The notes beneath the pieces were generated by a model. That model worked only from the letters and a program-made list of their open reading frames with translations. It did no database searches and was not told the origin of the DNA. From contig VLTN01000017.1 of NCBI GenBank assembly GCA_008330645.1, forward strand, positions 62,001 to 126,000: DNA of 64,000 nucleotides, written 5' to 3'. Below are positions 1-64,000 of the stretch, one piece after another. The translations under genes and the position numbers were made by a program. The DNA is from Cafeteria roenbergensis. Lineage: Eukaryota > Sar > Bigyra > Bicosoecida > Cafeteriaceae. Position 1 is the stretch's first letter. Each line of letters begins with the position of its first letter.

Positions 1-2836
1 CGGCGCACCCCCCCGCCACCGCGTGCGCCTTGTAGGTCACGAGCACCACCGGCAGCGCCACCAGCGCGAGCTGCATCTCAACGGACAGGAGCCAAGCGGA
101 GGACACGCACTGGTGCGCGGCGAACCCGCCAGGCGCGCCGGCGGGGGCCGCGTTGGCGGCGAAGACGAGGCTGCTCCAGCCCCATTGCCAGCACTCGTCC
201 GCCATGCGCGCCCACCCCCCCCAGAAGGGCCCCGTGGCCAGGAGCGGGGCCACGGTCCACTCGATGAACATCACTGCCGCCGTGAGGGGCAGGAAGCGAA
301 GCGCGCGGTGCGCGAGGATGAAGGCGGCGGAGCGAAGGCCGCCGGGGGCGTTGAAGCCGCGGGCCGCGAGCCGCGTGGCCGCGCTGCCCGGCATGGCCCC
401 GCCGCCGCTGCTGGTGCCGCCGACCCCGCTGCGGTATCCTCTGTCGGCGGCGTCGTACCGGCCAGCGTCCCGGCCGCGCCTGCGGCGGGAGGCGGCGGCG
501 GCGTCGTCGCGGCCTCGCCCCCGCCCGGAGGCACCGGAGCAGCCACAACCGCAGCCGCACCCGCAGCACCCGAGCAGCCCGCCGCCGCCGCCGCCGCCAC
601 CGCTGCCCCTGCCGCCCCTGCCCCCGGCCTTGGTTCCCGAGGTGGCTAGCCGCCGCAGGGCCGCGTGGCGCCGCATGGCACGGACCACAGCCACGCGCCG
701 AATGGGCGGCAGCGCCACCAGGAACCCAGCCGCCATCAGCAGCACGTCAGCCGCGCACTCCGCCAGCGACATCCAGAGCACCGACCAGGGGCTCGCGAGC
801 TGAAGCTGCGTGTCCAGCGGGTTGGACAGGCCGACGTGCCGCGTGGCGCGCAGGGCGTCGCCCGCCACCATGAGGAGAACGCTCAACACGCGCACTCCCG
901 CCACGGCGGAGGGGGCGGACACGCCGGCGCGGCGGCGCCCATCGCCCGTCCACCCGCGCCCGGACGGCGAGGTGGCCGTGAGCCGGCGGCAGGAGCGCAC
1001 CACGCTGAACGCGAGCAGGCAGGGGCAGACGCCCGCCCCCCGGCGGGACGCGGAGGCTGCGGCGGCAGAGCCAGCGACGCTCCCAGCAGCAGCACCGCCG
1101 GGTCCCGCTCCCGCACCGGTCGGCGTCGCTGCCATGGCCGCGCCGCCGCCACCCAGCCCCCCCGCGCGCATCGACGCCCCGCGAGGCGTGCCGCTGGCGC
1201 CGCCATGGCCGCTTGCCAGGGCCGGGCTGTGCGCCCCGCCGGGCGGGCCGGCGTGTCCCCCCGGCAGAGCCGCCGACCGCACTGCGCTCTGCGCGCGAGG
1301 GCTCTCCTTGCCAGTGGCCCCCGCGCCGAAGTAGGACGGGTAGAGCCCTCCCGCAGCGGCGGCGGCGGCGGCGGCGGCAGCAGCGCCCCCGGCCGCCCTG
1401 TCAGCCCCCGTGAGACTGCTGTCCGACGAAATGCTCTCGGCAGCCGACCCGCGGCGCGGTGCCGCCGCCAGCTCCACCCGGCTGTGCATACCGGCTCCGC
1501 GCTGGCCGCTGTCGGGAAGGGCAAAGCCTGCGGAGCCAGCCTCGGAGCCCGAGCGCCGCCCGTCAGAGTCGCTCGCCACAGAGCGAGCGTGCAGCGAGTC
1601 ACCGCCCAGCCCGCGCGACCGCCACCCCGCGCCCAAGTCGTAGCCGCCGCCGCCCCAGTCGCCGCCCCCCCCGCCGTCGTGACGGGCCCCGCCCCGGCTC
1701 CGCTGACCCTGCGGCTGCGCCTGCGGCAGCAACATGGGCGGCGGGGAGTACCGCTCAACAGCTCTGCCTGCAGAGCCGGGCTGCGCCTGGGTGTCGATGC
1801 CAAAGGCCCCGCTGGCACGCTGCAGCAGAGCGAGGACCTCCGCGTCCCCGACGGACCCGCTGCTGGCTCTGCCGCGGGAGGGGCTGCCGAGGAGGCCCTT
1901 TCGCAGCGCGGCTGCCTTGGAGGCGGAGCCGTCGTCGGCGTTGAGGCTGGCAGTCTGGCCGACTGAGAGGAGGCCTGCCCCGCCGCCGGACGCTGCAGGG
2001 CGCTGCCTGCCCCAGCGGCCGGCCCAGGGCAGAGCAGGGAGCTTCGTCGAAGCGTCAGGGCGGCGCTTGCGCGGTGAGGCGCCGGGAGTCGCCCGCAGGC
2101 TGGGGCTGCCGGGCGCCGCCCGTCGGAAACAGCAGCAGCAGCAGCAGCACGGGAACCCGGCGCAGGCGCCGCCACCAGCCGAGCTGGGACGCGCCATGGC
2201 CTCGTCGTCCAGACCGCAGCACATGACAACGAGGCAGCGGCAGGCGCGAGGGCAGGCGCTGGAGCCCCGGGCCGGCCTGGGCGCCGACCCGCGCGCTCCT
2301 GGCGAGCCCGATGCCACGCCGGCGCAGGACAGCGCGCATGCCTCGAGCAGGCCAACGCTGCGGCCCGGGCCGTAGCGGCGGTGGCGCAGGAGCGCAGAGT
2401 GCAGCGTTGTCCCGGCCATGGCCAGCAGGACGAGCAGGCCGGCCACGGAGAGAGTCGTGGTGGTGCCGACGGTCCACGGCATCTGGTGGCCGCCGCAGTC
2501 CAGGGACACGCTGCCCATGTCCGGGTCCGGTGCCAGGACTAGCAGCAGAGGAATCTGGTCGGTCAGGAAGGGGATGTACAGCCCATTGGAGGCGTTTCGC
2601 AGGGCGGCCTGGGAGGCGCAGGACTCGGGCAAGCAAATGCCGTACACCACCCCTGCGGCGGTGAGGACGCAGTACTCCGCCGCCGGCACGTTTTTGCAGC
2701 GATCATAGTTGCCCAGGTCGAACGTGGCGTGCCCTGTGGAGTCCACCAGCTCGAGCCACTCGGCCACGTCGGTAGGGATGGAGCACGACCCTGCAAGCCC
2801 CGCGAGCAGCGCCACGACGACTGCAAGGGCCCGCAT
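1..2836 (-). CDS. NRF-type (nose resistant to fluoxetine-like) acyltransferase-3 membrane protein, C-terminus off the window
   Basis: Reading from ATG at 2836 the frame stays open to base 1 (945 codons), so the 3' end is missing. Residues 1-18 form a signal peptide. Residues 19-115 are an NRF domain with its cysteines (RCKN, EYCVL, GICLPESC, DCGG). A membrane helix lies at about 126-145. A low-complexity loop of about 450 residues follows (poly-Cys, poly-Ala, Gly and Ser runs). The acyltransferase-3 membrane domain starts at about 606 (FSVVRSCRRL), with helices at 646-665 and 686-710, then HRALRFLPLT near 838. Family members are multi-helix membrane acyl-transfer or lipid-handling proteins. 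The family's GH in the first acyltransferase helix reads GD here (Asp660), so catalytic activity is uncertain. Known NRF proteins have a much shorter loop. The gene is divergent from SPC25, 213 bp away. Family assignment is strong; substrate is unknown. Confidence 0.85.
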   Translation of the reverse strand, partial: MRALAVVVALLAGLAGSCSIPTDVAEWLELVDSTGHATFDLGNYDRCKNVPAAEYCVLTAAGVVYGICLPESCASQAALRNASNGLYIPFLTDQIPLLLVLAPDPDMGSVSLDCGGHQMPWTVGTTTTLSVAGLLVLLAMAGTTLHSALLRHRRYGPGRSVGLLEACALSCAGVASGSPGARGSAPRPARGSSACPRACRCLVVMCCGLDDEAMARPSSAGGGACAGFPCCCCCCCFRRAAPGSPSLRATPGASPRKRRPDASTKLPALPWAGRWGRQRPAASGGGAGLLSVGQTASLNADDGSASKAAALRKGLLGSPSRGRASSGSVGDAEVLALLQRASGAFGIDTQAQPGSAGRAVERYSPPPMLLPQAQPQGQRSRGGARHDGGGGGDWGGGGYDLGAGWRSRGLGGDSLHARSVASDSDGRRSGSEAGSAGFALPDSGQRGAGMHSRVELAAAPRRGSAAESISSDSSLTGADRAAGGAAAAAAAAAAAGGLYPSYFGAGATGKESPRAQSAVRSAALPGGHAGPPGGAHSPALASGHGGASGTPRGASMRAGGLGGGGAAMAATPTGAGAGPGGAAAGSVAGSAAAASASRRGAGVCPCLLAFSVVRSCRRLTATSPSGRGWTGDGRRRAGVSAPSAVAGVRVLSVLLMVAGDALRATRHVGLSNPLDTQLQLASPWSVLWMSLAECAADVLLMAAGFLVALPPIRRVAVVRAMRRHAALRRLATSGTKAGGRGGRGSGGGGGGGGLLGCCGCGCGCGCSGASGRGRGRDDAAAASRRRRGRDAGRYDAADRGYRSGVGGTSSGGGAMPGSAATRLAARGFNAPGGLRSAAFILAHRALRFLPLTAAVMFIEWTVAPLLATGPFWGGWARMADECWQWGWSSLVFAANAAPAGAPGGFAAHQCVSSAWLLSVEMQLALVALPVVLVTYKAHAVAGGCA

Positions 2837-3049
2837 CGCCTCCCCTGCAGGGGCTACCAGCAGGCCGCTGGTGGCAGGAGGCGGAGGTCGCGAAGGATCC
2901 CGCCTGCGGGCCTCCCGACGCCCGCCAAGTGCCGCCGAAGGTCCTCGACAGCTTTCAACATTTTCGTCGTTGAAGGTGGGAGAACATTTGCCGGCATTCC
3001 AATATGCGCCGGCCTCCCGAGTGCAGGCGCCCTTGCGCACCCGGTGCCA

Positions 3050-4424
3050 ATGGCTGGCTACCAGGCGCCTGAGGGCGCTCTAGCAGAGGAACTGCGCGCA
3101 TCGGAGGCCGAGGTGAGGCTGAGCCCGCCAGTGCCCGTCTTTGCTTGCTGCCAGAAGCGCTCGGGGGGCGCTCAAGCAACCGTCGTGCCAACCGTCCCCC
3201 TCCCCGCCCCCGGGCGTGCCGGCGCAGATCCGCGCGCTGGTTGACAGCATGCAGCAGCGCCTAAGCCAGATGGCGGAGCACCACGCGGAGCTCAGCGCAT
3301 CGCTTGAAGGTGAGCAAGTGCGCGCGCTGGCGGCCGCGGAGCGCTGCATTTGAGCTGCCGTGTTGGCCCGCGCAACGCCAACCCCGGCGCATCGCCTTCA
3401 CCCAGAGCAAGCGATGCCCTTGTATATGTGCCCGTGTGTCCCTGCTGCGCCTTCGCAGCTGACGTGTCGGGCCTGGCCGCCGAGGAGGCCGGCGTCGCGG
3501 ACCGCGCCGCCGTTATCCGCCGCCGTGAGAACCGGCCGCCACCGCGGCGGGCGACGACAAGCGCAGGGGAAGGGAGGGGGCGCGTGCCAGTGGTGCGGTG
3601 CCGAACGCGCGTGGCGGGCGAGCGCCCAGAGGGTGGCGCCGAAGCGGGCGCCGCCGCCCCTCGCCTCATGCACAGGCAGCAAAGACGCCGAGGGCAGTCG
3701 TCCCCGCGCCTCGCCGGGCGCTGGGCAGCAGGAAGCATCAGTTGGCCCGCCTGTCCCCCTGCTCCACAGGCCAGCCGCGCCGGCGCGCGCGCCCGCCCGC
3801 TGCCCCGCCGCCTCGCCGGCTGCGATTGGCTCCCCGCCGTTGCCGCTGCGTGCGCTCGCCGGCTGTGATTGGCTCCCTGCCGCTGCCGCCGCGTGCGCTC
3901 GCTGGCTGCGATTGGCTCCCTGCCGCTGCCGCCGCGTGCGCCCGCCCGCTCTCGCAGAGCTTCAAGAGCACGAGGCCGAGATGGAGGCTGTCACGGCCCG
4001 GCTCCGGGGCCTTGAGGCTCAGGCCGCGGCGCTGCCGGCGGACATCGCCGACCTGCGCAAGCGAGAGGCCGACCGCGCCGCCGCCCACCGCGAGGGCGAG
4101 GCGGCGGCGGGCCGCGAGGAGGAGGACGTGGGCTACAGGCTGGCGGAGCTGCGGCGCGGGACCGAGGCCTTTGCCGGGCTAGGCCTGCGCTTTGAGACGC
4201 AGCCGGACGGTATGGTGCGGTTCGTGTTCACGCGAATCCGGGCGGCAGCGCCCGACGACGAGTTCAGCTTCACGCTGCAGGTCCACGACGACGACAGCTT
4301 CTCCACGCTCGAGTGCAAGCCGGAGGTGCCGGACCTGGCCGATCGGATGGAGGTCCTCAACGAGGGCAAGGACTTCAGCGGTTTCGTACGCGGCATGCGG
4401 CGCGCGTTCAAGGCGATGGTGTGA
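3050..4424 (+). CDS. SPC25: Kinetochore protein Spc25 (four exons)
   Basis: Exons are 3050-3112, 3228-3309, 3459-3524 and 3958-4424, joined in phases 0, 1 and 1 to give 225 residues, close to the length of animal SPC25. All three donors are GTGAG and all acceptors GCAG. The N-terminal half is a coiled coil (exons 1-3 and the start of exon 4). The C-terminal globular domain carries the family hallmarks GLGLRFE, VRFVFTRI, DEFSFTLQV and the terminal DFSGFVRGMRRAFKAM. Spc25 pairs with Spc24 in the Ndc80 complex, which links centromeric chromatin to microtubules. No other Ndc80 member lies in the window. The ATG at 3050 is chosen because it opens the only frame that splices cleanly into the coiled coil. 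It ends 295 bp before the convergent APC1 stop. Confidence 0.9.
3812..3957 (+). repeat. 43-bp tandem repeat with inverted CCAAT motifs in SPC25 intron 3
   Basis: Three 43-bp units begin at 3812, 3855 and 3898, followed by a partial unit that runs into the GCAG acceptor at 3957. Each unit contains GATTGGCT, the reverse complement of a CCAAT box. Intron 3 is 433 nt, against 115 and 149 nt for its siblings, and the repeat accounts for part of the difference. It may be a plain minisatellite or an intronic regulatory cluster; the sequence alone cannot decide. Confidence 0.8.
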
Positions 4425-4719
4425 GCCGGCGCCAGCACCAACGACGGCTTGGGTGATTTCGTCTGCGTGTGGCGTGCGTGGCGCGGCGTCGACCGCTCGA
4501 GTGTCCGGCGCGCGATGCAACCCCGTTGCGTTTCAGCGCGCTCGCGCAGGAACCGCGCGGAAGGGCCAGCCCTGCAGTCCGCCGTTGCGGGTCAGTGCCA
4601 GAGGCTAAACCGGCCCAGAGCGCGCCGCCCAGCAGCGCCCGGGCCACTCAAGCGACCAGGGCGGGTGCTGCGCGCTGCGGCTGCGCGCAAACACACCGCT
4701 TGCGAGCCCTGCGCGCGAG

Positions 4720-7700
4720 CTAGCCCTGCGCGAAGGCTCCAACAAGCGTTGCGGCGCTTGCTTCCGCGACGAGGCTGCTGCCGCTGGCTGCCGCTGCCGC
4801 TGCTTGCGCCGCTCCCAGGACAGCGGCGAAGGGCGAGGGCTCGCCGGCGAAGTCGGCCACGGACGCCGTTGGCGGCTGGAGCGATGCACGGTCGAGCGCC
4901 AGCGCCAGCGCCCCCAGCGGAGCGGCCGAGGCCGCCGCGCCGTGCTCGAGCGCGCTCGCAGCGGCCCCCAGGCCAGCAGCCCGTGCCTGCGCTGCCGCCG
5001 CAGACTGGGTGGCCAGGGCGCGAAGCACAGCCGCGGCGCCGGCGCGCCGGGACCAGCCGCTGCCCCCCTCCAGGGGTGCGGCCCGACAGGCGTCCAGGCT
5101 GGCTGCAGCGTCGTCCGCGGCCGCCGGCGGGCCGCGGCTCGGCAGCGTCGGGCCCTCGGGGGGTGCCCTGCTCGCTGGAATCACGATGGGCACGCGAAGG
5201 GCGCCTTGCAGCAGGCCCCGGCACAGCGCTGCCTCGATGCGGGCGAGCTTCCTCGGCCGCTCAATCGTCGCCTGGGCGCACGCCGATGCGGCCAGCGCTG
5301 CCGCCCGTCGCCCGAGCGATGCTCTGGCAAGCGCCGCCGCCCTGCCATCGCCTGCCCCCTCTCCCAAGTCAGCCACGCGAGACGCCAGTTGCCAGTCCGC
5401 GCGGGTCAGGCCCCATGCGTGTGAGAGGCATTCCTGCGGCCGCAGCCGCAACGCGGCCAGCCCTGGCCCGCGCACCTCGATCGACCTAACTCTCGACAGC
5501 TCGGGCAGAAGACACGGGGCGCGCATCACCCGCGTGCGCGTCACCATCGGCCGCGTCAGGGCTGCCGGGTGATCCGCGCCGCCAGCATCGCCCGCTCGCC
5601 TCGCGCTCGCCACCGCCTCCCCCCCCTCCTCCTTGCCCTCTGCCGTGTCCTGAGCAGCAGCAGCAGCAGCGGCAGCAGCAGGGGTAGCGGCGGCAGCAGC
5701 AGGGGCGGCGGCTTCTTCGTCGCTGGGCTCTGCCTCGTCGTCTCCGGGCTCTGCCTCGTCGTCGCTGGGCTCTGCCTCGTCGTCCGTTTCGTCAGCCTCC
5801 ACCAGCACTTCGGCGTCGACGGCGGCGCCGGTGGCAGCGTCCACCACCTCAAGCGACCGCCTGTCAACGGCCACCGGCCACAGGGCCCTGAGCGGCTGCG
5901 GGTGGCCCCTGTTGTCTGTGGAGCTCTGCGCCCACACCGGCAGCAGCGATGTCACCAAGGCGGCGGTGGCCTCTGGCGAGCGAGACAGCGTCGCCCGGCC
6001 TGCTGACAGCATGACCAGGCCAATCCCTGCCCCCACGGCCGAGTGGCACCCGAAGGTGGTTGCCCACGAGAGCGACTTCCGGCACGCGTGCAGCGCCCTG
6101 AGCGACTGCTCGTCGCCCGTGCCCGCCATCACCATGCCAAGCGCGACGGCAGCAGTGGCTCGGGCCGTCTCAACCGAGGCCGATGAGGGGCGCAGTCGGC
6201 GCAGCACCGTAAGCGGGTCGGAACCACCTTCGCTCCAGACGTCCATGGGCCGCCAGCCAGGTCTGCTGGGGCAGCCCTCTGCGGGGTCGGCAGCAGCGCG
6301 CCCGTCAGCGGCAGCGCCGTCGTGACCGCCGGCGTGCGGCGTGCCGCTCGCTGTGGACGCCCGAAGCGCTGCCAAGCTCGCGTCGCTGCCGCACCGCAGC
6401 TCGCTGAAGTGCCCGAGCAGAGCCAGCAGCAGCCGCCGGGCAGCAGGCCGGGCCGTCCCGGCAAACCTGAGGCCCAAGCCGAAGGCTGCCCCGGCCAGGG
6501 CCAGACAGTGGACCTCTCGGCACAGGTCCAGGTCGACCTCGCCCAGCCGCAGGCCGAGAAGCGCGGCGGGGCGAAGCGGGCCGGCGGGCGGGTGGGCGCG
6601 GGCAGGCACGCCGCCGCCAGCCGCTGCCGCCTCATCGGCGCTGGCCGCGGCAGGCTCAGGGCTGGCATCCGAGACAGCGCTGCTCGCGGCGTCACAGTCA
6701 CCGTCACCGTCACCGTCACCGTAATCATCATCTCCGGCGCCATCGTCACCGTCGGCGTCACCGTCGTCGTCGTCGCTTCTCCGGTCACCACCGTCCTCCT
6801 CCTCCTCGTCGCTGCTGTCCCCTGCCAGTGCCATGATCATGTCCGCCAGACCGCCGGCGCCGCCTTCGGTGCCGGCCCCGGCGCCAGAGCCGCTTGCCCC
6901 GCCCACCCCCGCGGCGCCGCACCGTGCCCGCTCCAGCCGTCGCAGCTCGTCGCACACCGCCCGCACCGCCACGGGCACCTGTGACCTCACCCAGCTGGCA
7001 GTCGCTCGAACGCCTCTCCACTTCACCAGGGCAACGCCCATCACCCGCAGCAGCGCCGTGTCCGGCCGAACGCCGTCCAGCGCGGGCAGCTCCTCCGGCA
7101 GAGCCAGAGCGGCAGCGGCCTGGGGCGACTCAGTGCGGTGCCACGCGAGCCCGATTGCAACGGCCGCCCCGCGCGCGGTCAGCGCCACGTCAACCCGGGG
7201 CGACGCCGAGGTGACCGACGGGGCCCACCTGTGCGGCGGCGACGGAGGCCGATAGTGGGGGATCAGGCCACCGCGCAGCAGCAGCGAGAGCCGGTCAAGC
7301 AGTGCGGCGTCGCGGCTCCCGCCCCCGCCCCCCCGGCCCAGCATCGCGAGCCCAAGGCCCAGGCCCGCCGACAGGCTGTAGGCGGAGCAGTCGCCCACTG
7401 CGCGGAGGGGCTGATGCCGCGATGACCCGTCGGCGTCGGCCCCCTCGTCAGCCGGCGAGTCGGCCAGGTGGGCCGCCGTCAGCTGGTCGGCCAGGAACGC
7501 GGAAACGGCGGGGGCGGCAGTGCCGCGGTGCAGGAGCCCCAGGCAGGCGAGGGCCACGGCCTGGGTCACAGCGGGCACGGGAAGGTGGCCGAGTGCTCCG
7601 GGCACCGCTGCTGGGAGGTGGAGGAGGAAGAGCCGGTGAAGGTGGGGGTCGGCCGACCCGGCGGCAGAGCCGGCAAGGCCGACGATTACGCCGGTGGTGA

Positions 7701-9449
7701 CGCCCTGGTGGGAGCGTGAGAGGAGCTCGAAGAGGTCTGGGTTGGAGAGGTGGAGCAGCGACCCCGTGGCGACGCCCAGCCCCGCCAGCAGCCCTCCGAG
7801 CGCGAAGGTGGCTCGGCCGCCGCCGAGGACGCCGGCTGCGCCGCCGATGGCGCCTGCAGCAGCGGCGGCGGCGGACGCCGCTGCCGAGATGGCGCCGCCT
7901 GCGCCCGCTGCCTCGCCGGCCCCGCCCCCGCCGCCACCCGTGCTTCCCGCGCCACCCCCGCCCGCGCCGCCGCCAGCGCTGCCAAGGGCGATGTCCGCCC
8001 CGATGGCGGCATGGGCCTTGAGCCAGCGGCGCACGTGGCGGGGCGGCACCGAGCCCGGGAGAGCGCGCATGCCCGCCGCCGCGGCGTTGCTCCACTCCGC
8101 CCACCGCGTCGGACCAACGTTGCGGCTGACGTTGGACACCCCCAAAGCCAGGACTGCGCCCGACCGGGGGTGCCTCGCGGCCAGGGTGATGGGCGGGACG
8201 GGAACGACGTCCGACGGCTCTGCCGCCAGGGTACCGAGTGAGAGCATTCCGCGGCCGATCGGCAGCGCGCACGTGCGGCGGGCGAGCAGCAGCAGACGTG
8301 CCTGCTGCTGCTGCGGCTGGAGGGCATCGTCGTCGCCGGCAGTGCCGCCCCCCACCGGGCCGAAGAGACGAACGGGCTTGGACGACCGGAGCATCGCCGC
8401 CGAGGCGTCGAAGCGGCGATCCAACGGAAACCTGCGGCGGGCCGGCCCCCTGGCAAGGGCTGCCAACCCGTCTCGGTCAAGCGAATCACCGGTGGCAGGC
8501 ACCGCCGAAGCGGCCGCCTGACCCGGAGTGCCCACCGCCGGGGCCACGCCAGTCGCCACCGGGCACCCCGGAGACAGGGATCCCGTTGACGGCACGGTGC
8601 CCGCCGCCGCCGCCTGTCCCCCGCCGGCCCACGCCGCCGCGGCGACTGCGACTGAATCGCCGCATCCCCGCCCTCCGCTCCGCGACTCCAGCGCAGAAAG
8701 GGCCGGCAGTGCGGCTCTGCCGGCCAGGGACCGGACAACCGCCAGAAGTCGCTCAATCCCCGCTGCTCCCTCCAGCCAGGCGGCATCGGCTCGGCCAAGC
8801 AGCAGCAGGAGCGACGGCGTCGCGGCAGCCGGCGGGCGGTTTCGCAGTAGAGCAACCGCGTTGAACAGGGGCAGAGCCATCCATGGCGCAAGCGATCGCA
8901 GCCAGCCGCGGCCCGCCCCGCAGCGGCAGAGCCACGCAAGGGCCCCGGCCGCGCGCGCCCTCTCGCTCCTTCCACACGCGAAACCGCGCCTGTAAGCCCC
9001 AGCCAGGCGCACCGTGAGCATGCCGGGGCCGACAACCTCCTCGCCACCGTGCGTTGCCAGCAGGGGTGCGGAGCTCAGGCCGCTGTTGCCCCTGCTGGTG
9101 CTGCTGGTGCTGCTGCTGCTGCTTTTGCTGTTGCTGCTCTTGCTTCGGCAAGCGCCACCCCCCAAGACGCGCCCAGCGCCCGAGCGGCACTGGCTGGCAG
9201 CGGCCGCATCGAGAGGCAGCGCCGGGGCAGTGCGGGCTGACGCGGCGGCGGCTGGCTCGAGCCACGGCCTGGACGCGTGCGCTGCGGCGGTGGCTGCGGC
9301 GTGAGCGACGCGAGCAACGGCGTCTCTCACGAACGCGAGAGCGCGTCGCTCGATCGCCGAGGCAGCAGAGCGCTCAGCTGCAGAGGACGCTGGTGTCACT
9401 TCTTCCCCCGAGAGCGCTGGGGTTCTTGCGCCGACAGGTGGCGACGCAA

Positions 9450-9531
<82 letters not shown>

Positions 9532-12500
9532 CGACGACGACGCTGCAGATCCTGGCAGACCTGCGATCCAGCGAACGGAGGGCCACACTCTTGCAGATCC
9601 TGTGAGGACCGAGAGGGCCGCCAGCGTGGGAAGGTCTGCCGGGCCCTCGGCGGAGCCGCTGCCGGAGGAGGACGTCGACGTTGCCGCAGCCGCCGGTGCC
9701 ACGGCAGCGTCGGCCGGACAGAGCCACGCCAGGAGGGCGTCCAGGGCGGCGCCAGCCCCCGCCCGGCGGGCGCGCACGGCCCACAGGTCGGCCGATCCGG
9801 CCAAACACGCTGGGGCGGCGGGGCCGGCGGCAAGCGCAGCGGCCAGCGCTAGGAGGGCCGCCTCCTCGGCGCCGCAGCCGAGCGAGGACAACGGCGACGA
9901 GGCGCCGCCGGCAGGCCCCGCGCCGCCGCCGGGGCTTCCCCCGACAAGGTGTGACGTCAGCGCCCCCGCCGCAACGGACACTTCGGCCTCCGCTGCCGCC
10001 ACGTCCATCCCCGCTACAAGGGCAGGGAGCCATTCGGCGCGCAGCGCCTCCAGGCACCCTGCCAGAGGACCGGCGGGGGAGGCGGCTGCGCCGTCGGCGC
10101 CGGTGCGACGCTGCCCTCTCTGTGCAGCGACTGCCGCGGCGGGCCAGGCCACTCCCACAGCGGTTTCGGCCAGGGCACGCCACCAGCCCGGCCCTCGCAT
10201 CGGCAGCGGCAGCGGCAGACCGCCCGTTCCCGCCTCTGTCGGCGCCGGGCCCTCGCTGGCTTGCTCGATGGCCGCGCAGACGCGGGTTATTGCGGCGTGG
10301 GCTGCGTCGGCCGCCGCTGCAGGTGCAACGGCCATTGACAGCCACAGCGCCGCAGCCATCGGCGGGAGGCGGCCCGCCGTGGCCAGCGACGACGTCGCGG
10401 CCCCGAGGCAGTCGGGCACGGCCAGGGCAGAGCCAGCCAGGGCAGAGCCAGCCAGCCGCAACGCATCTCCGTCGCCGCACGGGCGCGCGGCTAGGAGCAG
10501 CCGAGTGGCTCCGGCCCCACCGGCCGGAACGGCAGCCAGCACCGCCGAAGCCCCGGCACCTGCGGGCAGAGCCAGTGGCGGCGACGTCGAAACCTCCTCC
10601 GCCCCGCGCCGGAGACTCACCCGCACCCAACGTCCCGCCGCGCCGCCTGGGCCATCACACGGCAGAGTAACGGTCGTCCACGGCAGAGCCACTTCGCTCA
10701 GGCCACGATGCGACGCAGCCGTGAGCGAGGGGGCGCCTGCCGGGCGACGACGCGGCAGGGACGGGGCCGCAAGTGCAACCGCAACTGCTTCCCTGTCCGC
10801 TCTGAGCAGAGCCACCGGTAGCGACCGGCCGGCCGCCCCGCCCCCGCCGACACGGAACTCCCCAGACAAGTCGCTTGCGTCATCGTCGTCGTCGTCGTCG
10901 TTGTCGTCGTCGTCGCCGCCGCTGCCAACGGCGTTGCCGCCCGCTGCTTTGTCGCCGCCAGCGCCGCACCCGCCCGCCGCTGCGGCGGACAGGCCCCTCT
11001 CAGGCGCTGGGCACCCCCTCACTGCCAGGAGCGCCGCCCCACCGCCGGCCAGCGCCACCGCCACGCCGACTGTGCCCGGAGCAGCGTCGCCTGCGGTGCC
11101 AGCGTCCACAGCTCCCGCCCACCGTGCCGGGGCTGTGCCTAGCCAGTTGCAGCTGTCCACCCACGCCTCCTCCACGGCAACGCTGGCCACACCACCAGAG
11201 GGCTGTCGCTCGATGTCGAGCTCGAAGCAATCGGCTTCGCAATCGCCGTCGTCGCCGCAGCCACCCGCGCCATCAGACGGGCAGGCAGAGCCCCCCCGTG
11301 GCCCGGCAGGACGCCCGCCTGCCCTGTCACTGCCGCTGCCGCTGCCGCTGCCGCTGCCGCCGCCGCTGCCGCTGTCGCCGCGGCCCGACGGCAAGGTTCC
11401 GCGCCCCGCAGAGCGACGCATTTCCACGAAACCGCACTCCTCGAGAGCAAGCTCCACGGCGTCGAGGTCGGCCTGCTGCGAGGGCGATCCCAGTGGCCGA
11501 CGGGGTCGCAGCCGGGCTCGCTGCCCGGGGGCGGCCGCGGGGCCTATGCCGAGCGACTCCACCGCCGCCGATGCGAGCCCTGCGCCGTCGCCCAGCCTGC
11601 GGCCGGCAAGCCCGAGGCCGCCTAGACCGCGCGCCGCTGCTGCTGCCACCCTTCCCGCAGAGCCCTCGCGTGCGGAAGAGCCGCCTCCCGCTCGGGCGCC
11701 GGCCGCGTCGTCGATGGGGCTGGCGAGGCGCGCGTCGCCGGGCCGGCACGCGGGCTCCAGCGTCGAATCAAGCGAAGGCCCAGCGTCGCCGTCGGCGCCC
11801 ACGCCAGGCAGCAGCTGCTTCTGCTCCGGGGCGGCCGTCCGGGCGCCGGCTCTGCCGGGAGGATCCTGCCTGGGGCGGATGACGCCGAGTCTGGGCTGGC
11901 GGGCGGCGGGCAGCGCGGGGGGCGGGCTCCGCGGGCGGAGCTGTCGCAGGGGGCAGTGGAAGGGCGAGGACCGGATTACCAGGAGGACGTGCCGGCTCTG
12001 CCGGCCGTCGAACGCGAGGACCAGTCGGGGGCCATTGTGCTGATCCATCGCCGCGACCAGCGTGAGTCCGCGCAGCGGGGCCCAGCGCTCGGGAGGGGTG
12101 TCCCGCCCTGCGGCCAGTAGCTCAGCTTGCGACGGTGGGCGCGTGCACCGCACCGGAATGGGCTCCTGGAGCGGGTGCGGCAGCAGGAGCGTGCTGAACC
12201 GAGCGCTCGAATCAGAGCCCGGGCGGCACAGGACGAGCCCCACCCGCAGCGGCAGCACGCGCTCGACCGAAAACGGTAGGTGCAGCTCGTGGACGGCCGA
12301 ATCGGCACCGGCGGGGTCGCGAATGTCCGAGTCTGGCACGAGCACGAGCTCAGCAGGGCTCTTGAGGAAGCACAGGTACCGCTGCGTGGCCGCAGGGGCC
12401 AGGCCCTCTCCCGCCAGAAGAGGGGCAGGATGAGTTGGAAAGTGGGCCCAACACGCTGCTTTCGGGCCGTCGTCGGGGCCGGCCCCGCTTGCGAAATCGC

Positions 12501-12723
12501 GCACAACGGCGCCCGTTCGGCCGTCCAGCACCGCGAGGCCGGGATTGAGCACGAGCGCGTCCCCAGGCCCCACCCACAGCACGGGCCCGTCATCGCACGT
12601 GCTTCCTGCAGCCATGGCGGCCGCAGCGCTCCGTGCGGGGAGGGGGGCCCTGCGGGGCCAGGCAAGTGGGGGCGCTGCGTCTGGTTGTGATATTTGGTTT
12701 GCGGGCACGATTGCTTGCGGCAT
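4720..12723 (-). CDS. APC1: Anaphase-promoting complex subunit 1
   Basis: One uninterrupted frame of 2667 residues from the ATG at 12723. Upstream in-frame codons offer only non-ATG starts. The diagnostic part is the PC-repeat region typical of APC1: LLHLSNPDLFELLSRSH and LFLLHLPAAVPG (about 1655-1711), YSLSAGLGLGLAMLGRG (about 1780), GLGLRFAGTA (about 2080), ALGMVMAGTG and GAGIGLVMLSAGRATLSRS (about 2185-2255), then SSTDNRGHPQPLRALWPVAVD. APC1 is the scaffold of the APC/C ubiquitin ligase that drives mitotic exit. Human APC1 has 1944 residues; the excess here is low-complexity insert, including a long poly-Ser run coded at 9451-9541, an acidic Asp run near 10880-10920 and Gly/Ala/Ser tracts. 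No intron is needed. It is divergent from the 13087 gene and convergent with SPC25. Confidence 0.88.
9451..9541. repeat. CGA/TCG trinucleotide run coding poly-Ser in APC1
   Basis: About 91 bp of almost pure trinucleotide repeat (two interruptions to GAT) read on the minus strand as about 30 consecutive serines in the middle of APC1. The frame is kept, as expected if length changes by whole codons are tolerated in a disordered loop. Being a long pure microsatellite inside a coding exon, it is probably length-polymorphic. Confidence 0.9.
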
Positions 12724-13086
12724 GACAAATAATGAACCGCCCTTGCCAAGGAGCAACTGAGCGTCTCTGCCGACGGCCCGCTCGCCCTGTCTGCAGCAGC
12801 ACAAGGCCACCGCCCTGGAGGCGGCTCCGCGACACCAAGCCGAGCTGCTGACCGCGTGGTGTGGCGGCCTGCGCCCCTGGCCGCTGCCCGACACAGCCAG
12901 CCCCTGCGGCGCCTGCAAGGCGGTTCAGCCCGTTGCGAGGCGACTCCGCCTGCGCGCCCCGGCCTGCCGCTGCGCCCGGCTTGGGCCGTCCGCGGGCTGC
13001 GCCGAGCTAGCTAGGCGTGTGCCACCTTCCCGGCGTGCCGCCCCCTTCCGCTGCGGCTCCGGAATCGCCACCTGGCCGGCGCGCTG
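12724..13086. promoter_or_regulatory. Intergenic spacer between the divergent starts of APC1 and the 13087 gene
   Basis: 363 bp between two outward-facing ATGs, so both core promoters should lie here or in the 5' UTRs. No TATA box or recognised factor site stands out. The sequence is GC-rich and holds no convincing reading frame of its own. Confidence 0.4.
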
Positions 13087-16000
13087 ATGGCTGAGCGCGC
13101 GACAGCTGCGGCCATGACCGCCCTCGCAGCTCGCCTGGTTGCTGACCCCGGCTATGCCGGCTCCCGTGGAAGCTCGGCGTCGTCGCGCTCGTCTTCGGCG
13201 TCTGGGATTTGGGCGGAGGAGCCGTTCGGCCGCCCGCGCAGCAGCAGCAGCAGCCACCAAAGGGCGCCGCACCACGAGCCGCAAGCCGCGCCCGACCTGC
13301 CCGCCGCAGCTCAGCGCCATGCCAAGCCAGTGCCCATGCTACAGCTGCCACTCCAGCCCCCGCCGAGCGCGTTTCCCCCGTCGGGCCGCTCGCGGGGCCG
13401 GGCTGAAGAGCCCGACAGCGACCGCAGGGGGCGTGCAGCCGCCGCGCCAGCAACCGCCACCGATCGGACGCCTCCCGCCGCGTCGCCGGCCCCACCAGTG
13501 TCAGCAGCTGCCGCTGCGTCGCGTTCGCGCTCGCCGCTGACGCGACCGCTGGTTCCTCCCGAGCCGCCCGCAGCAGCACGAGCCCGCCGCGTTGGAGACG
13601 CAGCCGCAGCTGCAGCCTCGCCCGGCCATATATACCGCCGCTCTTCCCCCGCCGGCCGCCGCCGAGCCCGGCCCCAGCGGCAAAGCTCCCGCCGCCGCGC
13701 CGACGCCGGCGACTCTCAGTCGCCGACCCCGGGCCGCCAGCTCGCAGACGCCCTCACGGCCCTGTCTCGGCGAGAGCTGCTCGCGGCGGAGCCGCCCTCT
13801 GCCAGCACCCTCCACGCGGTGCTGCCCTCCAGCGACCGGTACCGCGAGCCTAATCCCGCTGCGGCAGGCCTGGCGCGGGGCCGCGCCGGGGTCCGGTCGT
13901 CGCGGCTGCCCGAGTCGCGCGCCTGGGCGACTCGCAGCTGCAGCCCGGTGGGGGGCAGCCGCTCCGCGCGCGTGGCCCGCCCAGGCAGGCACGTTGCGGC
14001 GTCCAATACCGGCGGTTTCGCCACATCCCGCGGTGGTTTCGCCGCGGGGAGCGGCGGCGGCGCGCCCCTGGCAGGGGAGCGGCCGCTGGTTCGGGCTCGG
14101 TGTCAGCAGGAGGCGGAGGCGTTTCGCATGGCGGCGCACCCGGCGGAGGCGGAGCTCGCAGTGCAGCTGCTTGCCGACGCGCAGGCGCGCGCCGCTGCCA
14201 CCGTTGCGGCGTTTGAGGCTGGGCGCCGGGAGTGGGCCAGCCGCGCAGCGCGGCGCGAGGAGCGGCTGAGAATGGATGAGCAGAAGCGGCTGTGGCGCCG
14301 GGCTGTGGAGGCGGGGCGGTCGGTGGAGCGGCGCCAGGTCGCTGCGGAGGCTGCTGCTGCCGCCGGCTCGGACGGCGACGGCGACACGGGCGGCGCGGAC
14401 GCCGGAGGGGGAGCAGGTGCCTCTGCCGCAGCCGGTACCGTTGCTTTCGCAAGGGCTGGCGCCAGTGGCGGCAGAGGCGCCTCAGCCGGGGGCACGCTGG
14501 CGACCAATTCTCGCCGCGCCAGCGCCCGTGCGGAGCGGTCCCGGGCGAGGGGCAGGGCGTCGGCCAAAGCCCGGGACGGCGGGGGAGGGCGTGACGCGGC
14601 GCCCAGGGCGGGCAGGCAGGGCAAAAGCAGGCTCGTGCTGGGCCGCCAGTCGCTGCTGTGGGACGGGGCGCCAGCGCTGGAGCAGAAGGAAGCCGTCGGG
14701 CAGGCGACTGCTCCGAAGCCCGACGCGCAGGGCGGTTCCGCCCGCGGCGCGTCGGCGTCGTCGCGGCCTCGGCGGGGCCGGCAGCGAAGGCGCAGCTCTG
14801 CCGGTGCGGCCGCCGCTGCGGCAGTGTGGGCAGCGGGGTCGCTAGCGTCAGCCGCGGCGGCGGCGGCGGCGGCGGCAGCGGCGGCAGCGGCGGCGGCAGC
14901 GGCGGCGGATGCAGCGGCGGCGGATGCTGGCCCAGGGGGCAGCGGCGGTCGCGGAGCGGCCGTGAGGGCCGGCGCCCAGGCCGGGGTCGCCGCGCTGTCG
15001 CCCGACCCGCTGCGCCGCGGCAGCAGCCACCGGGGAGGGCGCCGACCGTCGTCGCGAGCCGGCCAGGGGGCGCTGGCGCCTCCGCCGTCGTCGTCGTGGG
15101 CGTCGGCGCTGGCTGCGCTGCTGCCGGACGAGCGGCCGGGCGTGTCAGTGGGGTCCGCGCGATCGGCCGCCGGCGGCGGGGCCAGGCCACGCACTGCTCG
15201 GTCTTCGGCAGGATCCAGGCAGCGGCTGAGCGCGCACCTGGACGAGGTGGAGGCGCAGCGCGAAGCGCTCACGCAAGCCGATGCCACGGCCAGGGCGGCG
15301 CTGGCGGCACAAGCCGGCGCGCGCGCGGCCGTGAAGCGGTCGGTTGCGAGCGTGGCGGGCCACGTCGGCGGCAGGGCTGGCGCCTCAGGGCGGCGGCTGA
15401 CCAGGGCGGCTCCAGCGGCGGGGCGGCGGCGGGCGAGCGGTGACTTCGTGCACCAGCAGCAGCGGGCTCGCGGGGGACTGCGGGCGCGCGATGGCGCGGT
15501 GACCTGTCTTCTCTCTGAGAGCTCTGCCGGCTCTGTCGGGGATGCAAGGGCGCGATCGGCGCTTGCTCTGCCGACGCAGGGCGGGTTCGCGGCTCTGCCC
15601 GCGGCGTGGTACCGACCTGGGCTGGCGGTGACGGCCCCTGTAGCGGGGCCAGGGGTGGCGCCGCAGCCGGACGTCACGGAAGGCGGTGTGGAGTCCGAGG
15701 CGGTGGGTCTGGCTGTGGACGAGGGCGATGCGACGGCCGTCGCGGTCTCGTCGGGCTCGTCGCAGCACCGAAGCCGTTCCGGTGCCTCCGTCAGGTCCAG
15801 CGCGTCTGCGGTGTCGTCCGCGTCGCGGGGCCGCGGCTTGCAGGCCACGGGTGGGTCGCTGGGCGGAGGCCTCTTCGCCGCTGGTGGTGCCGGTGCCGGT
15901 GCCGGTGCCGGCGCCGGCGCCGGCGTGGTTGGGGCTGGTGCCAGTGCCGGTAGGAGAGTCGGGTCGGCGGCGAAGGAGGAGCTGTGGCTGACGCACGTGC

Positions 16001-19000
16001 CTGCGCTGCGCGGCAGAGCCCGCGAGCGACGCCCCTCCATGGCACTGGACGGCGACGAGGCGGCTCGGGCACGCCCAGGGGGCGGGGCTGCTGACGCGCA
16101 GCTGACGGGCAGGTCTCGCCGAGCGAGGCGATCGTCCATCGCTGGCGTGCCGACAGCCCGCGAGCCGCTGGGGTCGAGCGGGTCCCCCGGGAGAGCGGCC
16201 GCTGCCCCGCCCCGCGGCCGGCGCCGCAGCTTCGACGCGCTGGACCCGGCGCAACAGCGGGAGCCAGCCCCGTTTTCCAGCGCCCAGACGGGGATACTTG
16301 GGGCCGGCGACGCGGAAGCTGCGCCACTGTCCGGGGCGGGCGGCGTGTCTGACCGCAGCGGCGACGCGCAGTCGCTGCCCGCGCCCGGCCCCGAGGACGC
16401 CCGCAGGCACGCCCCGCTCAATGCGCACCGGAAGGACGGCGCCCCGTGGCAGGGGCTGGAGCCCCTGAACACCGCAGAGCTGGCTGCGGCAGAGCCCGGA
16501 TCGTTCGTGCCCTTTTCCTCCCTGGGTCGGCCGAGCGAGGCCGACGGGTCGCTGGGCGGAGGCGAGGACAGCGTGGGCGTAAGGGACGACGACGACGCGC
16601 CGTCGAGGGGCTCGGCTGCCGCCGGCAACCCTGCCGTGAGGTACGGCAGCGGGGCCTCTCAGCCTGGAAGCATCCGGAACGGCAGGGCCGGAACCAGCCG
16701 CTGCCGGAGCAGAGCCACGAGCAGCAACAGTCGCACCGTCTCGGGGGACAGTGACCGCAGCACGCTCAGGGGGGGGAGCGAACGCGACGACCGGAGGAGT
16801 GCGGGGGGAGCCACGCCTGAGGCAAAGCACCTGCCCGGCCGGCCAGCGCCCCCGCCCGCGCTCAGTCCCGCGTCGCTCGACTCGCCGCGCGTGCGGCGGC
16901 ACCCCGTGGCGGCATCACCTGCTCTGGGGTCGTCCGGTGGGGCCGCCGCCACGTGGGGGGCGGTCCATTGGGTTGGCCTTGGGGTCGAGGCTGCACCGCC
17001 GGGCGCAGCCTCAGCCCCCGCACCCGACGGCGAAGCCGCCCCGCTGGGACCGGATCGCGGCGCTGGCCACGGCGCTGGCCACGGCCAAGCCGCCTGCACA
17101 GAGCAGGTCCTGGAAGCGGCGCCCCAACCAGCGCTCACCGACTTGGCGGCCTGCCCTCTGGCGTCGCTGCTGTCCGGGCACGCTCCGCTCACGAGGGGAC
17201 CGGGCGCGGCCAGGGGCCCCGGCGCAGCGCGGCCGTCAGCGCTGGTTGACCCCGCTGGCGTGGCCAAGGCGTCGGCGCGCGGCCTGCGCCCAACAGATGC
17301 GCTCTGGACCCTGCAGCGGCGGCGAGCGGCCGTGGGGGACCAGCCCCCGACGATGCTCGCCGACGAGCCGAGCCGCCGTCAGCGCTCTCGGCCGGGAGCC
17401 AGCTCGTTCAAAGATCGCTGGACCGACCCAAAAGACGACGACCAACATGAAACCGCAGCTGCCGTTGCTGCCGCCGCAGCTGCTGCCGCAGCGGCCTGGC
17501 AGCCTCCCTCTCTCGACCTGTCACGCCCGTCCGGAGCGCAAACCAGCGGCTTCACCCCGTTGCACTCGGCAGGCCTGGTCTCCGCGGCGGGCCGCCGCAG
17601 TCGCGATCCGTCCCAACGTCGCCTTGCGACGGCCCCAGCGGGCGGCGCCCCGGTCAGGTTCTCGGCAGCGCGCCCCGCCGCGGCGCGGGCCCGCCCGAAG
17701 CCCGTCAAAACGCGGGCTCGGCGCGAAACCGCAGCAGCCAGGACAGAGCTCGCTGCCAGTGCCTTGGCAACTTCTGCTGCTGATGCCAATGCTGATGCTG
17801 CTGATGCTGATGCTGATGCTGATGCTGATGCTGATGCTGATGCTGATGCCACTGCTGTTGGCGACGACTGCGACCCATTGCGGAGGGCGCCCATGCACGT
17901 CGCATCCGCGGCGGACAAGTGCGTTGGTCTGAATCAAGCGAATCCAGACTCGCAATCGTTTTTGCAGTCTCAAAAGACTGTGCCGCAAGCCCCTCCATCG
18001 ACCTCGGGATCGGGCTTTGGAGGCACGGCTGGTTCTCCCACAGCGCAAGTTGCCGCGAGCAAGGATCGCGAGGCCCAGTCCGCGCCGTCGGACGGCGACT
18101 TGGTGTCGCAAGCGAAAGGCAGCCCACCGCAGGCAGGGCCGCGGCCGATCGCCGCTGGGGCCAAGCCACACCGGCCAGCCGCCCCACCCCGGCCGGTACA
18201 GCCCGCCCCTCCGCGGCTTGCGGCGACCCTGCGGCCGGCAGCGTGGAGGAAGCCGCTTCCGCGCTCTGAATTGACCCGGGCAGCCCCGGGGGAGGTGCTG
18301 GCACTGGCTGCCGGGCTGAGTCTGGCCGGCGTGGCGCTCGAGGCCGAGTGGCCGTGTCGGCAACACGCGGATCACTCTGATAAGCGCTTCCAGCCGGAGA
18401 GGACGGCTGCCTCGGATCGGCGTCGTTCCACCACCTCCGTGGTGGCGCTGCCTCACATGCCAGAGGACCGTGCGCCGTTGTTTGGGGAGCCAGGAAGAAT
18501 GCCGCCGCCGCAGTCAGCGCGCGCAACGCTGGCCTCCGCGGGCGCGGCGGAGCGTGCCCGCCTTCGAGAGTCAACCGCTGCTGCACGGGCAGTGCTTGCA
18601 GGCGAGCCCGCAGCAGTGCGGCGGGCACAAGCGGGGGGGGCTCGGACTGTGACCTCTGCAGACGTGTCGTCACTACCAGCTGGCTGGCTTGGCGGCAGTG
18701 CAAACGCTTTCGTGGGCGGCACAGAGGGTGGAGCTTCAGCGAGAGGAGGCCCCAACGGAACACCCTCGATCCGGCCAGGCACGGGCGCGGCTTCCCATCC
18801 ATCAGGCGCGACAGCAAGGGCTGATCTGGCGACACGGCAGCACGAAACCGAGGAGTCGAAACGAGATTGCGGTGGAGGCCGGCCCGTTGAGCGAACGGGA
18901 GAGGGGCGCGAATCGCTGCGGGTGAAGGGCCAGGCGCCAGCTTCAGCAGGGCTACGCAGCCTGCTCCGAGGAGTCAGCGAGTCGCACCCTATCTTGCGGC

Positions 19001-19533
19001 TGCTCCAACCAAAGGGCGCTGGGCTGAGCCCGGCGCTACGGCGGGAGCGGCGCGGCGTCCGCCAGCACCAGCCCGTGGCTGCCATTTCAACGATCGCACC
19101 AAAATTAGTAGCTACCAGCCAACCAAGTGGCGCCACAGTCCAGGCATCCCGGCCAAGCACGGCCTCGAGACGCCTCGCGGAGTCAGCACTGATGAGCGCG
19201 GGACTGGCAAGCCTCGAGCGGATTGCCCCGCCCCCGCCAGACTGCGCAAGCCCTGCCGCTGGCCCAACGTCGCCGGTTCGACGGCCTTGGATGCCCAAGA
19301 CTCGCAAGGCGCACGCGTTCGTCGCTGAACCAACGCCGGCGGAAGACTCAGACTCCTCCGAGGGTTTGCCGGCGCAAGCCGCCGGCTTAACCGAGCTGCG
19401 CGCCGTAGCAGCCGCAAGAAAGCTCGGCATGCCCCGCAATGCGGCAAAGCTGAGCGCTCAAGCGGGTGACAGCCGGGCGATTCTCAAGCGACATATTTGG
19501 CGCACGCTGAGGCGCGCTCAGTCGCCTGGCTGA
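13087..19533 (+). CDS. Large predicted disordered protein, function unknown
   Basis: A single open frame from the ATG at 13087 to the stop at 19531-19533 gives 2148 residues. I do not recognise a family. Composition is dominated by Ala, Arg, Ser, Gly and Pro, suggesting a mostly unstructured protein. A basic, charged segment at residues 340-430 (RREERLRMDEQKRLWRR) and another near 715-760 (LDEVEAQREALTQ) may form helices. There are poly-Ala runs (DNA 14855-14935) and an Ala-Asp dipeptide array (17779-17850). The C-terminus is less biased (LRAVAAARKLGMPRN, then RHIWRTLRRAQ) and may be the ordered part. Reality rests on uninterrupted length, an ATG start and position opposite APC1. In such GC-rich DNA long frames also arise antisense, and two shorter ones do here, so confidence is moderate. 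A scaffold or cytoskeletal role would be a guess. Confidence 0.6.
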   Translation: MAERATAAAMTALAARLVADPGYAGSRGSSASSRSSSASGIWAEEPFGRPRSSSSSHQRAPHHEPQAAPDLPAAAQRHAKPVPMLQLPLQPPPSAFPPSGRSRGRAEEPDSDRRGRAAAAPATATDRTPPAASPAPPVSAAAAASRSRSPLTRPLVPPEPPAAARARRVGDAAAAAASPGHIYRRSSPAGRRRARPQRQSSRRRADAGDSQSPTPGRQLADALTALSRRELLAAEPPSASTLHAVLPSSDRYREPNPAAAGLARGRAGVRSSRLPESRAWATRSCSPVGGSRSARVARPGRHVAASNTGGFATSRGGFAAGSGGGAPLAGERPLVRARCQQEAEAFRMAAHPAEAELAVQLLADAQARAAATVAAFEAGRREWASRAARREERLRMDEQKRLWRRAVEAGRSVERRQVAAEAAAAAGSDGDGDTGGADAGGGAGASAAAGTVAFARAGASGGRGASAGGTLATNSRRASARAERSRARGRASAKARDGGGGRDAAPRAGRQGKSRLVLGRQSLLWDGAPALEQKEAVGQATAPKPDAQGGSARGASASSRPRRGRQRRRSSAGAAAAAAVWAAGSLASAAAAAAAAAAAAAAAAAAADAAAADAGPGGSGGRGAAVRAGAQAGVAALSPDPLRRGSSHRGGRRPSSRAGQGALAPPPSSSWASALAALLPDERPGVSVGSARSAAGGGARPRTARSSAGSRQRLSAHLDEVEAQREALTQADATARAALAAQAGARAAVKRSVASVAGHVGGRAGASGRRLTRAAPAAGRRRASGDFVHQQQRARGGLRARDGAVTCLLSESSAGSVGDARARSALALPTQGGFAALPAAWYRPGLAVTAPVAGPGVAPQPDVTEGGVESEAVGLAVDEGDATAVAVSSGSSQHRSRSGASVRSSASAVSSASRGRGLQATGGSLGGGLFAAGGAGAGAGAGAGAGVVGAGASAGRRVGSAAKEELWLTHVPALRGRARERRPSMALDGDEAARARPGGGAADAQLTGRSRRARRSSIAGVPTAREPLGSSGSPGRAAAAPPRGRRRSFDALDPAQQREPAPFSSAQTGILGAGDAEAAPLSGAGGVSDRSGDAQSLPAPGPEDARRHAPLNAHRKDGAPWQGLEPLNTAELAAAEPGSFVPFSSLGRPSEADGSLGGGEDSVGVRDDDDAPSRGSAAAGNPAVRYGSGASQPGSIRNGRAGTSRCRSRATSSNSRTVSGDSDRSTLRGGSERDDRRSAGGATPEAKHLPGRPAPPPALSPASLDSPRVRRHPVAASPALGSSGGAAATWGAVHWVGLGVEAAPPGAASAPAPDGEAAPLGPDRGAGHGAGHGQAACTEQVLEAAPQPALTDLAACPLASLLSGHAPLTRGPGAARGPGAARPSALVDPAGVAKASARGLRPTDALWTLQRRRAAVGDQPPTMLADEPSRRQRSRPGASSFKDRWTDPKDDDQHETAAAVAAAAAAAAAAWQPPSLDLSRPSGAQTSGFTPLHSAGLVSAAGRRSRDPSQRRLATAPAGGAPVRFSAARPAAARARPKPVKTRARRETAAARTELAASALATSAADANADAADADADADADADADADATAVGDDCDPLRRAPMHVASAADKCVGLNQANPDSQSFLQSQKTVPQAPPSTSGSGFGGTAGSPTAQVAASKDREAQSAPSDGDLVSQAKGSPPQAGPRPIAAGAKPHRPAAPPRPVQPAPPRLAATLRPAAWRKPLPRSELTRAAPGEVLALAAGLSLAGVALEAEWPCRQHADHSDKRFQPERTAASDRRRSTTSVVALPHMPEDRAPLFGEPGRMPPPQSARATLASAGAAERARLRESTAAARAVLAGEPAAVRRAQAGGARTVTSADVSSLPAGWLGGSANAFVGGTEGGASARGGPNGTPSIRPGTGAASHPSGATARADLATRQHETEESKRDCGGGRPVERTGEGRESLRVKGQAPASAGLRSLLRGVSESHPILRLLQPKGAGLSPALRRERRGVRQHQPVAAISTIAPKLVATSQPSGATVQASRPSTASRRLAESALMSAGLASLERIAPPPPDCASPAAGPTSPVRRPWMPKTRKAHAFVAEPTPAEDSDSSEGLPAQAAGLTELRAVAAARKLGMPRNAAKLSAQAGDSRAILKRHIWRTLRRAQSPG
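17779..17850 (+). repeat. GATGCT hexanucleotide array (Ala-Asp repeat)
   Basis: A run of GATGCT/GATGCC units translates in the 13087 gene as alternating Ala and Asp, about a dozen pairs. It is an in-frame hexamer microsatellite giving a strongly acidic stretch in an otherwise basic protein. Confidence 0.85.
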
Positions 19534-20087
19534 CGGGCGCGAGGCAACCAGCCCACGTGTCGCCCTTCGACCCAGGGAATGCTCCTGGGCCCGGTGCATT
19601 TTGTTTCGAGTGCTGCCCCACTGCTGAAGGCCATGTATCGAGCCTCTCAGGCAGGGATCTGCCCCGCGCCGCGATTGCGAAACGAACCAGCCAGACGCCC
19701 AGGGCAGAAAGCCCCTATTTGGGGTTTCCAGCACCCTCGGGCGGGTATCTGCCATGCCTGGCAGCGGCATTGCTCCAAAATTGCGGGTGTGGCTTGAGAC
19801 GAAAATGCTGCGAGATTCGACTGGCTCCAAACGCCACACCCCCGTTTCGCAAGAGAGTGGGCGATTCGGGCATGCCAAAGCCACCAGGCGGCTCTGACTG
19901 CCCCGCGACGCCGCCGTCGTCCGATAACGACCAGCAAGGGCCGACTGGGCGCCCCCGGCGGCGCGGCTCTGGCCTGGGTGCGCTGCTTCCCGGCTTGCGG
20001 CCACGGCCTGTGCCGTGTTGACGCGGGCCTGATGGCGGCCGGCTGCCGAAAGCCGCCTCATACGCTCCCGCACTCGGGACGACCGCG
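19534..20087. other. Intergenic, no gene seen
   Basis: 554 bp between two genes on the same strand. Base composition falls somewhat around 19700-19870. No tRNA-like B box, repeat or coding segment with homology was seen. It should contain the 3' end of the upstream transcript and the promoter of the coiled-coil gene. Confidence 0.4.
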
Positions 20088-21608
20088 ATGGCCGACGGGG
20101 TGCCCCGCCCAGTCGATCCGGGCGGCGAACGATGCGAGCGCGATCTGCGCGCTGCTGCGGTGGGTGGCGGCATGGCACCGCGCGTTCAAGGGGCCTGGAG
20201 GAGCGGCCCGCCGCACATGTCGCGCGACCAAGTCGGGGTGTCTCCTGCTCGCGCCCCCAGCGCACGTGCGGGGGACGAGGACGCCTCCGCTGGCTCGACC
20301 ACGCCGGATCGACCCTCTGCGTATCAGAGCGGGGCTGTGACCCCACCGGCTGGCTCGCCGCCTGAGCATGCGAGCATTGTCGCCAGCATCAAGTCGGCGC
20401 TTGCAGCGCTGCCAGAGCGGCTAGGAAAGCAGCAAATGGTGAGCCTTTTTGAGCTCTTCGCTGAGCGCCTCGACAAGGCGTTGCGTCGCGCAGAGGAGGC
20501 GCGAGCGGCGGGCCGGCTTCACGTAGAGGACGCGCTTCGTCGCGCAGAGGAGGCGCGAGCGGCGGACCGGCTTCACGTAGAGGACGCGCTTCGTCGCGCA
20601 GAGGAGGCGCGAGCGGCGGACCGGCTTCACGCAGAGGACGCGCTTCGTCGCGCAGAGGAGGCGCGAGCGGCGGGCCGGCTTCACGCAGAGGACGCGCTTC
20701 GTCGCGCAGAGGAGGCGCGAGCGGCGGGCCGGCTTCACGTAGAGGACGCGCTTCGTCGCGCAGAGGAGGCGCGAGCGGCGGGCCGGCTTCACGTAGAGGA
20801 CGCGCTTCGTCGCGCAGAGGAGGCGCGAGCGGCGGACCGGCGCGAGTTCCTCGCCAAGCTCGACGACCTCGCGATGATGTTGGCGCTGCCAGTCCCCCCT
20901 GTGCAGCTCTGTGACCTGGCTGTGCATTTCGTCGACACCGCCTACGCTCTGGCTGCCCTGGCCAGCGGGAGCGTCCTCGCAACCGAGCCCGGCGCCAGCC
21001 CGTGGAGTCTGTGGGCCAGGATCCCCGGCTGCGCATCCGCCAAGGATCCCAGGCGGGGGATCCTGGTCCGCCGCGCGCTCGCAGCAGAGCTAGCCACCAA
21101 CACGACCCTGCTGCAGCGGGTGCCGCTCTCACGCGGACACAACCCCGTCGCCGTCGACTCAGCATCGAAGCAGGATGCCGCTGAGCTCGATGTGCTGTTC
21201 GCACCGCTGTGGATTTCTGAGCTGGTGTCAGCGCGCAACGACGCAGCTCACCCGTTCTGTCCGTTTGCAGGGGAGCGCCGCCGCGAGCGCCACGACGTCG
21301 TGAGCCTTCTCGACCTGGCCGAGCATGGCGACAGCATCTCGAAGGCGTTCAATGCCACGTGCGGAGCGTTCGTGAAGACCGTGGGCACGTCGCCAGCCCG
21401 TCAAGCCCGTGCCACGTACGCTGATGCCGTTGGACCTCCTCCGGGGGCCGCCGCGGCGGCAGCGGCAGGCGAGGCAGCACCCGTGAAGGGCGCAGCAATG
21501 TCCATAGTCAGTGAGCGTGCTAGAAGGCTGCGCTTGCTGGGTGGCGCCATCGAGGCGCTCAGTCGCATCGCTCGGGCTCGGTCGCATGCACCAGCGCGCC
21601 CGGCTTGA
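20088..21608 (+). CDS. Coiled-coil protein with an 18-residue tandem repeat, function unknown
   Basis: 506 residues from the ATG at 20088. Residues 1-100 are Pro/Ala/Ser-rich. Residues 131-251 are 6.7 copies of an 18-residue unit (ALRRAEEARAADRLHVED) that should form a continuous charged helix or coiled coil. Residues 252-445 look globular, with hydrophobic segments (LAVHFVDTAYALAALAS, VLFAPLWISELVS) and RNDAAHPF at about 394. RNxxxH resembles the motif of HEPN-fold proteins, but a six-residue match is weak evidence. Residues 446-506 are Ala-rich then basic (RARRLRLLGGAIEALSRIARAR). I do not recognise the family. The repeat units differ mainly at two positions (Gly/Asp and Val/Ala), pointing to recent expansion. 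The gene sits on the same strand 449 bp before the giant surface-protein pair; whether it is related is unknown. Confidence 0.6.
   Translation: MADGVPRPVDPGGERCERDLRAAAVGGGMAPRVQGAWRSGPPHMSRDQVGVSPARAPSARAGDEDASAGSTTPDRPSAYQSGAVTPPAGSPPEHASIVASIKSALAALPERLGKQQMVSLFELFAERLDKALRRAEEARAAGRLHVEDALRRAEEARAADRLHVEDALRRAEEARAADRLHAEDALRRAEEARAAGRLHAEDALRRAEEARAAGRLHVEDALRRAEEARAAGRLHVEDALRRAEEARAADRREFLAKLDDLAMMLALPVPPVQLCDLAVHFVDTAYALAALASGSVLATEPGASPWSLWARIPGCASAKDPRRGILVRRALAAELATNTTLLQRVPLSRGHNPVAVDSASKQDAAELDVLFAPLWISELVSARNDAAHPFCPFAGERRRERHDVVSLLDLAEHGDSISKAFNATCGAFVKTVGTSPARQARATYADAVGPPPGAAAAAAAGEAAPVKGAAMSIVSERARRLRLLGGAIEALSRIARARSHAPARPA
20478..20840 (+). repeat. 54-bp coding tandem repeat, 6.7 copies
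   Basis: Six full 54-bp units start at 20478 and are followed by a partial unit that ends where the sequence changes to RREFLAK. Units are almost identical at the DNA level. The recurring differences are GGC or GAC (Gly/Asp) and GTA or GCA (Val/Ala). 54 bp is exactly 18 codons, so gain or loss of units keeps frame. Confidence 0.95.
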
Positions 21609-22056
21609 GTCGTGGCCTCGGAAGCTGCGTCTGTTGCTCATCACTGGGTGCCCAGACACAGCGCGCACTCGCCGAGCGCGAGGCTCGGGAGGGGCGGAAG
21701 TCTCGATCACGCTAGGCAGGTTCGCGCTTCAGAACCGCTGCCTGCTGGCAAGGCGGGCCGGAGCGAGCCCAATTCGACCGGCCGCTCGCGGCAAAGAACA
21801 GCGGGTTCATGCCAATTCGCAATCTTTACAGTTGCAAGCGCGGTAGCCACACTTGCATTGCACAGTTTTGGTCGGCTTGGCCAGTTGGAACCGTGCTGGC
21901 TCTGCCGGGCCGATGCCTGGACAGCGAGCGTGTGCTTCGCTTCGCGCCACCGCTCTTGCAGCCGCCTGCGTTGGCGCCACGCACAAACCATCAGCATCTG
22001 CCTCCCTTTTCACAGTAGGCGCCTCGGCGGAAGCGCCGCATTCGAGAGCGGCAGGA
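21609..22056. other. Intergenic, no gene seen
   Basis: 448 bp between the coiled-coil gene and the first giant gene on the same strand. Composition is less GC-rich than the flanking coding DNA. No repeat, RNA gene or coding segment was recognised. It should hold the promoter of giant gene copy A. Confidence 0.4.
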
Positions 22057-25000
22057 ATGCCGCATCGCGGCTGGCCGGCATGGGCTTTCGCTGCAGCTGC
22101 GTGCGCGTCGCTTCAAGCAATTGCTGTCACGGCAGCGGCCTTCGAGACTGCTCCGCAAAAGTCAGTGACATTCTCAGGCATGCACGTCTCCGAGGACCAA
22201 GGCTGCACGGAGGGAGCCGCGGTGAGAGCAAGCGATAGGCGAGCAAGTCTTCGTCCCTCGGAAGTGTCGTCGCGCCCCCTGCAGTGCCTGCGTCAGCGTT
22301 GGCCAGAGTGTCTTCCCAGCCTCCCCCCCTCGTCGCAGTTGGTGGGACTTTCGGGGGCTCAAGTCGTCTACTCAGTCGTCAACAATGTACGCATCAAGGT
22401 GAGGACCAAACCCCAAGGGTGGCGCGTGGGCGTTCAGGGCGTGCCCCAGCTTGGTGTGTGTGGCGGGCTGCGCGAACAATATTTGCCTTTGCCAAGCATT
22501 TCGTTGCGAGGGCGCAGTTTGGAGCATCCGGCCCGAGCTACGGGCAAGGGGCCTTACCATCTGATCAGCTGGACGTCTGGCTTGGAGCCTTCGTATTGGC
22601 TCACACGGGAGGTGGCCAGTTCAACGTGACGTACATGCGCGGCAGTCGGTTGGCAGACCTCACCCCGTTGAGCGACGCCGCGTGGCTCAAGGGCGCAGAA
22701 GTAGTGTTCCCAACACAGCAGGACGTTGTCGTTGCACCCGGAGAGGTGCTCGCAATCGTAAACCGCAGGGGTCCGCTTGGCCTGGCAACAGCGTGCGGCG
22801 CATTCAGCTTGCAGGTCTCGGGGTTTTCGCTGCAATATTCGGCTCTGGAGGCTGCTTCCGCGACCACAGCCGGCTCCCGAGAAGCGCTCATTCTGCCCGG
22901 CCATCGCATTGTTGGAAGCATCGGGAGCACAATGCACTGGGGTTTGATGCCGCACATGTTTGCTGAGGGCGCAATGCCCCGTGTACCGACGCCAAAGTTC
23001 GCAAGCCTCCAGCAAGACCGGCTGCCATTCAACTCCAAGACATCGCTTCGCAGACAGGTGCTGGACTTCGTTGCCAGGGTTCCCAAACTGTGGCTCTTGT
23101 GCGAATGGAGATGCGTGCCTGCCGCCGCGGACCTGCATGTGGTGAACATCCAGGCGCAGATGTCGGTGACCGCCACCTCCCCGCCGTGCAGCGCAGGAGA
23201 CCCCGAGTGGTCGCAGCCCGTCACCGTCTCCATCGCGGACAAGTGCCCGCAGCACTCCGTCGACTCCCCGCTGGCCCTGGTGGTCAGGGCCCGCGCGTTT
23301 GCTGACACCATGTTGGGGTCCCCGCCCGCGTTCGCTTTGGTGATGCCGCTGCTGCCGTCCGACCTGGGGGTGACGATGCTGCTCGCCGGGGAGTCGGCGT
23401 CCCTGTGGGTGGCGTCAGCGAGCTCCCCTGCCTTGGCCGCCGCGACGCTGTGGCCGTTCGACCCTCATGCCGTGCCCGCGGCAGACACGAACGTGTCGGC
23501 GTTCCAGGGCAGCGCGGCCCTGCGAGTGACAGGCGCCGGGTCGCTTGTTCAGAGGTTCGCCTCGTCGCCAGCGGCTGCGGCGGGCGCAGTGGTGCTGCTA
23601 TGCTCCGTCGAGCAGGTGGGTGCGGCTGCGCCGCCAGCGAAGAACCTCACCCTGGCGGCCTGGGCGGCGGGAGGCAACGCCACCGCGTGGGACGGCGAGT
23701 CGTCGCAGCCGTTCGTCGCTGCTCTCGGGTGGCAGCAGTCCGCGACAGTCAAGGCGCTGGTCGTGCTCCACCGGCCGGGCCTGTTCCGGGTGTGCGGCCG
23801 GCTGCTGCTGGCCGACGCGCCCGAGCTGCGGAGCGGGTCGCCCGAGGTGCAGATGGACTCGAACCTCAGCTCGGCGGGCCTGGGCGCCATCTTGCTGTCG
23901 GGCCCGCGGATGGAGGCGGGACTGCATTCGTGCGTGCTGGTGTCCATCGAGGCGCCTGTGGTCGCGTTCACGCCCGGCGTCGCGGAGGAGAGCTCGACGG
24001 TGGAGGACGTGCTGCTGCCCGCCTGGATGGACCCGTCGCGGGACTCGAGCCTGTGGGACCCGCGCATGTGCGAGGAGGGCGCGGCGCGGATGCGGGCGGC
24101 GGGCATGCCCGTGGCGGCGGCGCGGGGCGCGGTGGCGTGCTCAGGCCGCGACTGGGCTCTGGGGCCGGGCAACGTCACCTCGTGGCTGAGCGCCTCAAGC
24201 GGGCGAGTAGCGAGGGTGCCGGTGATGCGGGTCAGCGCCTCCTCCATGCTGGCGCCCACCGTGACGGTGACGAGGTCGACCGGTGCAGCGGCGGTGTGGC
24301 CAGCAGTGGTGACGCAGATGGTCCAAGGCGGGGCGCCGTTCGCCCCGAAGACAACGCTGACGGTGATGGCCGCAGCTTCAATCACGATTGATATGGGGGG
24401 ACTGGGTCGGTGGGTGTTCCAGGTGCGGGATGTGCAGGCGGTTGGCTGCGGCTGGCAGGAGGTGATGTCGGGAGCGACGGGTTTCAGCCAGTTTGCGCTG
24501 CATCCGCCGTGGCTGCCGTGCTGCGAGGGCTGCGTGTCGTCCTTCGCGGTGGAGCAGTCGATGACGGTGCCTGCTCCCGTAGTCCCGCGAGCCTCGTATA
24601 CAAGCGACTGGGAGCTCCGTCCTGGGCTTGACCCGGCATATGCGTATGCCCAGGGCTTTCACCAGGGCCTGGATCACCTCGACGAGCTGCCGGCGATGGT
24701 CGCCCTGAAGCTGTCCATGACCACATGGCGCAAGCGCAACGTGACGGGCCCGTTCGAGGCGCGCATTCCGATCGCCTTCGACTGCCGGCTGGACATGCAG
24801 GTCGACATGGTCAGTGGGCTCGGGCCGCAGTGGGTGCCTGGCAGCATGGCCGGCAACTGGCGCGACCTCGGCGATGCCTTGGCTGGCGTGATGAACGGCA
24901 CCGGCGTTTGGAGCAGCGAGCGGCCGGACCCGTCCATGACGATCGACACCTCGACGCCCGACATCCTCTCGACCCGCCTGGGCCTGTGCGGGCGTGGTGC

Positions 25001-28000
25001 GGCTGTGGAGGACGGCTGGGCGAATCCGAGCGGCCTGGTGGCCAGCGGCACCATTCATTGGCTCAGAGCGGCCCAAGGCTTGCTGTGGACGAAGACAGTG
25101 GTGGCCCCCGAGTCGCGCTGGGCCAAGTACTTGATTGAGCAGGACCCGAATGGGTTTCAGCTCGGATGGCCAGCCACGCTCCGCGCGCCGCTGGCCGAGC
25201 GCCTGGACCCGCCGAGGTTCGAGCGCCCCTCGCACGCGGCTCTGCCCTCCGCGCCGATCACTCCCGGCTCGCGCTTCTCCCTCCGAGCGCTGGTGCCGTG
25301 GGTGCAGCTGCACTGCAAGCTGCCTCCGGGCTCCGCCTTGGTGCCGGGGCCCGACAGCGTGGGCCTCGAGGACGCGGGGGGCTGGTTCCCGTGCGGCGGC
25401 GAGTGGGGCGAGGGGACCTTCGTCCCGCCCCCGGGCGCGCTTGGGGGCAGTCTGGTGCTGCGGTCGGACTATGCCAGCCTCGTCCAGCCAGCCCCGACAT
25501 CGGCCAACGAAACGGAGTGCGCGGCCCTCCTCGCCCCGGGCGCGCCGTGGCTGACGGTGAGGGCCAGTGCGCTCACTTGGTCTTCGGCCGAAGGGCGCGT
25601 GGACTTTGGCTGCGGCATCGGAGGCGCCGAGGGGTCGAACGTGACCATCCCGGTTTCGGCACCGCCTCCTGTGCCCCTCAACCTGACCACCACGGTGGCG
25701 CCGAGCCATGTGGTGACGAACGCCGACCTGGACTCGGGGGCCTCGGCTCTGGGCGGGTCGGCGGTGCTGCAGGTGGGGCATGTGCTGTTCGTGGGGGCGG
25801 CCAACGCCAGCGGGGCTGCACAGGCCGGGGAGTCGGGCCAGGTGGCGATGTTTCGGCTGGAGCGGATGGACAACAGCTCCGGCACGCCCACGTTGCAGCG
25901 CCAGGGAGGCCTGCTTCGGCGCGAGTGGCTGCCCCGGGCGCCGTCGTTGCTGGGGGCGGGAGGCCTCAGCGAGCGGTTCGGCACCTCGCTCGCCCGCGTG
26001 CGGCTGTCGGGGGAGACCAGCGAGGCGAGTCTGGCCGGACTGCCCGACGCGCCGGCCACCACCTTCACGGTTGCAGTTGGCGCTCCGCGGGTCGGCGGCG
26101 GCGGCGGGGGGCTCGGTCGGGAGAGCGGCGGGGCGGTGGTGCTGTACCGCGTGCGCCAGGACACGCTGGAGGCGGAGTGGACGGACACGTGGCATGCGAA
26201 CGGCTCCGAGGTGCGGTGGGCCAGCGGCTCCAGGCTGGGCAAGGCGTGCGCCGCGATGGCCCGCGACGCCACTGGCGCCGGTGGCGTGGTCGGGCAGTCG
26301 GACGTGCTGGCTGCGGGCAGCGGGGTGGCAACGACGGAGGACTCGGTGCTGAACATCAGCGGCGCGACGCAGGGCGCGGTGGTGCTGCTCCGCGTGCAGC
26401 CGGACGGCAGGGTGGGGCCGCGCGGCGCCTCGCAGCTCGTCATCGCGGAGGGCACACCTGGGCTTCCGGGCGTGGCGGTGGAGTCCCCGGGCCCCAACAG
26501 GGCCGTGGTTGACAACTTCGGTCGTGCCATCGCGGCCCTGCCCGTGGGGACGGACCCGCTGAGCCCCAGTCTGCCGATGCTTGCTGTGACGGCGACGCAC
26601 GACAGCGGCGGCGCCGTGTGGCTGCTGACCATCAACGCGAGCGACTCGCAGTTCGACTCCGGGATCCACGGCGACGGCACGTTCCTTGTGCGCGCCTTCA
26701 AGCCCGTGGTCGCTGCGGACGCCTGGCCGGACCTGAGCTCACTGGTGTCCCGACTGGGGCCAAGGGTGGGTTACGCCGCCGACGCGCCGGGCGACCTCGA
26801 CGGGGACGGGGTGCCGGACCTGGTGCTGGGGTGCCCCTTCGCGGGTGAGCAGTACGACTCTCCGGTGGGCAGTAGAGGCGCCCTGCTCGTGCTGCACCTG
26901 GCCGTTGACGAGGCCACTGGGGCCATCGGCATTCGCGGGGGAACGCCGATCGGATCGGACGACGGGGAGCTGCTGAGCGGCGTGGCGGCGGACGGCGACA
27001 TGCTGGGCCTGTCGCTGACGACGCTGGCCCGTCCGGCTGGCTCGCGCGGTCGCGTGTTCGCGGTCGGCGCGCCGCGAGCCGGGTACGTAGCCATGGTTGG
27101 GGTGGACTCGTTCGCTTCGGCGGGCGCGGACAACGCGTTGCGTCCCGTGCCGACACTGCTGCCGTCGCCGTCGCCGTCCCCTACTGCATCCGTGTCACCG
27201 ACTGCATCTGTGTCGCCGAGCAGCTCGACAAGCACATCTCCATCCTCAACGCCGTCGGGCAGCTTCGTGCCACTGCCCTCACCATCAGCTACTGCCTCCC
27301 CCTCGCCGTCCGCATCGCCTAGCGTCACGGCAACGCCGTCCCCTTCGCTGTCTGCGACGCCCACAACGTCTCTCTCTCCCACGCCGTCTGCATCTGCCAC
27401 GGCATCGCCCTCCGTGACGTCATCGCCGTCTGCTTCTGCCTCCGTCACGCCGTCCGCCTCGGCCACGCCGTCCGCCTCGCCCTCACCCCAGCCGGCGACC
27501 TGTGCCCCGCTCACGGTCGCAGCCTCGTCTGCCCTCGAATGCACGCCGCCGGAGGGCGTGACGTCGCGCTACGATCTCGGCACGGAGTGCCGGCTGCGCT
27601 GCTCCCACGCCGTCACGGAGGGCGTGGAGGGCACGGGAGCGTGGCTGGGCGGCAGCGCGGTGCTGGACGTCCTCCTCCCCGGGCGCGAGCAGTCCAGCGT
27701 GACGGCCGCTGCGGGCCTGGGCGCATCGGGTGGCGGGAGCATCGCGCCCGGGGCGGGGCTCGTGGCGCCCGCCGTGGAGGTGGTGGTGCGCTGCGAGCTC
27801 GAGGGCGGCGGTGCCGGCGGCGGTGCCGGCGGTGGTGGCCTGGCGGTGTGGCGGTCTGGCGGCGTGGCGCTGGGAGCGGGGGCGCAGCTGCCCGAGTGTG
27901 TGCCGCTGTCCGCCCGCGAGCCCGGCCGCCCCGTGGTGCAGGCGTGCGCGCGGGCGGTGAGCGTGGAGGTTGAGCTCCCTGTGGGGGTGCGCGTGGGTGA

Positions 28001-31000
28001 CGCGGGTGTGGGGTCGATGCTGGAGCGCGTGGCTGGAGGCGGGTGGCCGGTGCCCGAGGGCGCGCCGTCGTGCTTGTCGGAGCGACAGGCGGCCGCCACG
28101 TTGGCCTGGGCGGATGGCGGCGGGGCGCAGGTGGGCCCGGGCCGCGTGCTGCTGTTCGCCATCGACGCGGACGAGGCGGAGCGGCTGGACGCGAACGGCT
28201 CGATCGTGGCCGGGCGGGTGCTGTTCGGGCAGCCCTCGTCCATCCGTGTCAGCGACCACACAGGGCTGCAGGGGGCGGATGTGGGGTGGGCGTGGCAGCT
28301 GGCCGACATCGGCCTGACGGGCGGCGCAGTGCCGACCAAGGCGAACGCCGAGCTGGTGGGGGAGGCCGCGCTGGAGGCGGGCGCCGTGGCGTCCGCGTCG
28401 CTGGGCCGCGCGGCGGCCGTATCGGCGGTGTTGGGGTTCGGCGGCGCGTCTGCGGGCTGTGGGGGCCGGCCGGTGGCGCTGGCTGGGCAGTCGTCGGTGC
28501 GGCTGACGGCCCGAGTCGTCCTGCCGGAGTCGATGCAGGGCCGGCGGCTGATGCTGGTTGCTGCCACGGGAGCGACCCAGCTGACCAGCGCGCCGGACGT
28601 CATGGTCGTCGGCCCGCCGTCGGCCGCGCTGCGGGTGCAGTCGGGCCTGTGCGACGCCCTGCCCATGTCGCTGGGCGTGCCGCGCGGTGCGAGCGGGCGG
28701 GAGGAGAGCACTGCGGCGCTGGTGCTGGCGGCGGCGGCGCCCCGCGCGCGGTTGAGCTTCGCGCTGCCTCGCGCTCCCGTGGCAGGGGAGGCCGTGGCGG
28801 TCGCGTGCGAGCCGCAGGACGGGCTGCTGGTGGTGGACGGCGGCGTGCAGCTGGTGCGTGCGAGCGGCTGGGGCTTGCCGTCCGGCCGATCGGCGGAGTT
28901 CAGCGTGAGCCTGGGGCCGGGGGCGGCGCTGCTGGCGTCGCAGGGCGAGAGCACGGTGGTGTGCGGCTTCGCGTCCACGGCTGATGAGGGCGCGGCCGTG
29001 GCGACTCGGCGCCTGGCTGCTCGACCCGGCGGCCGGGGCACGGCCAGCGACGACGATCTCGAGGCGCCGCCTGCGTCGCTGGGCGGGCTGCCCGGTCCGG
29101 TGGCAGGGGCCTTGTTCGCGGGGCTGCGGCCAGTGTCGCTGTCGGTGTCTGTGCTGCCGACCGTTGCAGCGGCGGTGGCGGATGTGCTGCTGGAGTCCCC
29201 CGGGCGCCAACGCGTCGGCGCCGCTGTCGGCCCGGTGGTACTCGGTGCGGTCGCCGAGCCGGTTCCTGACAGGGCGAGCCATCGCGGGTGCAGCGGCCGC
29301 AGGAGGCGGCGTCGGCGCGGCTGGCGGTGGCTTCGCGGTGCCCAGCGTCGGCGAGCTCGAGGGGGCGCTGGGGAGCCGGTGGTGGTCGGGCCCTGGCGCG
29401 TCGCTGGACCTGGGCGTGACGGCCAGCGGCGCCGCGCGGGCGCTGCTCGTGTGCTGGCGAGCGTCCACGCGGTGCTTCGAGGTCGGGACGAGAGTGCTGG
29501 TGGGGGCGAGCGAAGCCAACGTGACGGGGCTGTCGGCGGACGGCTCGGTGGCCCTGGTGGTGCTGCCGACGCAGCACGAGGCGTGTGTGATGGGCGGGCG
29601 GAGCAACGGCACAGCGGGCGACGTGCCCTGGCTGAGCGTGCCCCGGCGGGGCGGGGGCGAGGACGAGTGCGGGTGGCAGGCGGTCACCGTGGTTCCTGCC
29701 GCGGACGCGCGAGTGCCGGCCGTGTGGCGGCCTGCGGTGCGCGCGGGCCATCGGGCCGTGCCGCTGTGCCCCGGGCCGGCGCCAGCCCTCGAGCAGCTCC
29801 CGGTGGGGCGGCTGCCGCTGCTGTGCCTGACCGGGATGGAGCCAGGGCGGTCGCTGCCGGGCGACGGCGCGGCGCTGGTGGCGGCGCCGGTGGAGCTGAG
29901 CGCCGCGGCGCTTGAGGCAGGGTACGTCGCTGGCCCCCGCCGGCGTCGTCAGCGGGGAGCACCCTGCAGCGGGTGACGCTGGCGAGCGGGGCGGCCGTGT
30001 CGCAGGCGCTGGCGGTGTTCTACACCAGCAGCTGCGCCGGCTTCGAGTCCCCCGGCCCGGCGTGCGCCGACGTGTCGCGAGTGCTGTCGGGCGAGTCGCG
30101 GTGCGCGTTCGGGGCCGGGGACGGCTGCCGGCCGTGCGGTGCGCTGTGCCCGGCCGGGTTCGGGGCGTGCGCGGTGTGCCCGGGCGGGTTTCGTCACCAC
30201 CCGTTGCCCGGGTTCTGGTCGGCCGACGAGGACTCCGGGGCTGTGCTGCGGTGCGCGCCCCCGGCCGAGCGCCGCTGCCCGGGCTGGAGCGGGGCGGAGG
30301 CGCGCAGCACTTGCGGGGAGGGCTTCACGGGTCGGGCGTGCGCGCAGTGCGAGTCCGGGTTCTTCTCCCACTCGGTGGTGGGGTGCGAGCGGTGCCCATC
30401 CGGGACGCCGGCAGAGCTGCTTGTGATGCCGGTGCTGCTGTACGGGGGCCTGGCCGCGGGCCTGTGCGGGTCGGGCCTTGCGCTGTTCGGGCTGATGCAG
30501 TGCTTGGCGCCGGCGCAGGACAGGCGGGAGGCGCTGCGGCGATCGGCGCTGGCAGCGGCTGGGGAGCAGGGGCTGCAGGGCGAAGCCGCGGCGGAATCTG
30601 CCAGGGCCAAGGTGTCCCGGCTGCTGGCCAAGCGGGGTGGCGACGTGCCGCGCTGCGCGTGCGACGGCGGCGCTGCTCGGCGCGCGGCCGGGCGCGCGTT
30701 GCAGCTGGCGCTGTGGTCGGTGCTGAGCGTGCAGGCGCTGGTGCAGGTGTCGCGCACGCTGGCGCCCGGCGTGCCTTCCGTGGTGGCGTCGGTGTTCGGC
30801 GTGCTGTCGGTGTTTGAGCTGTCGCCGTCGGTGGCCGTGCCCCCGCAGTGTCTGACCACGGCGCCGCTCGCCGTTGAGACGGCGGTGCTTTGCGCGGTGC
30901 TCGGTCTGGGGGCGACGCTGGGCGTGGCGGCGGCGGTCGTGCTCGGCTGCCACACGCGCGACGCCCGGCCGTGGGGGTGCGGCGGGCTGGCTGCGCGGGC

Positions 31001-32912
31001 GGTGCCGGCGCTGTTCGGGCTGGCGGCCGTGACGTACGCGCTGGGCACCAACACGGCGGTGGCGGTGCTGCACTGCCTGGACCTGCCCGCCGACGGGGTG
31101 GAGGGGCCTGTGATGGCATCGAACCCGTTCGTGCGCTGCGGCGGCGAGGAGCACACGAGGGCGGTCCCGCTTGCGGTGTCGCTGCTGGTGGTGGTGAGCG
31201 GCGGCTTGCCGGTCGGGACGCTGGTGTTCGCGTGGGCCCGCACTCGGACGGTGCTCCGTGGCGTGCTCGCGAGGGAGCCCGAGGCCGCCGACGGGGGCGG
31301 GAGCAGCAGCGACGTTGCGCGCAGTGCGGGCGATGCGGCGGACTGCAAGGCCCTCGAGGGCGCGGGGCCGGGGCCCGTCCGCGGGCGCTGGAGCCGGCGA
31401 CAGGTGAGGTCCAGCCGCGCGGGTCGTCGGGCATCGGTGGCGGACCTGCTGCGAAGCGAGTCGGTCGCGACCCTGGCGGGTCCGGGCCGTAAGCAGACAA
31501 GCCATCCGGCAGTGGCCCGGCCACTGGCGTCGGCGCCCCGTGGCCCGCAGGTGCAGGCGGGGCGAGTGGCTGGCCAGGCGGAGCAGGCACCGGCTCTGAT
31601 GTCCAACCCGCTGGCGCGCGGCGGTGGGAGGGCGCCGGCACCGGTGCCGCCGAGGCCCACGCGGCGGGCGGGCAGCATGGCCTGGCAGCGGTCGGATGCG
31701 CTCGCGCTGGTGAAACGCGGCGCGTCGTCGGGGCCGCGGGTGGCGGCGGTGCCAGGCGAGGCGGGCGCTGGCCCGGCGGCCGAGCCGGGGCGGAGAGAGC
31801 GGCGCTCGAGGCTGCGAGGGGGCTGCCCGTGGTCCGGCCGCAGGACCCCTCCGGCCGCCCCTGGCGCCCCGCTGACGCTGGGCTCGCTTCTGGACTCGAG
31901 CCGGACCGTGCGGGGCGACCGGGCGCTGGGCCCGTGCGTGGCCCGCGACTACCGTCCGTCCCGGGGCTGGCACATCCCGGCGGGTCTGCTGTCCGTCGGG
32001 ATCATGGGGGCCGCGGGGGAGGTGCTGGTGGCGTCGCCGGTGCGGTCGTGGGTGGGGGTGCTGCTGAGCACGCTGCTGGTGACGGCGCTGTGTGTGGCGC
32101 TGTCGGCGGCGGTGCTGTGCGACCAGCCGTACGCGCCGGGCCACCTGTGGAAGCGCTGGCTTCGGGCGCTCACCCTGCTGCTGGCGGCGCTGACGGCGTG
32201 GCTGAACATGACGCAGCTGTCGGCGTCTGGCGGTCTGCCGCCGCCCGAGGAGGGCGCGGGGAGCATCGCGGCGGATGCGGTCGCGGCGGTGGCCGTGCTG
32301 CCGCTGTCGTTCATGGCGCTGGTGCTGAGCTGCCTGCTGGTGGGGGCCGTGGCGGGCGCGATCGTGGGCGCGCTTGGCCGGGACACGGCGGTGGCGGTGC
32401 TGCTTGAGCGGCGGGTGTGGCCGGCGTTGTGCAGCATCTGCTGCTGCTGCTGTTGCGAGCGCTTGTGCCGGCGCGGGCAGGGTGGCGACGCCACCGCCAA
32501 GGCTGGGAGGCGGGGAGGCGGCAAGTCGGCGCAAGTGGGGGGGGCGCGGCTTTCGGCCCCGCCGCCTGCCGAGTTGGCGGATGCCTTGTCGCCAGCAGTG
32601 CGTCCGGGGAGTGCGGGCTCCCAGGCCGCCCAGAAGGCCGCCAGGGCGCCAGCAGACGGGCGTGGCGGCGCCCCTGGCCGCATGCGTCCGACTGCTTCGC
32701 TCTCCCGGCCGCGCCTCTCGCTCCACCCTGCCGCGCTGACCCATGCCTCATCGCGCGTGCTGGGCAGTGGTGGAGGGGCGGCCGCCGGGGTGCCCACGAG
32801 CGAAGGGCTGGCGCTTCCGGCCCTGGTGTCTCGTCGGTTGCTGCTGGTGCCCGACCGCTCGGAACGAGAGTCCGGGACGGTGTCGGGGGGCAAGTCGCGC
32901 GTGCGTGCGTGA
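22057..32912 (+). CDS. Giant FG-GAP/multi-helix surface protein, copy A (frame-disrupted)
   Basis: Exons 22057-22221 (signal peptide), 22339-22398 and 22518-32912, all phase 0 with GTGAG/GCAG borders, deduced by alignment with copy B. Domain order is as in copy B: N-terminal ectodomain, FG-GAP region with the calcium loop GDLDGDGVPD (DNA about 26790), Ser/Thr/Pro stalk (27150-27500), Cys-rich module (30026-30410), about nine helices, tail. Compared with copy B, the C-run at 29197-29201 has one extra base and that at 29934-29938 has two, so about 240 codons are read out of frame and the normal frame then resumes. As written, translation would end at 29915 and lose the Cys-rich and membrane parts. 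This may be sequencing error in C-runs, a young pseudogene, or a secreted short form. Residues from FGASGPS to the start of the shared block differ strongly from copy B. Confidence 0.75.
23101..32528 (+). repeat. 9.4-kb near-identical direct repeat, unit A
   Basis: From 23101 onward the sequence matches 34295 onward almost base for base until 32528 (partner 43722), after which both flanks diverge abruptly. The offset is 11,194 bp at both ends; small indels in between (a 3-bp difference near 24600, extra Cs near 29200 and 29935, two extra codons in B near 43640) cancel. It covers most of the large exon but excludes both ends of the gene. Confidence 0.97.
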
Positions 32913-33215
32913 TGTGGAGGTGTTGTGTGTGTTGTATTCGTGCCGGCCGGGCATGGCGTGACGGCGCCGTGTTGCAGCAAATTCGAAACGGCTCCAGACT
33001 CGCGTTGCCGCGATTGTCGGCTGCAGAGCTGCTTGACACTGCTCCGGCCAAAGGAGCTCGCGGCGCTTTCGCGGCAAACGCCCGCGTCAGCCCCTCCACT
33101 TCTGTCCCAGACCGAGGCCACGCGTGGCCGTCGTGGGGCTTCTGTGGCAGCTGGGCGGGTGGAGGCAGGCGGTCGCACGGCCTGGGCGCAAGGGATGCGC
33201 GGCGGCGGCCGAGTG
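32913..33215. other. Spacer between the two giant genes
   Basis: 303 bp between the stop of copy A and the chosen ATG of copy B. It should include the copy A terminator and the copy B promoter. No repeat or RNA gene is visible, and it does not resemble the region upstream of copy A. Confidence 0.45.
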
Positions 33216-36200
33216 ATGACATGCCGGGCAGCAGTCGCGCTGCTCTTCCTCGTCGCCTCTTGCGCGTTTCCGGGCCTGGCGGCGGTGTTGTCAGACTCGG
33301 AGGACATCGCGGTGTTTTTCAGCGGGCGCACAGCCGCCAGCGACCTCAGGGCTGCCCCGGAAGCTTCAGTGAGCGGTCGTCGCGATTGTTCGGCTGAGCC
33401 AAATCGCTCGCTCAGCGAAAGTTGCCACGTCGCGCACCAATCGTCGTTCTGCGATGGCCGCCGCCGACCGTGCCCTCGTTTCCCGCAGTTGATGGGCCTC
33501 CAGTCGACCTCGACAAAGGTGCTCGAAGTCTCCGCGGTCACTGTCACGGTGAGGCCGCGTGCCGGCCGGCTTGTGTTCCTGGCTGCCTCTCAAGCCTCGG
33601 CACCGTCATCGAGCCTTGCCGCCATGGCGTGCCGGCGCCACCCGAGCCGCGCGATTCCGTCGCCGCGCCCTACCCTTGCAGTTTGGGGCCTCCGGGCCGA
33701 GCTTCGGGTCCGATGCGGAGCCCTCGCGCAATGCCAGTCTGTGGGTGGCGGCGCTTCTGCCGAACAGGTGGTTGCCGGTGAACTTGACCTTGATGCGAGC
33801 TGCCAAGTCGTCCGTGACCACGCCCTTCGCTGACGAGAGCGACTTCCACGACGCCGAGCTGCTGTTGCCCGTGTCCCCACCCATGCTGCTGCTGCCGGGT
33901 GAGGTGCTGGGCGTGTTCAACGCATGGGGCCCTCTCAACGCCAGGACCTTCGACGAGGCTCTCAGCTCCTCCGATGGCGACGGGGGCGCCACCCCACTTA
34001 GACTGGACGAGTTCGCGTTCATGGTCGACCACTCGGTCCTGCAGGCAGCAGCATCTGAGTATAACCTCTCCGTCCCTGTGGTGCCGCGGCCGGACACAGT
34101 CATCAGTGCAGCCAGTTTCACATCCAAGAGCCAGGGCGTGTCTGCCGCAATTGAGGCGAGCATGTCCATCGCACGGATGGCCAGGCCTACGCTTGCTGTC
34201 AATGGCACCATGCCTGTCAGCGTGGCGTCGACGGTCGACATCAGCCGGGGCGCGATGCCTGCTTGGCCTGCAGTCGGCCAGCTTGAGCTCCGCTGCGAAT
34301 GGAGATGCGTGCCTGCCGCCGCGGACCTGCATGTGGTGATCATCCAGGCGCAGATGTCGGTGACCGCCACCTCCCCGCCGTGCAGCGCGGGAGACCCCGA
34401 GTGGTCGCAGCCCGTCACCGTCTCCATCGCGGACAAGTGCCCGCAGCACTCCGTCGACTCCCCGCTGGCCCTGGTGGTCAGGGCCCGCGCGTTCGCCGAC
34501 ACCATGTTGGGGTCCCCGCCCGCGTTCGCTTTGGTGATGCCGCTGCTGCCGTCCGACCTGGGGGTGACGATGCTGCTCGCCGGGGAGTCGGCGTCCCTGT
34601 GGGTGGCGTCAGCGAGCTCCCCTGCCGTGGCCGCCGCGACGCTGTGGCCGTTCGACCCTGATGCCGTGCCCGCGGCAGACACGAACGTGTCGGCGTTCCA
34701 GGGCAGCGCGGCCCTGCGAGTGACAGGCGCTGGGTCGCTTGTTCAGAGGTTCGCCTCGTCGCCAGCGGCTGCGGCGGGCGCAGTGGTGCTGCTATGCTCC
34801 GTCGAGCAGGTGGGTGCGGCTGCGCCGCCAGCGAAGAACCTCACCCTGGCGGCCTGGGCGGCGGGAGGCAACGCCACCGCGTGGGACGGCGAGTCGTCGC
34901 AGCCGTTCGTCGCTGCTCTCGGGTGGCAGCAGTCCGCGACAGTCAAGGCGCTGGTCGTGCTCCACCGGCCGGGCCTGTTCCGGGTGTGCGGCCGGCTGCT
35001 GCTGGCCGACGCGCCCGAGCTGCGGAGCGGGTCGCCCGAGGTGCAGATGGACTCGAACCTCAGCTCGGCGGGCCTGGGCGCCATCTTGCTGTCGGGCCCG
35101 CGGATGGAGGCGGGACTGCATTCGTGCGTGCTGGTGTCCATCGAGGCGCCTGTGGTCGCGTTCACGCCCGGCGTCGCGGAGGAGAGCTCGACGGTGGAGG
35201 ACGTGCTGCTGCCCGCCTGGATGGACCCGTCGCGGGACTCGAGCCTGTGGGACCCGCGCATGTGCGAGGAGGGCGCGGCGCGGATGCGGGCGGCGGGCAT
35301 GCCCGTGGCGGCGGCGCGGGGCGCGGTGGCGTGCTCAGGCCGCGACTGGGCTCTGGGGCCGGGCAACGTCACCTCGTGGCTGAGCGCCTCAAGCGGGCGA
35401 GTAGCGAGGGTGCCGGTGCTGCGGGTCAGCGCCTCCTCCATGCTGGCGCCCACCGTGACGGTGACGAGGTCGACCGGTGCAGCGGCGGTGTGGCCAGCAG
35501 TGGTGACGCAGATGGTCGAAGGCGGGGCGCCGTTCGCCCCGCAGACGACGCTGACGGAGATGTTACACCCGGCGGCTGTACTGCCAGTTGGTGGACTGGG
35601 TCGGTGGGTGTTCCAGGTGCGGGATGTGCAGGCGGTTGGCTGCGGCTGGCAGGAGGTGATGTCGGGAGCGACGGGTTTCAGCCAGTTTGCGCTGCATCCG
35701 CCGTGGCTGCCGTGCTGCGAGGGCTGCGTGTCGTCCTTCGTGGTGGAGCAGTCGATGACGGTGCGTGCTCCCAGAGTCCCGCGGCAGCCCGCTGGCGACA
35801 AGGAGCTCCGTCCTGGGCTTGACCCGGCATATGCGTATGCCCAGGGCTTTCACCAGGGCCTGGATCACCTCGACGAGCTGCCGGCGATGGTCGCCCTGAA
35901 GCTGTCCATGACCACATGGCGCAAGCGCAACGTGACGGGCCCGTTCGAGGCGCGCATTCCGATCGCCTTCGACTGCCGGCTGGACATGCAGGTCGACATG
36001 GTCAGTGGGCTCGGGCCGCAGTGGGTGCCTGGCAGCATGGCCGGCAACTGGCGCGACCTCGGCGATGCCTTGGCTGGCGTGATGAACGGCACCGGCGTTT
36101 GGAGCAGCGAGCGGCCGGACCCGTCCATGACGATCGACACCTCGACGCCCGACATCCTCTCGACCCGCCTGGGCCTGTGCGGGCGTGGTGCGGCTGTGGA

Positions 36201-39200
36201 GGACGGCTGGGCGAATCCGAGCGGCCTGGTGGCCAGCGGCACCATTCATTGGCTCAGAGCGGCCCAAGGCTTGCTGTGGACGAAGACAGTGGTGGCCCCC
36301 GAGTCGCGCTGGGCCAAGTACTTGATTGAGCAGGACCCGAATGGGTTTCAGCTCGGATGGCCAGCCACGCTCCGCGCGCCGCTGGCCGAGCGCCTGGACC
36401 CGCCGAGGTTCGAGCGCCCCTCGCACGCGGCTCTGCCCTCCGCGCCGATCACTCCCGGCTCGCGCTTCTCCCTCCGAGCGCTGGTGCCGTGGGTGCAGCT
36501 GCACTGCAAGCTGCCTCCGGGCTCCGCATTGGTGCCGGGGCCCGACAGCGTGGGCCTCGAGGACGCGGGGGGCTGGTTCCCGTGCGGCGGCGAGTGGGGC
36601 GAGGGGACCTTCGTCCCGCCCCCGGGCGCGCTTGGGGGCAGTCTGGTGCTGCGGTCGGACTATGCCAGCCTCGTCCAGCCAGCCCCGACATCGGCCAACG
36701 AAACGGAGTGCGCGGCCCTCCTCGCCCCGGGCGCGCCGTGGCTGACGGTGAGGGCCAGTGCGCTCACTTGGTCTTCGGCCGAAGGGCGCGTGGACTTTGG
36801 CTGCGGCATCGGAGGCGCCGAGGGGTCGAACGTGACCATCCCGGTTTCGGCACCGCCTCCTGTGCCCCTCAACCTGACCACCACGGTGGCGCCGAGCCAT
36901 GTGGTGACGAACGCCGACCTGGACTCGGGGGCCTCGGCTCTGGGCGGGTCGGCGGTGCTGCAGGTGGGGCATGTGCTGTTCGTGGGGGCGGCCAACGCCA
37001 GCGGGGCTGCACAGGCCGGGGAGTCGGGCCAGGTGGCGATGTTTCGGCTGGAGCGGATGGACAACAGCTCCGGCACGCCCACGTTGCAGCGCCAGGGAGG
37101 CCTGCTTCGGCGCGAGTGGCTGCCCCGGGCGCCGTCGTTGCTGGGGGCGGGAGGCCTCAGCGAGCGGTTCGGCACCTCGCTCGCCCGCGTGCGGCTGTCG
37201 GGGGAGACCAGCGAGGCGAGTCTGGCCGGACTGCCCGACGCGCCGGCCACCACCTTCACGGTTGCAGTTGGCGCTCCGCGGGTCGGCGGCGGCGGCGGGG
37301 GGCTCGGTCGGGAGAGCGGCGGGGCGGTGGTGCTGTACCGCGTGCGCCAGGACACGCTGGAGGCGGAGTGGACGGACACGTGGCATGCGAACGGCTCCGA
37401 GGTGCGGTGGGCCAGCGGCTCCAGGCTGGGCAAGGCGTGCGCCGCGATGGCCCGCGACGCCACTGGCGCCGGTGGCGTGGTCGGGCAGTCGGACGTGCTG
37501 GCTGTGGGCAGCGGGGTGGCAACGACGGAGGACTCGGTGCTGAACATCAGCGGCGCGACACAGGGCGCGGTGGTGCTGCTCCGCGTGCAGCCGGACGGCA
37601 GGGTGGGGCCGCGCGGCGCCTCGCAGCTCGTCATCGCGGAGGGCACACCTGGGCTCCCGGGCGTGGCGGTGGAGTCCCCGGGCCCCAACAGGGCCATGTT
37701 CGACAACTTCGGTCGTGCCATCGCGGCCCTGCCCGTGGGGACGGACCCGCTGAGCCCCAGTCTGCCGATGCTTGCTGTGACGGCGACGCACGACAGCGGC
37801 GGCGCCGTGTGGCTGCTGACCATCAACGCGAGCGACTCGCAGTTCGACGCTGGGATCCACGGCGACGGCACGTTCCTTGTGCGCGCCTTCAAGCCCGTGG
37901 TCGCTGCGGACGCCTGGCCGGACCTGAGCTCACTGGTGTCCCGACTGGGGCCAAGGGTGGGTTACGCCGCCGACGCGCCGGGCGACCTCGACGGGGACGG
38001 GGTGCCGGACCTGGTGCTGGGGTGCCCCTTCGCGGGTGAGCAGTACGACTCTCCGGTGGGCAGTAGAGGCGCCCTGCTCGTGCTGCACCTGGCCGTTGAC
38101 CAGGCCACTGGGGCCATCGGCATTCGCGGGGGAACGCCGATCGGATCGGACGACGGGGAGCTGCTGAGCGGCGTGGCGGCGGACGGCGACATGCTGGGCC
38201 TGTCGCTGACGACGCTGGCCCGTCCGGCTGGCTCGCGCGGTCGCGTGTTCGCGGTCGGCGCGCCGCGAGCCGGGTACGTAGCCTTGGTTGGGGTGGACTC
38301 GTTCGCTTCGGCGGGCGCGGACAACGCGTTGCGTCCCGTGCCGACACTGCTGCCGTCGCCGTCGCCGTCCCCTACTGCATCCGTGTCACCGACTGCATCT
38401 GTGTCGCCGAGCAGCTCGACAAGCACATCTCCATCCTCAACGCCGTCGGGCAGCTTCGTGCCACTGCCCTCACCATCAGCTACTGCCTCCCCCTCGCCGT
38501 CCGCATCGCCTAGCGTCACGGCAACGCCGTCCCCTTCGCTGTCTGCGACGCCCACAACGTCTCTCTCTCCCACGCCGTCTGCATCTGCCACGGCATCGCC
38601 CTCCGTGACGTCATCGCCGTCTGCTTCTGCCTCCGTCACGCCGTCCGCCTCGGCCACGCCGTCCGCCTCGCCCTCACCCCAGCCGGCGACCTGTGCCCCG
38701 CTCACGGTCGCAGCTTCGTCTGCCCTCGAATGCACGCCGCCGGAGGGCGTGACGTCGCGCTACGATCTCGGCACGGAGTGCCGGCTGCGCTGCTCCCACG
38801 CCGTCACGGAGGGCGTGGAGGGCACGGGAGCGTGGCTGGGCGGCAGCGCGGTGCTGGACGTCCTCCTCCCCGGGCGCGAGCAGTCCAGCGTGACGGCCGC
38901 TGCGGGCCTGGGCGCATCGGGTGGCGGGAGCATCGCGCCCGGGGCGGGGCTCGTGGCGCCCGCTGTGGAGGTGGTGGTGCGCTGCGAGCTCGAGGGCGGC
39001 GGTGCCGGCGGCGGTGCCGGCGGTGGTGGTCTGGCGGTGTGGCGGTCTGGCGGCGTGGCGCTGGGAGCGGGGGCGCAGCTGCCCGAGTGTGTGCCGCTGT
39101 CCGCCCGCGAGCCCGGCCGCCCCGTGGTGCAGGCGTGCGCGCGGGCGGTGAGCGTGGAGGTTGAGCTCCCTGTGGGGGTGCGCGTGGGTGACGCGGGTGT

Positions 39201-42200
39201 GGGGTCGATGCTGGAGCGCGTGGCTGGAGGCGGGTGGCCGGTGCCCGAGGGCGCGCCGTCGTGCTTGTCGGAGCGACAGGCGGCCGCCACGTTGGCCTGG
39301 GCGGATGGCGGCGGGGCGCAGGTGGGCCCGGGCCGCGTGCTGCTGTTCGCCATCGACGCGGACGAGGCGGAGCGGCTGGACGCGAACGGCTCGATCGTGG
39401 CCGGGCGGGTGCTGTTCGGGCAGCCCTCGTCCATCCGTGTCAGCGACCACACAGGGCTGCAGGGGGCGGATGTGGGGTGGGCGTGGCAGCTGGCCGACAT
39501 CGGCCTGACGGGCGGCGCAGTGCCGACCAAGGCGAACGCCGAGCTGGTGGGGGAGGCCGCGCTGGAGGCGGGCGCCGTGGCGTCCGCGTCGCTGGGCCGC
39601 GCGGCGGCCGTATCGGCGGTGTTGAGGTTCGGCGGCGCGTCTGCGGGCTGTGGGGGCCGGCCGGTGGCGCTGGCTGGGCAGTCGTCGGTGCGGCTGACGG
39701 CCCGAGTCGTCCTGCCGGAGTCGATGCAGGGCCGGCGGCTGATGCTGGTTGCTGCCACGGGAGCGACCCAGCTGACCAGCGCGCCGGACGTCGTGGTCGT
39801 CGGCCCGCCGTCGGCCGCGCTGCGGGTGCAGTCGGGCCTGTGCGACGCCCTGCCCATGTCGCTGGGCGTGCCGCGCGGTGCGAGCGGGCGGGAGGAGAGC
39901 ACTGCGGCGCTGGTGCTGGCGGCGGCGGCGCCCCGCGCGCGGTTGAGCTTCGCGCTGCCTCGCGCTCCCGTGGCAGGGGAGGCCGTGGCGGTCGCGTGCG
40001 AGCCGCAGGACGGGCTGCTGGTGGTGGACGGCGGCGTGCAGCTGGTGCGTGCGAGCGGCTGGGGCTTGCCGTCCGGCCGATCGGCGGAGTTCAGCGTGAG
40101 CCTGGGGCCGGGGGCGGCGCTGCTGGCGTCGCAGGGCGAGAGCACGGTTGTGTGCGGCTTCGCGTCCACGGCTGATGAGGGCGCGGCCGTGGCGACTCGG
40201 CGCCTGGCTGCTCGACCCGGCGGCCGGGGCACGGCCAGCGACGACGATCTCGAGGCGCCGCCTGCGTCGCTGGGCGGGCTGCCCGGTCCGGTGGCAGGGG
40301 CCTTGTTCGCGGGGCTGCGGCCAGTGTCGCTGTCGGTGTCTGTGCTGCCGACCGTTGCAGCGGCGGTGGCGGATGTGCTGCTGGAGTCCCCGGGCGCCAA
40401 CGCGTCGGCGCCGCTGTCGGCCCGGTGGTACTCGGTGCGGTCGCCGAGCCGGTTCCTGACAGGGCGAGCCATCGCGGGTGCAGCGGCCGCAGGAGGCGGC
40501 GTCGGCGCGGCTGGCGGTGGCTTCGCGGTGCCCAGCGTCGGCGAGCTCGAGGGGGCGCTGGGGAGCCGGTGGTGGTCGGGCCCTGGCGCGTCGCTGGACC
40601 TGGGCGTGACGGCCAGCGGCGCCGCGCGGGCGCTGCTCGTGTGCTGGCGAGCGTCCACGCGGTGCTTCGAGGCCGGGGCGAGAGTGCTGGTGGGGGCGAG
40701 CGAAGCCAACGTGACGAGGCTGTCGGCGGACGGCTCGGTGGCCCTGGTGGTGCTGCCGACGCAGCACGAGGCGTGTGTGATGGGCGGGCGGAGCAACGGC
40801 ACAGCGGGCGACGTGCCCTGGCTGAGCGTGCCCCGGCGGGGCGGGGGCGAGGACGAGTGCGGGTGGCAGGCGGTCACCGTGGTTCCTGCCGCGGACGCGC
40901 GAGTGCCGGCCGTGTGGCGGCCTGCGGTGCGCGCGGGCCATCGGGCCGTGCCGCTGTGCCCCGGGCCGGCGCCAGCCCTCGAGCAGCTCCCGGTGGGGCG
41001 GCTGCCGCTGCTGTGCCTGACCGGGATGGAGCCAGGGCGGTCGCTGCCGGGCGACGGCGCGGCGCTGGTGGCGGCGCCGGTGGAGCTGAGCGCCGCGGCG
41101 CTTGAGGCAGGGTACGTCGCTGGCCCGCCGGCGTCGTCAGCGGGGAGCACCCTGCAGCGGGTGACGCTGGCGAGCGGGGCGGCCGTGTCGCAGGCGCTGG
41201 CGGTGTTCTACACCAGCAGCTGCGCCGGCTTCGAGTCCCCCGGCCCGGCGTGCGCCGACGTGTCGCGAGTGCTGTCGGGCGAGTCGCGGTGCGCGTTCGG
41301 GGCCGGGGACGGCTGCCGGCCGTGCGGTGCGCTGTGCCCGGCCGGGTTCGGGGCGTGCGCGGTGTGCCCGGGCGGGTTTCGTCACCACCCGTTGCCCGGG
41401 TTCTGGTCGGCCGACGAGGACTCCGGGGCTGTGCTGCGGTGCGCGCCCCCGGCCGAGCGCCGCTGCCCGGGCTGGAGCGGGGCGGAGGCGCGCAGCACTT
41501 GCGGGGAGGGCTTCACGGGTCGGGCGTGCGCGCAGTGCGAGTCCGGGTTCTTCTCCCACTCGGTGGTGGGGTGCGAGCGGTGCCCATCCGGGACGCCGGC
41601 AGAGCTGCTTGTGATGCCGGTGCTGCTGTACGGGGGCCTGGCCGCGGGCCTGTGCGGGTCGGGCCTTGCGCTGTTCGGGCTGATGCAGTGCTTGGCGCCG
41701 GCGCAGGACAGGCGGGAGGCGCTGCGGCGATCGGCGCTGGCAGCGGCTGGGGAGCAGGGGCTGCAGGGCGAAGCCGCGGCGGAATCTGCCAGGGCCAAGG
41801 TGTCCCGGCTGCTGGCCAAGCGGGGTGGCGACGTGCCGCGCTGCGCGTGCGACGGCGGCGCTGCTCGGCGCGCGGCCGGGCGCGCGTCGCAGCTGGCGCT
41901 GTGGTCGGTGCTGAGCGTGCAGGCGCTGGTGCAGGTGTCGCGCACGCTGGCGCCCGGCGTGCCTTCCGTGGTGGCGTCGGTGTTCGGCGTGCTGTCGGTG
42001 TTTGAGCTGTCGCCGTCGGTGGCCGTGCCCCCGCAGTGTCTGACCACGGCGCCGCTCGCCGTTGAGACGGCGGTTCTTTGCGCGGTGCTTGGTCTGGGGG
42101 CGACGCTGGGCGTGGCGGCGGCGGTCGTGCTCGGCTGCCACACGCGCGACGCCCGGCCGTGGGGGTGCGGCGGGCTGGCTGCGCGGGCGGTGCCGGCGCT

Positions 42201-44208
42201 GTTCGGGCTGGCGGCCGTGACGTACGCGCTGGGCACCAACACGGCGGTGGCGGTGCTGCACTGCCTGGACCTGCCCGCCGACGGGGTGGAGGGGCCTGTG
42301 ATGGCATCGAACCCTTTCGTGCGCTGCGGCGGCGAGGAGCACGCGAGGGCGGTCCCGCTTGCGGTGTCGCTGCTGGTGGTGGTGAGCGGTGGCTTGCCGG
42401 TCGGGACGCTGGTGTTCGCGTGGGCCCGCACTCGGACGGTGCTCCGTGGCGTGCTCGCGAGGGAGCCCGAGGCCGCCGACGGGGGCGGGGGCAGCAGCGA
42501 CGTTGCGCGCAGTGTGGGCGATGCGGCGGACTGCAAGGCCCTCGAGGGCGCGGGGCCGGGGCCCGCCCGCGGGCGCTGGAGCCGGCGGCAGGTGAGGTCC
42601 AGCCGCGCGGGTCGTCGGGCATCGGTGGCGGACCTGTTGCGAAGCGAGTCGGTCGCGACCCTGGCGGGTCCGGGCCGTAAGCAGACAAGCCATCCGGCAG
42701 TGGCCCGGCCCCTAGTGTCGGCGCCCCGTGGCCCGCAGGTGCAGGCGGGGCGAGTGGCTGGCCAGGCGGAGCAGGCACCGGCTCTGATGTCCAACCCGCT
42801 GGCGCGCGGCGGTGGGAGGGCGCCGGCACCGGTGCCGCCGAGGCCCACGCCGCGGGCGGGCAGCATGGCCTGGCAGCGGTCGGATGCGCTCGCGCTGGTG
42901 AAGCGCGGCGCGTCGTCGGGGCCGCGGGTGGCGGCGGTGCCAGGCGAGGCGAGCGCTGGCCCGGCGGCCGAGCCGGGGCGGAGAGAGCGGCGCTCGAGGC
43001 TGCGAGGGGGCTGCCCGTGGTCCGGCCGCAGGACCCCTCCGGCCGCCCCTGGCGCCCCGCTGACGCTGGGCTCGCTTCTGGACTCGAGCCGGACCGTGCG
43101 GGGCGACCGGGCGCTGGGCCCGTGCGTGGCCCGCGACTACCGTCCGTCCCGGGGCTGGCACATCCCGGCGGGTCTGCTGTCCGTCGGGATCATGGGGGCC
43201 GCTGGGGAGGTGCTGGTGGCGTCGCCGGTGCGGTCGTGGGTGGGGGTGCTGCTGAGCACGCTGCTGGTGACGGCGCTGTGTGTGGCGCTGTCGGCGGCGG
43301 TGCTGTGCGACCAGCCGTACGCGCCGGGCCACCTGTGGAAGCGCTGGCTTCGGGCGCTCACCCTGCTGCTGGCGGCGCTGACGGCGTGGCTGAACATGAC
43401 GCAGCTGTCGGCGTCTGGCGGTCTGCCGCCGCCCGAGGAGGGCGCGGGGAGCATCGCAGCGGATGCGGTCGCGGCGGTGGCCGTGCTGCCGCTGTCGTTC
43501 ATGGCGCTGGTGCTGAGCTGCCTGCTGGTGGGGGCCGTGGCGGGCGCGATCGTGGGCGCGCTTGGCCGGGACACGGCGGTGGCGGTGCTGCTTGAGCGGC
43601 GGGTGTGGCCGGCGTTGTGCAGCATCTGCTGCTGCTGCTGTTGCTGTTGCGAGAGCTTGTGCCGGCGCGGGCAGGGTGGCGACGCCACCGCCAAGGCTGG
43701 GAGGCGGGGGGGCGGCAAGTCGATGGAGGTTGGGGGGCCGCAGATCGTGAGTCATCCGCACCCTGCGATCGTGGCTTCCTTGTCACGTTCGACATTGCTT
43801 TCGATCGACAACGCCGGCAGCTGCATTGGTTCAAAGCCGGAGAGTGTCGCAAGCAGTGCCAACGCTTCATCATTTGGTGAACCACGGGAAAGTGGCGAGT
43901 TGCTGTTGGCGCAAAGCAGCACTGCACCGACTGAAGTGCCTGCTGGCAGTGGGCAAGGCCATCGCCAATCACAGACCGTCCCGCTGCCACAGCCACGGGG
44001 GCGGGCGCGCCTGTCGCTGATGCCGCAGTTGCTCACACCCTCTCCTCCTGCGATGCCGCTTGCTCGAGGAACGCCCGCAAGGACCCAGACCCGCAATGCG
44101 AAGCTGCTTCCGCCGGCCATGGACATGCCGGCAGCGCTTCAGGCCACTGGTCGACTGGACCGCGATTCGTTGACTGTCTCGGGAGGCAAGTCCCGCGTGC
44201 GTGGGTGA
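33216..44208 (+). CDS. Giant FG-GAP/multi-helix surface protein, copy B (intact)
   Basis: Exons 33216-33368, 33489-33548 and 33682-44208 join in phase 0 to 3579 residues. Residues 1-23 are a signal peptide (AAVALLFLVASCAFPG). Residues 72-276 are a copy-specific N-terminal region. Residues 1150-1610 hold FG-GAP/integrin-alpha-like segments (FGTSLARV, VAVGAPR) and one canonical calcium loop DLDGDGVPD. Residues 1625-1742 are a Ser/Thr/Pro stalk. Residues 2585-2712 are Cys-rich (CRPCGALC, TCGEGFTGRACAQC, CERCPSGT). About nine membrane helices span 2712-3385, with a Ser/Arg-rich loop between the sixth and seventh. The tail 3419-3579 is copy-specific and ends TVSGGKSRVR plus Gly. The architecture suggests a calcium-dependent adhesion or receptor protein of the plasma membrane. 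I do not recognise a named family, and partners are unknown. The ATG at 33216 is chosen because it opens a signal peptide. Confidence 0.85.
34295..43722 (+). repeat. 9.4-kb near-identical direct repeat, unit B
   Basis: Partner of 23101-32528. Differences are scattered single substitutions, two short clustered patches (35558-35592 and 35765-35801) and a Cys-codon length difference near 43640. Sequence outside the block on both sides is only distantly related, so the block is better explained by gene conversion or unequal exchange than by one whole-gene duplication. Confidence 0.97.
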
Positions 44209-44385
44209 CTGAATTTGTTGTTGTTTTTGATGAGGAGTCCGTTTCCTCGAACTTGTCCAGCCTGACCCTGCGTTTGCTTTCGTGGTCAAATCTCATCGCT
44301 GACTCCCCGAGTGTGCCGACTGGCCACGCGGAACAGTCAACGCAAAAAATGCTGGCCTAGCCCGTGACCCCACCTAGCTCCCCGA

Positions 44386-45657
44386 TCACACGAGCATAAT
44401 AAAGCTATCCCCGTTCGGGCCAGCAACCACTTTGCGCTGCCTGGGGTCCCTGTTGGGCATGGCCATCTCTCCGACACAGAGCTTGCTTTCGACATCCGCC
44501 TTGGCCTCGGACCACAACCTCGTGGGCGGCACAAGCTTCCGCATCGACCCAGATGCAAACTTTCTCCGCATTTCATCCTCTGCCTCGCGGCTCGTCTTCC
44601 CTCCGCCGAACCAGTCAGCTCGGCGAGCAGTGCCAACTGTGTACAATGTCGCATGCCAAGCGTGAGCCACGCCGGCCTCGGATGCAGTTGCTTTGCTGAC
44701 GTACGCCCCAACGTCGCCCACGACTGGGCGCGCCTCCAGTGCGTTGCGCTTCAGGCAGTTTGTGGCTCCTCTCGTTGGCAAGAAGAGCGCCCGCAGAGCC
44801 GGCTGCGCGTGCTTTGCCGCCACAGCAATCGTGGCAAGAGGCCGCTCTGCACCAGCGGAGTGAGCGCCCCGCTCGTAGCGCCGGCCCAGCAGCGGGCCTG
44901 GCTGTCCGGCAGCTGCCTCAGCCGCTGCCGCAGAGGCAGCTCGCGCTGGCTGGACAGCATCGGCCGCCATCGCTCGCTCTGCGCCCCCCAGCTCCACCTG
45001 CGCTGCCAAGAAGGCGGTTGTTCGCCTGCCGGCTGGGCCTCCTTCAGGCGATGGCCTGTCAGCATACTGCGTCTCCAGGTCCGACAAAACGACGCGATTC
45101 AGCGGCACTGCGGAGCCGGCATCGGGGGCCAGCTTTAGCCCGAGCTTCAGCGCCGATGAAGATTCAAGCACGCTCCAGACCAAAGGGCTTGCGTGGGCGG
45201 ACTCCCACCCGTCGGCCCTGGCCTTGGCACGCCTGGCTGCGGCGTGGTGTCCGCCTGCGGCAGGCTCCCCGCTTGCCGAATCGTCAGAATCGCTGCTTTC
45301 CGAGGACCTGGCGTCCATTGGAGCAACCGAGCGTGGGAAGCACGCTGCAATTGCGCCCATGGCACGCTGGACGAGGTCGGGCTCGCAGCCGCACAGCTGT
45401 GCGCGGCCGAGTCCGCCTTCTCGCCGAAAATCCGTGATCGGCACCAGAACCACGACGGCGGCCGGGTAGTCCAGCGAGCCCACCACGTGAAACAAGTCGG
45501 CTGTGATACACGACAGTTGGTCAGGCCATGCCGCTTCGCCGGCGGCTCCTTCCCCGGCTGGATGCCGCAGGCCGCTTGCGAACAGCTGCTGGTTGCGAAA
45601 GCACACGCTGTCGCTGAAAACGAGCTCCCCCGCGGCGTCGGCCTCGAGAATGTACAT
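44386..45657 (-). CDS. Hypothetical protein, function unknown
   Basis: 423 residues from the ATG at 45657 (MYILEADAAG) to the TGA at 44386-44388. The same frame stays open further upstream into the antisense of NAA30 exon 1, so that part is excluded. Residues 1-85 look globular (LVFSDSVCFRNQQLF, DLFHVVGSLDYPAAVVVLVPITDF). Residues 105-160 are acidic and Ser-rich. The C-terminal third (WHATLYTVGTARRADWFGG, KLVPPTRLWSEAKADVESKL) has aromatic-rich, non-repetitive sequence unlike a chance frame. I do not recognise a family. It is divergent from NAA30 across 210 bp. An upstream exon cannot be excluded. An AATAAA on the plus strand at 44398-44403, inside this gene's last codons, could serve as the polyadenylation signal of giant gene copy B. 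Confidence 0.55.
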   Translation of the reverse strand: MYILEADAAGELVFSDSVCFRNQQLFASGLRHPAGEGAAGEAAWPDQLSCITADLFHVVGSLDYPAAVVVLVPITDFRREGGLGRAQLCGCEPDLVQRAMGAIAACFPRSVAPMDARSSESSDSDDSASGEPAAGGHHAAARRAKARADGWESAHASPLVWSVLESSSALKLGLKLAPDAGSAVPLNRVVLSDLETQYADRPSPEGGPAGRRTTAFLAAQVELGGAERAMAADAVQPARAASAAAAEAAAGQPGPLLGRRYERGAHSAGAERPLATIAVAAKHAQPALRALFLPTRGATNCLKRNALEARPVVGDVGAYVSKATASEAGVAHAWHATLYTVGTARRADWFGGGKTSREAEDEMRRKFASGSMRKLVPPTRLWSEAKADVESKLCVGEMAMPNRDPRQRKVVAGPNGDSFIMLV

Positions 45658-45867
45658 GATGCACCTGGCCCCCTTGAGCGACCGCGCAGGTTTGTGGGTC
45701 CCGAAGTCGCGCTGTGCGGATGCCGGCGCGCTCCCGCGGCAGCGACGGCCGCCTCTGCAGGCTGCGGCACTTGCCTCTGCCTCGAGCGCACGCACCCCAG
45801 AGCTCGTGGGCTGCCTTTGCGGGGGAAACGCGCGGAGCACCTGCTTGAACCTCGTGTTGCACCGGGA

Positions 45868-46581
45868 ATGGCTGAGTCGGCAGAGGGCGAGGTAATTCTG
45901 TCGCCGTATCGCAGCGAAGATGAGCTTCCTGAGCTCATCGCACTGATGGAAATGGACCTCTCCGAGCCGTACACGGTGTTCACGTACCGCTACTTCATCC
46001 GTAACTGGCCCCACCTCTGTATTTTGGTAAGCCTGCGACGCGGCTATCGCGCTGTCCCCGCCGCTTCAGCGTGCTGGCCTGCCTCGGCTGCCTGAAGGCC
46101 GAGGTCTCCCGCGTGCGGGCCTGCTCACTACGGACCGACGTTTCTCGCCCTGGGGTGGCATTTCCCGCAGGCAAGGTGCAATGGGAAGCTCGTGGGGGCG
46201 GTGATCGCGCGGGAGTCTCCAGTGGCGCGCACAGTCGACAACATTGGGTACATCGCAATGCTGGCCGTGGACAAGTCGCAGCGCCGCAAAGGCATCGGTC
46301 AGCGTCTCGTGGAGCGAGTGATCGAGGTGATGCTTTTGCGTTGCCACGCTGTGGAGCTCGAGGCGGAGCACGTGAACCTTGGGGCCATTCGGCTGTACGA
46401 GCGGCTTGGGTTCGTTCGCACCCACAGGATGTGCAGATATTACCTCAACGGCAGCGACGCGTTCAAGCTCAAGAAGATTTTCAGGCCGCTCAAGCTGACG
46501 GAGGACGAGGATGAGCCTGCCGAGCCCGAACCAGTGGTGGATGCCGCCGCGGCGGTGGAGCCTTCGCCCGTGTCGGCGTGA
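45868..46581 (+). CDS. NAA30: N-alpha-acetyltransferase 30, NatC catalytic subunit (two exons)
   Basis: Exon 1 45868-46026 and exon 2 46171-46581 (phase 0; donor GTAAGC, acceptor CCCGCAG) give 189 residues. The GNAT fold is complete: DLSEPYTVFTYRYFI and NWPHLCIL in exon 1, then GKLVGAVIA, YIAMLAVD, the acetyl-CoA loop RRKGIG (91-96), AIRLYERLGFVR and MCRYYLNGSDAFKLK, all characteristic of NAA30. The protein acetylates nascent chains starting Met-Leu, Met-Ile or Met-Phe on the ribosome, with NAA35 and NAA38 as partners in known systems. The Glu/Pro/Ala-rich C-terminal tail is lineage-specific. This is the only intron in the window with a GTAAG donor. Confidence 0.93.
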
Positions 46582-46915
46582 CGCTGGGCGATGCCGTCGG
46601 GCCGAGCCAGCCACCGGTCGGCTCTCCTGGCTGTGCGCCGAGTAGACAACCTGTGGTGGAGGTTGCTTGAGTGCGCACATTTCCCAAGTCGCGCGTAGTT
46701 TTGAGCAAGCTGCCCGGGCAGCGCTAGCAATCGAGCCGACTTGTACGCGAGCTGCCTGGGATTGGCAGGCGGCGAAAGTAACCCGCACAGGCCCTGCCCG
46801 GTCGCAACGGCAGGACAGAGACAACCTTGCGTCGCACCCATGGCTTGAGCTCACCATGGTCGCCCCAACCACGGCAAGCAAAGTCGGCCTTTGGCGCCGC
46901 GTCGCCCTGCGAAGC
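46582..46915. other. Convergent spacer between NAA30 and MOCS1A
   Basis: The 3' ends of two convergent genes meet here. No reading frame or RNA gene is recognised. Its right-hand end leads directly into the inverted repeat that covers the MOCS1A stop codon. Confidence 0.4.
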
Positions 46916-46974
46916 GCGGCAGGAAGCGACTACCCACCGATGAGAATCATTGGCCGGGAGTCGCTTCCTGCCGC
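46916..46974. repeat. 16-bp perfect inverted repeat around the MOCS1A stop codon
   Basis: GCGGCAGGAAGCGACT at 46916-46931 is the exact reverse complement of 46959-46974, with a 27-nt loop. In MOCS1A mRNA one arm codes the residues just before the terminal RPMILIGG and the other begins at the stop codon, so the transcript can form a stable GC-rich hairpin with the last sense codons in its loop. Confidence 0.85.
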
Positions 46975-48558
46975 TTCGCTCGCCTGGGCTATGCTCTCGC
47001 CGTCCTGATGGCCGCCGAGCGCGGCGTGCTTCCCGGCAAGCGCCTCGCGAACCGCCTCGAGCACGGCGCGCCTGCTCGCGCTGGCAGCAGCGGCGGCCGT
47101 GTCGTCTGCCTGCTCCTCGTCGTGGTGCGACACGGCTGCTGTCCTTATTGCGTCCCGGAGCGCCACCTCGTCGCTCCCGAACAAGCAAGCTCGAAGGTTG
47201 CCGTCGGCTGTGAGCCGCAGCCGGTTGCAGCCGCCGCAGAAGGGAGCAGTCATGCTGGCAATCACGCCAACGCGGCCGCCAGCGGCAGGGCCATCGCAGA
47301 TTGGCGCCAGTGGTTTCGCGGCGGCCATGGCCTGCTCAATTGCATGCGCCGCGGCATCGCTGGTTGCAGAGCCGAGCGACCACACGCGGGCTGTGGCATG
47401 CGAGTCGAAGGACCCAGCCGGCTGGCCTGGCGGTGCAAGCCCGCTTGCGTGGGGCTCCATCTCCGGGAAAGCCTCGCTCAGCTGCGCAAGGAGCTCAGCC
47501 ATGGGCATCATTGGCGACTGGCGCTCGGACGGGCTTGCCGGAGGCTCTGCGCCCTCCGGTGCCCAGTCGTTCCCCGCAAAGGGCATTGCTTCGATGAAGC
47601 GCACCTCCACCCCGTAGAGCCGAGCCAAGGCGGCAAGGGGAGCGGCCTCGCGCTCCGTGTGGCCCCGCAGCGCCACGGCGTTGATTTTGACGCTGCGAAA
47701 CCGCCCCTCGCGCGCGAGCTTGTCGACAAATGCACCCTCGTCACCAGGCAGCGGATCTGGGAGTGGCGAGCCCGTGCTCTGCGCGTGCCGGAGCGCCGCC
47801 CCCCTGCTTGCAATGGCGGCCAAGAGCCGAATAGCGCCGATGGCGCGGTGCATGCCAGCTGCAGGGCGGCGAGCCAGCGCCTCGAAACGGGAGGGCACGA
47901 GAGTGTCGAGGGAGACGTTGGCCGACGTGACGCCCGCTCGCACAAGCCGTGCGACGCCGCGGCGCGAGAGCGCCAGCGCGTTGGTCGTCACTGCAAGGTC
48001 TTCAATGCCGGGTGTGCTCGAGATGGCGCTCGCCACGGCCTCCCAGTCCGGCCGCAGGAGTGGCTCGCCTCCAGTGAGCCTCACGCGCGTCACTCCCCCC
48101 TCGGCAACGGCTTCGACCACGGCCAGAATCTCGTCGCTGGTGAGCAGCCGCGGACGGGGGCTCAGCGCAACACCGTCCAACGGCATGCAGTAGGTGCAGC
48201 GGAGGGAGCAGCGCTCGGTCAGGGACACGCGCAGGTAGGTATGCTGGCGCCCGAACCGATCCTTCAGCGCGCTGCGCATGCGTTCCGCGCGGCTCGCGTC
48301 TGGTGCCATGGAACTCTGAGCTTGTGCTTCGCCCGCCGCCGGGACGCGAGCGGGAGGCCGCCCGCGCAAGAAGCGTGCCATGTCGACTTCCGGCGGGGTG
48401 GCACGAAGCTTCGCCCAGCGCTCGCTGGTCCGCGCTGTCCCCGTGGCCGCCGTGTGGCGCTGTCGGGGTGTTCTGGCGAACTGCAATCGGCTCGCCTTGG
48501 AGGCTTGAGAGCGCACTTCGGCGCCCAAGAACTCGAGAGCGCCGCGAACGGACCGCAT
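46930..48558 (-). CDS. MOCS1A: Molybdenum cofactor biosynthesis protein A (radical SAM GTP 3',8-cyclase)
   Basis: 542 residues from the first ATG at 48558. Residues 1-100 are Arg/Ala/Ser-rich and resemble an organelle targeting peptide. The radical-SAM cluster CSLRCTYC gives Cys117, Cys121 and Cys124. RLTGGEP follows. The C-terminal second cluster is CGGC...C at Cys441, Cys444 and Cys458 (CX2CX13C), and the protein ends in the family's double Gly (MILIGG), which is needed for activity in known MoaA proteins. The enzyme converts GTP to the cyclic intermediate on the way to cyclic pyranopterin, with MoaC/MOCS1B completing the step; no MoaC domain is fused here. There are Ala/Ser/Pro-rich inserts after residue 215 and before the C-terminal helix. 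It is divergent from lysyl-tRNA synthetase over 137 bp. Confidence 0.93.
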   Translation of the reverse strand: MRSVRGALEFLGAEVRSQASKASRLQFARTPRQRHTAATGTARTSERWAKLRATPPEVDMARFLRGRPPARVPAAGEAQAQSSMAPDASRAERMRSALKDRFGRQHTYLRVSLTERCSLRCTYCMPLDGVALSPRPRLLTSDEILAVVEAVAEGGVTRVRLTGGEPLLRPDWEAVASAISSTPGIEDLAVTTNALALSRRGVARLVRAGVTSANVSLDTLVPSRFEALARRPAAGMHRAIGAIRLLAAIASRGAALRHAQSTGSPLPDPLPGDEGAFVDKLAREGRFRSVKINAVALRGHTEREAAPLAALARLYGVEVRFIEAMPFAGNDWAPEGAEPPASPSERQSPMMPMAELLAQLSEAFPEMEPHASGLAPPGQPAGSFDSHATARVWSLGSATSDAAAHAIEQAMAAAKPLAPICDGPAAGGRVGVIASMTAPFCGGCNRLRLTADGNLRACLFGSDEVALRDAIRTAAVSHHDEEQADDTAAAAASASRRAVLEAVREALAGKHAALGGHQDGESIAQASEAAGSDSRPMILIGG

Positions 48559-48695
48559 GCCCGCCCGCCGTAACGGCGCCTGGTGGTCCGTGCGGCCCCT
48601 CTTGCGAGCGAGTGGCGCGCCCGTCAAGCCTCTGCCGGGGGCGCGGAAGGCCGAGGCTCTGCCCACGCAGTGTGTGACAATTGACGGCGGCGACG

Positions 48696-50723
48696 ATGCG
48701 GCCGCAAGCCGCGGCCATTAGCCCCGCACCGAACCCCTGCCTTGGGGTTGGGGCGCGGGTGCTGCGCTCACCAGGAGAGGGCAGCGGTCGTTGCCAGATG
48801 GCACTAGTTCGGGGCGCGCGCGCGGCGGCGCGCTGTGCCAGCGGCGGCCTGTGGACGCCCGCCAGGTCTGCAGCTCTGGCCACCGCGGGTCGGGCCAAGG
48901 CGGGCCTGACTTCCTCGGCTGAAATTGCGGCCGGCGAGGCGCCCGCTCCCGAGGAGACCAGGCGCTTGCCGCCTCGTGATTGGCCGCACTGGATGCCGCG
49001 CTACCCGACCGACTTCAAGCCGAGCACAAGTGTTGCCGCGTTCAAGAGCGACTTCGAGCACCTGGAGGCAAGCGCTCGCGAGCGAGACGCCAAGGTGCGC
49101 ATTGGGGGCCGTGTGCAGCTGGTGCGCCACGCCAGCAAGAAGCTGACGTTCCTCACGGTGGAGGCGGAAGGCGAGACGATTCAGGTGCTGGTGAGCCGGG
49201 GCAACTACACAGGGACGGATGCCGACGGCGCCCCTTGCGCTGGGGACCAGCTGGTCGAGACGATGAAGCTGCTGCGCCGCGGGGACTGGGTGGGCTTGGA
49301 CGGTTTCGCGGGCAAGAGCGGCAGGGGGGAGCTCTCTGTGATCGCGACGCGCGTGCAGGTGCTTGCGCCGTGCGAGGTGAACCTTCCCGAGCCCGGCCAG
49401 CTGCGCGACGAGGGGGCCAGAGCAGCGGAGCGCCACCGGGACCTGGTGGTGAACGGGCAGTGGGCGCGCGCCCCGCACCTGGCCCGCTCGGCGGTGCTTC
49501 GGTCCGTCCGGCAGACGCTGGAGCGGCACGGCTGCGTGGAGGTCGAGACGCCGGTGCTGCAGGCGACAGCCGGCGGGGCCATTGCCCGGCCCTTCGAGAC
49601 CCGCTCCCACGCGCTGGACCGCCAGCTCAGCCTGCGCGTGGCGCCGGAGCTCGCGCTGAAGCAGCTGGTGGTGGGCGGTCTGCAGCGAGTGTTCGAGCTG
49701 GGCCGGGTGTTCCGCAACGAGGGCGTGGATGCCACGCACAACCCCGAGTTCACCTCCTGCGAGGCGTACGGGGCTTATTGGACTGTGAGCGACCTGGAGT
49801 CCCTCACGCAAGAGGTGATGAGAGACGCGGCGGCAGCCGTCGCAGCAGCGGGGCTGGCCGCCGGGGAGGCGCAGTGGCGCCGGCCGGACCAGGCCTCGGC
49901 AGGGGGCGTCGACGAGGCCCCGCCCTCTGGTGCGGTGGCGGCAGCAGCAGCCCCAGCAGCAGCAGCAGCTGCTGGTGCTGGCGGCCGCAGTGATTCGTCC
50001 GACGTGCTGCAGCTGTCCGGCGACTTTGTTGGGCGGTTTGCCTCCTCTGAAGTGCTCGACGCTGGGAGAGGCGAAGAGTTGCGTCGCGACGGGCTGACGC
50101 TTGACCTGTCCCAGCCATTTGACCGGATCAGCATCCCGGAAGCCGTTGCCGAGGCAACTGGCGGCGCGGAGCTCCCCCTCCTTCGGGAGCTTACCGACGC
50201 CGCCTTTGGCGGAGCGAGCGACGCGGCCACCCAGGAGGTCGAGGCGCGGGCAGAGGCCCAGCTTGCAGAGCTCCTTCGCTCGCAGGGGCTGGAGCTGCCG
50301 TCCCCGCCGACGTACGGCCGAATGCTGGACCGACTCATCGGCGGGGTGGTGGAGCCACGCTGTCTGCGGCCCACGTTCGTGGTGGACCACCCCGTGCTGA
50401 TGAGTCCGCTGGCGCGCTCGCGGCCCGACGCGCCGTGGCTCGCCGAGCGGTTCGAGCTCTTCGTCCTCGGCCGAGAGCTCTGCAACGCGTACGGGGAGCT
50501 GAGCGACCCCGACGAGCAGCGCAGGCGGTTCGCCGCCCAGGTGGCCGAGCGCGAGCGGCGCGGCGACGACGAGGCCCACGGGATGGACGAGCGATTCCTC
50601 GACGCCCTCGCCCACGGCCTGCCGCCCACCGGCGGGTGGGGGCTGGGCGTGGACCGGCTGGTGATGCTGCTCACCCAGCGGCCGCACATCCGGGACGTTG
50701 TCGCCTTTCCCATGTGCCGCTGA
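48696..50723 (+). CDS. Lysyl-tRNA synthetase, class II, with organelle-type leader
   Basis: 675 residues from the first ATG (48696); a second ATG at 48798 gives 641 residues beginning MALVRGARAAARC, a strong mitochondrial-type presequence. The OB-fold anticodon-binding domain begins near residue 125 (VRIGGRVQLVRHASKKLTFL). Class II motifs follow: motif 1 (HGCVEVETPVLQ), motif 2 (RVFRNEGVDATHNPEFTSCE) and motif 3 (GGWGLGVDRLVMLL). ERFELFVLGRELCNAY is diagnostic for LysRS and argues against Asp or Asn synthetases. A low-complexity Ala/Gly insert lies between motifs 2 and 3. The enzyme charges tRNA-Lys. The body looks like the eukaryotic type, so the two ATGs may give cytosolic and organellar forms or two organellar forms; which one cannot be told here. 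Confidence 0.9.
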   Translation: MRPQAAAISPAPNPCLGVGARVLRSPGEGSGRCQMALVRGARAAARCASGGLWTPARSAALATAGRAKAGLTSSAEIAAGEAPAPEETRRLPPRDWPHWMPRYPTDFKPSTSVAAFKSDFEHLEASARERDAKVRIGGRVQLVRHASKKLTFLTVEAEGETIQVLVSRGNYTGTDADGAPCAGDQLVETMKLLRRGDWVGLDGFAGKSGRGELSVIATRVQVLAPCEVNLPEPGQLRDEGARAAERHRDLVVNGQWARAPHLARSAVLRSVRQTLERHGCVEVETPVLQATAGGAIARPFETRSHALDRQLSLRVAPELALKQLVVGGLQRVFELGRVFRNEGVDATHNPEFTSCEAYGAYWTVSDLESLTQEVMRDAAAAVAAAGLAAGEAQWRRPDQASAGGVDEAPPSGAVAAAAAPAAAAAAGAGGRSDSSDVLQLSGDFVGRFASSEVLDAGRGEELRRDGLTLDLSQPFDRISIPEAVAEATGGAELPLLRELTDAAFGGASDAATQEVEARAEAQLAELLRSQGLELPSPPTYGRMLDRLIGGVVEPRCLRPTFVVDHPVLMSPLARSRPDAPWLAERFELFVLGRELCNAYGELSDPDEQRRRFAAQVAERERRGDDEAHGMDERFLDALAHGLPPTGGWGLGVDRLVMLLTQRPHIRDVVAFPMCR

Positions 50724-51138
50724 GTCCCCGCGAAGCGGGAGCCGTCGGCTGCCGGAGGGCGAGGCGAGGCGGGGCGAGGCGAGGCGAGGCGAGGCGAGGC
50801 GAGGCGAGGCGAGGCAAGGCAAGGCAAGGCGAGGCGAGGCGAGGCGAGGCGAGGCGAGGGCCTGCACCCGCGCGCGGCTGGGGGACCCGCCTGCAGAGGC
50901 GTGGACGGCGTGGCTGCGTATGTTGCTGCGACGCCGAGCTGCGTGTGCTGTGGGGCGTGTGGTTGCGTGCAGGCGCGCTGGCGCGTGAGTGAGAGAGTGT
51001 GCTGATGACGGCTTCGCTGCGCTGCGCAGCGGCCGCAGGGCAGAGACGTGACACACCTGGACGCCACACGTGACGCGGCGCCGTGGCGGCAGAGATGCCA
51101 GTCGTTGTGGCGGCGGTCGCGCGCTACGGAGCGAGGAA
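50724..51138. other. Convergent spacer between LysRS and SF3B3
   Basis: 415 bp between two convergent stop codons. It holds the pentanucleotide array described separately and otherwise GC-rich sequence without a recognisable gene or RNA. Confidence 0.45.
50761..50860 (+). repeat. GAGGC pentanucleotide array, 20 units
   Basis: Exactly 100 bp made of 20 pentamers, 38 bp after the LysRS stop. Fifteen units are GAGGC; the others are one GGGGC (50771-50775), three adjacent AAGGC (50816-50830) and a last GAGGG. The array is G-rich on the plus strand, so it would lie in the LysRS 3' UTR as a purine-rich tract. Confidence 0.95.
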
Positions 51139-54100
51139 TCACATCACGCGGGCGCGCATCTCCTCGAGGCGGCGGGCCACCGCTGCTGCGGCGGCAACGG
51201 CGCTGCCTGCCACGACCGGCCCGCCCTCGCTGCTCAGCTCCTCGGCCAGGGCCAGCCGCTGCGCCTCCGGGAGGCACAGGAACCGCTCGCAGAGGTCCCC
51301 GTCGACCACGTGCTTGACCGGCGCAAAGTATGACCGATACGCGATGTGCACGCGGCCGGTGGGCGTGAGGCGCTCGGCGGTGGCCACCTCGCTGCCCTCC
51401 TCCACCTCTGCCCGGGCCCGCAGGTAGAGCTCGAGGTGCTCCAGCAGGCGCGTGTCGCTCTTGGCGGTGAGCGGGAGCAGCGCGCCGACGGCGCCGGTGA
51501 CGGTGGCGTAGACGATGACCTCGTGGCCCCCAGCCAGAGCGCCCTTGGCAACAGCAGTCACGGCCCCGCCCACAAATGCCTGGCACTCCGTGACCAGCTT
51601 GGTGGCCGCGCCTCGCACGGGGGAAGCCGCCCAGAGCTTCTGAGTGCCGTCGTCCGCCGCCGCGCCGTCGTCGTCTGTGCCCTCCGGCGCCCTCACCACA
51701 GCCAGCGTGCCGAACTTGTCGCCCACCACTGCCGTGTCGCCGTCAATCACGGCCAGTCCGCACGCCGTGACGTGCCGCGGCGTCAGCTCGTCGGCGATGA
51801 CGACGGCAGAGCCCGTGTCCGGCCGGTAGGAGAGAAGCAGCAGGCCCTCCTCGGCGTCGCCGCACCACACGCGCACACCCGTTGACGCGGCCACGCCTGG
51901 CTCCAGGGGCGCTCCAGCCGACGTGGCGCCGCCGTGCGCCAGCGCCACCACCCGCGTGGGAGACACCCGCGACACGCCCCGGCGCAGAAGCTGCCGAATG
52001 CCAATCTCAAACGTCACAACGGCCGGCCCAACTCCCACCAGCAGCCGCCCGGCCACCCCGCACATGGCCAGCGGCGGCGCGTCCACGGGAGTCTCGTGCA
52101 GGAAGGCGAGGCGTGCCCGGGCGCGCGCGGCAGGCACCACGTCCTGCTGCTCCGCCGGCCCGCCCTCCCCGGTGGGCGGCGTCGCCACAACGTGGTAGAG
52201 CCGCACGCCGGCAGAGCGGTAGCGCATGGGGTGGAAGGCCAGGCCGGCCACCACGCCCACGGCCACAAACACCTCCCCCGGGCGGGCCGCGAAGCACACG
52301 GCGCAGGCGGACAGCGCAGCGCACCCGCTGGGCAGGTCCACGGCGTCGAGCGTGCAGGCGCCGCCCGCGGCGCTGAGCGACGCCGGGGGAGCCACCTCGG
52401 TCTCTGCCTGCGCCGCTGCGTCGGCCAGGTCCTGTGCCGCGAGCGAAGTGTCGACCAGCCGCAGGCACGAGGCCCACTGGCCGCCCTCGGGCGGGACGGG
52501 CCGGCCGACGCGGGCAGGGTGCACCCCAAAGCCGTCCGGCCCCAGCCCCTCCTCGTCCTCCTCCCCCTCCTCCCCCTCCTCGTCCTCCCCGCCGGCGCCC
52601 TCGGCCGCGCCCTCGGCGCCGGCGCCGTCCGCCTCTTCCGCTGCGGCCTCGGCGTCCGCCGCCGCGAACGCGGCCCGAATCTCCTCGAGCTCTGCCTGCG
52701 TGAATGCGTTGTGGTCCGACTCGAGCACGCACAGCAGGCCGCTCCCAGCCGACGCCGCGCCCGTTGCGGCGGCCGCCGCCGCCCCCGCCGCGCCCGCAGC
52801 AGCGGCTGAGGCCGACGACGACGAGGACGCCGTCAGCGACGAGGCGGCCGCCGCCGGCAGGCGAGCCATGAGCGCGGGCACGGCGGGCACCTCCACGACG
52901 CGCCGCGGCGTGTACCGCAGCGGGAGCGGGTCGTGCGCGAACGCGCCGCCCAGCTGATCCACCGTCAGGACGCGGAACCTCCCGCCCTCCACGGCAACAA
53001 GCCCCTCGGGCAGGTCCGCGGAAGACAGCGCGGCGACACCGTCGAGCGCCACGGTGGCCAGCGGCGCAGTGACGAACCGGCCGCCACCGCCCTCCCCCAT
53101 GCAGACGACCCAGGGCCGCGACGACAGCGCCAGCACCGCTGGCCGGCCGCCGCCCAGCCGCGCGCGGCAGAGCTTGACCGCGCTGGCCCCAACGGTGCGC
53201 GAGGTCGACTCGGCGATTCGGCCAGTCACCTCGTCCACCCGCGAGCGGAGCAGCGTGCCCGAAGCCAGCCCGACCAGCACGCTCAGCCCGCCGCGACGGG
53301 CCGCTGAGGCGGCCGCCGAGGCGGCCGCAGCGGCCGAGGGCGGGGGCCCTCCCGCAGAGGCTGCGGTCTTGTGCAGAGCCGGGCGCAGGTCGGCCATGCA
53401 GACGGCGGTGGGCGCTGAGGGCAGAGCCTGGGCCGCGAGCTGCTTCAGCCGGGACGACGGCGACAGGGACAGCACCCGGAGCGTGGGGCCGACGTCCACC
53501 ACGGCGAGGAGCGGGCAGAGCCGCGCGCCAGGGGCCCGCTCGCCCGCGTCCAGGGCGAGCGCCGGCGTGGCGAGCATTTGCTCGGCCACCTTGACGAGCG
53601 AGTCGCCGCCCTGCGCCTCCGGGTCGAGCTCGAAGAGGAGGAGCGAGCCGTCGTCCAGGCCGACGAGCACCTGTCGGCCGCAGACGCAGCCGCAGAGGAC
53701 GCCGCGGTTGCCGGGGGGCACCCATCGCGTGGTGCGGCGGTCCACGGCGGCGGGGTCGTGACCCATCTCCCTGGCAACCTCGGCGGCGACGGACGCGGCC
53801 AGGAAGCCGCGAATCCGCAGCATGCCTCCGCGGTGCACCTGCACCAGCGACCCGTCGTCGAGGAGCCCCACCGCCAGCGTGGGGGCGTCCTCGCGCAGCC
53901 CGCTGTCGTGCAGCTCCTCCACGTCCTCGGCCACCTGCATGGCGAGCGACGCGTCCACGAAGGACACCACGATGAGCCGGTCTCGCCCGGCGCACGCCAG
54001 CGCGGCCGCGGAGGCCCGCTCCGCCGCGCTCTCGCCCGCACCGTCAGCCCCGTCCGCGGCAGCCGCCCCTCCGCTGGCAGCGGCCGCCGCCGCCGCCGCG

Positions 54101-55820
54101 CTGGCCGCCGCCGCCTGCGCCGCCTGCTCCGACACCCGCACCGAGTGCACGTGCGCGGCCACGCCGGGCAGCTTGGTCACCACCAGGTCCGTGGCCGGCG
54201 CTCCGTGCCGCAGCGTTCGCGCGGCGGCGCGCGGCCCGCGGCCGGCCAGCGCCACCAGGCGGGTCTCGCCGTCGCCGCGGGAGGACGTCGGCAGGAAGGC
54301 CGCGAGCGGGGCCAGCTCGGGCGTGGAGCCGGCAAGGGCCAGCTGCGACAGCGGGCGCGGCTTGAACACCGGGCAGTCCACCTCCCCGCCCTCCGCCGCG
54401 GCCGCCGCCTCCTCCGCGGTCACGCGGGCCACCACGGGGTCGGGGTCCGCCGCCGCGTCGCCGCGGAACTCGTAAAGGAGCTGGTCCCCGCTGTCCGCGC
54501 TGGCGAGCAGCAGCCCTCGCGGGGACAGGGCCAGCGCCGAGCAGGGCGCGATGGTGTCAACGTACTGGACCGATAGCGCGGACACGGCGGCGCCGGCGTG
54601 CTCGACGGAGAGCCGGTAGAGGTCGCCGTACTCGGACTGGGCGATCGCCACGAAGGGGGCGTCGACGCCGCCGGGGAAGCAGCAGTGGGCGGTGAGGAGG
54701 ACGCCCCTCTCGTCGGGGAGGTCCCTCCGGCGGGGCACGGGCGCCCTGATGGGCGGCTGGCCCTCGCTGTGGTAGAGGACCCAGCCCTCCGCCAGGACGA
54801 GGGCGCCGCCCGGGCCGCTGGAGCCGCCGGGCACGGGGAGCACCGCGTTGGCCATACGGTCCGTCTCCTCGGCCCAGCGGCGGGACACGTGGTTGAGGCC
54901 GAGGTCGAGCTCGTAGGCGGCCAGCACGGTGCCGGCGGCGGCGGCCTCCTCCCCGGTGGGGTCGGCGTCCGCCGCCTCGTACCCGCGCTCCAGGCAGGCG
55001 AAGGTGGGGCTCTCGAAGCCCACGTCCAGCCCGCACGAGGCCAGGCAGAGGGTGAGCGGCCGGTGCGCCTCCAGGGGCGACGAAACCGTGACGCCGCCGG
55101 CCGTGTCCCTGCTAAGCAGCCACGCGAACTTCTGCTTCTCCGTCGCCGCCAGCATGGCCGCGCGCCCGCGGGGGTCCACGGCGAGGAACTGGCCCGGGGT
55201 GATGCGCCGGCAGCCCGACTTGCCAAACGTCTCCAGGTGAACGCGGCGGAAACAGCCCGCGGCCTCGTCGGCGCGCAGGACGGCGAAGCGGCCGCTGTCG
55301 GACGCAACGAGCACCAGGTCCTCGTGGGACCCGGGGAGCCTGAACGGGCGCACGTCCCGGATCACGCTGAACGTGTCCACGGACAGCACCGCGTGAACCT
55401 GGCCCAGCTCGTCGGGACGAAGCAGCTCCAGCACCGGCCCGCGCGCGACCACGAACTCCTGCGCATCGCGCCCGGAAAAGGACCCTGCGACGCGCGGCCG
55501 GAGCGCGACAAAACGGCAGCTCGGCTCCCTCGCGACGACCCAGCAAGGCGCGGGGCGTGCAGCGCACGGCAGCTCGCCATGTTGTGCTCGGGCGGTGCGC
55601 CCGCCCCGCGACCTGCACCGCGCCTCGCCTGCACTGCAACGCTCTTTCCATGCAACCCCCCGCCGCCACGAGCCCACAGCGCGAGGATCCGCGAGGCAGG
55701 CGGGCGGGGCGCGGCGGTTGCCGGCAGATTGAGGCCGCCTCGTCGGGCAGCGCGGCTCTCACCGAACGCGCTGCACGTCACCATGGAGGGCCGCTGCAGC
55801 GTCAGGGAGTAAAGCTTCAT
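51139..55820 (-). CDS. SF3B3: Splicing factor 3B subunit 3 (two exons)
   Basis: Exon 1 (55763-55820) codes only 19 residues, MKLYSLTLQRPSMVTCSAF, plus one base. After a 278-nt intron (55485-55762; GTGAGA/GTCGCAG) exon 2 continues as GSFSGRDAQEFVVARG to the TGA at 51139-51141, 1467 residues in all. Family matches run throughout: LELLRPD, ETFGKSGCRRITPGQFLAVDPRG, YELDLGLNHV, VPGGSSGPGG, LRYTPRR, GQWASCLRLVD, KFGTLAVVR and the terminal VKHVVDGDLCERF. SF3B3 is a triple beta-propeller scaffold of the U2 snRNP SF3b complex. Human SF3B3 has 1217 residues; the excess is inserts, chiefly Ala runs and an acidic EEGEEGEEDEEG loop near DNA 52560-52650. CPSF160 and DDB1 share the fold, but this N-terminus and these motifs point to SF3B3. 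Confidence 0.94.
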
Positions 55821-56000
55821 CGCGCCCCGTCCGGCTCGATCACCCCGGGCAGCAGCCGTGTCCCGGCCGGCGCGCAAGGCCGCCGCTTTGGCGGGGCAGC
55901 CGTCGGCAGAGCCCTGCAGAGCGCGGCGGGAGGCCGCAACCTGCCGCAGGCCGCTCACCTGGAGCCGCCCGGGCCAGCAGGGCAGCGCGGAACCTCCGCC

Positions 56001-56972
56001 ATGGCCGTCGCCAAGGACGGCGCGCTAAGGACCAGCTACAGGAGCGTGTGAGGCCGGCGCGGGCCCCGCCCATCCCGCCAGGGCGCCCCTGCCGCGCGCC
56101 AGACCAATCGTCCTATGCCCGCCCCGCGCCTGGCCTGCCCCCGTGCGCCCCACACCCCGCGTTGCCCCTCCCTGCGCCCCCGCTCGCCTTGGCCGCAGGT
56201 TCGGGCACGCCGCGGTCGATGTGGGTGAGCTTGCGCCTCGAGCGCGAGCGAGGCCTCGCCATGCGCCGCCCGCTGCATTGTCTCGTACTCGTCCGCTCCC
56301 GCTGCCGACCCCCCCCAACCGGTCCCTGCCCGGCGTTACCCCTTGGCGCTTGCAGTGCTGGGTCTGTTCCATGTCCTCTTCGCGCTCTACGCCATGCTGA
56401 GCTTGACCAAGGCTGGGCTCTTCGGCATGTCCGGGCAGCAGGCGCTCAAGGACGTGTATTTCATCGGCGCCTTCACGCACTCGGAGCCGATGGACCTCAC
56501 TGCGCACGCGTACCGCCGGTGCCCGTTCCCCATGTGGGGCATGCTCATCGCGCACGTTGCGGCGGTGCTTGTGTGCCACGTGATGCCCATGGTGGTGAGC
56601 GCGGCCTCCCGCCACCTCATCGTCCCGCACATCCAGTACCCCATGCTCGCGATGCACGCCGTGCTCTGCATCGTCTGCACCGCGGCGGTCTTCTCCTACC
56701 GCGGCTGCCTGCTCACCACCGGGCCGGTCTACGACGCGCTGTGGCTTCTCTCTCTGGCGTACCTGGTGTTCCTCCCCGTGGCCACTGGCGCATACTACAG
56801 GGCTTACGAGCTCGCGCGCAAGTACGAGAAGCAGCGCAGAAACGCCATGAGGCGCACGCGCGCGACCGCCCGCGGCGCGGCCAGCCAGGCACTCTCAGAG
56901 GCGGAGGAGGCCGCTGCCCGCTCGCGTGGCGCCTCCACGCGCGCCGGCGGCATGCCCCTGCACCAAGACTGA
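56001..56972 (+). CDS. Small four-helix membrane protein, function unknown (three exons)
   Basis: Exons 56001-56047, 56199-56224 and 56356-56972 join in phases 2 and 1 to give 229 residues; borders are GTGAG/GCAG. The middle exon is only 26 nt. The joined sequence reads RTSYRSVFGHAAVDVVLG, then LFHVLFALYAML as the first helix. Three more hydrophobic stretches follow (MWGMLIAHVAAVLVCHVMPM, MLAMHAVLCIVCTAAVF and ALWLLSLAYLVFLPVATG). The C-terminal 50 residues are basic and charged (YELARKYEKQRRNAMRR) and probably cytosolic. I do not recognise a family. The splice model rests on frame and consensus sites only, as there is no homologue to align. It is divergent from SF3B3 with 180 bp between starts. 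Confidence 0.65.
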
Positions 56973-57524
56973 GCCCCCTCCCCCCCTCCGCGCGCGTGCG
57001 GCGCGCTCCCCCTGCCCGCGCCCGGCCTGCCTGGCGGCGGAGGCGCGGTGTTCCATGTGCGTTGCCCTGCTTGCGTGAGTTTGCGTTTGCGCCAACGTTA
57101 GCGCTCTGCCTGCTGCCCGCCGCTCGTGCCCGCATCGCTCTGCCTGCTGCCCGCCGCCCGTGCCCGCATCGCTCTGTCTGCTGCCCGCCGCTCGTGCCCG
57201 CATCGCTCTGCCTGCTGCCCGCCGCTCGTGCCCGCATCGCTCTGCATGGTGCCCGCCGCTCGTGCCCGCATCGCTCTGCATGGTGCCCGCCGCTCGTGCC
57301 CGCATCGTTCTGCATGGTGCAGCTGGCGTCGCTGCCGCGCCGCGGTTGGGGCGGATTGCCGGCCGACGGCCCAAACGTCTGAGCCACACGTGGGCGCGAC
57401 CGCGGGGCGGGTGTTGTCGCAGGGTTGTCGCCCCAGCAAGCCACCGAGAACTCACTCACAGCGGCGGGTCGCGGTGCGGCAAACGTGGCGTGCTCGCGGC
57501 AACGCGCTGCAGCCGCCGGCGGGG
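56973..57524. other. Convergent spacer with minisatellite
   Basis: 552 bp between the stops of the membrane-protein gene and the inositol monophosphatase gene. Its centre is the 34-bp minisatellite listed separately. No gene is recognised in the remainder. Confidence 0.5.
57103..57321 (+). repeat. 34-bp minisatellite, 6.4 copies
   Basis: Six 34-bp units start at 57103 and a partial seventh starts at 57307. Units 1-4 carry TGCCTGCTGCC or close variants (TGTCTGCTGCC in unit 3). Units 5-7 carry TGCATGGTGC at the same place. The shared core is CCGCTCGTGCCCGCATCG. The ordered distribution of the two variants shows directional growth of the array. It lies between two gene 3' ends and seems noncoding. 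Confidence 0.93.
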
Positions 57525-58631
57525 CTACGGCGTGGGGCGGTCACAGGAGAGCGCCTCCAGCTCGTCGAGAAGAGCGTCGTGGATGCCGCCCGCGCCGTTG
57601 GTGGCCATGATATCGCGCGTGGAGAGGCTGTAGGCGCCGCGCCGCGTGTCCGTCACCCGGCCCCCGGCCTCCGCCACGAGCAGCGCGCCCGCCGCTAGGT
57701 CCCACGCGTTCAGGTCCAGCTCCCAGAAGCCGGAGCAGCGGCCGCAGCTGGTCCAGGCCATGTGCAGGGCGGCGCTGCCGAGGCAGCGGACGGCCCGCAG
57801 GCGCGGCGAGAGGGCCGTGACTGCCTTGAGCATGGGGTCGCGCACGCGTGCAGTTGAGTGGATCCCGAACATCATATAGGCCTCGGTGAGAGACGACTCG
57901 GACGACACGCTGATGGGGGCGCCGTTCAGCCTGCGGGGCGGCGGGGTGCGAATGCCAAGAGTGGGCAGGGGCGCGCGGCCAGGTGGCGGGCAGGGGCGGG
58001 GACGATGCAAGGCGGAGTTCGCGCAGCGCCAATCGTGACTGAGCGCTGGCCCGACGGGCCGCCGCAACGCGACCACGGCGGCGACGGCGGAAGCCTCGCC
58101 CTTGGCGGCAGGAACGCGTCGTTGTCCACGCCGCCCGGCTCACTTGGCGCCCTGGCCGCGAACTGCGGAAAACAGCTCGTTTCTGTACGGGTCGTAAATC
58201 ACGCCCACGACCACCTCGCCCCGGAACGCCACGCCGATGGACACCACCGACAGCGGGGCACTCTGCACAAAGTTGGTGGTGCCGTCGATCGGGTCGACAA
58301 CCCACAGCCACTCGCTTGCGAGCAGCTCGTCGAGCGCAGCCGTCGAGGCTGCGGAGCCCGCCGCGACGCTCTCCTCGCCCAGGAGGTGATGGCCAGAGCC
58401 GCCCTCCCTGGGCGCCCCAAACGCATCCAGGACTGCGCCCTCGATGTCGTCTTGGCATGCCTTGTCCACCACCGTCACCAAGTCCTGAGCGCTGGCCTTG
58501 GTCTCGGCAGCGGCGGCTGCCGCAGTGCCGAGGGCTGCCGCCATTCGGGCGCCGGCCTTGCGCGCTGCCGCAACGGCAACCTCCAGAACGCGGGCTACAT
58601 CGGCTTCGGCCGGAACTGCTGCGGCTGCCAT
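57525..58631 (-). CDS. Inositol monophosphatase family protein (two exons)
   Basis: Exon 1 58144-58631 and exon 2 57525-57930 join in phase 2 across a 213-nt intron (GTGAGC/CCCGCAG) to 297 residues, the usual length. Metal and substrate motifs are intact: GEES (85-88), WVVDPIDGTTNF (110-121) and WDLAAGALLVAEAGG (from 239). The splice restores RGQGAKLNGAPISVS, matching the family's GxGAfxNG-PI. Such enzymes dephosphorylate inositol monophosphates using magnesium. Related clades act on histidinol phosphate or other sugar phosphates, and the sequence is too general to choose among them, although the motif set is nearest to true IMPases. There is no obvious targeting peptide beyond an Ala-rich start. 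It is divergent from the Nudix gene with 142 bp between starts. Confidence 0.92.
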
Positions 58632-58773
58632 GGCCCTGTCGGGAGTGTGCGGCCGCCGATCGAGCAGCGCTTGCGACGGCTCTGCGCAGCAGCCCGGCCG
58701 GCCGGGTGCTCACAGCACGCTGGACAGCCACCAGGAGAGGCACTGCGGGGCGGCTCGGACGCGACTTTGTCAC

Positions 58774-59240
58774 ATGAGGGGGCCGGCCGTTCCCCGCGTC
58801 GGGGTGGCCGCGCACGTCCTCTCGGCAGACTTGCGACAGGTGCTCCTCATCCGGCGCGGCACCCCCCCCTCCCAAGGCCTCTGGTCTGTGCCCGGAGGAA
58901 AGCTGGAGCTTGGCGAAAGTGTCCACAGCGCTGCGGCTTACCAAGGGAGGTGCGGGAAGAGACCGGGGTTCGATGCGCTGTTTGGCTGCCGTCGGCTCCC
59001 GCGTCGGCAGTGACCGAGAGCGTCACCCTGGACGATGAAGGCAACGTTGAATGGCACTACGTGCTCGCGCACGTCCCCTGCAAGCTTGAACAGAGCGGAA
59101 TGTTGCCGGAGCCGGTTGCTGCAGACGACGCCAGCGCGGCAAAGTGGGTGCTCGTCGACTCGCTGCACGCCAGAGACGACCTCGTCAAAGACCTGGCGTA
59201 CGCTGTTACCGAATGCGTCAGGGCCGTGGAGAGGTGCTAG
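58774..59240 (+). CDS. Nudix hydrolase with a frame-breaking 5-nt insertion in the Nudix box
   Basis: From the ATG at 58774 the first frame codes RVGVAAHVLSADLRQVLLIRRG and SVPGGKLELGESVHSAAA. The second half of the Nudix box (REVREETGV) follows at 58944 in another frame, which runs to the TAG at 59238-59240. Removing five bases (TACCA, 58939-58943) gives the exact GX5EX7REUXEEXGU spacing, so these bases look inserted. They cannot be an intron of normal size. Without a frame change the product would end soon after the half-box. Both halves are otherwise well conserved, so the cause is either an assembly or base-calling error or a very recent mutation. Nudix enzymes cleave nucleoside diphosphates linked to other groups. 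The substrate here is unknown. Confidence 0.75.
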
Positions 59241-61958
59241 GGTGGCCGACCACCCGGCGGGATAACTCCACCGCAGCTCAAAGCCTTCTGCGGCCTTCGA
59301 TACATGACTTTGTGGTTCGTTTCGCGCTGCCATCGCCAAGCCCACAAGACGGACGTCCCAATGGACGATGCTGCGCTGCAATGCCTTCAGAAACGGGAAG
59401 TATTGAGCTGCATTGCTGCGCCGAAGCCCCGACGCCAAGCACCCAGGCACGCACACAAATTCGTCACGTAGAGCCTTGCGAAATGAAGGGCAATGTCGCT
59501 TCGCATTGGCGTTCTGGAGGATCAAAGAAGCGCGCCCAAGTCTTCGCACCGTCTGTAGCTCAATGACTGCGTCGTTTCCGATACCACGAGAGACGTCCGC
59601 GCTTCGCTCCAACAAGAGTGTGCGCGGGTGCACGCTTGCCTTGCGATTCTAGCGCCTGTGCGAGCATGCATTCCTGTTGAAAAGGTGACCGAAAGCCAGC
59701 CTCTCGATCCAAAGCGAGCGACAAGTCGCGTTGTCTTTCTGTGCGGCACAACACTCTGACTCAAGACGCGTCGTTCCGCGAGCAGCATGGTGGTTCGGAA
59801 GAAGCCCGTGCAAGCGTTGTGTTGAGTTCTGCCTTTCGAACAACCTGAACGTCTCGCACTTGCGTGCGCCCACAAATGTGGCTCTGCCTGGAGCAGGTGA
59901 CATGCATCGAAAGAGGGCTGCAAACATGTCACTGTGCGCTTTGCAAGCTCCTGCAAAGTGTTTCCAGCGCAAGCATCAGCGACAGTGCCGAACCACACGT
60001 GGCATTCGGACAAAGGGGCAGGTATTTGGAGGAGAACTGACGATTTGCTTTCTGCTGCAGGTTAGCATACCATTGCTGAGAATGTACACAACTAAATCTT
60101 GATCCTCTGACCGAACCAGCTGCGCAAGTGCCTTGTATACAAGACTTGATTCAACGATCACAACTGAGAAAGCCCACTGCTCGAGAGCGCTTTTTCAAGT
60201 CACAACTGAGGCATTCTCAATGCAAACAACCAGCAATCGTCAGAAATGGCCGCATTTACTTGGATTTGGTTTCGTGGGTGCCACATCGTGGGCTTTCTAC
60301 AGAAATTCACGCAAAGCTTTCATTTCCCTGACGGACAGTCTGTGGCCTGAGAACAGCGTGTGACTGTTGCCGTGTCGGTCACCTGCAACGGAGGAACTCT
60401 CTTGCTACTTGACAACCACCTTCACCAGGAGTCCATTTCCACCACGGAAGCGCTGGTGGCTTCGGTTGTCCACGCTTGCGAGCAATCCTCACCTGTGCTC
60501 CACAGTGACAGTTCTCGTGCGTGCCCTTTGTTGCAATGGCCGGGCAGTTTAGGACGCCTCTCCGAAGTCGCACGGCTCTGGATTTGCATGGCACAAGCGG
60601 CCATTGCTATTGGGCTGCATTCGAGCTGAATCTGGGAGATGCGTTTCAGCCAGGTTCTTGCCACTCGCATCACCCAACCGCATCTTGAGGCCAGCCAGTT
60701 AACCCGGACTGGGCACGATGTCCATGCTCGTTTGTGACGTCACAGTGAGCACTGGAATTCAACCTCGCACTTTTTCACGGCGAGCTCCTTGTGCCCACCC
60801 TACAACTATGGAAGCATCGGGAAAGCCAGACTGCTTCCAAAAAGCGTGGTGGCTCCGCCGATGGACAAAATGTCAAAGCATGGCTGTGCAGCGTCCCTCG
60901 CTGGTGACAGCATGGACAGAAAATGCATCATGGGGCACACATGCTTTGTGGCCCGAAAGCGAACCCAGTGGCCACTCGAAGTGTAACGATGAACCGCCGA
61001 GATCAAAATCTGATTCCAAGACCCCTGTGTGAACGACATGCCGCTTGCCCGTTGCCCTCTCACTTCCTCACCCGCAAACGAGCGGCTGGCAACCGAGGGT
61101 GTCACACTTGCCAGCAGTGGCTACTGTCATGCACAGCCGCGCGGAGCTGGCTTGGACAGGGGAAACTTCACCTCGCGGCAGGAGCCACGTTGCCCGAGGC
61201 CCGCCAGGCTTGTCCAGAACGGCACTTCACTGCCTCAGCAACATGGCCAGGATCGCGCGGCGAAAGCAGACGGCGCTTTACCCATTCGACGCCTTTTTGA
61301 GGCGTCTTCCGCCCGGCTCCGCGCTGGGGTGGTGTCCAGACGGCAGGACAGGAGTCCTCCCCGAATCACGTCGGACTGTGTCCTCCAGACGGAACTTCGG
61401 GGACACAGGCGGGGCGGCATCCGTCCGTGTGCTGCAGTGGTACGCCAATTGTGCGTCCTAGTGGCCTCCGGGAACCTCCACGTCACACAAAGCCGCCCTG
61501 CTTCCATCGCCGCATTCCTTGGAGGCGGGAGGGGGGCATGCTTCCTTCGACTTGGCGTGCATGTCGAGCCCTGGCAGTTGGAGGTGGTTCTGCGGACCTC
61601 CTTGGACCTTCAGCCAGCTCGCTCTTCGTTGGGAGGGGAGGGGGCTCGCTGGGCTTGGCATCCAAGCGCTCGGCCACTGCTGCCGTCGCTCGACGGTTGC
61701 AACTCCGCGGGCCAACCACTCCTCCACGACGCAGCCCGAGTTCCGTGTGCACGGTGCGCATGGCGAGTCCTCGCGCGCAAATCCGAGCCGTAGCTCCCAC
61801 CCAGTGCTCCCCGCACGCAGGGACCCGGCGCCGCTTCCCCCCTCGGTGCGGAGACTGTCGTTTGGACTCGCGCATGCGAGACTGCCGCGGCTGGCTCGAT
61901 GCGGCTCTGCCGTTCCGCTCTCGCACTCGGCAGCCAGCACCTCAGTCGGCGGCGAGCC
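59241..61958. other. 2.7-kb AT-richer stretch without a convincing gene
   Basis: Base composition changes visibly: 31 of 60 bases are G or C in 60001-60060, against about two thirds in coding lines such as 40321-40380. I looked for tRNA B-boxes, spliceosomal RNA signatures, long repeats and domain-like frames and found none. The only mildly attractive frame is 60133-60363 (+), 76 codons, whose second half (WPHLLGFGFVGATSWAFY) could be a one-helix mitochondrial or membrane peptide, but nothing supports it further. The right-hand 500 bp should contain the PRP38A promoter and 5' UTR. Confidence 0.5.
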
Positions 61959-62864
61959 ATGGCGAACCGCACGGACGTTCTCGCCCAGAATGTGCACGGG
62001 ACGGACCCGCAGAACCTCGTGGAGCACTTGCTGCGGCAGCGAATCCAGAACAGCCGGTACTGGAAAGAGCACTGCTTCGGCCTCGACGCCGAGACCCTGA
62101 TTGAGAAGGCCGTCAAAATCGACCACATCGGGAGCACCTTTGGCGGCATTCGCAAGCCAACGCCTTTCATTTGCCTGGTGCTCAAGCTGTTGCAGATTCA
62201 GCCGCCGCTGGATGCTGTCATCGAATACGTGAAGCAGGACGAGCACAAGTACTTGCGCGCCCTCGGCGCGTTCTACACGCGGCTTGTGGGCGACCCGGTG
62301 CAGGTTTACAAGGTCCTGGAGCCTCTGTACAACGACTTCCGGAAGCTGGCCGTGCGCTCGCCCAGCGGCTGGGAGCTGAGCCACATGGACGAGCTGGTTG
62401 ACATGCTGCTGCGCGAGGAGTTCGCGTGGGAGCTGACGCTGCCCATGCTGCCGAGGCGCCGCTTGCTGGAGTCCTCTGGCAAGCTTGCACCTAGGGTCTC
62501 GCTGCTTGCTGGCCTTGCGGCCGAAGACGCGCCCAGGGTGGCTTCTGGCGACGAATCTGGTGGGGCTCGCGCTGGAGCAGACACGTTTTCAGAGCGCTCG
62601 GGCGGGCGCTCGGCTGCCTCTGCGGCGAGCCCTGGTCGCGACGAGGACAGGGCTTCGGCAGCGGCGCTGGCTGACCGCTTGCTGGCCAAGCAGCGAGCTG
62701 CGGTGGCAGCTGCTGCGTCGGCCGGAGCCGCGCCGGCGGAAGCCGGCGATGCCGGGAGGAAACGGGGGCGCGGCGCGTCGTCCTCCGACTCCTTGTCTGT
62801 GGAGGAGTGGAACAAGCGGCGGGCGGAGCTCGGAATGGCTCCGCTGCGTTCAGGGCGGTCGTAG
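61959..62864 (+). CDS. PRPF38A: Pre-mRNA-splicing factor 38 (PRP38A) with C-terminal HIND-like element
   Basis: 301 residues from ATG 61959 (ANRTDVLAQNVHGTDPQNL), without introns. An in-frame ATG at 61899 exists, but homology begins at 61959. The PRP38 domain fills residues 1-175: LVEHLLRQRIQNSRYWKEHC, GGIRKPTPFICLVLKLLQIQP, LRALGAFYTRL and VYKVLEPLYNDFRKL are near-invariant in eukaryotes. Residues 176-270 are Ser/Ala/Arg-rich. Residues 279-296 (LSVEEWNKRRAELGMAPL) resemble the HIND element that binds the ubiquitin-like protein Hub1/UBL5, known in Snu66 and in Prp38 of plants and some protists. PRP38 joins the spliceosome at the B-complex stage and is needed for its activation. Confidence 0.95.
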   Translation: MANRTDVLAQNVHGTDPQNLVEHLLRQRIQNSRYWKEHCFGLDAETLIEKAVKIDHIGSTFGGIRKPTPFICLVLKLLQIQPPLDAVIEYVKQDEHKYLRALGAFYTRLVGDPVQVYKVLEPLYNDFRKLAVRSPSGWELSHMDELVDMLLREEFAWELTLPMLPRRRLLESSGKLAPRVSLLAGLAAEDAPRVASGDESGGARAGADTFSERSGGRSAASAASPGRDEDRASAAALADRLLAKQRAAVAAAASAGAAPAEAGDAGRKRGRGASSSDSLSVEEWNKRRAELGMAPLRSGRS

Positions 62865-63066
62865 TCTTAGTTGGCCCCGCCTCTGAAGCTGCTTTTGTCG
62901 TGCGCGCTCAGGGGTGTGTCGCCCGCAACCGGTTGAGGCTGCGAGATTTGTGCGTAGCCCGAGCAGCTGCTTGTGTTGAACAACCCTGCGGTTGGCACCG
63001 ACTCTTGCGACTGCACCCCGGCGCACACAGCACTCAACATTCGCCTTTTTCAGCCGCTGCGTTTGG

Positions 63067-64000
63067 TCACCTCATGGCACCCCTCCGCAACCTCCTCGCA
63101 ACCACCACGTGCGGCAGCGAGTCGGCGCCCGGAAAGTTCGTCCCTCGCGGGGTCGCGTGCTCAGCAGCCAGGATGACTCCGCGAGCGCCGGCTCCGGGCG
63201 GGCACACGACCAGAGGCGTCCGGCTGTCGGCTTGCATGGCGTCCATGTACCGCAGCTGCTGCCTCGCCTTGCTCTGCAGTCGTCCCACGGCGAGCCGTCG
63301 TCTGCGTGCAGCCGCATCCTCGACTGCGGCGGCGTGCCTGCCCTCCCAGCGCTCGCGTCTGCGCGCCACAGCTTCCAGGTGCGAGCGGCGCCGCTCTTCG
63401 TCCTCGTGTTGCGGCCAGGAGGTCGAAGCGTTCGCCCACGCAGCTGGCCCGTAGCCCCCGCTGGTCAGCAGCGTCCGCCACGGGTCGGTGCTATCCTTGG
63501 CATCTTGCGAGGTGTCGTGGGTTGCGCCATGTCGCAGCCGCTCGGCGGTCTGCGGTCTGCGCGCCGAGACGGGGCTGCTCGGGCGGGGAAGTGACGGGGG
63601 CAAGCGTCGTTGCACTGGCAGCTCGCCGAAAAATGTCTGCTCCAGTTTCGCCGGCGTCTCTGTTGCCAAAGCGCGAAGCGAGTCATGCAATCGCTGGCTC
63701 CCGCGCCGCGGGTCCACGTGAACGGGTGGCACAAACGTTTGCTGCATTGCCTTCGTGATGTCGTACCACCGAATGCTTCCCCGCTGCGATTTGTCGAGCT
63801 CGGCGCAAGCGGCCATGACCTCGTCGTGGCTCAGCGCCAGGTTGAGATGCTCCGGGCCGAGCACCTTGGCAAACGTCTCGTAGCTCAGGTCGCCGTGCCC
63901 GCTGTCGTCGAATGTCTTGAAGAGGCGGCGCAGCACTTTAGAGTGCTCCGTCCTGGCTGGGACCTCCACACCGTCGTTGTCTCCAGCACCTGCGGCGCCT
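63067..64000 (-). CDS. EF-hand protein, N-terminus off the window
   Basis: The frame is open from the TGA at 63067-63069 to the right edge (about 310 codons seen), so the start lies outside. Two EF-hands are visible: FKTFDDSGHGDLSYETF, with loop DDSGHGDLSYET, and LDKSQRGSIRWYDITKAM, with loop DKSQRGSIRWYD. Loop 1 has Thr and loop 2 Asp at position 12 in place of the usual Glu, and loop 2 has Arg at position 5, so calcium binding may be weak. The rest is basic and Arg/Ala-rich with a probable helical segment (EEERRRSHLEAVARRRERWEGR). Resemblance is to EF-hand proteins of cilia and the cytoskeleton in general, but no specific family can be named. It is convergent with PRP38A over about 200 bp. 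Confidence 0.75.
   Translation of the reverse strand, partial: GAAGAGDNDGVEVPARTEHSKVLRRLFKTFDDSGHGDLSYETFAKVLGPEHLNLALSHDEVMAACAELDKSQRGSIRWYDITKAMQQTFVPPVHVDPRRGSQRLHDSLRALATETPAKLEQTFFGELPVQRRLPPSLPRPSSPVSARRPQTAERLRHGATHDTSQDAKDSTDPWRTLLTSGGYGPAAWANASTSWPQHEDEERRRSHLEAVARRRERWEGRHAAAVEDAAARRRRLAVGRLQSKARQQLRYMDAMQADSRTPLVVCPPGAGARGVILAAEHATPRGTNFPGADSLPHVVVARRLRRGAMR

What the first reader, a model, noticed from the sequence alone, without database searches (positions are those of the whole stretch)
23101..43722. Tandem giant surface-protein genes kept nearly identical over 9.4 kb
Two neighbouring, same-strand genes share a central block (23101-32528 and 34295-43722) that is almost identical, while both ends of the genes are only distantly related. 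The abrupt edges inside coding sequence point to gene conversion or unequal exchange acting on the middle of an old duplicate pair. Direct repeats of this size would also recombine, yielding chimeras with the N-terminus of one gene and the tail of the other, so the locus could generate cell-surface diversity.
Basis: partly seen in the sequence, partly recalled or inferred. Interest (0 to 1): 0.82.

Follow-up and report, generated by a model that had tools for sequence, protein, structure and literature searches.

The report
Tandem giant genes sharing one core
Two neighbouring giant genes, probably for cell-surface proteins of a marine flagellate, are old and distinct relatives whose long middle part seems to have been copied recently from one to the other, an ordinary genetic process on a large and sharply bounded scale.

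Summary
23097-32528 and 34291-43722 are 99.2% identical (99.43% outside one patchy zone), with edges sharp to about 30 nt. On either side, heads (85/296 identical residues) and tails (41/127) are old, and both genes share an intron position. The genome is very probably Cafeteria roenbergensis (burkhardae), perhaps strain BVI. The genes belong to a family of at least five giant proteins with an integrin-like FG-GAP stretch, Ser/Pro/Thr stalk and several membrane spans; two more loci match in the membrane region only. Best explanation: ectopic gene conversion, or paired unequal crossovers, recently homogenised the core of an old tandem pair and stopped where the genes are too different to pair. 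Silent divergence in the core is about 1%, near strain-level divergence; two islands of old divergence survive inside it. As assembled, copy 1 is frameshifted at two C-runs (assembly error or decay). Chimeras and surface diversity are not shown: in this assembly there are two cores and their ends are in parental arrangement. A new member of a known kind (concerted evolution of tandem duplicates), resting on one draft assembly.

The parts
22057..22398 (+). copy 1, candidate exon 1 (start Met inferred; signal-peptide-like N-terminus)
   Evidence: Open frame ending at a GTGAGG donor, phase 0 by its coordinates; aligns with copy 2 exon 1 at 30/105 identical residues, 0 of 500 shuffles as good
22399..22517 (+). 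copy 1, candidate phase-0 intron, 119 nt (GTGAGG..GCAG)
   Evidence: Same place and phase as in copy 2; no transcript seen
22518..23096 (+). copy 1, diverged N-terminal head in exon 2, outside the homogenised block
   Evidence: Besides itself it matches only copy 2 in the genome, 37% over 97 aa
23097..32528 (+). copy 1, homogenised core block
   Evidence: 99.2% identical to 34291-43722
24324..24612 (+). copy 1, zone with two islands of old divergence inside the block (about 24324-24405 and 24571-24610); copy 2 counterpart about 35518-35803
   Evidence: Difference list; the frame is kept, about 10-15 residues are replaced in each, and the second also differs by one codon in length
29197..29934 (+). 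copy 1, stretch read out of frame relative to copy 2, between one extra C and two extra C in C-runs; stop at 29913-29915
32529..32912 (+). copy 1, diverged C-terminal (presumed cytosolic) tail
   Evidence: 41/127 identical residues to the copy 2 tail, 0 of 500 shuffles as good
33216..33548 (+). copy 2, candidate exon 1 (Met at 33216; alternative at 33195)
33549..33681 (+). copy 2, candidate phase-0 intron, 133 nt (GTGAGG..GCAG)
33682..34290 (+). copy 2, diverged N-terminal head in exon 2
   Evidence: The query 33559-34290 matches only itself and copy 1 in the genome, 35% over aa 19-135
34291..43722 (+). copy 2, homogenised core block, intact reading frame
36940..38346 (+). copy 2, FG-GAP/integrin-alpha-like region (Pfam stretch 37975-38055)
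   Evidence: Pfam FG-GAP E 0.0027, below its cut-off; family profile A1 against PDB, best E 5.7e-06, 51 of 53 listed sequences integrin alpha chains
38347..38676 (+). copy 2, Ser/Pro/Thr-rich stalk; identical in copy 1 (27156-27485)
   Evidence: Translation; no difference listed there
41314..41600 (+). copy 2, Cys-rich juxtamembrane stretch
   Evidence: Translation; within the 581-aa query that matches C79, C44, C6 and C34 at 45-53%; alignment with C6 seen
41605..43659 (+). copy 2, eight or nine hydrophobic candidate membrane spans (the ninth includes the poly-Cys run)
   Evidence: Hydropathy scan, 9 of its 13 peaks; the other 4 lie N-terminal of the Cys-rich stretch
43723..44208 (+). copy 2, diverged C-terminal tail ending in SGGKSRVR plus one residue, as in copy 1

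Best explanation
Two old tandem paralogs of a giant surface-protein family exchanged sequence recently. The 9.4 kb core was overwritten in one gene by the other's copy, through ectopic gene conversion or two unequal crossovers that leave two genes. Exchange stopped on both sides where the genes had become too different to pair: the N-terminal head (with exon 1 and intron) and the tail after the last membrane span. Two short islands that escaped, and somewhat uneven spacing of the other differences, suggest more than one tract. Shown: identity, edges, islands, old homology of the ends, about 1% silent divergence. Inferred: the recombination route, its direction, why it stopped, and that both genes act as surface receptors or adhesins with one scaffold and different heads and tails.
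For: The block is 99.43% identical outside the islands. Heads (85/296) and tails (41/127) are far diverged but score above all of 500 shuffles each, and the genes share a phase-0 intron position. Besides itself, each exon-2 head matches only its partner in the genome, so the ends were not recently taken from another member held in the assembly. Silent sites in the block differ by 0.99%, while introns, spacer and upstream DNA give no blastn match (E up to 1e-5, over 60 nt). In the local alignment of copy 1 with the C6 paralog, homology begins at a Cys motif at 23100, the 5' edge; with copy 2 the same comparison began later, at about 34684. The 3' edge falls about 60 nt after the last hydrophobic span. 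The all-site difference of 0.57% is below the 0.78-0.95% between strains by ANI (99.05-99.22%; only the pair Cflag/RCC970-E3 is closer, 99.67%; PMC6972860) and below the 1.25-1.49% of an apparent allele pair at the sister locus C44/C77. The differences look constrained: 26 replacements of 52, against 35.1 expected in a simple mutation model, P 0.006.
Against: One draft assembly only, built by Canu from raw PacBio reads and polished by read mapping; polishing can pull near-identical copies together, so 99.43% may be too high. Clustering of differences is modest: CV of gaps P 0.029, longest clean run P 0.13. Direction and number of events are unknown. GC3 is higher in the block (0.885) than in the ends (0.63-0.78) and in four family ORFs (0.70-0.80), as GC-biased conversion would give. 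But 300-nt bins of block and ends overlap, and nine other window ORFs span 0.65-0.91, so this is not decisive.
Confidence: 0.78

Rival explanations
1. Assembly artefact: one gene was duplicated in the assembly, or two merely similar cores were made more alike by polishing.
For: Canu on raw PacBio RS II reads, then Racon with reads placed by mapping; the repeat is about as long as typical reads of that platform (recalled, from no call). Copy 1's two frame-breaking differences are both in C-runs, as residual long-read errors would be. A sister family member appears broken over two contig ends, C44/C77.
Against: The heads and the spacer are different sequences with no second near-identical copy in the assembly, so this is not one locus written twice. 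Polishing cannot turn unrelated DNA into 99% identity with sharp edges. 52 substitutions and two diverged islands separate the copies.
Confidence: 0.12
2. Recent whole-gene tandem duplication whose ends then diverged quickly, or were replaced by pieces of other family members.
For: The core differs by under 1%; the family has other members that could donate ends.
Against: Ends, introns and spacer give no DNA match to each other, and neither exon-2 head matches another place in the genome except the partner. Such divergence, non-coding DNA included, is not expected while silent sites in the core change by 1%.
Confidence: 0.05
3. An exchange system under selection that keeps the scaffold alike and the heads and tails different, so that surface variants arise by recombination.
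For: Edges fall near domain limits, head/core and last membrane span/tail. The differences look constrained. Stalk length differs by about 1.2 kb between the two contig ends of the sister locus, so the family does vary.
Against: No chimera or third core copy was found in the assembly; edges where homology ends are expected without selection; copy 1 may not be intact.
Confidence: 0.05

Closest known systems
Concerted evolution of tandem duplicates by ectopic gene conversion or unequal crossing-over (reviews PMC3924832 and PMC3924838; only the start of each abstract seen, in the listing)
   Same: Old tandem paralogs, a recently homogenised internal segment, sharp edges inside coding sequence, diverged flanks
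   Different: A 9.4 kb tract in one giant exon of a protist gene, bounded near domain limits, with islands of old divergence inside
Integrin alpha chains (FG-GAP beta-propeller)
   Same: FG-GAP calcium-loop pattern; profile match to integrin alpha V, IIb, 5, 4 and 6
   Different: Many membrane-span candidates, Cys-rich stretch and Ser/Pro/Thr stalk; the best matches cover one loop region (profile positions about 313-357)
Antigen-gene recombination systems of parasites (trypanosome VSG, Pneumocystis MSG; recalled, not looked up)
   Same: Recombination among surface-protein genes
   Different: No silent donor array, expression site or chimera seen here; the host is a free-living bacterivore

Membership tests
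Concerted evolution by ectopic gene conversion / unequal crossover | Two paralogs in one genome share a segment far more alike than the rest, silent sites included | tested here: met
   0.57% difference and pS 0.0099 in the core, against heads with 85/296 and tails with 41/127 identical residues
Concerted evolution by ectopic gene conversion / unequal crossover | Abrupt tract edges | tested here: met
   30-nt steps at both edges
Concerted evolution by ectopic gene conversion / unequal crossover | Paralogs closer to each other than to their orthologues in other strains | not testable with these tools
   No other Cafeteria assembly is offered by the collections; only the published genome-wide ANI was compared
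Surface-antigen diversity generator | Chimeric or switched variants, donors or an expression site | tested here: inconclusive
   In this one assembly: two core copies, heads unique, parental arrangement; reads and other strains not available
FG-GAP / integrin alpha-like propeller protein | FG-GAP repeats with the calcium loop | tested here: inconclusive
   Pfam FG-GAP below its cut-off (18 against 22.1 bits); family profile hits integrin alpha chains, E down to 5.7e-06, about one loop; the single-sequence fold failed, pLDDT 31.8
Cys-rich Pfam families of the Ephrin_rec_like / GCC2_GCC3 type (names recalled) | Match to a Pfam model | tested here: not met
   None in copy 2 at E up to 10, in copy 1's downstream part at E up to 0.001, or in the six pieces of C79, C44, C34 and C77 at E up to 0.5. 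C6 and C55 were not scanned (one search failed)

The most novel reading that the evidence does not exclude
A free-living phagotroph keeps a pair of giant integrin-like surface proteins as one shared scaffold with two sets of interchangeable heads and tails. Recurrent exchange, halted at the domain borders, maintains the scaffold and at times shuffles heads with tails, for prey recognition or escape from viruses such as CroV.
Probability: 0.08. Interest if true: 0.65.

Novelty: new member of a known kind. Interest (0 to 1): 0.36.

Why it matters
It is a clean natural case in which the edges of a very long recombination tract fall near protein-domain limits, in a stramenopile with no known sexual cycle (PMC6972860). 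Four sequenced strains with public reads make it directly testable whether exchange is ongoing and whether heads and tails ever recombine. It also warns that near-identical giant genes in such drafts may carry frame errors. If the genes are receptors they would be candidates for how this bacterivore recognises prey or viruses; that is speculation here.

Tried and rejected
Intron explanation for the islands: rejected. Both islands keep the frame, and I saw no splice borders at the first island in copy 1 (my reading of the letters, not a program).

Recently replaced ends: rejected, no donor for the exon-2 heads in the genome. Exon 1 and the tails were not searched on their own.

GC-biased conversion as proof: GC3 is raised in the block, but its bins overlap those of the ends and other window ORFs overlap its range, so it is not used as proof.

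Structure: a single-sequence fold of the FG-GAP region failed, mean pLDDT 31.8, so no fold search was run. Paralog rows were not sent to the folding tool, because its rule does not list loci of the genome search.

Relatives in viral contigs: none for one core piece. The genome-contig collection was not scanned, as it holds bacteria and archaea.

Annotation: Pfam gives nothing above cut-off for either gene. For the pieces of C79, C44, C34 and C77 it gives one match above cut-off, DUF4774 in C34 (33.1 against 25 bits, but no stretch significant on its own), and two below cut-off, Phage_holin_2 and Cornifin; none was informative. One PDB search with copy 2 alone gave a single weak hit, E 0.21.

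Literature: 3 papers hold 'Cafeteria roenbergensis' and 'gene conversion'; by the titles and abstract starts in the listing none concerns this locus, and none was opened. 'FG-GAP' + 'heterotrophic flagellate' + 'integrin' gave none. Searches were seen as listings only; of the papers listed only PMC6972860 was opened (parts 1-3 of 5). 'Cafeteria burkhardae' was not searched together with 'gene conversion'.
Full report
WHERE IT IS. The window is contig C17, 62001-126000, of a 36,303,456-base genome in 167 contigs, with a GC of 0.53-0.79 per kilobase. That fits Cafeteria roenbergensis, called C. burkhardae in later papers (titles), whose four drafts are 34-36 Mb at 70-71% GC. The nearest by size is strain BVI: 36,327,047 bases, 170 contigs (PMC6972860, parts 1-3 of 5 of the text read). 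One TBP primer printed there matches the genome once, without mismatch, and a second lies close by. The reverse primer was not found in the 3 kb held around them. Species and strain are thus inferences, the strain the weaker one. Of eight neighbouring ORFs scanned, three have strong Pfam matches to ordinary eukaryotic proteins (DDB1/CPSF1-type propellers, class II tRNA synthetase, PRP38), one a weak EF-hand match below cut-off, and four none.

THE OBSERVATION. Two same-strand genes share 23097-32528 and 34291-43722. Of 9418 aligned positions 9343 are identical; if the zone 24324-24612 is left out, 52 of 9140 differ. Edges are sharp to about 30 nt; outside them identity in register falls to about the level of random pairs, at once at the 5' edge and within about 60 nt at the 3' edge. 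A 1 kb probe from the block finds these two places only, and a 1.5 kb probe from the spacer and head of copy 2 finds only itself.

GENE MODELS. Upstream of the large ORF of each gene is a short open frame with a signal-peptide-like start, a GTGAGG donor and a CAG acceptor. By their coordinates both introns are phase 0 at the same protein position, 119 nt in copy 1 and 133 nt in copy 2. No transcript evidence was available. The joined heads align at 85 of 296 residues and the tails at 41 of 127; none of 500 shuffles did as well in either case. Both proteins end in SGGKSRVR plus one residue, and [ST]RVR recurs within ten residues of the C-terminus in C79, C44 and C34, but not in C6 or at the end of the C55 ORF: five of seven ends seen. 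So both genes are old relatives along their length, and only the middle is young.

THE FAMILY. Own-genome searches find relatives of the extracellular part on C79, C77, C6 and C44, at 29-39% identity, and of the Cys-rich and membrane part on C79, C44, C6 and C34 at 45-53%, with a shorter match on C55. The end of C44 and the start of C77 overlap at 98.5% (75 mismatches in 5042) and 98.7% (10 in 798), with about 1.2 kb more stalk repeats in C77. I read these as two alleles or overlapping ends of one locus; a second near-identical pair is not excluded. The count is then five genes with both parts (the C17 pair, C79, C6, C44/C77), and C34 and C55 with the membrane part only. The tool gives lower bounds, and two larger C-terminal queries got no answer.

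WHAT THE PROTEIN LOOKS LIKE. From N to C: a head; a region shared with C6, where the local alignment with copy 1 starts at the Cys motif of the 5' block edge, though with copy 2 it started later; an FG-GAP stretch; a Ser/Pro/Thr stalk; a Cys-rich stretch; eight or nine hydrophobic spans; and a tail. A profile of five family sequences (A1) finds 53 PDB sequences at E up to 5, of which 51 are integrin alpha chains, best E 5.7e-06; the best matches cover one calcium-loop region, and the 51 are variants of a few proteins. Pfam's FG-GAP match alone is below its cut-off. A fold without relatives failed. 'Surface protein' is therefore a reasoned inference, not a test.

HOW IT AROSE. Silent sites in the core differ by 0.99% and replacement sites by 0.40%, ratio 0.41. 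In a simple mutation model 35.1 of 52 changes would be replacements; 26 were seen, P 0.006. Hence the two cores separated recently, and at least one has probably stayed under constraint since. The all-site difference, 0.57%, is less than that between BVI and the other strains (0.78-0.95%, from the genome-wide ANI; the pair Cflag/RCC970-E3 differs by only 0.33%) and less than at C44/C77. Old divergence survives in two islands within 300 nt, and the other differences are somewhat clustered: CV of gaps P 0.029 but longest clean run P 0.13; of 43 events, 12 fall in one of ten equal bins and none in another (not tested). This fits one or a few tracts of gene conversion, or two unequal crossovers with the same result. 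The tract ends where pairing would fail, which is also near where the protein's domains change; selection need not be invoked for the edges.

COPY 1. Relative to copy 2 it has one extra C in a C-run at about 29197 and two more at about 29934. Between them the frame is lost and a stop occurs at 29913-29915. Copy 2's frame is the one that aligns with the C6 paralog through this stretch. Residual long-read error in a repeat that short reads cannot resolve is, in my judgement, at least as likely as real decay; I did not restore the frame.

WHAT IS NOT SHOWN. No chimeric gene, third copy or strain difference was seen, and none could be looked for beyond this one assembly. The diversity idea stays possible but unsupported. 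The finding is real, striking in scale and sharpness, and of a known kind.

On going through the calls again I lowered the family count from six to five genes with both parts, since C34 matched only in the membrane region; the odds did not need to change.

Noticed in passing
C44:301249-307113 and C77:1 to about 7050 (L018, L038, L015): Two contig ends overlap at about 98.5% within another member of the same giant family and differ by about 1.2 kb of stalk tandem repeats: probably two alleles of one gene with a length polymorphism, left unmerged in the assembly.
   Followed up: partly
C-terminal ends of copy 1 (32912), copy 2 (44208), C79, C44, C34: A short [ST]RVR motif lies within ten residues of the C-terminus in five of seven family ends seen, although the rest of the tail is diverged; absent in C6 and C55. 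Possibly a sorting or binding motif.
   Followed up: partly
window 20484-20841: 6.6 tandem copies of a 54-nt unit, 98% matches, in a 506-aa ORF (20088-21608) just upstream of the pair; no Pfam match at E up to 0.001.
   Followed up: no
window 57102-57320: 6.4 tandem copies of a 34-nt unit, 96% matches; the unit is not a multiple of three.
   Followed up: no
window 4720-12918 (-) and 13087-19533 (+): Two very long ORFs (2732 and 2148 aa), head to head, without a Pfam match, upstream of the pair.
   Followed up: no
C6 about 767500-769420 (L016), C79 about 43860-44870 (L013), C77 about 730-1800 (L015): Family members carry tandem arrays with self matches of about 0.9-1.8 kb in the gene region, unlike the short stalk of the C17 pair.
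   Followed up: no
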